Positions 1-35,712 of a stretch of 35,712 nt of DNA are shown piece by piece. The notes beneath the pieces are model-generated. The model was not told the origin of the DNA. It saw nothing but the letters and a program-made list of their open reading frames with translations, and did no database searches. The stretch's first letter is position 1, and each line of letters opens with the position of its first letter. The stretch comes from a virus. Both the position numbers and the translations under genes were made by a program. The DNA lies in the IMG/VR virus record IMGVR_UViG_3300032311_000598, positions 1-35,712 of that record, one strand, 5' to 3'.

Positions 1-303
1 AGAGATTTTACTTTTAATTTAAAGGTAACTCGTAAGAACGAAAAAATAATAATAAATAAAGGAGATTATATTGGGTGTGTTTTACCAATTCCGAGATATT
101 TTGTAGATGGGTTTGAATTACAAAATGGATATGATGTATTTACTGCAGAAGAAATCCAAGAAGAACAACAAGTAATGCATGAGTTTGGTATTGAACGTTC
201 CACTAAAGATATAGAAAAACCAAATGGAAATGGTAGGAGATATTTTAATGGAGAAGATGTTCGCGGGTGTCCATTTCACAATCATCAAAAAAAAATACAA
301 TAA
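1..303 (+). CDS. 3' end of an uncharacterised protein (5' end outside the window)
   Basis: Frame 1 is open from the first base and ends at TAA 301-303, giving about 100 C-terminal residues. The visible part reads as a small beta-rich segment (KGDYIGCVLPIPRYFVDGFE) followed by a charged helical tail with a Gln/Glu run and a Cys/His end (GCPFHNHQKK). The segment about a protein that limits something at a preferred value is loosely reminiscent of a cupin-like phage/marine family (DUF6065 type), but I place it from memory only and with low confidence. It lies directly before the glycosyltransferase at 331 on the same strand, so it probably belongs to the same glycan block. Its start, full length and function cannot be judged here. 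Confidence 0.7.
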   Translation, partial: RDFTFNLKVTRKNEKIIINKGDYIGCVLPIPRYFVDGFELQNGYDVFTAEEIQEEQQVMHEFGIERSTKDIEKPNGNGRRYFNGEDVRGCPFHNHQKKIQ

Positions 304-314
304 TTCAAATTTTA

Positions 315-328
315 TATATTTATATATG
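315..328 (+). promoter_or_regulatory. Recurrent ATATTTATA-type intergenic motif (copy 1)
   Basis: TATATTTATATATG sits in the 27-base gap before the gene at 331. Similar strings occur in front of many other genes in the window. It ends within 3 bases of the ATG, so as a promoter it would give a leaderless or nearly leaderless mRNA. Confidence 0.4.
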
Positions 329-330
329 TT

Positions 331-1368
331 ATGAGTATAAAGGTTTTAGTTACAACTGGCTGTGGTAATACTGTTATGGGTGGTGCCGATATATGGACTA
401 ATTATTTTTTAGAATTAGTTTGGCCAACCTTACCTGTCAAAAGGGATTGGAGATTACTTATTGATTCCAAAAGACCCGCTTCATTCGAATCAAAATACTT
501 ACCGAAAGGATTAGTTCACCATTTTCACTACGATGACCCTGAAAAGACTAGAGAGTGGTTAGATGAGTGTGAAGAAATTCATGTTTTGCATCCACATTAT
601 CATTTAAGACCACATATTTGGCATTTTGAAGATAAATTTAAAACTGTCTTTGTTCACGCCTATGCGAGAGAAATGGATGCGGTAATTCAAGCAATACCAG
701 AATTAAAAAGATTACAATATAATACAGGAGTTGATTCTGATTTTTATGATGAATATTTGGCAACTTTCAATCGTAGAATTTGGGTAGGTAATAATACTAC
801 CACAATGATTGATGAACATCCAAACTACACTTATAACGTTCCTAACTTTTATGAGTTTAAAAATAATTTACCACTAACTACTCATGTTGATAATGGTAAA
901 ATTGGATTTGCTTCTCGTATTGAATCAAGAAAATGTGTGCATTGGTTAAATGACCATAAAGGGTTTATCCTAACTAATCAATTTGATTTACAAAATCTTA
1001 AAGATAGTAGTACATATTCGTTAAAAGGAATGGAAGTTTTTCAATGGGATGTTAATCACCATCATTTTTTTATGTTGAAAAATTTTGGTATTTTTCACGC
1101 AGCATACTTTAAAGAACCATTTGGATATTCAATATTTCAGGCAGTAGATTATGGTAAATTACCAATAATACATAAAGATTGGGCACCGGAAGTTGATTAC
1201 AAATATAGAGTTTCAACTAAAAATGAGTTTGATGATTGCGTGAAACAAATTCTCAAAGATTCATATGAAGAGAGGGTAGCAAACATCAAAAATCTTAAAG
1301 ATTATATGATAAAATTTGATAATAAAGAGGTATGGATTGATAAAATCCGTACAGCAATTTTAGGATAA
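331..1368 (+). CDS. GT-B fold glycosyltransferase (GT4-like)
   Basis: A 345-residue protein that probably transfers a sugar from a nucleotide-sugar donor in the cytoplasm. The N-terminus has a beta strand and a glycine turn followed by GGADIWTNYFLE, as in GT-B acceptor domains. The C-terminal half contains KEPFGYSIFQAVDYGKLPII with Glu262, matching the EPFG...EA...G.PVI donor-binding element of GT4 enzymes; the usual second Glu is Gln here. Length is near the family norm. The ATG at 331 gives a good N-terminus, but there is no SD and a TATATTTATATA motif ends only a few bases upstream, implying a very short or absent leader if that motif is a promoter. It stands first in the visible glycan block. 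Donor and acceptor are unknown. Confidence 0.75.
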   Translation: MSIKVLVTTGCGNTVMGGADIWTNYFLELVWPTLPVKRDWRLLIDSKRPASFESKYLPKGLVHHFHYDDPEKTREWLDECEEIHVLHPHYHLRPHIWHFEDKFKTVFVHAYAREMDAVIQAIPELKRLQYNTGVDSDFYDEYLATFNRRIWVGNNTTTMIDEHPNYTYNVPNFYEFKNNLPLTTHVDNGKIGFASRIESRKCVHWLNDHKGFILTNQFDLQNLKDSSTYSLKGMEVFQWDVNHHHFFMLKNFGIFHAAYFKEPFGYSIFQAVDYGKLPIIHKDWAPEVDYKYRVSTKNEFDDCVKQILKDSYEERVANIKNLKDYMIKFDNKEVWIDKIRTAILG

Positions 1369-1558
1369 TTCCAAACATTTATTTTTATATATTTTTATAT
1401 ATTTATATACGTTTGGGAAAAAGTTGCATACTTATATTAAAGGGGGTAGGGGGATAAGCTACTAAGCTATTACACTATCATTTATACTATCTATATTAAC
1501 TTATATTACTATTAAGCTAATAGCATATTTCTAGCATTTCATTCGCATTATTCAATGT
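1369..1558. other. 190-base intergenic gap with promoter-like motif and G runs
   Basis: This is one of the two largest non-coding gaps. It opens with a long alternating A/T tract containing ATATATTTATATAC at 1397-1410, the recurrent intergenic motif. Next comes a conspicuous purine stretch with two runs of five G near 1441-1453, unusual in such AT-rich DNA. Then there are three AAGCTA copies (near 1456, 1464 and 1514). GCTATTA at 1466-1472 can pair with TAATAGC at 1518-1524, but over a 45-base loop. No ORF, tRNA or SD is visible. It probably serves as promoter plus leader for the methyltransferase gene. Confidence 0.5.
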
Positions 1559-2350
1559 ATGGGCAATATCATCGATTATAATATTTTAAAAAATTTTATT
1601 ACCAATAATCGGGTTGATAAAACCGATATCAATGGAAATCAATATTCTGAATATCAGCCAGTTGCATACAGATGGTCACATGGAGCTACAGATTTTCACA
1701 TTGGGGATGGTTTATTAATTTATGCAACAATACAATACCTCAGAGCAAAAACATGTGTATGTTTGGGAAGTGGTGGTGGATTTATTCCGAGAATAATGTC
1801 ACAAGCTAGAATTGATTTACATGACCAACAAATATTTAGTGGAACTAAAGCGATGGAATGGGGTGATTGTGGCACTACAATTTTAGTAGATGCAGCAAAT
1901 GGAATTGGTGGACATACTGATTGGCAAGATGAGAGTTCTTTTTTTATAACTAATTTCCCTTGCCGATTTATTATAGATACTACTGAAAATGCATTTTATA
2001 ATTATTTTGTTAAAGAAGATATTAAAATTGATTACTTACATATAGATGCAGGTCATTCATATGAAGATGTAAAAAATGATTTTGAATTATATTCACAACT
2101 TCTTTCACCTTATGGTATAATATCAATACATGATACCGATTTATCATTTGAAAAAGAATTAATTATTACGGATGACGTTAAACCTAAAAATGATTTCCAT
2201 GAGTTTTCAGCAGGACCATCTAAATTAATAAAAGAATTGCAAGAAAGTGGTGAGTGGGAAATTTTTAACTTTTTCAATAACGGAATATTGAGAAACAAAC
2301 CGGCATCTACCGGTTTAACTTTTATTCAACGATGCAAAAAATTAGATTAG
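1559..2350 (+). CDS. SAM-dependent class I methyltransferase (Methyltransf_24-like)
   Basis: A 263-residue protein with the marks of a Rossmann-fold methyltransferase. The glycine-rich SAM loop CLGSGGGF is at about 68-75, and IDYLHIDAGHSYEDVKNDF at about 157-175 is followed by HDT at 191-193. The DAGHSYEDV-HD arrangement is typical of the Methyltransf_24 group, which includes sugar and small-molecule O-methyltransferases. A role in methylating a sugar fits the neighbours, but the substrate is not shown. The gene follows the 190-base gap, lacks an SD, and overlaps the next gene by 19 bases, which suggests coupled translation. Confidence 0.8.
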   Translation: MGNIIDYNILKNFITNNRVDKTDINGNQYSEYQPVAYRWSHGATDFHIGDGLLIYATIQYLRAKTCVCLGSGGGFIPRIMSQARIDLHDQQIFSGTKAMEWGDCGTTILVDAANGIGGHTDWQDESSFFITNFPCRFIIDTTENAFYNYFVKEDIKIDYLHIDAGHSYEDVKNDFELYSQLLSPYGIISIHDTDLSFEKELIITDDVKPKNDFHEFSAGPSKLIKELQESGEWEIFNFFNNGILRNKPASTGLTFIQRCKKLD

Positions 2351-3192
2351 TTACAGTAACTGGAAGTAGAACAAATACTTTACATCATATGTTAAATCAC
2401 TATAATGATTTAGTTGATGAAATATATGTTGTTGTATATGAGTGGGATGGGTTTAGTACATATGATATTGTTTACGAAATTGTAAAAAAATTTCCTAAAG
2501 CAAAAATTGTTAGACGAGAAATAAAAGAAAAATTTAACTGGGAATATGTTACTCAATTATATAACGAAACAAAATTATTACACCCCAACGATTGGTGGGT
2601 AGTTTCAGATGACGATGAATTTCACATTTATCCAAAACCAATCAAAGAATTAATTTCTGATTGTGAAGAAAATGGATGGGAATTTGTTACAGGTGGGTTT
2701 ATTGATAGGATAGGAGAAAATGGAGAGTTTCCTCAAATAAATGAACATACAAATATTTGGACACAATTCCCACTTGCTGGATTTTTTAGATATCCAATGA
2801 GTGGGGCTTGTCCAAATAAGGTATGTATTATGAGGGGGTTTATTAAGGTATCATCCGGTCAACATTATGTAGAATTTGAAGATGGTACAAATAGTTGGGG
2901 TACAAAACACCCAAAACGTTATCCAATTGGAAGAGGTGAGGGTTTAATTCAAGTCCATCATTTTAAATGGGATAAAACTTGTGTAGAACGAATTAAAGCA
3001 GTTGCAGATATTAAAAAAGAATATGCTTTTTCGACTGAATATGAATTAATGTATAAAGCAATTCAATGGAATAATTTTAAAATTGATATTAATAATGAAG
3101 AATTTTCAATTGAAGAAATGACATCAGAATTATCAGATTTTAGTGATTATTCTAAGTGGAATCGATTATCAAAACAAATTACAAAAATATAA
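2332..3192 (+). CDS. GT-A type glycosyltransferase (GT2/GT92-like)
   Basis: A 286-residue protein starting with a short beta strand (IRLVTVTGSRTNTLHHML) where GT2-like enzymes bind the nucleotide, followed by DEIYVVVYEWDG. VVSDDDEF at about 91-97 is the acidic metal and nucleotide-sugar site. The later HHFKWDK segment fits the C-terminal His/aromatic element seen after the donor site in GT92/GT2-like proteins. It probably transfers one sugar in the same pathway as its neighbours. The start at 2332 lies within the preceding gene, there is no SD, and translation is likely coupled. Family placement is by motif only. Confidence 0.7.
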   Translation: MQKIRLVTVTGSRTNTLHHMLNHYNDLVDEIYVVVYEWDGFSTYDIVYEIVKKFPKAKIVRREIKEKFNWEYVTQLYNETKLLHPNDWWVVSDDDEFHIYPKPIKELISDCEENGWEFVTGGFIDRIGENGEFPQINEHTNIWTQFPLAGFFRYPMSGACPNKVCIMRGFIKVSSGQHYVEFEDGTNSWGTKHPKRYPIGRGEGLIQVHHFKWDKTCVERIKAVADIKKEYAFSTEYELMYKAIQWNNFKIDINNEEFSIEEMTSELSDFSDYSKWNRLSKQITKI

Positions 3193-3198
3193 AAAAAA

Positions 3199-3213
3199 TA
3201 TATTTATATATAC
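3199..3213 (+). promoter_or_regulatory. Recurrent ATATTTATA-type motif (copy 3)
   Basis: TATATTTATATATAC lies 20 bases before the ATG at 3233 and is followed by an A/C-rich leader. The same layout (TATATAC, ACAAAACAAAGTT, ATG) recurs before 6392. It is a candidate promoter or start context. Confidence 0.45.
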
Positions 3214-3232
3214 ACAAACAAAACAAAAAGTT

Positions 3233-3472
3233 ATGTCAAAACAATTGATTAAAGGAACAGATGGAGTAACTAATGCTTCTCCAAATTTAGAAGAACGTAA
3301 ATTAAAAGCTTTAGAAAAAATAGCCAATTCATTAGATGCCCTTACCTTATGGTTTGAAGAAATTGATAAAGATGTTTGGGGGCCAAGAATTGAGCATTAT
3401 TTATACGAATGGTATAAAAATAAAATTGAAACACCTAATATTGATATTGATTCAAAAAAGATTCAAAAATAA
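3233..3472 (+). CDS. Small uncharacterised protein, helical
   Basis: A 79-residue protein beginning MSKQLIKGTDG. The frame is open further upstream to 3143, inside the preceding gene. I prefer ATG 3233 because it follows a candidate promoter by 20 bases and removes a low-complexity extension. Residues 20-65 look like a continuous amphipathic helix rich in Leu, Glu, Trp and Tyr (KIANSLDALTLWFEEIDKDV), with no Cys, no transmembrane segment and no known motif. It sits between a glycosyltransferase and the first GT7 gene, 2 bases from the latter, so a helper or structural role in the same unit is possible but unproven. Confidence 0.6.
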   Translation: MSKQLIKGTDGVTNASPNLEERKLKALEKIANSLDALTLWFEEIDKDVWGPRIEHYLYEWYKNKIETPNIDIDSKKIQK

Positions 3473-3474
3473 AA

Positions 3475-4908
3475 ATGTCCTTAGAAAAACTAGGTATAAT
3501 TGTTCCTTATAGAAATAGATATACTCAGCTTGATACTTTTACAAAACATATAGTTGAATACCTTAGTGATAAGGATATCAACTATAAAATTATAATTGTT
3601 GAACAAGATGATGCTAAATTATTTAATAGGGGAATACTTCTTAATATTGGATATCAGTATGCAAAAAAATTACGATGTGATTATTTAGCATTTCACGATA
3701 TCGATATGTTACCGATTGATGTTGATTATTCATATAGTGAATACCCAATTCATTTAGCAACAGATATTATACCAGATGAAGATGAACCCAAACGAAATTT
3801 ATTTGATTTATATTTTGGGGGAGTAACAATGTTCCCAATTGAAGATTTTGAAAAAATAAATGGATATTCTAACAAATATTGGGGTTGGGGATTTGAAGAT
3901 GATGATTTACTTTATAGATGCAAGATTAATGAAATTGATTTAGATACTATAAAAATAAAAAACGTTAGTAAAAATACTCAAGTTTTAAAATTCAATGGCA
4001 TTGATTCATATATTCAAGCAAATAATATAATAACTACGGATAGAGATTTTTCTATAACAATTTGTTTTGAACCTGCTAAGTTAAAATTAGACCACACCAA
4101 ACAATCAGATGAGTTTACTATTTTTAGTATACCAGGATACGATTTTGCAATATCTTACACATCTTTTAATAGATACAATTTTTGTTTATTTGATAATAAT
4201 TTAAAAGCAATTTATCTAAATACGGAAATAAAACCTGCTTATAAGACAAATATTACACTAGTATATGATTTTATTTCTAAAAGAATAAAAATGTATCAAG
4301 ATGGGAATTTTGTAGGTGAAAGTGAAGAGATTTTAAAGTTTAATAAAAATTATAAAAATGAAAAACATTTTTATATAGGTGTTGGCAATCCAAATAGAGA
4401 AGTAATACCAAATTGGTTTAATGGTTCATTTGAATATTTTGCATATTATGATACTGCATTAACTGAAGATGAAATTATTGAAATTTCAAATAATACTGAA
4501 CATTTATTAAATAAAAATTTTGGAAAATACACATCTTCTGATTATTTAAAAACATATTACGATACTACATTTATAAGAGATTATAAATTAATTGATTTAT
4601 CACCTCATAACAATTTAGGTAATATAATTAATTGTGAAATTAGTGAAAATGATAAAATAAATGATGTAGATTTTAATATACCACATCGTAGATACTCAGT
4701 TTTTAAATCTCTTAAACATGAAAATAATGGATTTAATGGTAATCGTTGGAAAACGGATAACACGCGTTGGAATCAACTTAGATTAGTAAATGAAGTAATG
4801 GAAAATCCAGAATTAACAAAAGAAGATGGATTATCTGATTTAAACTTTGTAGAACATAATAAAAGAAAGTTAGATAAAAATATACAAATTATAACTGTCG
4901 GTATATAA
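3475..4908 (+). CDS. GT7-like galactosyltransferase with nested LamG-like domain (copy 1)
   Basis: A 477-residue protein. The N-terminal half carries the beta-1,4-galactosyltransferase (GT7) pattern: IIVPYRNRYTQLDTF, IIVEQDDAKLFNRG, FHDIDMLP with the DxD at 75-77, YFGGVTMF, and INGYSNKYWGWGFEDDDL with Glu141 and Asp142-144. At about residue 170 a concanavalin-like LamG fold begins (VLKFNGIDSYI) and runs to about 395. The final 80 residues (IPHRRYSVFKSLKHENNGF ... DGLSDLNFVEHN) look like the GT7 C-terminus, so the LamG unit is inserted in the enzyme rather than added at its end. It probably transfers a hexose in a metal-dependent reaction, with the LamG part binding a glycan acceptor. No SD. 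Its stop codon overlaps the next start by one base. Confidence 0.85.
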   Translation: MSLEKLGIIVPYRNRYTQLDTFTKHIVEYLSDKDINYKIIIVEQDDAKLFNRGILLNIGYQYAKKLRCDYLAFHDIDMLPIDVDYSYSEYPIHLATDIIPDEDEPKRNLFDLYFGGVTMFPIEDFEKINGYSNKYWGWGFEDDDLLYRCKINEIDLDTIKIKNVSKNTQVLKFNGIDSYIQANNIITTDRDFSITICFEPAKLKLDHTKQSDEFTIFSIPGYDFAISYTSFNRYNFCLFDNNLKAIYLNTEIKPAYKTNITLVYDFISKRIKMYQDGNFVGESEEILKFNKNYKNEKHFYIGVGNPNREVIPNWFNGSFEYFAYYDTALTEDEIIEISNNTEHLLNKNFGKYTSSDYLKTYYDTTFIRDYKLIDLSPHNNLGNIINCEISENDKINDVDFNIPHRRYSVFKSLKHENNGFNGNRWKTDNTRWNQLRLVNEVMENPELTKEDGLSDLNFVEHNKRKLDKNIQIITVGI

Positions 4909-6365
4909 TGAAATTAGGAGTTTGCGTACCATATCGAAATAGAGAAGCCCATTTAAAAGAGTTTATACCGGCAATTGGAAAATATCTTGATGAACAAGGT
5001 ATCGAATATTGTATCTATTTTGGACACCAAGTAGATGATAAATTATTTAATAGGGGTGCAATGAAAAACGTTGCAGCTAAACACGCATTTGAAGATGGGT
5101 GTGATTATATAGTTTGGCATGATATTGATATGATACCAGAAGAAGGGTGTGATTACTCATTTCCAAATGAAACTCCAATTCATATTGCTACTAATATCTC
5201 TCAAATGGACTATAAACTAAAGTATGAAGAATACTTTGGTGGTGCAGTAATATTTTCAAAAGAACAAGTTGAAAAAACTAATGGTTATTCAAATGATTAT
5301 TGGGATTGGGGTATGGAGGACGACGACCTTTTTTGGAGATGTGTTTTAGAAGGGTATGCAAATGATTCATATATGAAATATGATGATACAATTCAAAATT
5401 ATTTACATTTTAATGGTAAAGTATCTCACATTAAAATTGAAAAAAATAATATACTTCGAAATTTAACATCACGTTCCCACACAATATCAGTTTTAGTTAG
5501 AGCAAATCAACAAGAAGAAAAAGTTCCTATTTGGTTAATAGGTGATGATGATAGAAGGTTTTGTGAATATCCAATTATAAGAAGACCGGGATTTGATTAT
5601 GGAATTTCTTACAATAATAGTAGAGCATACACTGCACAATTATGGGATAGTGAACAAAACCATTTATATCAATGGATAAAACGTTATGAAAATCAATGGA
5701 GTTGGGTAACCCTATCAGTTGATTCTGCAAATCAAAATATTCATTTCTATTTAAATGGAAAAGAATCAGATGCAAGACATGGAACTGGTACAAATTCACC
5801 ACTTCACTATGAGAATCGTTTAAAGAGTTATGGTTTGGATGATTATTACATTGGAACAACTACTTCAGTTGGTAAAACCGAACCCAATAAATGGTTTAAG
5901 GGTGATATAGCAAAGATTATGATGTGGAATCGTAAATTAGAAAAAGAAGAAGTTGAAAATTTACAAAATGAATTACCAAAAAATGGATTAGTATTACATT
6001 ATGATTTTAATAATGAAATTGATGCTAGAATTGCAACGGATTTATCTGGAAATGGTATAAATGGTGAAATAAAACGCTGTGAACTTAAATCAGAACAAAT
6101 TAAAATACCATATACAATTATTCCATTTAGAAGACAGGGTAGATTGCGTTGTTTACCACATCAGGATGAAGGATTAATTAAAGTTGGTGGAGTTGATAAG
6201 TGGGCAAAGGGCGAAACAACCGCACGAAATGAAAAAAGATACGTTTTACAAATGCAACAAGGTATTTGGGATTATAAATCAGATGGTATCGCTCAATTAA
6301 AATATGAGTTGATAACTATTGATGAAATATCCCCTAAAGCAAAGTTAATAAATGTAAAATTGTAA
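4908..6365 (+). CDS. GT7-like galactosyltransferase with nested LamG-like domain (copy 2)
   Basis: A 485-residue tandem relative of the preceding gene. It has VCVPYRNREAHLKEF, LFNRGAMKN, WHDIDMIP with the DxD at 72-74, EYFGGAVIF, and NGYSNDYWDWGMEDDDL with Glu137 and Asp138-140. A LamG-like domain starts near 165 (YLHFNGKVSHI) and ends near 395 (DLSGNGINGE). The GT7 C-terminus then resumes with IPFRRQGRLRCLPHQDEG, TTARNEKR and DGIAQLKYEL. This copy keeps the C-terminal GT7 pattern more clearly than copy 1 and makes the domain insertion easier to see. The two copies probably arose by duplication and then diverged in donor or acceptor choice. The start overlaps the previous stop (TAATG). Confidence 0.87.
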   Translation: MKLGVCVPYRNREAHLKEFIPAIGKYLDEQGIEYCIYFGHQVDDKLFNRGAMKNVAAKHAFEDGCDYIVWHDIDMIPEEGCDYSFPNETPIHIATNISQMDYKLKYEEYFGGAVIFSKEQVEKTNGYSNDYWDWGMEDDDLFWRCVLEGYANDSYMKYDDTIQNYLHFNGKVSHIKIEKNNILRNLTSRSHTISVLVRANQQEEKVPIWLIGDDDRRFCEYPIIRRPGFDYGISYNNSRAYTAQLWDSEQNHLYQWIKRYENQWSWVTLSVDSANQNIHFYLNGKESDARHGTGTNSPLHYENRLKSYGLDDYYIGTTTSVGKTEPNKWFKGDIAKIMMWNRKLEKEEVENLQNELPKNGLVLHYDFNNEIDARIATDLSGNGINGEIKRCELKSEQIKIPYTIIPFRRQGRLRCLPHQDEGLIKVGGVDKWAKGETTARNEKRYVLQMQQGIWDYKSDGIAQLKYELITIDEISPKAKLINVKL

Positions 6366-6380
6366 TATATATAGATATAC
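6366..6380 (+). promoter_or_regulatory. Recurrent A/T intergenic motif, diverged copy
   Basis: TATATATAGATATAC stands 12 bases before the ATG at 6392 and is followed by AAAACAAAGTT, much like the leader before 3233. The core TTTATA is not intact, so this copy is weaker. Confidence 0.3.
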
Positions 6381-6391
6381 AAAACAAAGTT

Positions 6392-7837
6392 ATGGCAGAA
6401 GAAGAAAATATAAAATCAACAGAACTTAAAAATTCATTGACGGGTGAAAACCCATTTTATTTAGGGGTTAGAGAGAAATTAAACGAAACGGGAAATGGTA
6501 TGTGTTTAGCAAAATGGACACAAACTACATTACATTTACAATTGGGACATACTCATTCATGTCACCACCCGCGTACTCACCCAATTCCTACAAAAGAGAT
6601 TGCACGAAATCCTTCTGCATTACATAATACTCAATATAAGAAAAGAAGAAGAAAAGAGATGTTAGAAGGACAACGTCCTTCAGAGTGTGATTATTGTTGG
6701 GGAGTAGAAGATAACTCTGATAGATTTTCTGATAGAACATTTAAATCTGCAGAAAGTTGGTCTTATCCATTTATGGATGAAATTAAAAATTCTGATTGGC
6801 GAGATGATTATAATCCAAAATATATAGAAGTAGCATTTTCAAATGCTTGTAATTTTAAATGTTCATATTGTGCACCAGCGTTTTCATCTAAATGGATGGA
6901 AGAAATTGAAGAATTTGGTGCATATCCTACTACTGATGCTTTTAATTCATTAGATTATAATAAATCGGAAAATAAAATGCCGATAAAACATAGTGAATTA
7001 AATCCATATGTTGATGCATTTTGGAAATGGTGGCCTGATTTATATAAAGACCTACATACTTTTAGAATTACCGGCGGTGAACCTCTAATGTCAAAGGATA
7101 CGTGGGATGTATTAGATTACATAATAGACCATTCAGACCCAAATAGAAATTTACAACTTGCAATTAATTCAAATTTAGGTGTACCTGATAAATTAATAGA
7201 TAAATTTATTGATAAGGTAAATAAAATTTGTGATGAAAATAGAGTTAGAGAATTTATTATTTTTACATCATGTGATAGTTGGGGAGAACAAGCTGAATAT
7301 ATTAGAAATGGGTTAGAGTTTAATAGATTTTGGAATAATGTAAATAAAATATTAACACTTTGCCCTAGAGTAAATCTTACATTTATGACAACATATAATG
7401 CTTTATCAGTTCCAAATTACCATAAATTAATTGATGGAGTATATGATTTAAAAAAGAATTATGGTTCATCTGATAGATATTGGCAATCTGCAGTATTTTT
7501 AGATACATCTTATTTAAGATATCCAACTCACCAAACAATTCAAGTTCTACCATATGATTTTGCTGATTTAATTTTTAAACAGGCACAAAGGGCGGATTTC
7601 TTATCAGTACCTTTATTTGAAAACAAATATATTGGTTATTCTGATATTGAAATTCAAAAAATTAAAAGAACTTACGATTGGATGATTTCACCGATTGATG
7701 ATAAAAAATTATTTGAACAACGATATAATTTTGGAAAATATTTTGAAGAACATGATAAGCGTAGAGGAACTGATTTCAAAAAAGTATTTCCAGAATTAGC
7801 TGATTTTTATGAATTTACTAAAACAATTAAATTATGA
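6392..7837 (+). CDS. Radical SAM enzyme (twitch/SPASM-like group)
   Basis: A 481-residue protein with the 4Fe-4S radical SAM signature ACNFKCSYC (Cys153, Cys157, Cys160; CX3CX2C) and the SAM-binding ITGGEPLM motif with Gly228-Pro231. An N-terminal extension holds further Cys/His residues (SCHHPRTHP and CDYCWGVED), as in phage and marine proteins named twitch-domain radical SAM proteins. These may bind a second cluster or zinc. Such enzymes start radical chemistry on peptides or sugars. Here the neighbours (GT7, LamG, epimerases) suggest modification of a sugar or a glycosylated protein, but the substrate is unknown. It follows an A/T motif and an A-rich leader without an SD and overlaps the next gene by ATGA. 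Confidence 0.85.
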   Translation: MAEEENIKSTELKNSLTGENPFYLGVREKLNETGNGMCLAKWTQTTLHLQLGHTHSCHHPRTHPIPTKEIARNPSALHNTQYKKRRRKEMLEGQRPSECDYCWGVEDNSDRFSDRTFKSAESWSYPFMDEIKNSDWRDDYNPKYIEVAFSNACNFKCSYCAPAFSSKWMEEIEEFGAYPTTDAFNSLDYNKSENKMPIKHSELNPYVDAFWKWWPDLYKDLHTFRITGGEPLMSKDTWDVLDYIIDHSDPNRNLQLAINSNLGVPDKLIDKFIDKVNKICDENRVREFIIFTSCDSWGEQAEYIRNGLEFNRFWNNVNKILTLCPRVNLTFMTTYNALSVPNYHKLIDGVYDLKKNYGSSDRYWQSAVFLDTSYLRYPTHQTIQVLPYDFADLIFKQAQRADFLSVPLFENKYIGYSDIEIQKIKRTYDWMISPIDDKKLFEQRYNFGKYFEEHDKRRGTDFKKVFPELADFYEFTKTIKL

Positions 7838-8556
7838 TTATAAATGGTGATTCGGTTTGGTTTGTACCACCTACCAGTAGATATGGATTAAGTAAAGTAT
7901 CATCACGACACCTTACCAATAATGATTTTACATTTTTATGTCAAATAAAAGTAGATTGGAGTAAAATGATAGAAAATTCAAATACTCAAGAAGCTGCAGT
8001 AATGATAAAAAATGGAAAACATTTAGGTATATCAGTTGCTAAAACAGGTGATAATTTTAGAATTGTTAAAGGTGCAGTTTGGGTTGAAACGGAAACACCA
8101 GAAGAAAAAGGTATACATCAAATTATTATACCATTAAATGATGTTATGAATTCACCCGATATTAGTGATGAATATATTAATTTAGTTTTTTCATATGATA
8201 TTATTAATAAAAAATTACAATTAATTGTAAATGACCGTAAAAAAATAATTGATGTACCAAACGAATTAATAGATTACACTTCATCTTGGTTATGGATTGC
8301 ATGTGCAAATCCATTAGAAAGTTCATCAATAGAACATAGACATCATTTTTTTGGTGAATATAAATTAATTGGAATATATCAAAAATATTTATCAGATAAT
8401 GAGATTAAAGATGCGTTTGATAAAATAATAACACCAGAACATAAAGCTATTGCTTACTACGATTTTAAAGAAACAACTCCATATAAAATTTTAGATATTA
8501 CACAAAATGGTAATAATTTAAATAAATACGATAAAGAATGGATGGACAGTCATTAA
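7834..8556 (+). CDS. Stand-alone LamG/concanavalin-like protein
   Basis: A 240-residue protein with alternating short beta strands and the late LamG-like elements HHFFGEYKLIGIYQKYLSDNEI and AIAYYDFKE...ILDITQNGNNL. These correspond to the same positions in the LamG inserts of the two GT7 proteins upstream. No signal peptide or catalytic motif is visible. It probably binds a carbohydrate, or packs against a partner enzyme as a detached acceptor-binding unit. It starts in an ATGA overlap with the radical SAM gene, which strongly suggests coupled expression, and overlaps the next gene by 19 bases. Confidence 0.65.
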   Translation: MIINGDSVWFVPPTSRYGLSKVSSRHLTNNDFTFLCQIKVDWSKMIENSNTQEAAVMIKNGKHLGISVAKTGDNFRIVKGAVWVETETPEEKGIHQIIIPLNDVMNSPDISDEYINLVFSYDIINKKLQLIVNDRKKIIDVPNELIDYTSSWLWIACANPLESSSIEHRHHFFGEYKLIGIYQKYLSDNEIKDAFDKIITPEHKAIAYYDFKETTPYKILDITQNGNNLNKYDKEWMDSH

Positions 8557-9965
8557 TAAAAACAAATATTAATTTTGTATACGAATTTAAAACTCCAAAT
8601 GGATTTTTACCATTGGGATATAATAAATATTCGTTTCCAATCAATGCTTTTGATAGTATAGAAACTATTAGAGATGAAGATTATGTAATTATTGTTAATT
8701 CATCTAACGACCCTGCCGTTTATCATAAACGAAATAGCAGTTATCCAATTAAATTATATGAAAGAGGTAGAAATTTAAATCATATATTAGTTAATGATTT
8801 GAATGAAGAAACAATAAATACCAATGATGTTTATCTTTTATGTTTTGAATCATTTTCAACTCAAGTTTTATTTGAATATTATAGTAATGAAAATAATAAA
8901 ATTGAAAATATGATATCTTCAAAATTATTAAATTTAGTTAAAAAATATCCAAATTTTAAAATAATGTTTGTTGATATATGGGAAGGTTCATATGAGCATA
9001 ATATTGAATTTTTTAAAAAACTAAATGAATTTTTAGATAGAAATAATATATCAGATGTAAATAAAATTATAATAAGTACAGTTAATGGATTAATTGAAAA
9101 GGTTGATAATACTATATTAAACCCATCTGGTATTCAAAGAATCAATACATTTTGTAACGATAGTTATATAAACGAATCAGGTAAATTTATTTCAGAATTA
9201 AGAGCAACTAAAAATAAAGAAATTGTATCAAAAGAATACATTTATTCATTACAATCCGAATTAAAATTAGAAGAAAAACCTAAAAAGTTTTTAATGTATA
9301 ATAGAAATACATCAAGATTACATCGCCCCTGGTTTGTAAAATTATTATTTGAAAATAATTTATTAGATAGTGGATATGTTTCGTTAATTAAAAATGAAGA
9401 GTTTGAAGAATATATTAAAAAATCTAATGAATCAGTTTCAGAGTTAAATTTAACAGAATCCGATTTTAATGATTTAAAAAATTCATATAAAGAATATTAT
9501 CCGTTAACAATCGATGAAGAAGATGGTGATACAATTGCTTGGTTTCATAATTATTTGAGTAGAAAAAAAGAATATGAAGAAACATTTTTTTCAATCGTAG
9601 GTGAAACTAACGCAGAAAAAAATTATTTGTTTATAACAGAAAAAACTACAAAACCAATTATGAATTTACATCCATTTTTTATTGTAGGTTCACCATATAG
9701 TTTAAAATATCTGCAAGAGATGGGATTCAAAACTTTTTCTAAATTTTGGGATGAAAGTTATGATACTGAAACTAATTTTAAAATAAGATGTAATATGATT
9801 ATAAACGAAGTTAAAAAACTTTGTAATAAATCACAAGAAGAATTAATTGAAATGATTAAAAATATGGAAGATATATTAATTTTTAACAAAAAATTATTAC
9901 ATTCTTTTTATAATAATAATAGAAGTGAAAATATGTTTAGAAACAATTTAATAGATTTAATATGA
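8538..9965 (+). CDS. FWDESYD-family protein, copy 1 (putative glycosyltransferase)
   Basis: A 475-residue member of a three-copy family in this window. The N-terminus (YEFKTPNGFLPLGYNKYSF) matches that of copy 3. The middle has KKFLMYNRNTSRLHRPW followed by LLDS. The C-terminal domain has FFSIVGET, then FITEKTTKPIMNLHPFFIVG, then GFKTFSKFWDESYD at 396-409 and a helical tail. The E-x(n)-(I/V)(S/T)EK pattern before PF-x-x-x-G resembles the donor-site element of GT-B enzymes such as GT10 fucosyltransferases, so a glycosyltransferase role is plausible. No database family is asserted. The start overlaps the LamG gene and the stop overlaps the next start (ATGA). Confidence 0.7.
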   Translation: MDGQSLIKTNINFVYEFKTPNGFLPLGYNKYSFPINAFDSIETIRDEDYVIIVNSSNDPAVYHKRNSSYPIKLYERGRNLNHILVNDLNEETINTNDVYLLCFESFSTQVLFEYYSNENNKIENMISSKLLNLVKKYPNFKIMFVDIWEGSYEHNIEFFKKLNEFLDRNNISDVNKIIISTVNGLIEKVDNTILNPSGIQRINTFCNDSYINESGKFISELRATKNKEIVSKEYIYSLQSELKLEEKPKKFLMYNRNTSRLHRPWFVKLLFENNLLDSGYVSLIKNEEFEEYIKKSNESVSELNLTESDFNDLKNSYKEYYPLTIDEEDGDTIAWFHNYLSRKKEYEETFFSIVGETNAEKNYLFITEKTTKPIMNLHPFFIVGSPYSLKYLQEMGFKTFSKFWDESYDTETNFKIRCNMIINEVKKLCNKSQEELIEMIKNMEDILIFNKKLLHSFYNNNRSENMFRNNLIDLI

Positions 9966-10933
9966 ATGTTTTAATTACAGGTGGTGCGGGGTATTTAGGT
10001 TCGGTATTAATTGAGAGGTTATTTAACAATGGTGGTATTACCAAACTTACAGTTTATGATAATTTGATGTATAATCAAACATCATTAATACATTATAGTT
10101 GGAGAAAGAATTTTGAATTTGTGTATGGTGATGTTAGAGACCAGGAAAAACTTTCAAAATATGTAGATGAGGCAGATGTTATTATTCCCTTAGCAGCAAT
10201 AGTTGGATTTCCAGCATGTGATAGAGATAAGGAACTTGCTACTGCAGTAAATTATACTCATGTAAAGTTTATTTGTGATAGAATAAAAGATACTAATAAA
10301 AAAATTATATACCCCAACACAAATAGTGGGTATGGGATAGGAGAGAATGGTGAGTGTACCGAAGAGAGTCCACTAAACCCCATTTCTCATTATGGCGTAA
10401 CCAAAGTTAATGCTGAGAGAGAAGTATTAAACTATGGTGGTATTTCAATTAGACTTGCTACCGTCTTTGGTTCATCACCACGTATGAGAATGGACTTACT
10501 TGTTAATGAATTTGTTTACAAAGCATTAACCGATAAGTACATCACCATTTTTGAGAAAAATTTTGTAAGAAATTACATACACATTAGAGATGTTGCAAAC
10601 ACATTTGTGTATATGATAGAAAATTATGAAAAACTAAAAGGAGATGTATTTAATGTGGGTCTTTCAAACGCTAATTTATCAAAACAACAATTAGTAGAAA
10701 AAATAAAAGAATATGTACCGGATTTTGCAATCACATATTCAGATTATTATGAAGACCCTGATAAACGAGATTATATTGTTTCTAATGCTAAATTAGAATC
10801 ACTTGGATGGACTCCACAATATAGTTTAGATGATGGAATAATAGAATTAATAAAAACATATAAAATTTTAATCCAGGACTTATCTTCAAAGTATAGAAAT
10901 GGATTCCCTTTAAGTTATGGCACAAGGACGTAG
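9962..10933 (+). CDS. NAD-dependent sugar epimerase/dehydratase (extended SDR)
   Basis: A 323-residue extended short-chain dehydrogenase. The Rossmann loop GGAGYLG is at 7-13, DVRD lies at the adenine side, NTNSGYG (about 119-125) supplies the Ser/Thr of the active site, and HYGVTK contains the catalytic Tyr144 and Lys148 (YxxxK). IRDVANTF and VFNVGLSN fit the C-terminal substrate domain. It most likely epimerises or dehydrates a nucleotide sugar, making a donor or intermediate for the nearby transferases. Among the three SDR genes here this one keeps the full catalytic set. It overlaps its neighbours by 4 and 17 bases. Confidence 0.87.
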   Translation: MNVLITGGAGYLGSVLIERLFNNGGITKLTVYDNLMYNQTSLIHYSWRKNFEFVYGDVRDQEKLSKYVDEADVIIPLAAIVGFPACDRDKELATAVNYTHVKFICDRIKDTNKKIIYPNTNSGYGIGENGECTEESPLNPISHYGVTKVNAEREVLNYGGISIRLATVFGSSPRMRMDLLVNEFVYKALTDKYITIFEKNFVRNYIHIRDVANTFVYMIENYEKLKGDVFNVGLSNANLSKQQLVEKIKEYVPDFAITYSDYYEDPDKRDYIVSNAKLESLGWTPQYSLDDGIIELIKTYKILIQDLSSKYRNGFPLSYGTRT

Positions 10934-11501
10934 TATATTTTACAAAGAAAGAGGGTGGAATGATTTTCACTATTATAATGGTTCGGTATTACCGGAGATA
11001 AAAATCGTACAACCATCCACGTATTACGAATATAGAGGTTCAATCTCTACAACTTATCATTCAGAGTATTATGACCGTTTGTTGCCCGCCGCTGAACGCA
11101 ACAATGGGTTAGAATTTAAACATGATAGATTCTCAAAATCAAAGGTGGGAGTATTAAGAGGGATGCACTATGATGAAAAGACTTGGAAATTAGTAAGTTG
11201 CTTGCATGGTCGTATATATTTGGTTGTTATGGATGTTAGACCTAACTCAGCAACGTATGGTAAATGGGAATCGTTTATAATTTCACCTGAAACCGGTACA
11301 CAAGTCCTAATTCCACCAATGTTTGCTAATGGTCATTATGTTATGGAGGATAATTCTATCTTTTTTTACAAAATGGCGTACGATGGTGAATACAACGATG
11401 AGAATAAACAAAAAACAATAGTGTTTAACGATAAAAGATTTAATGTTGAATGGCCCGTAGCACAACCAATACTTTCAAATAGAGATAAAAATGGAAATTA
11501 A
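10917..11501 (+). CDS. dTDP-4-dehydrorhamnose 3,5-epimerase-like (RmlC-like)
   Basis: A 194-residue cupin-type epimerase. The family pattern is clear: VGVLRGMHYD with the probable catalytic His84, KLVSCLHGRIYLVVMDVR, SATYGKW, VLIPPMFANGHYV and a following FFYKMAYDGEYND that holds the usual active-site Tyr. Such enzymes invert C3 and/or C5 of a 4-keto nucleotide sugar after the dehydratase step. Together with the SDR genes on both sides it supports a deoxysugar route. The DEKTW segment replaces the common Q-x-P after HY, so substrate preference may differ. It starts 17 bases inside the preceding gene. Confidence 0.85.
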   Translation: MAQGRSIFYKERGWNDFHYYNGSVLPEIKIVQPSTYYEYRGSISTTYHSEYYDRLLPAAERNNGLEFKHDRFSKSKVGVLRGMHYDEKTWKLVSCLHGRIYLVVMDVRPNSATYGKWESFIISPETGTQVLIPPMFANGHYVMEDNSIFFYKMAYDGEYNDENKQKTIVFNDKRFNVEWPVAQPILSNRDKNGN

Positions 11502-12129
11502 AAACTTAAATTACCACGAAGACCGTTGGATTGATGGTAATCTTACAAAGGAACAACTCATTCAATTTGAAGATGATATCATCAAACATTGGGAAGCCGG
11601 AGATATTCACGGCCCAATACACTTATCAAATGGAAATGAAGATGAATTAATAGAAATATTTAAAAAAGTAGGCGTAGATGATTGGGTATTTTCTACTTGG
11701 AGGTCTCATTACCATGCGCTTTTGCACGGAATTGATGAATCCTGGTTAAAAGATGAAATTTTAGATGGTAGAAGTATAACAATTGTAAATAAAAAGTGTA
11801 ATTTTTACTCATCGGCAATTGTAACTGGTATTTTACCTATTGCATTGGGTGTTGCAAAGGCAATTAAACTAAAAGGTGAGGATAAAAAGGTGTGGTGTTT
11901 CATTGGTGATATGACTTTTGAGACTGGAATTTTTTATGAAGTACATAAATACGCTAGAAATCATAATTTACCTCTTTATTTTGTAGTTGAAGATAATGAA
12001 GTATCAACAAATACTCCTACATCACACACTTGGGGAGAAATTCAGAGAGAAATACCAGAAGATGTCATCTATTATAAATATAAATCAAAATATCCGCATT
12101 ACGGAACAGGAAAATGGGTAGTATTTTAA
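11491..12129 (+). CDS. Thiamine-diphosphate enzyme, E1-alpha-like subunit (shortened)
   Basis: A 212-residue protein resembling the PP domain of alpha-ketoacid dehydrogenase E1-alpha or transketolase N-terminal half. Visible are STWRSHYHALLHG (68-80), AIVTGILPIALGVAKAIK, FIGDMTFETGIFYE with the GD of the ThDP/Mg motif at 139-140, and LPLYFVVEDN ending at Asn169. The usual third metal-motif layout is kept. It is much shorter than a typical E1-alpha (over 300 residues) and ends soon after the metal site. The matching PYR half is encoded at 15224, three genes downstream. Together they could transfer a two-carbon or acyl unit to a sugar. No SD; overlap of 11 bases upstream. Confidence 0.8.
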   Translation: MEIKNLNYHEDRWIDGNLTKEQLIQFEDDIIKHWEAGDIHGPIHLSNGNEDELIEIFKKVGVDDWVFSTWRSHYHALLHGIDESWLKDEILDGRSITIVNKKCNFYSSAIVTGILPIALGVAKAIKLKGEDKKVWCFIGDMTFETGIFYEVHKYARNHNLPLYFVVEDNEVSTNTPTSHTWGEIQREIPEDVIYYKYKSKYPHYGTGKWVVF

Positions 12130-13271
12130 ACTTTGTATTCTTAAAGGATACACATGAATACAATGGAGATAGTAGTTATGCAATGCAAGGCCCTATTTTC
12201 TATTATATTCAAAATAAAAATTATTCATACACTATAAATTCTGAAATAAAAGCAGGATATAAGAATGTATTGTTAATAGAAGGTATTCAAAAATTTGAAA
12301 GTCTATTAAATATTCCAAATAGTGTGTATGAATTTATAAAAACTAATGATGTAACATTATTATTTACATCAATACCTGACCCGTGCAATACACATAGTTT
12401 TATTAATGGATTTCGATACATAAAAACAAAATTACCAATAGAAAAATATCATTTAATTGATAGTAATAGACGATTGGAAGGTATATTATCATTTGATTTC
12501 TTTTTAGAAGAATCCACGTGGAATAGACATCAATATTTTAGAACTGAAAGAAATGATTTAGGGTATGTAAGCGAAGAAATTCAAATAAATGAGTTAGATA
12601 AACGTAGAAATAAAAAATTTATTTGTTTTAATAGGGCAATAGATAAAGAACATAGAATATCTTTGTTAAATGAATATCTTACTGGCAATTATTTTGATTC
12701 ATATTTTACATTTTTATTAAAAACCGAAGGTCATGCTAGAATTTATGGTAATAAACCAAATCGTAACCAAAAACAGCAAATAGATGTTGATTTTTTTAAT
12801 AGTAAACTTCCTATTGAATTGGATACCCAAAATATATTAGATAAAGGTAATTTTAGAGTAAACGATACGTTTAAAAAAGAATTATTTTTAGATTCTTGTA
12901 TAAATTTAGTAACCGAATCCTCATTTGAACAAAATGAATTGTTTGTTTCTGAAAAAATATTAAAACCAATATTAAATTATCAACCATTTATAGTTTTTGC
13001 CGGATATGGATATTTAAAACATTTAAAAACCTATGGTTTTAAAACTTTTTCTGATTTTTGGGATGAAAGCTATGATGATATAGAAAACCCAGAACAAAGA
13101 TTTTTTGCTTTGTTAGAATTGGTTAGAAAATTGAATGAAAAAAGTATTGATGAGTTAAATGAATTATATAAAAATTTAAAACATATATGTATATATAATA
13201 GAGAAATTTGGAACGGATTGGAAATTAATAGTTTAGAAAAAATACTAAAAAATATAGAAAATGAAAGGTAA
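12114..13271 (+). CDS. FWDESYD-family protein, copy 2 (putative glycosyltransferase)
   Basis: A 385-residue member of the same family as the genes at 8538 and 15762. The N-terminal part differs (MGSILNFVFLKDTHEYNGD), so this copy has its own front domain. The shared core is KKFICFNRAIDKEHR, then NLVTESSFEQNELFVSEKILKPI with the acidic and EK elements, PFIVFAGYGYLKHL, and GFKTFSDFWDESYD at 308-321. A role as a sugar transferase is inferred from the EK/PF-G pattern and the cluster. It overlaps the preceding gene by 16 bases and the next by 11, so it is locked in the operon between the two halves of the ThDP enzyme. Confidence 0.68.
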   Translation: MGSILNFVFLKDTHEYNGDSSYAMQGPIFYYIQNKNYSYTINSEIKAGYKNVLLIEGIQKFESLLNIPNSVYEFIKTNDVTLLFTSIPDPCNTHSFINGFRYIKTKLPIEKYHLIDSNRRLEGILSFDFFLEESTWNRHQYFRTERNDLGYVSEEIQINELDKRRNKKFICFNRAIDKEHRISLLNEYLTGNYFDSYFTFLLKTEGHARIYGNKPNRNQKQQIDVDFFNSKLPIELDTQNILDKGNFRVNDTFKKELFLDSCINLVTESSFEQNELFVSEKILKPILNYQPFIVFAGYGYLKHLKTYGFKTFSDFWDESYDDIENPEQRFFALLELVRKLNEKSIDELNELYKNLKHICIYNREIWNGLEINSLEKILKNIENER

Positions 13272-14226
13272 AAAGGTTTTAATTACGGGAGCCAATGGAT
13301 TAGTTGGTAATTACATGGTTGATAAATGTATTCAACGAGGTGCATTTGTAACTGCAGTGGATATACACACTCCAGAAAACCAATTAGAAAAATACAAAAA
13401 TAGTGATTATCAGTTTATTAAAGCAGATTTGAGAGAATTCAAAAATTGTAAAAGAGTTGTTGAAGGACAAGATGTAATTTTTCATATCGCTGGTGTAAAG
13501 GGTTCTCCAAAAAGAGCAGCAGAACAACCGGCAGATTATTTTGTACCAATGTTACAATTTAATACTAATATGATGGAAGCCGCAAGATTAGAAGATGTAG
13601 AGTGGTATGTGTATACATCAACTGTTGGAGTATATCAACCTGCTGAAGTATTTTATGAAGATGATGTATGGAAAACATTCCCATCAGAAAAAGATAAATA
13701 TGCAGGATGGGCTAAGAGATTGGGTGAATTACAAGCAGAAGTATACTCAGTATCATACGATTGGAATAAAGCATCGATTGTAAGACCTGCAAACATTTAT
13801 GGTAGACATGATAACTTTGGTCCAGAATCCACTGTCATCGCATCCCTAATTAAAAGATTATTTGGTGAAAAAGAACATCCATTAGTATGTTGGGGAGATG
13901 GTTCTCCAATTAGAGATTTTATCTATGCCGGAGATGTGGCTGATGGAATTATTCAAGCATACGAAGGTAAAATTACACAACCTATAAATTTGGGTAGTGG
14001 AACTGGGATAACAATTAAAGAACTTGCAGAAACTCTTGTAGAAATCTACGAAGATATGTATGGAGTTAAAGTTGGAATTGAATGGGACCCTGAAAAACCA
14101 AATGGTGATACAAAAAGATTGATGAGCACAGAACGTGCAGAATCACTTGGAATCAAACAAAAAATATCCTTAAAGACAGGATTAAAACATACAATTGATT
14201 ATTACTTAAACGAATACAAAAAATAA
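13261..14226 (+). CDS. NAD-dependent sugar epimerase-like SDR with shifted Tyr
   Basis: A 321-residue extended SDR protein with GANGLVG at 10-16, HIAGVKG, TSTVGVY for the active-site Ser/Thr, RPANIYGRHDNFGPES and WGDGSPIRDFIYAGDVADG. It resembles GDP-fucose synthase/epimerase-like proteins. The catalytic YxxxK is altered: Tyr147 is followed by AGWAK, so Lys152 is five residues away and Ala148 occupies the normal Tyr place. It may still work with a displaced acid/base, or act only as an isomerase or binder. It probably prepares a nucleotide sugar for the local transferases. No SD; overlaps the previous gene by 11 bases. Confidence 0.82.
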   Translation: MKGKKVLITGANGLVGNYMVDKCIQRGAFVTAVDIHTPENQLEKYKNSDYQFIKADLREFKNCKRVVEGQDVIFHIAGVKGSPKRAAEQPADYFVPMLQFNTNMMEAARLEDVEWYVYTSTVGVYQPAEVFYEDDVWKTFPSEKDKYAGWAKRLGELQAEVYSVSYDWNKASIVRPANIYGRHDNFGPESTVIASLIKRLFGEKEHPLVCWGDGSPIRDFIYAGDVADGIIQAYEGKITQPINLGSGTGITIKELAETLVEIYEDMYGVKVGIEWDPEKPNGDTKRLMSTERAESLGIKQKISLKTGLKHTIDYYLNEYKK

Positions 14227-14231
14227 AAAAT

Positions 14232-15224
14232 ATGAAAAAAACAGACAAAATTTTAGTAACTGGTGCGAGTGGATTTATTGGTTCTAGATTATTAAAAAGT
14301 TTATACGAACAAGGTTACACAAATTTACGAGCAAATGCAAATTCTAGAGAATTAAGAAATGATTTTGAAGGTTCTAAAAATGTAGAATTTGTAAAAGGGG
14401 ATTTACGCAGAAGTAGTATATGTAAAGAACTTACAAAAGGAGTTGATGTTATATTCCATTGTGCAGCAAATACATCTAATGCATTAGATACTAAATTCAA
14501 TCCACTATTACACGTTACTCCAAACATTGAAATGAATGTTAATTTAATGGAACAATCGTGGATTAATTCAGTAAAGAAATTTATCTTTATATCATCAAAC
14601 ACAACATATCCAGATATGGGCGATGTTCCTTGTACTGAAGATATGGAAATACAAACCCCATCAATTGTTCCTGTATATAAAGCAGTTGGTTGGATGAAAC
14701 GTTATTGTGAAACACTTTGTGATTTTTTTTCAAATCAAATTCATAATCCAATGCAATGTATTATTATCAGACCTTCAAATGCGTTTGGTCCAAATGATAA
14801 ATACGATTATGAAAAATGTCACGTTACCCCTGCAAATATTAGAAAAGTAGCAGATGGGTTGAATCCAATACCAGTATGGGGTGATGGAACTGAAGTTAGA
14901 GATGTTATTCACGTAGATGATATGGTTAGTGGATTTATATGTGTAGCAGAAAACGTTCATACTCATGATATCTACAATGTATCATATGGTGAGGGATATA
15001 CTGTAAACGAAGTTTTAGATACAATTAAGGATATTGAAGGTAACACTAATCCAATTGAGTATGTAAATAACAAAGCACCAATGATACCCGTTAGATTACT
15101 CGATAATACTAAATTAAAAGCATTAGGTTGGAAACCAAAATATGACTTAAGAAATGGATTAGCAGATGCCCTTAAATGGTATAAAGAAAACAAAAATCAG
15201 TTTAACGAAAATTCGCAACCATAA
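14232..15224 (+). CDS. NAD-dependent sugar epimerase-like SDR lacking the usual Tyr
   Basis: A 330-residue extended SDR protein with GASGFIGS at 11-18, FHCAANTSN, FISSNTTYPDMG as the Ser/Thr element, IIRPSNAFGPNDKYD, VWGDGTEVRDVIHVDDMV and NVSYGEGYTV. The active-site region reads AVGWMK, so Lys156 is kept but the position of the catalytic Tyr is Val152; the nearest Tyr is 149. The same GW-x-K layout occurs in the SDR gene just upstream, suggesting a shared ancestor or a related altered reaction. It probably binds a nucleotide sugar; activity is uncertain. Gap of 5 bases upstream, and TAATG overlap with the ThDP beta-like gene. Confidence 0.82.
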   Translation: MKKTDKILVTGASGFIGSRLLKSLYEQGYTNLRANANSRELRNDFEGSKNVEFVKGDLRRSSICKELTKGVDVIFHCAANTSNALDTKFNPLLHVTPNIEMNVNLMEQSWINSVKKFIFISSNTTYPDMGDVPCTEDMEIQTPSIVPVYKAVGWMKRYCETLCDFFSNQIHNPMQCIIIRPSNAFGPNDKYDYEKCHVTPANIRKVADGLNPIPVWGDGTEVRDVIHVDDMVSGFICVAENVHTHDIYNVSYGEGYTVNEVLDTIKDIEGNTNPIEYVNNKAPMIPVRLLDNTKLKALGWKPKYDLRNGLADALKWYKENKNQFNENSQP

Positions 15225-15772
15225 TGAGTACACCTCAATTTACACCATATGTTGATGCATTAACAAATGCAATGAAAACACTAATGGAAGATGATAATAC
15301 GATTCTAATTGGACAACAAATTGTTTATTATGGAAATCCAATGTCAAAAACAATTGAAGGACTACCAAAAGAAAGAATGATTGAAGTTCCGGTAATGGAA
15401 GAAACCCAAATGGGAATAAGTTTAGGATTAGCCATGGCTGGACATAAAGTAGTTTCATTTTATCCACGTTGGGATTTTGTAATATGTGCAGCAAACCAAT
15501 TAATAAATCATTTAGATAAAATTAAAAAAATGTCAAATGGTCAATGGAATCCACATATTTTAATTAGAGTAGGTAAGGGGTCTGATAAACCATTAGACCC
15601 TGGTCATCAACATAAAGGAAATTATATAGATGAATTTAAATCAATGTGTCCTAATATAGAATTTCACGATTTAAAGACTTGGCAAGATGTTGAGTTATCA
15701 TATAAATACGCAACCGAAAATATTGGTATTCATGTATTAGCAGAATACCCAGAGTTATACTATGCAAATTAA
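15224..15772 (+). CDS. Thiamine-diphosphate enzyme, E1-beta-like (PYR domain only)
   Basis: A 182-residue protein that resembles the pyrimidine-binding half of E1-beta or transketolase. It has LIGQQIVYYGNP near the N-terminus, then EVPVMEETQMGISLGLAMAG (54-73) where Glu59/60 is the likely cofactor-activating Glu, then FYPRWDFVICAANQLINH and PHILIRVGKGSDKPLDPG. The C-terminal transketolase_C domain present in most E1-beta chains (about 320 residues) is missing. It is the obvious partner of the alpha-like gene at 11491, though three genes separate them. The pair would form a minimal ThDP active site at the subunit interface. Starts in a TAATG overlap and overlaps the next gene by 11 bases. Confidence 0.8.
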   Translation: MSTPQFTPYVDALTNAMKTLMEDDNTILIGQQIVYYGNPMSKTIEGLPKERMIEVPVMEETQMGISLGLAMAGHKVVSFYPRWDFVICAANQLINHLDKIKKMSNGQWNPHILIRVGKGSDKPLDPGHQHKGNYIDEFKSMCPNIEFHDLKTWQDVELSYKYATENIGIHVLAEYPELYYAN

Positions 15773-17207
15773 TAGAGTATTTGATTTTATTGGTCCATCT
15801 GGATTTATACCAAATGGAGTAAATTATAAATACACATCTGATATGTGGGATAGTAATTTTTATATTGATAATATTTTTATTGATGAATTTAATAAAAAAT
15901 ATTTACAAATAGCAGTATACGATTGCAATCTCAATATTGGGCCATTTAATATTACTGATATTCATATTTTTGATTTAAGATATGATGAAGAATCCAATGT
16001 AGTTGGTAATTCAAATGATAATTATTTTTATACAATCACTCCATTTGGAAACGTATTAGTTGCAACAGGCCAAGACTTCACATATCATCAGAATCAGCAT
16101 GTTTTTGATTTTATATCTGAAAGGGCTAAACAATATTTAAAAGCAAAGAATTTTTATTTAATTTTTGATTATAGTAGTGAAGGTGATATAAAACCAGATA
16201 TTTTTTATAATATACACAAAGCATGTGAAACTCACAATATATGTCCATCTAAGGTAATTTTCATCACATCCGCAGTTAATACAACGGAACTATATACTGA
16301 ATATTATGTAAAAGATAAAAACCCAAAATTAAAATTAAAAACAACTTGTTATCCCTGGCCATTTTTTGCTAAAGGAAAAGAAACAGTTGATTTAATGAAG
16401 GGGAATGTTGAATTATCATTTAATGGTAATACTAATAAAAATTCAATTAGTAAAACAACGGATTATTTTAAAATAAAGAATAGAAAAAAGAAGTGTTTGA
16501 TGCTAAATAGGAGACTTAGACCACACCGATTAATCATTCTTTCGTTGTTACAAAACGATAAATTATTAGATAGTACATTATCATCATTTGATATGAAATT
16601 ATTATATACACCAGATGCCGGATTAGATTTGGTAAGTGGTGGCGGATATGATGATAAACCATATTTGACAGATTATCAAACTCGTGTAAAAATGAGTACC
16701 GGTTTTCACGGATTAACTAAAATAAAAAAACAAGTAGTTGATTACGATGATATTGAATCGGTATGGGGGTTTGCGTTTGAAACCAAACAACCTTATGAAG
16801 ATACTTATTTTAGTATTGTGCCAGAAACTCTTTTTTATGAAGCAGGAAACTACATATCTGAAAAAACTTTAAAACCAATAGCACATTTACATCCGTTTGT
16901 TCTGGTGGGTAGACCACATATTTTAAAAAAATTGAAAAAATTAGGATTCAAAACTTTTTCTGATTTTTGGGATGAAAGTTATGATGAAATTGAAAATAAT
17001 AGTGATAGAATTATAGCTGTATATGATGTCATAAAAAAATTAATTTTATTATCAAACGAAGAATGGGATGTTATGATTACAAAAATGGCATATATATTAG
17101 AACATAATCGAACCCATTTAATGAAATTTAATGATAAATTAGTTCCAGATACTTATGTAAAGAATTTAAATAAAATAATTAACGGAGAATCCGTAGATTT
17201 ACTTTAA
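15762..17207 (+). CDS. FWDESYD-family protein, copy 3 (putative glycosyltransferase)
   Basis: A 481-residue family member. Its N-terminus (RVFDFIGPSGFIPNGVNYKY) parallels copy 1. Later parts are KKCLMLNRRLRPHRLIIL with LLDS, YFSIVPETLFYEAGNYISEK, TLKPIAHLHPFVLVG and GFKTFSDFWDESYD at 395-408. The central Glu followed by the Y-I-S-E-K string is the best match in the window to a GT10-like donor element, but the family is not assigned. A 42-base block coding for the FWDESYD motif is nearly identical in all three copies. It is the last large gene of the glycan block. The start overlaps the ThDP beta-like gene. Confidence 0.7.
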   Translation: MQINRVFDFIGPSGFIPNGVNYKYTSDMWDSNFYIDNIFIDEFNKKYLQIAVYDCNLNIGPFNITDIHIFDLRYDEESNVVGNSNDNYFYTITPFGNVLVATGQDFTYHQNQHVFDFISERAKQYLKAKNFYLIFDYSSEGDIKPDIFYNIHKACETHNICPSKVIFITSAVNTTELYTEYYVKDKNPKLKLKTTCYPWPFFAKGKETVDLMKGNVELSFNGNTNKNSISKTTDYFKIKNRKKKCLMLNRRLRPHRLIILSLLQNDKLLDSTLSSFDMKLLYTPDAGLDLVSGGGYDDKPYLTDYQTRVKMSTGFHGLTKIKKQVVDYDDIESVWGFAFETKQPYEDTYFSIVPETLFYEAGNYISEKTLKPIAHLHPFVLVGRPHILKKLKKLGFKTFSDFWDESYDEIENNSDRIIAVYDVIKKLILLSNEEWDVMITKMAYILEHNRTHLMKFNDKLVPDTYVKNLNKIINGESVDLL

Positions 17208-17219
17208 TAACATACGACT

Positions 17220-17348
17220 ATGAATATTATACAAAAAATAATTTCTTATTTTACTAAAAAAAGAAATAAAAAGAAACAAGCAGAATTATACAAAAAAAAA
17301 TTAGAAGAACTTAGAAAACGCGACCCATTCGTTTATAAAAATCACTAA
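17220..17348 (+). CDS. Small basic protein (42 residues)
   Basis: ATG 17220 to TAA 17348 encodes 42 residues. The first dozen are hydrophobic/aromatic (MNIIQKIISYF), followed by a Lys-rich helix (KKRNKKKQAELYKKK, LEELRKR) and a DPFVY end. It fills the gap between the last glycan gene and the large fused protein, leaving about 44 bases on the far side for the next promoter-like motif. There is no SD, as elsewhere in this region. It could associate with membrane or nucleic acid by composition alone; function unknown. The gap would otherwise be unusually long for this genome, which supports it as a real gene. Confidence 0.55.
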   Translation: MNIIQKIISYFTKKRNKKKQAELYKKKLEELRKRDPFVYKNH

Positions 17349-17361
17349 TTCTTAACTCATT

Positions 17362-17374
17362 CATATTTATATAC
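17362..17374 (+). promoter_or_regulatory. Recurrent ATATTTATA-type motif before the giant gene
   Basis: CATATTTATATAC ends 18 bases before the ATG at 17393. It shares the ATATTTATA core with the copies at 315, 1397, 3199, 24325 and 26137. Candidate promoter for the 4.6-kb gene. Confidence 0.45.
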
Positions 17375-17392
17375 TAACAGAGTACTACACGA

Positions 17393-20300
17393 ATGAATGA
17401 ACTGAGTCAATATCTTGTCAATCAACTTTTATTAGAGGAAACCGAATTACACAATTTTGTTGTAGTATATTCGGGTAGATTCCAACCTTTTCACAAAGGC
17501 CACTACGCAACTTATCAAAATCTATGTAAGAAATTTGGTAAGGATAAAGTGTTTATTGGTACATCTAATAAAACCGATACTCAAAAATCCCCATTTAATT
17601 TTAAGGAAAAGAAAATAATCATGACTAAAATGTTTGGTATTCCATCAAACAAAATAGTTGAGATTAAGAATCCTTATGCACCTACTGAAATTTTAAAACA
17701 ATTTGATGAAAAAACAACTGGATATATAAGTGTTGTTGGTGAAAAGGATGAGATGAGATTGGGTGGAAAGTATTTTGAAAAATACAAAGGTAAAATAGAA
17801 CAAGGATATAAAGACAAAGGTTATGTATACGTTTCACCATCACAATCAAACCCAATATCAGGTACTAATGTACGAAATTGGTTAAGTAAAGGAGATGAAG
17901 AACAAAGGAAAGCAGGATTTTTAAAAGCATATCCAAAGTTTGATGAAAAAATATTTAAATTAATTACACTTAAATTGGATAAATTGAGTGAATCTATAAA
18001 GGAAGAAATTAAATTAGATGTTGAAATAGGTGACACTATTCTAATGGGTAAATTTAAAAATAAAAAAACAGTAGTTAAATCAATTGGCAAAGATGAACAC
18101 GGAATGCCAACTATTAATGGTAAAAAAGTAGCAACGTTTAGAATCCTACCAAAACAAAATATTTTTAAAGAAGCAGCATCTACTGCAGGTGGGGAAGATT
18201 CACAACCAGATGGTGGATACCTACCAAAAGGTAAGGCAAGAGTGTTGGGTGGAGATGATGGTGTTAATAGTAGTGATGAGTGGTTTGTTAGAGGTGGATA
18301 CACTCAAACTGATTTTCCTAAAGCAGATGCAATATATGCTGCGGATGATGAAAACCAATTAACATTTAAAATCAAATCAAAAAATAACGCTAGAAGTTTA
18401 AATAAACCAACTACATACCCATTTGCATTTGATGATATTGATGTTACTCAAAATATTGAAAAAATTGAAAAGGTAGAAAAAAGATTGAAAAAGAAAGTAA
18501 AACAAAAAGATTCCATTTCAGAATTAATATCAGATTATTCTGATTTATTAGATTCATTACTTGAAAGTGGTGGAGAAGATGATAAATACGTGCACGTTGG
18601 GTATGGTAAATACAAAGAAAAAAGTAAAAAAGATGTAGAGGGTGCACCATTATTTAAAAAAGATGATAGTGGAAAATATAGTCCTATTGGGGGAGATGAT
18701 AAGGGTGGTGAAGCTAAACCAACTGGTCAAGCAATACAAGGTGCTGATATGTTTAAACATGATAAAAGTGTTAAACAACAATCTGCTAAACCTAAGACGG
18801 ATTGGAGAAGTGGAAAAGATGGTTGGGAAATATTAGATGATGATAGAGCAAAAGTAAAAAATATTAGAGATTATACTGATGAAGAATATCAAGGTGAAAC
18901 TGGTGAATATTTTGAAAATGATGTAACCAAAAACGTTGCACCAAATGCTTTTAAAGATGAAGCAGATATGATTCAAAAAATGAAAGCAGCAAAACCAATT
19001 TATTTATCATCCGAAGAGATGCAGAATATGGGTAATACCGATGTAGGTGAAATTCTTTCTGCAAGTGAAGAAGGTGGTTCTAATGCAATGAAAGCAAGAG
19101 GTAAAGAACTTGCTGATGAATATGGTAAAGATTGGAATAGATTAGAACAAGGTATTCAAAAAGGTAATAACGTGCCATCGCCTATTGCATTAAGAGATAA
19201 AAATGGTAATTTACATTTAGTTGCTGGAAATACTCGTTTAATGTCATTTACTGCATATGGTAAAAAATTACCTGTAAAAGTAATTGATTATGATGGTGAA
19301 TTTAACTATGATAAGGAAGAAACACCACAAGATACTTCAAAGGTGGATGTAAATAAAAATGCACCAATGGCTCTTCAAAAAATTAAAGATGGAGTAAAGA
19401 ATTGGAGTGTACAAGAAAAAGAATTTTTTACAAAAAAAGTGCATAAAGGTAACTCACCGGAACGAAGAAGTTTCGCAGAAGCGTTTAAACATAAAGCTAA
19501 AGGTGCATTAGAAGCAATTAAACATGGTGCCGAACACGAAGTTCATTTGTTTAAAGAGGCTGGAAGTGGTGTTAAAAACTTTTTTAGTGGTAAGGAGGTA
19601 TCGAAAGAAGAAAAGAAAGCCCTAATTGGAGTTGCTAAAAAAGTGGCATTAGCAACAGCATTCGGTGCAGCTGGTGGTGGATTGGCACATGGAGCTGTTG
19701 CTTTTGGTAAACATGTAATGATGGAATTTATTCCTCATGTAGTTGTTGAAACCATTGCAGTAGGTGCAGGTAAAGCAGCATTATTTGCAGGTGAGGAAGA
19801 ACCAGATACAGATATGTTAAAATTCATAGCTATTATAACTAAAAAATTAGAAAGTGCAAAAATACCAAATGAAGTAATGGCTTCTGCAATAGAATCGTTT
19901 AATTCTAATAAAGATGAAAAGGGTGATATTAAAGAAGATTATTACTATGATGGAACAGTTGATAATTATGCAGATTGGGCAAGAACACATAAAAGAAAAT
20001 ATGATAGTGAAAAAACTAATTTCAAAGTAAAAGATTCAGGCCAAGATGATTTAGAAGAAATAGCCGTACAAGTTGATGATATACCTAATGAACCATTAAC
20101 CGAAGTAAAAAAAGAAAGTGTTGTAAATTACTACAAAGCAATTTGTAAAGATTTAAAAATAAAACCTATCCAAGTTAAATTTGGCTCAGTCGGTCATGCG
20201 GGTGCAGCAACTACATATGATACCAAATCATTTATACCAGAATATATTACCTTTGATTTGAGTAAGGTTACCGATATAGAAAGAGCAATATTACACGAAA

Positions 20301-22006
20301 TAACACATCAGATACTTTTGTTAAAACAACAAAATCCATTTCACAATTGTAATAAGAGTGCTGGATTTAAAAAAGTAGAAAATAAATTAATAGATAAATA
20401 TTTTTATTCATCACAAAGTTCAATATTAAGAGAAAGAGTTAAAGTTGAAATGGCAAAAACTGATATGGATTCAGTTGAAAAATATGCCGATTCACAAATG
20501 AGTCCAACTGATGTTGATTTAGGAAGGGAAACTGACCATTTCTTTCAAAGGTTAAATGACCCGAGAAATGGTAAAGAAATATCACCTGCAGAATTAACTG
20601 GGTTATTCAAACGATTGGCTAGAAACAAAAAGAAATTTTTAGAATTTTTAAAACAATATAAAGAGTTTGTAGTTAAAGATAGAGTATCAAATATTAATAT
20701 TGCATTTATTAAAGTTGCGGATAGATTGATTGCTAAGACTATAATGAGAAAAGCTGATTTTAAATCATCTACTCCTGTATTCACAACGGAATCACTAATA
20801 ATGGAAGGTGGTGCATATGGACATATGAATCATCCATTTGATACTGAAATAAATTTAACATTTGGTCAACTTAAAGATATTGTTAATCGTGCATTAGATG
20901 GTAATTTAGAATTTGCTAGAGAGAAAACAGATGGTCAAGCCTTGGCTATAAGTTGGATAGATGGTAGATTAGTAGCAGCAAGAAACAAATCACATTTGAA
21001 AAACAAAGGTGCTGGTGCATTAGATATTAATGGGGTAGCAGACAAGTTTGCAGGTAGAGGTGAATTAACTGATGCCTACAATTTCGCTATGAAAGACCTA
21101 TCTAATGCTATAAAATCATTATCACAAGCACAAAAAGATAAAGTATTTAAGAATGGTTCATGTTTTATGAACATAGAGGTGATATACCCTACCTCAGTCA
21201 ACGTTATTCCTTACGGTCAACCACTATTAGTATTTCACGGAACAATGGAGTACGATGAGAATGGTGATGCAATAGGAGAATCAGCAGAAGCAGGTAGAAT
21301 ATTGGGTGGAATGCTTAAACAAGTAAACGCCGATGTTCAATCAAAGTATACACTACAAGGACCACCGGTATTAAAATTACCAAAATCACAAAACCTATCA
21401 TCTAAAAAAGGTAAATATCTTGCTATGATATCTAAATTACAAAAAGAATTTGGATTGGGAGATACTGCAGGTGTTGCTGATTACCATCAAGCATGGTGGG
21501 AGAACTTTGTAGATAAAAAATCACCAACTACATTAGATAACGGCACCAAAATGGGGTTAGTTAAGAGATGGGCGTTTGGTGAAAGGGGATTCCGTATTGA
21601 TAAGAATTCAATTAAGGATGAAAAAACTCTTGCATGGGCTACTAAGATAGATAAAGAAGACCATAAGGGTATTTCAAAAGATAACTTAATGAAATTCGAA
21701 GATATTTTCTTAGGAGTTGGTGCAGATGTATTGGAATTCACAGCATCAGTCCTAACAGTTAATCCAGATTCTGCTTTAAGGGATATGAAGAAAAGATTAG
21801 AACAAACTATAAAGGATGTTCAAGCAAGTGGAGACCCTAAGAAGATAGAAAAACTAAAATTAGAACTTAAAAGATTAAATGCAATCGGTGGTGCTAAAAG
21901 AATCGTACCAATCGAAGGAATTGTATTTGTATATAACGGACAAACATTCAAATTAACAGGAGCATTCGCTTCCCTAAACCAATTATTGGGTATTTTTTAC
22001 GCATAA
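17393..22006 (+). CDS. Giant multi-domain protein: nucleotidyltransferase, ParB-like, metallopeptidase and ligase-like parts
   Basis: A 1537-residue fusion. Residues about 20-195 are an HxGH-type nucleotidyltransferase (GRFQPFHKGHY with HKGH at 34-37; ISGTNVR at 155-161), as in NadM/cytidylyltransferases. A Gly/Lys-rich stretch with VHVGYGKYKEK follows. A ParB-like element VAGNTRL lies near 610-616. Residues about 740-800 are Gly/Ala-rich and hydrophobic. A zinc-peptidase motif HEITH is at 968-972 (SprT-like). The last 400 residues resemble a polynucleotide ligase/nucleotidyltransferase fold: EKTDGQ with Lys1178, IEVIYP, IEGIVF with Glu1508, and FKLTG with Lys1520. Possible prohead-protease sites (SIKE204, FKE260, LIME1138 before GG) lie between modules. 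It may be packaged in the head and processed. No SD. Confidence 0.8.
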   Translation: MNELSQYLVNQLLLEETELHNFVVVYSGRFQPFHKGHYATYQNLCKKFGKDKVFIGTSNKTDTQKSPFNFKEKKIIMTKMFGIPSNKIVEIKNPYAPTEILKQFDEKTTGYISVVGEKDEMRLGGKYFEKYKGKIEQGYKDKGYVYVSPSQSNPISGTNVRNWLSKGDEEQRKAGFLKAYPKFDEKIFKLITLKLDKLSESIKEEIKLDVEIGDTILMGKFKNKKTVVKSIGKDEHGMPTINGKKVATFRILPKQNIFKEAASTAGGEDSQPDGGYLPKGKARVLGGDDGVNSSDEWFVRGGYTQTDFPKADAIYAADDENQLTFKIKSKNNARSLNKPTTYPFAFDDIDVTQNIEKIEKVEKRLKKKVKQKDSISELISDYSDLLDSLLESGGEDDKYVHVGYGKYKEKSKKDVEGAPLFKKDDSGKYSPIGGDDKGGEAKPTGQAIQGADMFKHDKSVKQQSAKPKTDWRSGKDGWEILDDDRAKVKNIRDYTDEEYQGETGEYFENDVTKNVAPNAFKDEADMIQKMKAAKPIYLSSEEMQNMGNTDVGEILSASEEGGSNAMKARGKELADEYGKDWNRLEQGIQKGNNVPSPIALRDKNGNLHLVAGNTRLMSFTAYGKKLPVKVIDYDGEFNYDKEETPQDTSKVDVNKNAPMALQKIKDGVKNWSVQEKEFFTKKVHKGNSPERRSFAEAFKHKAKGALEAIKHGAEHEVHLFKEAGSGVKNFFSGKEVSKEEKKALIGVAKKVALATAFGAAGGGLAHGAVAFGKHVMMEFIPHVVVETIAVGAGKAALFAGEEEPDTDMLKFIAIITKKLESAKIPNEVMASAIESFNSNKDEKGDIKEDYYYDGTVDNYADWARTHKRKYDSEKTNFKVKDSGQDDLEEIAVQVDDIPNEPLTEVKKESVVNYYKAICKDLKIKPIQVKFGSVGHAGAATTYDTKSFIPEYITFDLSKVTDIERAILHEITHQILLLKQQNPFHNCNKSAGFKKVENKLIDKYFYSSQSSILRERVKVEMAKTDMDSVEKYADSQMSPTDVDLGRETDHFFQRLNDPRNGKEISPAELTGLFKRLARNKKKFLEFLKQYKEFVVKDRVSNINIAFIKVADRLIAKTIMRKADFKSSTPVFTTESLIMEGGAYGHMNHPFDTEINLTFGQLKDIVNRALDGNLEFAREKTDGQALAISWIDGRLVAARNKSHLKNKGAGALDINGVADKFAGRGELTDAYNFAMKDLSNAIKSLSQAQKDKVFKNGSCFMNIEVIYPTSVNVIPYGQPLLVFHGTMEYDENGDAIGESAEAGRILGGMLKQVNADVQSKYTLQGPPVLKLPKSQNLSSKKGKYLAMISKLQKEFGLGDTAGVADYHQAWWENFVDKKSPTTLDNGTKMGLVKRWAFGERGFRIDKNSIKDEKTLAWATKIDKEDHKGISKDNLMKFEDIFLGVGADVLEFTASVLTVNPDSALRDMKKRLEQTIKDVQASGDPKKIEKLKLELKRLNAIGGAKRIVPIEGIVFVYNGQTFKLTGAFASLNQLLGIFYA

Positions 22007-22011
22007 TTTAT

Positions 22012-22031
22012 TTTATATATACTTATATATG
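22012..22031 (+). promoter_or_regulatory. Recurrent A/T motif before the packaging genes
   Basis: TTTATATATACTTATATATG fills part of the 53-base gap between the giant gene and the ATG at 22060. It is a doubled TTATATAT form of the recurrent motif. A candidate promoter for the terminase unit. Confidence 0.35.
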
Positions 22032-22059
22032 TATTAAAATAAAAACCTAATATAGAATA

Positions 22060-22719
22060 ATGGCAAAGGAATTTAATAAAAAGTTTATGCATCCAACTCG
22101 TAGGAAGTTGGTGGATATGGTTATGACAGGTGGTGAATATGCTAAAAACACCACAGTTGGTTGGGAAACCGCTAACGTAGAACGAAAGGTTGGTGATGTT
22201 TGGGAAGATGAACATCATAGATACGAGAAAAAAGAGGGATTCACAATGAAAACCTCAAAAAACTCTGAAGCATTTGATGAAATCAGAAAATATATAGCAG
22301 AATTAGATAGATGTTCTAATCCAGATTGTAATACCATACAACTTAATAGTAATCACAAAAAGGTAATCAAAAAAACTGGTTATTGTATCAATTGTTTAGC
22401 AGAAAGAGAACATAATGTACGAGTTGCTGGAGTATGGGAACAATATGAGGATTATAAAATATACACTCGTATGATAATCGATGGTAAGATAAAATTAGAA
22501 GAACTCCAACAAGCACATGATGATGTGAAACCCTACTACGAATATGTTAATGAGGATGGAACTACGGAAAAATGGGAATTACCAAATTCAGTAGAAAATA
22601 CTCGTGCTGAAATAATGGAAATTATTACAAATGGTAAGGCCGAGTTACAAAAAATAGAAGAATTTCGTAATAAAGCATTTGAAATTTTAAAACAACATAA
22701 TTGTGAACATTACGTTTAA
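22060..22719 (+). CDS. Zinc-ribbon-like protein upstream of terminase
   Basis: A 219-residue soluble protein with a central Cys pair pattern: CSNPDC, about 30 residues later GYCINC, which fits a zinc ribbon. The N-terminus is basic (FNKKFMHPTRRKLVDMV), the C-terminal third is helical and charged. Its place immediately before the large terminase, with a 12-base gap, is where T4 keeps the small terminase gene 16, so a DNA-recognition role in packaging is conceivable. No sequence similarity to gp16 is evident by eye, and a zinc ribbon is not a feature of T4 gp16. Start chosen at the first ATG after the A/T motif; no SD. Confidence 0.7.
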   Translation: MAKEFNKKFMHPTRRKLVDMVMTGGEYAKNTTVGWETANVERKVGDVWEDEHHRYEKKEGFTMKTSKNSEAFDEIRKYIAELDRCSNPDCNTIQLNSNHKKVIKKTGYCINCLAEREHNVRVAGVWEQYEDYKIYTRMIIDGKIKLEELQQAHDDVKPYYEYVNEDGTTEKWELPNSVENTRAEIMEIITNGKAELQKIEEFRNKAFEILKQHNCEHYV

Positions 22720-22731
22720 TACAAAACAATA

Positions 22732-24315
22732 ATGGCAGGTGCTTCATTAAAAGATATAATAAAATTAGAATACCAACGATGTGCTGGTGACCCTATATAC
22801 TTTATGAAAAAGTATTGTATGATTCAGCACCCTGTCCGCGGTAAAATACCATTTCATTTATATCCATTTCAAGAAAATACACTAACACAATTCAAAGACC
22901 ATCGATATAACATCATTCTAAAATCTCGTCAAACAGGTATATCTACCTTAACTGCTGGATTTGCATTGTGGAAGATGTTATTTAATCAAGATTTTAACGT
23001 ATTGGTAATTGCAACTAAACAAGACGTTGCTAAAAACCTTATTACTAAAATTAGGGTAATGAATCAATATTTACCTAGTTGGTTAAAACAAACAACAGTT
23101 GAAGATAATAAACTTTCCCTAAGATACTCAAATGGTTCACAGGCAAAAGCAACTTCTGCAGCAGGAGATGCTGGTCGTTCTGAAGCCCTATCTTTATTAG
23201 TATTTGATGAGGCAGCATTCATTGATAATATTGAAGAAATTTGGATATCTGCACAATCTACTTTATCAACGGGTGGTAATGCAATTATTCTTTCTACACC
23301 TAATGGTGTGGGTAATTTCTTTCATAGAACATGGGTAGGTGCGGAAGACGGAACTAATGGTTTCAATACAGTCCGATTACATTGGACGGTTCACCCTGAA
23401 AGAAATCAAACATGGAGAGATGAACAGGAAGTACTTTTAGGAGCAAAGGGTGCAGCACAGGAATGTGATTGTGATTTCGTATCATCTGGTGATAGTGTAA
23501 TAGACCCACAACTTTTAATGTTCTATAAAGAATCTTTTGTACAAGAACCATTAGAAAAAACAGGGTTTGATGGAAATCTTTGGAAATGGGAATATCCTGA
23601 TTATCAAAAATCATATATGGTTGTTGCGGACGTTGCACGTGGAGATTCTACGGATTATTCCGCAGCACAAGTAATTGATATTGTTAATTCGGTACAAGTA
23701 GCAGAATATAAAGGAAAATTAGATACAAAAGATTTTGGAAATTTCTTAGTTTCCTTAGCAACTGATTATAACGAAGCACTTTTAGTAATAGAGAATGCAA
23801 ATATTGGTTGGGCCGTTATTCAACAGGTAATTGATAGGGGATATAAAAACTTATTCTATATGAGTAAGGATTTAAAGTATGTAGACGTTGAACATCAGAT
23901 GCATAATAAGTTTAGGGCAGAAGAAAGAGGTATGGTTGCAGGTTTCTCAACTACATCTAAGACACGACCCCTAATTATTTCAAAGTTAGATGATTACTTC
24001 AGAGAGAAATCTATCACCATACGTTCTAATAGATTGATAGAGGAGCTTTTTACCTTTATATGGAACAATAATCGTGCGGAAGCAATGAGGGGATATAACG
24101 ATGACTTAGTAATGGCGTTATCGATTGCTCTATGGGTTAGAGATACTGCATTGAGATTAAGACAAGAAGGAATTGATTTAACTATTAAATCATTAGGTGG
24201 AATTCAACAACAAACCTATGAATCTGGGTTCTATGGTGGTAGTTCTGTGGATGATAACCCATGGGCAATGCGAGTTGGTAATCAAGACGAAGATTTGACT
24301 TGGTTGATTAAATAA
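22732..24315 (+). CDS. gp17: Large terminase subunit (gp17-like ATPase/nuclease)
   Basis: A 527-residue DNA-packaging motor. ATPase part: the P-loop segment KSRQTGIST (64-72), Walker B LLVFDEAAF with Asp159 and Glu160, and the coupling motif STPNG (188-192). Nuclease part: VADVARGDSTDYSA with Asp300, IENANIG with Glu354 and NDDLVMA with Asp457/458, the three acidic groups of the RNase H-like fold. The P-loop has Ile-Ser where most ATPases have Lys-Thr; the basic residue is upstream, as in other phage terminases with a shifted lysine or arginine. It pulls DNA into the prohead and cuts it at headful. No SD. It follows the zinc-ribbon gene by 12 bases. Confidence 0.96.
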   Translation: MAGASLKDIIKLEYQRCAGDPIYFMKKYCMIQHPVRGKIPFHLYPFQENTLTQFKDHRYNIILKSRQTGISTLTAGFALWKMLFNQDFNVLVIATKQDVAKNLITKIRVMNQYLPSWLKQTTVEDNKLSLRYSNGSQAKATSAAGDAGRSEALSLLVFDEAAFIDNIEEIWISAQSTLSTGGNAIILSTPNGVGNFFHRTWVGAEDGTNGFNTVRLHWTVHPERNQTWRDEQEVLLGAKGAAQECDCDFVSSGDSVIDPQLLMFYKESFVQEPLEKTGFDGNLWKWEYPDYQKSYMVVADVARGDSTDYSAAQVIDIVNSVQVAEYKGKLDTKDFGNFLVSLATDYNEALLVIENANIGWAVIQQVIDRGYKNLFYMSKDLKYVDVEHQMHNKFRAEERGMVAGFSTTSKTRPLIISKLDDYFREKSITIRSNRLIEELFTFIWNNNRAEAMRGYNDDLVMALSIALWVRDTALRLRQEGIDLTIKSLGGIQQQTYESGFYGGSSVDDNPWAMRVGNQDEDLTWLIK

Positions 24316-24325
24316 AAAAATCAAC
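24303..24325 (+). terminator. Hairpin overlapping the terminase stop codon
   Basis: GTTGATT (24303-24309) can pair with AATCAAC (24319-24325) over a 9-base A-rich loop that includes the stop codon. No clear U run follows; instead the next bases form the ATATTTATAG motif. It may end transcription weakly or merely be chance in A/T-rich DNA. Confidence 0.25.
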
Positions 24326-24335
24326 ATATTTATAG
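24325..24335 (+). promoter_or_regulatory. Recurrent ATATTTATA-type motif before the portal gene
   Basis: CATATTTATAG lies in the 73-base gap before the ATG at 24389, about 53 bases upstream. It has the same core as copies before 17393 and 32425. Candidate promoter of the portal gene. Confidence 0.45.
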
Positions 24336-24388
24336 TGTATAACAAAATGCACTATTAAATAATATAATTTTAATATAAAAAATAAAAT

Positions 24389-26119
24389 ATGGCAGATACT
24401 ACATTTTTCAATCGGTTAAAAAAACTTTTCTCAACAAAGGCAGTTGTTACTGTCGATGCTAGTGGAAAACGAAAGGTTTTTGATGCTGATGAAAAACAAC
24501 AAACAAACTTATCTTCATTAAAAGATAGGTATACAAAAATACAAAAATCTTTTTACGAACAAGCGGGTGGTGCACAATCAATGGCATACGCTCAAGTTCG
24601 TAGAGAAGTATTTAGAGATTTTGATGCAATGGACCAAGACCCAATTATAGCATCTGCATTAGATATTTACGCTGATGAATCTACACTTAAAAATGAATTT
24701 GGTGATATACTAACAATACGTTCAGATAATCAAAGAGTACAAGAATTATTAGAAAACCTTTTCTATGATATTCTTAATGTTGAATTTAATTTATGGCCGT
24801 GGACACGTAATATGTGTAAATATGGTGATTTCTTTTTAGGACTTGAAATCGCAGAAGGTAAAGGTATAGTAAACGTTACCCCACACTCACAATATAATAC
24901 TGAAAGAATAGAAGGACATGACCCTGAGAATTCTGCACTTGTTAAATTCAAAGTACAAGAAGACCCAATCGGTAAAGTAGAGTATGATAACTTTGAAATG
25001 GCACATTTCCGTTTATTATCAGATACAAACTGGTTACCTTATGGTAAATCAATGATTGAGAATGGCAGAAGATTATGGAAACAATTATCTCTAATGGAAG
25101 ATGCGATGTTAATCCATCGTATTATGAGAGCACCTGAAAAAAGAGTGTTTAAAATTGATATTGGTAATATTCCACCAACCGAAGTTGATAACTACATGCA
25201 AAAGATTATCAATAAGATGAAAAAAGTTCCATTCTTAGATAAGACTAGTGGTGATTATAATTTAAAATACAATATGCAAAATCTTACGGAAGATTTTTAT
25301 CTACCGGTAAGAGGTGGTGATAGTGGAACTGCTATTGAAAACTTAGCAGGATTAGAATACGCTTCGATTGAAGATATTGATTACTTAAAAGCTAAATTAT
25401 TTGCTGCATTAAAAATTCCTAAAGCATATTTGGGATATGATGAAAATGTAAATGGTAAAGCAACCCTAGCAGCAGAAGATGTTCGTTTTGCAAGAACAAT
25501 TGAAAGAATCCAAAGAACAATTACTTCAGAATTATCTAAAATAGCAGTTATCCACTTATATGGTAATGGTATTCAAGATTCTGAAATGACTAATTTCGAA
25601 ATTGGATTGGTTAACCCATCTACAATTTACGAACAAGAGAAAGTAAACTTATGGAGTGAGAAAATTCGTTTAGCAACTGATATGCAAAGTTTAAAAATGT
25701 TATCTAAAGATTGGATATATGAAAATATATTTAAATTATCAGAAACCGAACAAACTGAACAACGAGGTAAGATAGTTGAGGATTTAAAAGATACATTCCG
25801 TTATAACTCAATAGAAAACGATGGTAATGACCCTGCAAACCCCCCACAACAAAACGATGTTGAAGAAAGTTTAGAAAATCTTAAAACAGAATTGAAGGAT
25901 AAAGGTGGTAGACCTCGCGAAGGTAATACTTATGGTAAAGACAAACATCCTTATGGAAGAGACCCATTGGGTGATGATGAGAGAACTTCAAAAAGAAGTA
26001 GAACATCTGAAACAAAAGCAATGAATTACATCAATGGGATTTCATCAAAAAAGAAATATTTACACGAAACGAAAGATATGTTAGATGAAACTAATATTAT
26101 CGATGATACGGAAAATTAA
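24389..26119 (+). CDS. gp20: Portal protein (gp20-like)
   Basis: A 576-residue protein that would form the dodecameric ring at the head vertex through which DNA enters. The family is recognised from RREVFRDFDAMDQDPIIAS, ALDIYADEST, RNMCKYGDFFLGLEI, and LKAKLFAALKIPKAYLGYDE followed by a conserved ATLAAEDVRFARTIERIQR helix, all in T4 gp20 order. Length is close to T4 gp20 (524) plus a hydrophilic C-terminal tail (about 490-576) rich in Lys, Asp and Gly. Position between terminase and prohead protease matches. Unlike in T4, tail sheath and tube genes do not lie between terminase and portal. Start lacks an SD and follows an A-rich leader. Confidence 0.95.
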   Translation: MADTTFFNRLKKLFSTKAVVTVDASGKRKVFDADEKQQTNLSSLKDRYTKIQKSFYEQAGGAQSMAYAQVRREVFRDFDAMDQDPIIASALDIYADESTLKNEFGDILTIRSDNQRVQELLENLFYDILNVEFNLWPWTRNMCKYGDFFLGLEIAEGKGIVNVTPHSQYNTERIEGHDPENSALVKFKVQEDPIGKVEYDNFEMAHFRLLSDTNWLPYGKSMIENGRRLWKQLSLMEDAMLIHRIMRAPEKRVFKIDIGNIPPTEVDNYMQKIINKMKKVPFLDKTSGDYNLKYNMQNLTEDFYLPVRGGDSGTAIENLAGLEYASIEDIDYLKAKLFAALKIPKAYLGYDENVNGKATLAAEDVRFARTIERIQRTITSELSKIAVIHLYGNGIQDSEMTNFEIGLVNPSTIYEQEKVNLWSEKIRLATDMQSLKMLSKDWIYENIFKLSETEQTEQRGKIVEDLKDTFRYNSIENDGNDPANPPQQNDVEESLENLKTELKDKGGRPREGNTYGKDKHPYGRDPLGDDERTSKRSRTSETKAMNYINGISSKKKYLHETKDMLDETNIIDDTEN

Positions 26120-26137
26120 TCTAACTTCTAATTTTTT
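26112..26137 (+). terminator. A/T-only hairpin with T run after the portal gene
   Basis: AAAATTA (26112-26118) can pair with TAATTTT (26129-26135), followed by more T. The stem has no G-C pair and overlaps the portal stop codon, so it would be weak. Recorded as a possible terminator only. Confidence 0.22.
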
Positions 26138-26151
26138 ATATTTATATATAG
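26137..26151 (+). promoter_or_regulatory. Recurrent ATATTTATA-type motif before the head-assembly unit
   Basis: TATATTTATATATAG is one of the most complete copies. It lies 35 bases before the ATG at 26187 and marks the point from which genes begin to carry SD sites (AAGGA at 26172-26176). Confidence 0.5.
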
Positions 26152-26186
26152 AAATTTGAGTCTATCAAAATAAGGATTTAAAAACA

Positions 26187-27056
26187 ATGAAAAAAATTAA
26201 ACATTCGAAATTTAAAAATACTGGGTTTTTATTCGAACTCTTAACTCGTCAAATCACGTTGGAGATTTTAAATAATGCTCCAGTTGAAAAGGCTAAAAAA
26301 ATAGTACAAGAATTTTTTGGTGGTAAAACCGAATTAGCAAAGGAATTACGTTTATTCAATTTACTTACAACTGAAAAATATAATTCAGAAAGTAAAGCAG
26401 AAAAATTTATTGATGCTATTATCGAAACTCGTACTAAATTAGATGAAACTAAATTATTAAGAGAAAAGTATAATTTAGTAAAGGCTATTAAAGAAAATTT
26501 CGATATTGAAGAATTCGTTGCATCTCCTGTTGCTAATTATAGAGTATTGGCATCGGTTCATAAGATTTTTGAAGCAAAGATTCAAGATGTAACAAATGTT
26601 AAAGATGTGTTTGATGCTAAGATTACATTAGTAGAACATGTATCTACAAATACAGCATCTATTAAGAAGATTGAAGATAAATTAATGGAAACATACAAAA
26701 CTCAAGAAAAAGATTTGAGATTGTTGACATATAAAATCCTAGTTGAAACATTTAATACCAAATATACTAACTTAAACGATGACCAAAAGGGTCTTTTAAG
26801 AGAATTTATTAATAATGTTAATAATACATCTAAATTTGGTGAATACTACGATACACAATTAAAGAAAGTAGTAACAGAACTTCATAAATTACATTCCGAA
26901 GTTAATGATAAAATCACAAAAATTAAATTAAAAGAAACTATCAATGTTTTAAAAACACAAAAGATAGGAAAGAAAATTACAGATGAACAAGTTTCAGCTT
27001 TGATGATATCATACGAATTAATAAAGGAAATAACCAATGTCAGAAAAAAATATTAA
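26187..27056 (+). CDS. Uncharacterised head-cluster protein, helical
   Basis: A 289-residue, largely helical, Lys/Glu-rich protein opening with MKKIKHSKFKNTGFLFELLT. No enzyme motif, Cys pair or membrane segment is visible. The pattern KNTG-FLFELL-RQIT and later KYNLVKAIKEN, followed by coiled-coil-like heptads (about 200-289), looks like a conserved protein that I associate with the portal-protease interval of marine T4-like phages, but I cannot name it. A role in the prohead core or in portal/scaffold assembly is inferred from position only. It has an AAGGA site 10 bases before the ATG and overlaps the next gene by 20 bases. Confidence 0.75.
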   Translation: MKKIKHSKFKNTGFLFELLTRQITLEILNNAPVEKAKKIVQEFFGGKTELAKELRLFNLLTTEKYNSESKAEKFIDAIIETRTKLDETKLLREKYNLVKAIKENFDIEEFVASPVANYRVLASVHKIFEAKIQDVTNVKDVFDAKITLVEHVSTNTASIKKIEDKLMETYKTQEKDLRLLTYKILVETFNTKYTNLNDDQKGLLREFINNVNNTSKFGEYYDTQLKKVVTELHKLHSEVNDKITKIKLKETINVLKTQKIGKKITDEQVSALMISYELIKEITNVRKKY

Positions 27057-28545
27057 ATCTTTTATAGAAGAACTTATTGACGAAGTTGAAAAAGAGTTAG
27101 AAGAAGCCAATGTGACAGGTAATGTCGATGGTTATGATACTCCTTTTGCTTTTTCTGATAAAAATTCTGATAAAAAAAGAAAAAAAACTGCAACACAATT
27201 TGGATACACATTAGTAAATAATGATATTAACAATATTGATGAATCTATAAACGAAGATACTAAACGTGTAAACATATTAGGTATAGATTTCAATATAAGT
27301 GAAATGAATGGAAGAATATTCTTTTCTTTTATAGATAAAAAAGCAGCAAGTCTTAAAATTAGAGAAATTGGAACTAATAAAATAGTAAATCTTATACAAA
27401 AAAGTTTAGATAATGCATATGGTAAAGGTGAGTTTTTCTTTAAAGGTGGAGACCATGCAGAATTTCAAAATGGATATTTATTTCAAAGAAATGCAACTAA
27501 CATAAAACTTAATAAACTTAAATTTGAATCAGTAAACGAAGCATCATTACAAAAAGGTAAAACTTATGGTGGAAGTAAATGTGAAGGCGGATGTTTTATT
27601 GGTAAACAAGGTTTAATGAAAATAATTAAAATATCTAAGGAATCTCCTAAAGATGTTTTTATGTTTAGAGATGATAACTACTCTGGATTACAACCGCATT
27701 TTATTAAAGATGGTGTAATTGCTAAAGCAACAGTTATTAATCCGGCTTATGATTTGGAAAAACATAAAGTAAGTAATTTAAAAATAGGTAACGATGTAAT
27801 TCTTTCAGTAAGATTATTTGTATCAACAAACGAATCCGTAAATGAAGGATTAAAACACCTTATCCACGTAGAAACTCCAAAAGAAATTGTATCAAAGGAT
27901 GTCGCAAAACAAATTACGGCATTAGCTAAAAAAGGTGTTCGTTCATATGAGATTGGACTGAATATGGGATTTGTGGGTAACCAAAAAGCTGCAGTGGATT
28001 CATTTCAAAAAGTAAAAAATAAAATATATTTTGATTTAGATACAAGAGAGGGTGTTAATGAATCATTAGACCCTAAAGCACAAAAATTCTTAGATGCTAT
28101 TCAAGTTAATGATAGAAGTATAAAAGATTTAAAGAATATTACGGTCGATGCAACCCCACAAGGTAATTGGTCAGTTTATTATAAAGGTAAACGTATGTTT
28201 ACTCTTAATGGTAAGATGTTGGATGATAAAACTATTATGAAATATGGTTTAGAGCATATGGATGAGAGTTTATCAGAGGGAAAGAAAATTCAAAGACCAG
28301 TAAATCGTTGGTTAGAATTGAAAAATGATGAATCAATGCATGCTAATAAAAAGTTAGCAACTGGTTTGAGAGAATTAAAATATCAATTAAAAGAAGTTGA
28401 AACATTTTTCCGTTGGTATAATCAAATTAAGACTATGAATGAATTAAGTTCCGATGGATTTTGGAAAAGAACGCACGGACATATTTATAAGATAAAGGAA
28501 CGATTAATCAACATAGCGAAAACAATACAGGAGATAGAAAAATAA
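27037..28545 (+). CDS. Modular head-cluster polyprotein with ES(V/I)NE repeats
   Basis: A 502-residue protein made of dissimilar modules separated by a repeated short peptide: ESINE (69-73), ESVNE (164-168), ESVNE (266-270), GVNE (339-342) and ESLSE (410-414), each followed by D, A, G, S or G. Modules about 70-100 residues long between them have different compositions: an N-terminal helix with NVTGNVDGYDTPFAF; a beta-rich unit; a Cys-containing unit (SKCEGGCFIG); a helical unit; a unit with GNWSVYYKG; and a C-terminal helical unit. The repeats fit T4 gp21-type cleavage (hydrophobic-x-Glu), so the prohead protease gene 0.6 kb downstream may cut it. A clear SD (AAAGGA 27023-27028) precedes the ATG. 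Confidence 0.78.
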   Translation: MSEKNIKSFIEELIDEVEKELEEANVTGNVDGYDTPFAFSDKNSDKKRKKTATQFGYTLVNNDINNIDESINEDTKRVNILGIDFNISEMNGRIFFSFIDKKAASLKIREIGTNKIVNLIQKSLDNAYGKGEFFFKGGDHAEFQNGYLFQRNATNIKLNKLKFESVNEASLQKGKTYGGSKCEGGCFIGKQGLMKIIKISKESPKDVFMFRDDNYSGLQPHFIKDGVIAKATVINPAYDLEKHKVSNLKIGNDVILSVRLFVSTNESVNEGLKHLIHVETPKEIVSKDVAKQITALAKKGVRSYEIGLNMGFVGNQKAAVDSFQKVKNKIYFDLDTREGVNESLDPKAQKFLDAIQVNDRSIKDLKNITVDATPQGNWSVYYKGKRMFTLNGKMLDDKTIMKYGLEHMDESLSEGKKIQRPVNRWLELKNDESMHANKKLATGLRELKYQLKEVETFFRWYNQIKTMNELSSDGFWKRTHGHIYKIKERLINIAKTIQEIEK

Positions 28546-29018
28546 TGAAAATATCACGTACAAGATTAAAAGAAATCATCAAAGGGGTAATGACTGAAGA
28601 AAGTGAATATCAAGCATTCTTTCAAACCGCATTAGATAAGGCTGGAAAATCAATTCCATCCATGTCCGATGAGGAAAAGAAAGCATTCTTTGATAAAATT
28701 GATGCAGCATGGAATGGTAAGGGTGAAAAGAATGAAGAATTAGTTGGTGGTCAAAAGAAATTAGATGTTGATAAGGATGGTGATATTGGAGCAGATGATT
28801 TAGCAGATTTAAGAGCTGGTAAAAAAACAAATGAATCAATAAATGAAGATGAAATTAATTGGAGTGCAACAGAAAACGCAATCATTAATTTTTTAAAAAT
28901 GAATACGAAGATTTTAGATAAAAGAGTTAAAGATAGAGATGTAAATGGCGTTAAAGGTGGGTTACAATCAATCATTGATGGTTTAACAAACGCACAACGT
29001 AGTTTAAAATTAAAATAA
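28545..29018 (+). CDS. Head-cluster protein with EF-hand-like loop and ESINE site
   Basis: A 157-residue protein. The N-terminus MKISRTRLKEIIKGVMTEE is a basic amphipathic helix ending in a V-M-T-E string that could be a capsid-targeting peptide removed by the prohead protease. It is followed by KKAFFDKIDAAWNGKGEKNE. Residues 74-85 (DVDKDGDIGADD) have the spacing of an EF-hand calcium loop. TNESINED at 96-102 contains another candidate cleavage site, after which a separate helical tail begins. The preceding gene ends one base into this one, and AGGAG (28529-28533) lies 11 bases before the start. No enzymatic motif. Probably a small packaged or core protein. Confidence 0.75.
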   Translation: MKISRTRLKEIIKGVMTEESEYQAFFQTALDKAGKSIPSMSDEEKKAFFDKIDAAWNGKGEKNEELVGGQKKLDVDKDGDIGADDLADLRAGKKTNESINEDEINWSATENAIINFLKMNTKILDKRVKDRDVNGVKGGLQSIIDGLTNAQRSLKLK

Positions 29019-29194
29019 TGACACGAAAAAGATTGTTAGATATCATTAACGAAGAGATAACCAAAGTAAAATGGGGTATCGTCAAAGAAGAAATCACAAA
29101 TGAGGATGAAAAACTTATTCGTGATATTATTCGTAGAGAAGTATCTGCAATATTTTTTGACCTCTTTAAAAAGAGAAAAACTTGGGGAGCATAA
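29018..29194 (+). CDS. Small head-cluster protein (58 residues)
   Basis: ATG 29018 to TAA 29194 codes for 58 residues. It starts MTRKRLLDIINEEITKVKWG and ends with IRDIIRREVSAIFFDLFKKR, two amphipathic helices with strong basic/aromatic faces. It overlaps both neighbours by one base (TAATG at each end), so its reading frame is boxed in and very likely translated by re-initiation; no SD is seen. The LLDIINEE segment has the hydrophobic-x-Glu form of a T4-type capsid-targeting or cleavage sequence. It occupies the place of T4 genes 67/68 between portal and protease; function in the prohead core is a guess from position. Confidence 0.7.
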   Translation: MTRKRLLDIINEEITKVKWGIVKEEITNEDEKLIRDIIRREVSAIFFDLFKKRKTWGA

Positions 29195-29793
29195 TGAAAA
29201 ATTTATTAATAGAAACAACATTATTTGAAGGAAAATTGAATGAAGATTCAAGTGGTAGAACCTTAGTTAAAGGTATTCTTCAAAGAGCGGTTGCAGAAAA
29301 CCAAAATGGTCGTATATACCCTAAAGAAATCTTAATGCGTGAAGCAAAGAAATACGAAGTTCTTATTAAAGAAAGACGTGCATTAGGGGAATTAGACCAT
29401 CCAGATTCTGGTATTATCAATTTAAAGAACGTTTCACATAACGTCAAAGAAATTCATTGGGAAGGTGATGACCTTTGTGGGACAGTAGAAATTCTACCAA
29501 CTCCATCAGGTAACATCTTAAAAGAATTATTAAGAGCAGGTATCCTTTTGGGTATTTCCTCTCGTGGTATGGGTTCGGTAGTTAATATTGGTGAAGGTAA
29601 AGTTAAAGTGGGTGATGATTTTGAACTGATTGGTTGGGATTTTGTTTCTAACCCATCTACACATGGTGCATTTATGACACCGGTTACGATGAACGAATCA
29701 GTAAATAGACAATTAAAAGAACAAGCTATAGTTTGTGGTGAGTATTGTAAGGCACAAGACCTTATGAGAGAAATCATTACTGAATTAGCATAA
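29194..29793 (+). CDS. gp21: Prohead protease (gp21-like serine protease)
   Basis: A 199-residue protease that would cut scaffold, capsid and core proteins during head maturation. The herpesvirus-assemblin-like pattern is present: GRTLVKGILQRAV, NGRIYP, RALGELDHP with probable catalytic His69, then LLGISSRGMGS with Ser122/123 as nucleophile candidates, and GWDFVSNPSTHGAF. Length is close to T4 gp21. An upstream in-frame ATG at 29182 is possible, but 29194 forms a TAATG overlap with the preceding stop and has a GGGGAG site 4 bases away. Near its C-terminus is NESVNRQ (167-173), a variant of the repeated cleavage-like peptide, perhaps an autoprocessing site. Confidence 0.93.
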   Translation: MKNLLIETTLFEGKLNEDSSGRTLVKGILQRAVAENQNGRIYPKEILMREAKKYEVLIKERRALGELDHPDSGIINLKNVSHNVKEIHWEGDDLCGTVEILPTPSGNILKELLRAGILLGISSRGMGSVVNIGEGKVKVGDDFELIGWDFVSNPSTHGAFMTPVTMNESVNRQLKEQAIVCGEYCKAQDLMREIITELA

Positions 29794-29803
29794 AGGATAA
29801 AAT

Positions 29804-30244
29804 ATGGCATTTTCAATACAAGATTATCTAAGAGATAACAAAATAGAAATGGGTAGTATTAAGAAAGAAGTTGGTGATACACCTTTTAAGGGTGGTCATA
29901 ACGATATTCGTAAAACTAATTATGAGGTTAAGATTAAAGCAGATGGTAAGTTAGACCTTTATACACATAAAACTGTATTAACTGAAAGTAAAGGGGTAAT
30001 TAAAGAAGCAGAAAAAATTAAATTAGGTGAATTGAGTTCTACTAAACAAAAACAAGTTGAAGAACTTCAAAAGCTTTTTGGTGGTAAAATTATTACAATT
30101 TGGGATAGTGTACATGGTAATATCGTTGATATAAAAGTGACAGAAAAAAATGGAAGACTTATTGCATCAGATTTAAAAGATTTAATTTCATTAAAAATAC
30201 GTTGGATAGAATTTGAAAACCAAACGGTCTCAATAGGATTTTAA
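29804..30244 (+). CDS. Uncharacterised head-cluster protein
   Basis: A 146-residue mixed alpha/beta protein, opening MAFSIQDYLRDNKIEMGSIK. The middle has beta-rich NYEVKIKADGKLDLYTHKT and the end has a helix-strand pair (SDLKDLISLKIRWIEFENQ). No catalytic motif, Cys pair or membrane segment. It lies 10 bases after the protease gene with a strong SD (AAAGGA, overlapping the protease stop codon), so it is co-expressed with it. A core or accessory structural role is possible; I do not recognise the family. Confidence 0.7.
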   Translation: MAFSIQDYLRDNKIEMGSIKKEVGDTPFKGGHNDIRKTNYEVKIKADGKLDLYTHKTVLTESKGVIKEAEKIKLGELSSTKQKQVEELQKLFGGKIITIWDSVHGNIVDIKVTEKNGRLIASDLKDLISLKIRWIEFENQTVSIGF

Positions 30245-30263
30245 AATATAGGAACATCAACTA

Positions 30264-31283
30264 ATGATTAAATTAAATAATTTACTTAACGAAGAAACGT
30301 TTACTGCTACTAATAAGAAGACCGGTAAAACATCGGTGTTCAAATCAAAGGATAGTAGAGATTCTGCAATCAAAGCAGGAACTCACTCAAAAGCAGATGA
30401 TAAAGGGGGAGATACTTCTAAAAAGACATCTACACCAACCACAAATATATTTAATACTCCTGCAGCAGAACCTAAGAAGGATGAACCAACATCAGAACCT
30501 AAAAAGAAAAGACCAGGTAATCCACAGGTAAATAAAGCCACAAAATCAAAAGCTGAAGAGTTAGGAGTTACTCCACAAAAGCTGGGTAACAAAGAATATC
30601 CTTTAAGAATGCTTCAAGCAGCATATGAGGCATTAACCGATTCCAATTACCATAGTGAAGCTAGAGAATTAATTGCTAAAATTGAAGGTAAACCGGAAAT
30701 GGCTGAAAAACCAGAGTATCCATCGATGCGTGACCCTAATTATGAAGAAAAGATGAAAGCAATTAGTCAAAAATATGCATCTAAGTATTCGGATGATGTA
30801 GATGATAATGCTAGAGAATTAGGAATTGCAGCTTCACAAGAAGCAGGTTGGGGTGGAGTAGAAGCAGCAGATGCAATTGCATTTACATTAAGAATGAATG
30901 GTTTCCATAAAGAAGCAGATTTAATTCAATCAGTATTTGATAATAAACCATATATGAAGAATGAAGGTAGAATTTCTTTAACTAAAATGGTTTTAGAAAT
31001 ATCATCAATAGATGGCCTTAATGATATATTAAATGGTCAATCATCCCAAATAGAAGGTATAAAGATATCAAAAGGTATGGCGGAACATATCATTTATTGG
31101 ATGAGAACATCTCCGTATGGTAAAAAATATAATTCGTGGGTTAAAAAGAATAGTATATCTACAATATTACCAATTGCTTTCAATTGGGGGTTGGATAGAG
31201 GATTGTCATCTGAATTAAAAAGTGAATTTACTGCACTAAAAGCAAAATATGGTAAAGCAGTTAAAAAAGAAAATACAAAATAG
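30264..31283 (+). CDS. Head-cluster protein with targeting-like N-terminus and Pro/Thr/Lys linker
   Basis: A 339-residue protein. It begins MIKLNNLLNEETF, where LLNE before E resembles a capsid-targeting peptide ending in a gp21-type site. Next is KKTGKTSVFKSKDSRDSA, a small basic unit I have seen repeatedly in large phage head proteins (memory, not checked). Residues 45-95 are a low-complexity Thr/Pro/Lys/Glu linker (TSKKTSTPTT, EPKKKRPG). The C-terminal 230 residues are a globular helical domain (YPLRMLQAAYEALTD ... NGFHKEADLIQSVFDNK). No catalytic motif seen. AGGA at 30250-30253 serves as a weak SD. Confidence 0.72.
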   Translation: MIKLNNLLNEETFTATNKKTGKTSVFKSKDSRDSAIKAGTHSKADDKGGDTSKKTSTPTTNIFNTPAAEPKKDEPTSEPKKKRPGNPQVNKATKSKAEELGVTPQKLGNKEYPLRMLQAAYEALTDSNYHSEARELIAKIEGKPEMAEKPEYPSMRDPNYEEKMKAISQKYASKYSDDVDDNARELGIAASQEAGWGGVEAADAIAFTLRMNGFHKEADLIQSVFDNKPYMKNEGRISLTKMVLEISSIDGLNDILNGQSSQIEGIKISKGMAEHIIYWMRTSPYGKKYNSWVKKNSISTILPIAFNWGLDRGLSSELKSEFTALKAKYGKAVKKENTK

Positions 31284-31293
31284 GAGATAATAA

Positions 31294-32367
31294 ATGATAC
31301 GTTTATCAAAGATAGTTAAAGAAGGTGAAGAACCAAAAAGATTTTCTAACGAAGTAAAAAAACATTTCTTAGAAATCGTTTCTACATACAACAAGTATCA
31401 AGAAATGATGGATAGAAAATCAGACATTACTGAGATAGCAGAAACTTTGGGTGGTATTACCGATGCAGCTAGAGAATTGGCGGTAAACGAAGCAGATGAT
31501 TGGTTTGATGCACATACTGTTAAACGTAATATGAATGAATTAACCAAATTAGGTAAATCATTTGACCAAGTTGCAATAGAAGCAAAGAACTTAGACCAAA
31601 GATTACATGGATTATACGAAGATATGGGTCATATCCTATCTCGTTACTATAAAATTGGTGAAATTACTGAAGACCAAATGAAAGAACGTTTGGGATTGAG
31701 AGAAGATGGTAAATTACAAGGTGGGGAGAAAGACCCATGTTGGAAAGGATATGAGATGATAGGAATGAAACCAGGTAAAGGTGGTTCTCAAGTTCCTAAT
31801 TGTGTTCCAAAGAATGAATCAGTAAACGAAGCATTAGGTAATGATAAAGCAATGTTGGCATTGGTAGATATGTTATCTAACTCAATGGAACATTACGCTA
31901 GTGCAAATGAATTTGTAAACGTTACTTCTAAAATACCTGGTTTTGCTAATAACAAAGCGGAATTAAGAGATGTATTTACAAAATATTATAAAGTAGGTGC
32001 AAGAGAAAGAAACGATTGGCATACTAAAGATTGGTTAAAGTGGTTAAAACAATGGCCATTAGAGGAATCTAAAACCAATTGTGTTGAATGTGGTAAAGTA
32101 AAAGAAGCAGCATATGGATATAAAGATTCAACTGCATCATATATTGATAAACATAAAGAAGAATTCAAAGCAGTAGAAAAAATGAATAAAGGAAACGAGC
32201 AATCGTTCTATGATTCATTATCTGCGTTAGAAGAAAAATTAGGACATCCTAAGTATATGATATTCTTATCAAATGCGTTAAGAGGATATAAAGTAGATAT
32301 GTATAAAGACCCAAAGATTAAAAATCAACAAGAAGCTGAAGAAGCATTGTTCCTTTTAAGCAAATAA
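31294..32367 (+). CDS. Modular head-cluster protein with ESVNE site and Cys-containing mini-module
   Basis: A 357-residue protein starting MIRLSKIVKEGEE, again a short basic helix ending in V-K-E before G. Helical unit 1 contains LAVNEADDWFDAHTVKRNM. A 35-residue Cys mini-module follows (DPCWKGYEMIGMKPG, then VPNC), then NESVNEA with the candidate cleavage bond after Glu179. Two more parts follow: a helical unit to about 260 and a C-terminal unit that begins after NCVECGKVKEAAYG (another K-E-A site). The layout resembles the gene at 27037. It has a good SD (AGGAG 31282-31286). Likely a packaged or core polyprotein; no enzyme motif found. Confidence 0.75.
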   Translation: MIRLSKIVKEGEEPKRFSNEVKKHFLEIVSTYNKYQEMMDRKSDITEIAETLGGITDAARELAVNEADDWFDAHTVKRNMNELTKLGKSFDQVAIEAKNLDQRLHGLYEDMGHILSRYYKIGEITEDQMKERLGLREDGKLQGGEKDPCWKGYEMIGMKPGKGGSQVPNCVPKNESVNEALGNDKAMLALVDMLSNSMEHYASANEFVNVTSKIPGFANNKAELRDVFTKYYKVGARERNDWHTKDWLKWLKQWPLEESKTNCVECGKVKEAAYGYKDSTASYIDKHKEEFKAVEKMNKGNEQSFYDSLSALEEKLGHPKYMIFLSNALRGYKVDMYKDPKIKNQQEAEEALFLLSK

Positions 32368-32378
32368 TCTATAAAAGA

Positions 32379-32389
32379 CATATTTATTA
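32379..32389 (+). promoter_or_regulatory. Recurrent ATATTTATA-type motif before rpsU
   Basis: CATATTTATTA lies 35 bases before the ATG of the bS21 gene at 32425. It differs from the core by one late base. Candidate promoter giving bS21 its own transcript. Confidence 0.38.
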
Positions 32390-32424
32390 TCAAATAAGTT
32401 ACAAACACAATTTAAATACAATTA

Positions 32425-32727
32425 ATGAGCGGATTATCAAGAGTTACAGTGGAAGTTCGTAATGGAGACATTGCAAAGGCTTTAAAGAAATTCAAAAAGA
32501 AGGTTATGGAATCTGGACACCTCTTAGAATTAAGAGAAAGAAAGGAATACATTAAACCTACTACGAAAAGACGATTACAAAAACAAAAGGCAATCAGAGA
32601 AGAGCAAAAAAGAGTTGCTCTCGGTAAGATTGCAGATGGTGACAGAACTATTAGGTTTTTTACTAAAAAGAAAAAGAAAGTTAGTAAAAATACACCTCAA
32701 TCTGATAAAGACACCACAAGAGATTAG
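32425..32727 (+). CDS. rpsU: Ribosomal protein bS21 homologue (phage-encoded)
   Basis: A 100-residue basic protein. The first 60 residues follow the bS21 pattern: VTVEVRNGDIAKALKKFKKK, then VMESGHLLELRERKEYIKP, then TTKRRLQKQKAI. This matches bacterial S21 in order and spacing (basic helix, short turn, R-x-R-x-x-Y-x-KPT, basic helix). A further 35-residue C-terminal extension with a run of five lysines is longer than usual. bS21 sits by the 3' end of 16S rRNA near the anti-SD. Phage copies are known in uncultured aquatic phages. The gene has no SD, although the next two genes have the best SDs in the window. It may alter translation of late mRNAs. Confidence 0.9.
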   Translation: MSGLSRVTVEVRNGDIAKALKKFKKKVMESGHLLELRERKEYIKPTTKRRLQKQKAIREEQKRVALGKIADGDRTIRFFTKKKKKVSKNTPQSDKDTTRD

Positions 32728-32766
32728 AAATATTTTACATAAATTTTGCGGTTTCGTAAACATTTA

Positions 32767-32778
32767 TATATTTATTTG
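32767..32778 (+). promoter_or_regulatory. Candidate promoter for the scaffold-capsid unit
   Basis: TATATTTATTTG carries the TATATTTAT start of the recurrent motif, followed by TTTG. It lies about 148 bases before the scaffold ATG. If it is used, the mRNA has a long leader with the downstream hairpins. Confidence 0.38.
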
Positions 32779-32784
32779 TATAAT

Positions 32785-32803
32785 AACCTACTTAATGTAG
32801 GTT
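32785..32803 (+). terminator. 7-bp hairpin with T-rich tail after rpsU
   Basis: AACCTAC/GTAGGTT pairs perfectly over a 5-base loop and is followed by TTAATTTTAT. It could end the bS21 transcript, or, if the motif just upstream is a promoter, form the first element of the scaffold leader. Confidence 0.35.
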
Positions 32804-32911
32804 TAATTTTATCCCGTTGGTTAATGAATACCCACCCCTATGTGAGGTCACCGAACAACTAACTTAATCAATTCGATTGAAAATCATTCAATATTTTCAG
32901 AAAAAAAAAGT

Positions 32912-32919
32912 AAAGGAAG
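32912..32919 (+). promoter_or_regulatory. Strong SD of the scaffold gene
   Basis: AAAGGAAG, 6 bases before ATG 32926, inside an A-rich single-stranded-looking stretch. It is one of the two clearest SD sites in the window. Confidence 0.75.
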
Positions 32920-32925
32920 AAACAA

Positions 32926-34044
32926 ATGGCAAATTCAAAATTGTTGAAAGATGCAATTGCTGATGCTAAAGCCGTACGTGAAACTGCAATCGCTAATGCT
33001 AAAATCGCATTAGAGGAAGCTTTTACTCCACGTTTACAATCTATCTTATCTAAGAAAATCACAGCCGAAATGGAAGGTGAAGACGAAGATAATGATAACG
33101 TAAGTGAAGAGTATGGTGCAGATGACACATCGGATGCAGATGCAACAAAAATTGGCGATGGTGAGAACAAAGCCCCACAAGGTATCTCAACAGACGCACA
33201 CACAGAATTAGGTGATACTGACAAAGAAACAGCAGAACCAGGTAAAGAAGACGAAAACAACACAATCGCAGAATCTGATGAAGATGAAAATGGTGATGGT
33301 GTTAAAGACGACCCAACTGGTGCAATTTCTGAAGAAGAAAAAACCGAATCTATGGATGATGATGATTTCGATTTAGAAGAAATTATCAGAGAACTAGAAC
33401 AAGAGTTAGATGGTAAAAACGACCCAATGACAGAAGAAGGTGAAGAAAAAGGCGAAGCAAAATTCGAATCTGAAAAACCTGAGTATGTTGATGAGGAAGA
33501 AAAACCAGAAGCTGTTGCAGAAGGTGATGACAAAGCAGAACCAGTATCCGAAGAAGACGAAGAAATCGACTTAGACGAAATCTTACGTGAAATGGGATAT
33601 GGTGATGACGAAAAAGTTGAAGAAGGTGAAGAAGAGAAGATGGAAGAAGGTGCTGATGAAGAAAAAGCTGAATTACAAGCTGATTTAGAAGAAGCATACA
33701 AAGTTATCAAATCTTTGAAATCTACAATCAACGAAGTTAACTTGTTAAATGCAAAATTATTGTATACTAACAAATTATTCCGTTCTTACGATTTAACTAA
33801 TGAGCAAAAACATAAAGTTGTTGAAACTTTAGATAGAACTCAAAACGTTAGAGAAGTAAAATTAGTTTTCTCTACATTAGCTGAATCAATGAAAATTGGT
33901 GGAACTGCTAAGAAGGTAAAACAACAAACTAAAATGAATGAATCATTCGCATCGAAAAAAGTTGCTTCAACTGCTCCAAAAACAATTATAGCAGAAAGCA
34001 ATTCTATGGCAGAACGTTTCAAGAAATTAGCAAATATTAAATAA
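32926..34044 (+). CDS. gp22: Prohead scaffold/core protein (gp22-like)
   Basis: A 372-residue very acidic protein that would fill the prohead and be destroyed or removed on maturation. It has a basic/neutral N-terminal helix (MANSKLLKDAIADAKAVRET), a long Asp/Glu-rich low-complexity middle (about 45-245), and a C-terminal coiled coil (AELQADLEEAYKVIKSLKS, then LLYTNKLFRSYDLTNEQKHK). Two related amphipathic segments stand out in the acidic part: FDLEEIIREL (148-157) and IDLDEILREM (214-223). The position just before the capsid gene matches T4 gene 22. Many L/I-x-E strings could serve as protease sites. A long Ser-rich ORF on the opposite strand is a shadow of the acidic codons. Confidence 0.88.
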   Translation: MANSKLLKDAIADAKAVRETAIANAKIALEEAFTPRLQSILSKKITAEMEGEDEDNDNVSEEYGADDTSDADATKIGDGENKAPQGISTDAHTELGDTDKETAEPGKEDENNTIAESDEDENGDGVKDDPTGAISEEEKTESMDDDDFDLEEIIRELEQELDGKNDPMTEEGEEKGEAKFESEKPEYVDEEEKPEAVAEGDDKAEPVSEEDEEIDLDEILREMGYGDDEKVEEGEEEKMEEGADEEKAELQADLEEAYKVIKSLKSTINEVNLLNAKLLYTNKLFRSYDLTNEQKHKVVETLDRTQNVREVKLVFSTLAESMKIGGTAKKVKQQTKMNESFASKKVASTAPKTIIAESNSMAERFKKLANIK

Positions 34045-34059
34045 ACAAAAAACAACCCC

Positions 34060-34066
34060 AAAGGAG
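34060..34066 (+). promoter_or_regulatory. Strong SD of the major capsid gene
   Basis: AAAGGAG, 10 bases before ATG 34077, within CCCCAAAGGAGAAAA. No A/T promoter motif lies in the 32-base gap, so capsid and scaffold are probably on one mRNA. Confidence 0.78.
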
Positions 34067-34076
34067 AAAAAATAAA

Positions 34077-35705
34077 ATGGCAAATTTTAATTTATCTAAA
34101 CTTATGGAAGGCAAGAACCCACAAGCGGTAATGTTGGCTGAAACACGTCAATTGAAAAGCAAATGGGAAGCAACTGGTCTTTTAGAAGGTTTAAAAGAAA
34201 GAGAGCAATCTCAAATCGCAGTTCTATTAGAGAACCAAGCGAAACAATTATTGGATGAAGCTACCGCAACTGGTACTTCAGCAGGTTCTGAAGAATGGTC
34301 TGGCGTAGCTTTACCATTAGTAAGAAGAATCTTTGGTGAAATTGCAGCGAAAGAATTCGTTTCAGTTCAACCAATGAACTTACCTTCAGGTCTTATATTC
34401 TATCTAGATTTCAAATATGGTACTGCACAACCAGGTAATCCAGCATTCTCTGGAAAATCTTTATTCGGTGGTAATGGTACTTCAACATTTGATGCTGATT
34501 TCGGTAGAACTAAGGCAGCAAACAATGGTCTTTATGGTGAAGGACGTTTCGGATATACAATCAACGAAGTTCCTGCAACTGTAGCATCTGCAGCAGTAAT
34601 CAGTACTGGTTCAGTACTTTCTGCAGATGGATGGAAAGAAGTTGGATTCGATGCAGCTTTATCTGCATCAGTAGCAGCAGGTACTTTAAGAAAAGTTGTA
34701 TTCCCTAAATCACAATTGACTAGACCAGATTTAGATGGCGTACGTTCATTCTATTTCTCATCTTCAGCATTCTCTGCTGCTGATGCGTTCTACCCTCAAT
34801 TTACTAAAGTTGATGGTGATAATATCGTATTTTACGCAAAATACACAGCTGGTGCTCACGCTCCAATTTCTGTAAAGTATTCATACGCTCCAACTTCAAA
34901 CACTCGTGGTGATTTCGAAGATGGTAACCCAACTGAACCAGCAACTGATTTAGGTATTCCAGAAGTTGACTTAGAATTACGTTCTGAGGCAATCGTTGCT
35001 AAGACTCGTAAGTTGAAAGCAGTATGGACACCGGAATTGGCACAAGATTTGAATGCATATCACTCAATCGATGCTGAAGCTGAATTAACTTCTATGTTAT
35101 CTGAATATATCTCTTTAGAGATTGACTTAGAAATCTTAGATATGTTAAAATCAAATGCTTTGACAGTTGATTACTGGTCTGCTTCAATCGGTGAAGAGTA
35201 CAATGCAGCAACAGGTGCATGGTCAGCAGGTAACAATTCATTGGCATACCAAAAAAATACATGGTTCCAAACATTAGGTGTTAAATTGAACAAAGTTTCT
35301 AACAAGATTCACCAATTAACATTACGTGGTGGTGCTAACTTTATCGTTGCATCTCCAGATGTTTGTACTATCTTAGAATCAATTCCTGGATTTACAGTTT
35401 CTGCAGATAAAGATGCTACATCTTTCGCAGCTGGTGTATCTCAAGTAGGTTCATTGGCATCTCGTTACACAGTTTACAAGAACCCTTATATGACTTCTAA
35501 CGAAATCTTATTAGGATTCAAAGGAAGTAACTTCCTTGAGACTGGTGCGGTTTATGCTCCATATGTACCATTGATTATGACTCCATTAGTGTACGACCCA
35601 ACTAACTTCACGCCAAGACGTGGTGTTATGACTCGTTACGCTAAGAAAATGGTACGTCCAGAATTCTATGGTAAAATTTATGTTAAAGATTTGGCTTCAA
35701 TCTAA
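34077..35705 (+). CDS. gp23: Major capsid protein (gp23-like)
   Basis: A 542-residue HK97-fold capsid protein. The best T4 gp23 matches are LVRRIFGEIAAKEFVSVQPM, LPSGLIFYLDFKYG, then KTRKLKAVWTPELAQDLNAY, HSIDAEAELTSMLSEYISLE, NFIVASPDVCTILESIPGF and YAPYVPLIMTPLVYDP. The N-terminal 61 residues form a helical delta-type peptide ending in LLDE before ATATG; cleavage after Glu61 would match T4 gp23 processing after an L/I-x-E site. The codons use more C-ending triplets than the glycan genes, as expected for very high expression. Start fixed by the AAAGGAG site. It forms the hexamers of the head shell. Confidence 0.96.
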   Translation: MANFNLSKLMEGKNPQAVMLAETRQLKSKWEATGLLEGLKEREQSQIAVLLENQAKQLLDEATATGTSAGSEEWSGVALPLVRRIFGEIAAKEFVSVQPMNLPSGLIFYLDFKYGTAQPGNPAFSGKSLFGGNGTSTFDADFGRTKAANNGLYGEGRFGYTINEVPATVASAAVISTGSVLSADGWKEVGFDAALSASVAAGTLRKVVFPKSQLTRPDLDGVRSFYFSSSAFSAADAFYPQFTKVDGDNIVFYAKYTAGAHAPISVKYSYAPTSNTRGDFEDGNPTEPATDLGIPEVDLELRSEAIVAKTRKLKAVWTPELAQDLNAYHSIDAEAELTSMLSEYISLEIDLEILDMLKSNALTVDYWSASIGEEYNAATGAWSAGNNSLAYQKNTWFQTLGVKLNKVSNKIHQLTLRGGANFIVASPDVCTILESIPGFTVSADKDATSFAAGVSQVGSLASRYTVYKNPYMTSNEILLGFKGSNFLETGAVYAPYVPLIMTPLVYDPTNFTPRRGVMTRYAKKMVRPEFYGKIYVKDLASI

Positions 35706-35712
35706 TCTAAAC

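Follow-up and report, generated by a model that had tools for sequence, protein, structure and literature searches.

A head-cluster protein of an uncultivated T4-like virus is likely an internal-protein polyprotein with exchangeable cassettes

What is the role of a 502-aa protein encoded between the portal and the prohead protease of a T4-type head cluster, when much the same five-residue peptide recurs along its chain? The question is raised by P0001, encoded in the right half of the 35.7-kb window (the whole stretch of DNA analysed, 35,712 nucleotides from an uncultivated virus). The order of the cluster is large terminase, portal, a 289-aa protein, P0001, a 157-aa protein and prohead protease, followed by proteins of 146, 339, 357 and 100 aa, an acidic protein judged scaffold-like by eye, and gp23. 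Profile searches place the portal (Pfam Portal_T4, 2.6e-68), the Peptidase_S77 protease and the capsid protein in the T4-like order gp20, gp21, gp23, with the P0001 gene between the first two. T4 genes 67 and 68 likewise lie between portal and protease. The phage records nearest to the window gp23 are those of an uncultured 484-kb phage and Mel-JY01 (both 54.4%), and then Flavobacterium phage Immuto (51.8%). The answer we consider likely, with a probability of roughly 0.8, is that P0001 is a T4-style polyprotein of internal proteins, with exchangeable cassettes and gp21-type cutting; cleavage, packaging and injection are inferred, without virion data. The features concerned are listed below, an arrow marking the putative cut.

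27037..28545, + strand: P0001, 502-aa cassette-bearing carrier, predicted internal-head polyprotein (ORF, translation, motif scan)
27037..27240, + strand: constant N-terminal carrier module F3, with a helix at residues 3-26, the site LEE↓ANVTG at 21-24 and a TGNVDGYDTP segment
27241..27255, + strand: linker 1, ESINE↓D (motif scan; low-confidence gap in the model)
27256..27525, + strand: cassette F18 (segment census; also in L066, behind other cassettes)
27526..27540, + strand: linker 2, ESVNE↓A, its DNA being the commonest linker sequence, GAATCAGTAAACGAA (motif scan)
27541..27831, + strand: cassette F1, the largest family in the census (27 members, 12 left and 9 right contexts, counts that include protein ends and unassigned short pieces)
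27832..27846, + strand: linker 3, ESVNE↓G (motif scan)
27847..28047, + strand: cassette F8 (segment census)
28048..28062, + strand: linker 4, EGVNE↓S (motif scan)
28063..28263, + strand: cassette F7 (segment census; directly behind MIKLKDLLNE in L094)
28264..28278, + strand: linker 5, ESLSE↓G (motif scan)
28279..28542, + strand: constant C-terminal carrier module F2, predicted helical (segment census, model)
28545..29018, + strand: second carrier, 157 aa, with one linker, ESINE↓D, at 28833-28847 (motif scan)
29182..29793, + strand: prohead core serine protease, gp21 type (Pfam Peptidase_S77 8.8e-27; phrog_207 1e-48; ATG at 29194)
30264..31283, + strand: 339-aa protein with the capsid-targeting-like leader MIKLNNLLNE (ORF list; leader pattern test)
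31294..32367, + strand: third carrier, 357 aa, with leader MIRLSKIVKE↓G and linker ESVNE↓A at 31816-31830 (motif scan)
34077..35705, + strand: major capsid protein gp23 (Pfam Gp23 5.7e-76; LDE↓A at residues 59-62, 34251-34262)

The five linkers of P0001 occupy residues 69-73 (ESINE), 164-168 and 266-270 (both ESVNE), 338-342 (EGVNE) and 410-414 (ESLSE), as the first-pass annotation had read from sequence alone, and translation and motif scan confirm them. Its placing of ESINE at 97-101 of the 28545 protein, of ESVNE at 175-179 of the 31294 protein and of ESVNR in the protease (there as NESVNR) also held, and the protease start that it gave, the ATG at 29194, is in frame within an ORF listed from a TTG at 29182. 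It had not listed three further hydrophobic-x-Glu sites in P0001, LEE↓A at 21-24, IDE↓S at 67-70 and MDE↓S at 408-411, nor the leaders at 30264 and 31294, nor LDE↓A in gp23. P0001 holds three copies of ES[VILM]NE against about 0.00 expected (0 of 1000 shuffles reached three) and six of [VIL]xE[AGS] against 1.40 expected from shuffles (p=0.003), and chance or composition is thereby ruled out as the source of the linkers. Among the 31 window proteins scanned, ES[VIL]NE is limited to P0001 and the proteins at 28545 and 31294.

The structure model of P0001 has a mean pLDDT of 58.2 and falls below 50 at residues 1-7, 20-74, 129-134, 136-169, 262-272, 336-341 and 409-434, with the result that each of the five linkers lies within or beside a low-confidence gap, the last residue of the fourth being just outside. 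In the second protein modelled (mean pLDDT 53.1), a confident F4 domain begins directly after ESITE and the remainder is mostly poor; F1 has a confidence of about 59-82 in one model and is nearly all below 50 in the other. These weak predictions support the cassette borders without deciding them. Shallow alignments at cassette borders could themselves lower model confidence there.

The first-pass annotation had proposed a search of related phages for shuffled modules joined by the same linker, and the outcome is strongly positive. Scanning viral contigs with P0001 returned 75 loci (L076, the copy in the window itself, is excluded from counts), and many of the matches end at linkers: L006 lacks about residues 169-265 of P0001, L015 about residues 74-163 and 271-337, and L012 about residues 166-342. 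Other proteins contain the 164-270 cassette again. F3 is common to relatives that carry different cassettes. The same cassettes also occur in two orders, F3 F10 F11 F17 F2 and F3 F11 F10 F17 F2. Relatives of the second carrier hold additional cassettes (F5 F20 F6, or F5 F6 F53), and relatives of the third hold F1, F8 and F32 at the same gene. Alignments A1, A2, A3, A5 and A6 were set aside for misaligned fragment rows; A4 was kept, with rows L006, L012 and L014 possibly off around F18, and row L061 was removed from A7 as misaligned.

Among the 300 distinct proteins of a first set, recruited by similarity, E[SGA][VIL][NST]E has 211 occurrences, where shuffles have 2.5; this loose pattern is also found 81 times in 1187 other ORFs, often as the fixed EGLNE of one 271-aa neighbour family. 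The positions at which homology ends were scored in proteins recruited by similarity alone, with the motif unused, in ungapped alignments between 271 representatives. At 90% identity or more, [VIL]xE lies within 6 aa of 654 of the 952 ends (random mean 209.9, maximum 241), and a strict linker within 6 aa of 292 (random mean 52.1). At 70% or more the counts are 1886 of 3538 against 743.5 and 808 of 3538 against 170.1; the other 1652 breaks lie away from [VIL]xE. Control patterns at 90% identity are near or below random ([VIL]xD 127 against 135.5, [VIL]xQ 45 against 71.3, [VIL]xK 210 against 301.4), and [KRNQ]xE, which overlaps with VNE, is elevated as one would expect (342 of 952, random 190.9). 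An earlier gapped test had also put [VIL]xE at the top of 20 patterns, at 2.31 times random, with [VIL]xC (9 against 4) and [VIL]xF (130 against 77) raised too; its alignments ran past borders and diluted the signal, hence the ungapped alignments.

Cutting 171 linker-bearing proteins at their linkers yields 484 segments in 152 families, 68 of them with at least two members. Two or more left contexts are seen for 43 of these 68, two or more right contexts for 45, and both for 31 (contexts include protein ends and leaders), and the 171 proteins display 130 distinct architectures. The modularity of the cassettes is thus shown by breaks that coincide with linkers and by deletion, reordering and movement between several carrier genes. 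Chimeric assembly could mimic single rearrangements, but hardly so many. In these data the full linker system is seen in metagenome contigs only.

The linker is conspicuous in DNA as well as in protein. The 159 distinct linker contexts contain 56 different 15-mers, and 42 of these contexts have the commonest one; the linker Val codon is GTA in 103 of 119 cases (44% in the same proteins overall), the Asn codon AAC in 74 of 127 (31% overall), and conservation across 130 distinct junction types is essentially limited to the 15 bases and the following G. In L012 a cassette loss was joined inside the linker, at GA[AG]TCATTA, and no hydrophobic-x-Glu remains, so joining is not always clean. (A comparison of F7-F2, at 0.606, was spoiled by an unaligned indel and is unused.) We infer that exchange proceeds by short homology at the linker. 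A first rival reading goes further and takes the linker to be nothing but a DNA recombination joint or a neutral inter-domain linker, within an uncut, multidomain head protein. In its favor are linker DNA more uniform than the codons require, conservation confined to about 16 bp, and the L012 junction. Against it, the residues retained are those that a gp21-type protease reads (hydrophobic P3, Glu P1); the enrichment of breaks at [VIL]xE is far above that at [VIL]xD, xQ, xK and [KRNQ]xE; the linkers comprise many different 15-mers; in carriers that lack the strict linker, different borders of hydrophobic-x-Glu form persist (INE↓A, LEE↓G, VAE↓N); and cassettes are also found behind 10-residue leaders ending in hydrophobic-x-Glu. 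We regard this rival as unlikely. The pattern in protein suggests that the linker is also maintained as a peptide.

The leaders provide a counterpart to the linkers. Seven cassette families are found in two positions, following an internal linker in some proteins and directly following a leader of ten residues that resembles MIKLKDLLNE in others (eight were listed, one of them an artefact of a loose pattern). In a separate query of 14 families, 7 had an N-terminal copy and the other 7 had none. One cassette appears as MIKLKDLLNE↓GLYHVGYNKGRG and as ESVSE↓GLYHVGYNKGRG, a second as MIKLKDLLNE↓VKFKSPDYIISTTP and ESVNE↓AKFKSPDYIISTTP, and F4 is additionally found behind both, as MISLVRLITE↓AKSDYEVYH and KESVTE↓AKSD. 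The equivalence of linker-borne and leader-borne proteins is thus shown, and since the same cassettes follow either, cutting after Glu would yield equivalent products. Of 1585 distinct N-termini, 121 fit the leader pattern M[IKV]xLxx(phi)(phi)xE, where shuffles give 0.6, and 495 fit a looser form (252.6 in shuffles); these are not genome-wide rates, because the loci were partly recruited through leader-bearing proteins.

Targeting of T4 IPIII needs no more than its first ten residues; within these, positions 4 and 7 are important for targeting and 8 and 10 for processing (PMC9026906). The leaders seen here are hydrophobic at 4, 7 and 8 and have Glu at 10, and by analogy resemble the T4 capsid-targeting sequence. 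Taking a hydrophobic or aromatic residue at 4, 7 and 8 and Glu at 10 as the criterion, such a leader is present on cassette-sharing proteins of related phages and absent from P0001 itself, which begins MSEKNIKSFIEELIDEVEKELEE↓A.

The inferred cutting is in accordance with what is known of the protease. T4 gp21 cleaves after L/I-X-E (PMC9026906), and the window gp23 has LLDE↓ATATG immediately before the part aligned to mature T4 gp23*. At the aligned site, 43 matches give nine variants, eight with hydrophobic-x-Glu in register; in the ninth, YREAKKHLMETTQTTEVDG, LME is out of register. The corresponding sites are VSE↓A in Immuto and ISE↓A in Mel-JY01. P3 of the linker is mostly Val, whereas the T4 rule has L/I, and P1' varies widely (of 99 contexts, 36 have A, 16 have G, 12 have E, 8 have D and the rest other residues). 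Two proposals of the first-pass annotation are thereby supported, both short of direct evidence: that the form of the peptide fits gp21-type cleavage, through the T4 rule and the gp23 sites of this phage and its relatives, with cleavage itself inferred; and that the modules are released as internal proteins, through the common starting point of leader-borne and linker-borne cassettes, with presence in the virion inferred.

The predicted products are small and mostly basic. Inter-linker pieces of 35-200 aa number 110, or 64 once near-duplicates are removed, and these 64 have a median length of 78.5 aa and a median pI of 9.33. A pI above 8.5 is found for 78% of them, against 39% of 913 other ORFs (Mann-Whitney p 5.5e-14), a control that may include non-genes; the mature parts of 117 leader-borne proteins have a median pI of 9.14, with 64% above 8.5. 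The basic composition of the products is thus shown. Within P0001, basic pieces are F18, F1, F8 and F2, with pI 9.1-9.9; the exception is F7, at 6.5. The comparison with 913 ORFs is fairer than an earlier one (94% above 8.5 against 1 of 21 window proteins), which omitted the acidic linker and had a small control; the earlier calculation also cut the first two P0001 pieces one residue late, the site being after Glu 23.

Carriers range from empty to full. From the protease scan, the best 80 of 436 related places were taken, and in loci with the protease 74 distinct proteins match one or both carrier ends, some truncated by the contig end. Selection with a pattern for the two ends gave 71 complete carriers, of which 42 lack a strict linker, 8 have one, 5 have two, 5 have three, 5 have four and 6 have five, and length follows linker number (r=0.965, n=71), from 143-241 aa without a strict linker to 457-521 aa with five. 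The short carriers keep hydrophobic-x-Glu at the seam (INE↓AKVKRPVNRW, ISE↓AKQKRPVNRW) and the N-terminal site LDE↓ATTTGN. In Mel-JY01, a 178-aa protein immediately before the protease (L078 10461-10994) has an N-terminal module 36% identical to F3 and no linker. Its C-terminal half is F2-like only by eye; BLAST found no F2 match.

These carriers bear on a second rival, in which P0001 is a core protein of the gp67/gp68 type, fragmented only for exit, and the cassettes are expendable filler. It is supported by the gene position shared with T4 67 and 68, by the cutting of T4 gp22, gp67 and gp68 into fragments that mostly leave the head (PMC9026906, PMC5694885), and by the existence of carriers without a strict linker. 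It is opposed by the conserved, domain-sized and mostly basic cassettes, kept across carriers and behind leaders, none of which filler needs, and we consider it unlikely. The behavior of the T4 fragments does mean that release need not imply retention (PMC9026906).

The preferred reading, an internal-protein polyprotein, proposes the following. The constant carrier ends, which flank a row of small independent cassette proteins bounded by hydrophobic-x-Glu linkers (typically E-S-V-N-E), would bring the chain into the prohead core, where the gp21-type protease would cut after each linker Glu and after LEE↓A near the N-terminus. The freed small, mostly basic proteins would stay with the DNA and probably enter the host like T4 internal proteins. 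The linker is also the place of cassette joining, loss and exchange in evolution, so that one short sequence would serve both as protease site and as evolutionary joint.

Outside the group, relatives are few. P0001 has no tblastn match among 50,697 phage records, and F2 and F1 likewise have none there. The cultured Methylophilales phage Melnitz (Kyanoviridae; four records matched) has a relative of F4 at 41.5%, placed between MDE↓A and ISE↓E, and neighboring genes there begin MQGFKTFLSE↓A and MKKFSEIIE↓A. A single scan across bacterial and archaeal genomes, made with the F4 sequence only, found no relative. In Immuto, a scaffold-like protein has a duplicated module bordered by VNE↓G, LEE↓G and LAE↓A, and an 841-aa protein (L077 105-2627) contains ESVNE at 483 and ESLNE at 528.

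What the cassettes do is not revealed by domain searches. P0001 has no Pfam or PHROG match, and no Pfam hit exceeds the curated cut-off for ten cassettes. Ten queries to PHROGs (nine cassettes and one short carrier) gave matches of F19 to four families of unknown function and a weak match of the short carrier to phrog_24593, also of unknown function (E 0.0052). Foldseek returned nothing at E<=0.001 for either model. For the F4 region, VIA-align gave cystatin-, PAS- and NTF2-like chains with Z of at most 5.0, which we do not take as a family assignment. F8 has two Pfam matches below the cut-off (E 0.019 and 0.089), not used, and looks helix-turn-helix-like by eye, without support.

A third proposal extends the polyprotein reading rather than opposing it: the cassettes would form a combinatorial, injected set for host takeover or anti-defence, exchanged as hosts change. 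The internal proteins of T4 are packaged in the head, enter the host together with the DNA and can counter first-response host defences, IPI blocking a restriction enzyme and IPIII being required on strain ECOR17 (PMC3012670, PMC9391042). This precedent, the widely varying arrangements and the lack of a Pfam family for the ten cassettes scanned speak for the extension; against it, no recognisable defence or effector domain is present in the cassettes scanned (ten with Pfam, nine with PHROGs; an anti-phage defence library was outside the scan). It could as well be wrong as right, and any function in early infection is inferred.

Much of the polyprotein reading has precedent: capsid targeting sequences, gp21 cleavage, multi-site cutting of core proteins and the domain mosaicism of polyvalent proteins are already known. 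T4 IPI, IPII, IPIII and Alt have short N-terminal propeptides cut by gp21 after L/I-X-E, and the internal proteins are small, basic and divergent between phages (PMC9026906), much as sibling cassettes here carry similar leaders. In T4 each internal protein has a gene to itself and is cut at its N-terminal end; here one chain joins several, with the putative sites inside it, and what is exchanged is a cassette smaller than a gene. T4 gp67, gp68 and gp22 are each cut several times by gp21 (PMC9026906), as is inferred for P0001; those T4 fragments mostly exit, whereas P0001 has exchangeable, domain-sized cassettes and itself matches neither Pfam nor PHROGs. The polyvalent proteins of Iyer et al. 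2017 (PMC5512222) are likewise multidomain and thought to be packaged, processed and injected. They use known effector domains, some with an embedded metallopeptidase (PMC5512222), whereas no known domain is recognised here and cutting would fall to the prohead protease, a separate protein; with no Pfam match for P0001 and no Pfam hit above cut-off in ten cassettes, P0001 does not qualify as one by its domains.

In phiKZ and SPN3US, many head proteins are substrates of a gp21-type protease, which cuts behind a short motif with Glu as its last residue, and some propeptides have several sites (PMC10052503, PMC5694885); the cuts identified in SPN3US, protease self-cleavage aside, all give N-terminal propeptides (PMC10052503), and a row of exchangeable products is not described in the relevant sections of these papers (PMC10052503, PMC5694885). 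A cyanophage genome paper (PMC3037559) holds nothing relevant in the sections bearing on the question. We did not find an exchangeable row of internal proteins, bounded by prohead-protease sites that double as joints, in the open-access literature searched, outside which lie most subscription papers and bioRxiv.

A bolder reading, on which the evidence leaves us evenly divided, is that the linker is a dual-code element, at once a prohead-protease site in the protein and a shared DNA joint of 15-16 bp, through which cassettes are traded among carriers and single leader-borne genes; the injected payload would then be re-assorted combinatorially, like an integron array, inside head polyproteins. 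The phage group concerned is large, T4-like and mostly metagenomic, with many payload proteins of unknown function, and has cultured relatives in Flavobacterium phage Immuto and, for one cassette, Methylophilales phage Melnitz. If the polyproteins work as inferred, one short motif and one leader would be a searchable signature for the payload proteins of these phages, and the group would have a means of packing several proteins from a single gene into the head and of replacing them piece by piece.

Predicted prohead protease sites of the form hydrophobic-x-Glu border the duplicated module of a scaffold-like protein of Flavobacterium phage Immuto, and a second Immuto protein carries two linker forms of such a site.

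L077 (Immuto) 11725-12966: scaffold-like protein with a tandem duplicated module (GFEQWLDSVSAQMDKFGKNN...)
L077 105-2627: 841-aa protein with ESVNE at 483 and ESLNE at 528

Short recurring segments were seen in L022, L064 and L106, loci of related phages, and in the 31294 protein (window 31294-32367), where CWxGYxxxGxKxxxGxxVPNCVP lies within the region matching three others. The segment of family F19, GLWANIRAKRARGEKP, matches four PHROGs, all of unknown function.

Window 331-17207: sugar-related gene run, situated upstream of the head genes
Window 17393-22006: protein of 1537 aa whose N-terminus carries a cytidylyltransferase-like domain (Pfam CTP_transf_like, 1.1e-07)

Among the nine proteins of window 331-17207 taken in by the domain scan are two that resemble group-7 galactosyltransferases and contain Laminin_G_3 domains, three NAD-dependent epimerases, one methyltransferase and one protein with a transketolase pyrimidine domain. 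A 639-aa protein of phage Mel-JY01 is annotated as cytidylyltransferase-like; by eye only, a 650-aa Melnitz protein has a similar start.

The same capsid-targeting-like leader, a MIKLKDLLNE-like N-terminus of 10 residues, begins several small genes in two runs of related phages, at neither of which was a portal or protease noticed.

L151 4439-8848: small-gene run
L048 5533-11959: small-gene run

These runs may possibly represent a second store of packaged proteins.
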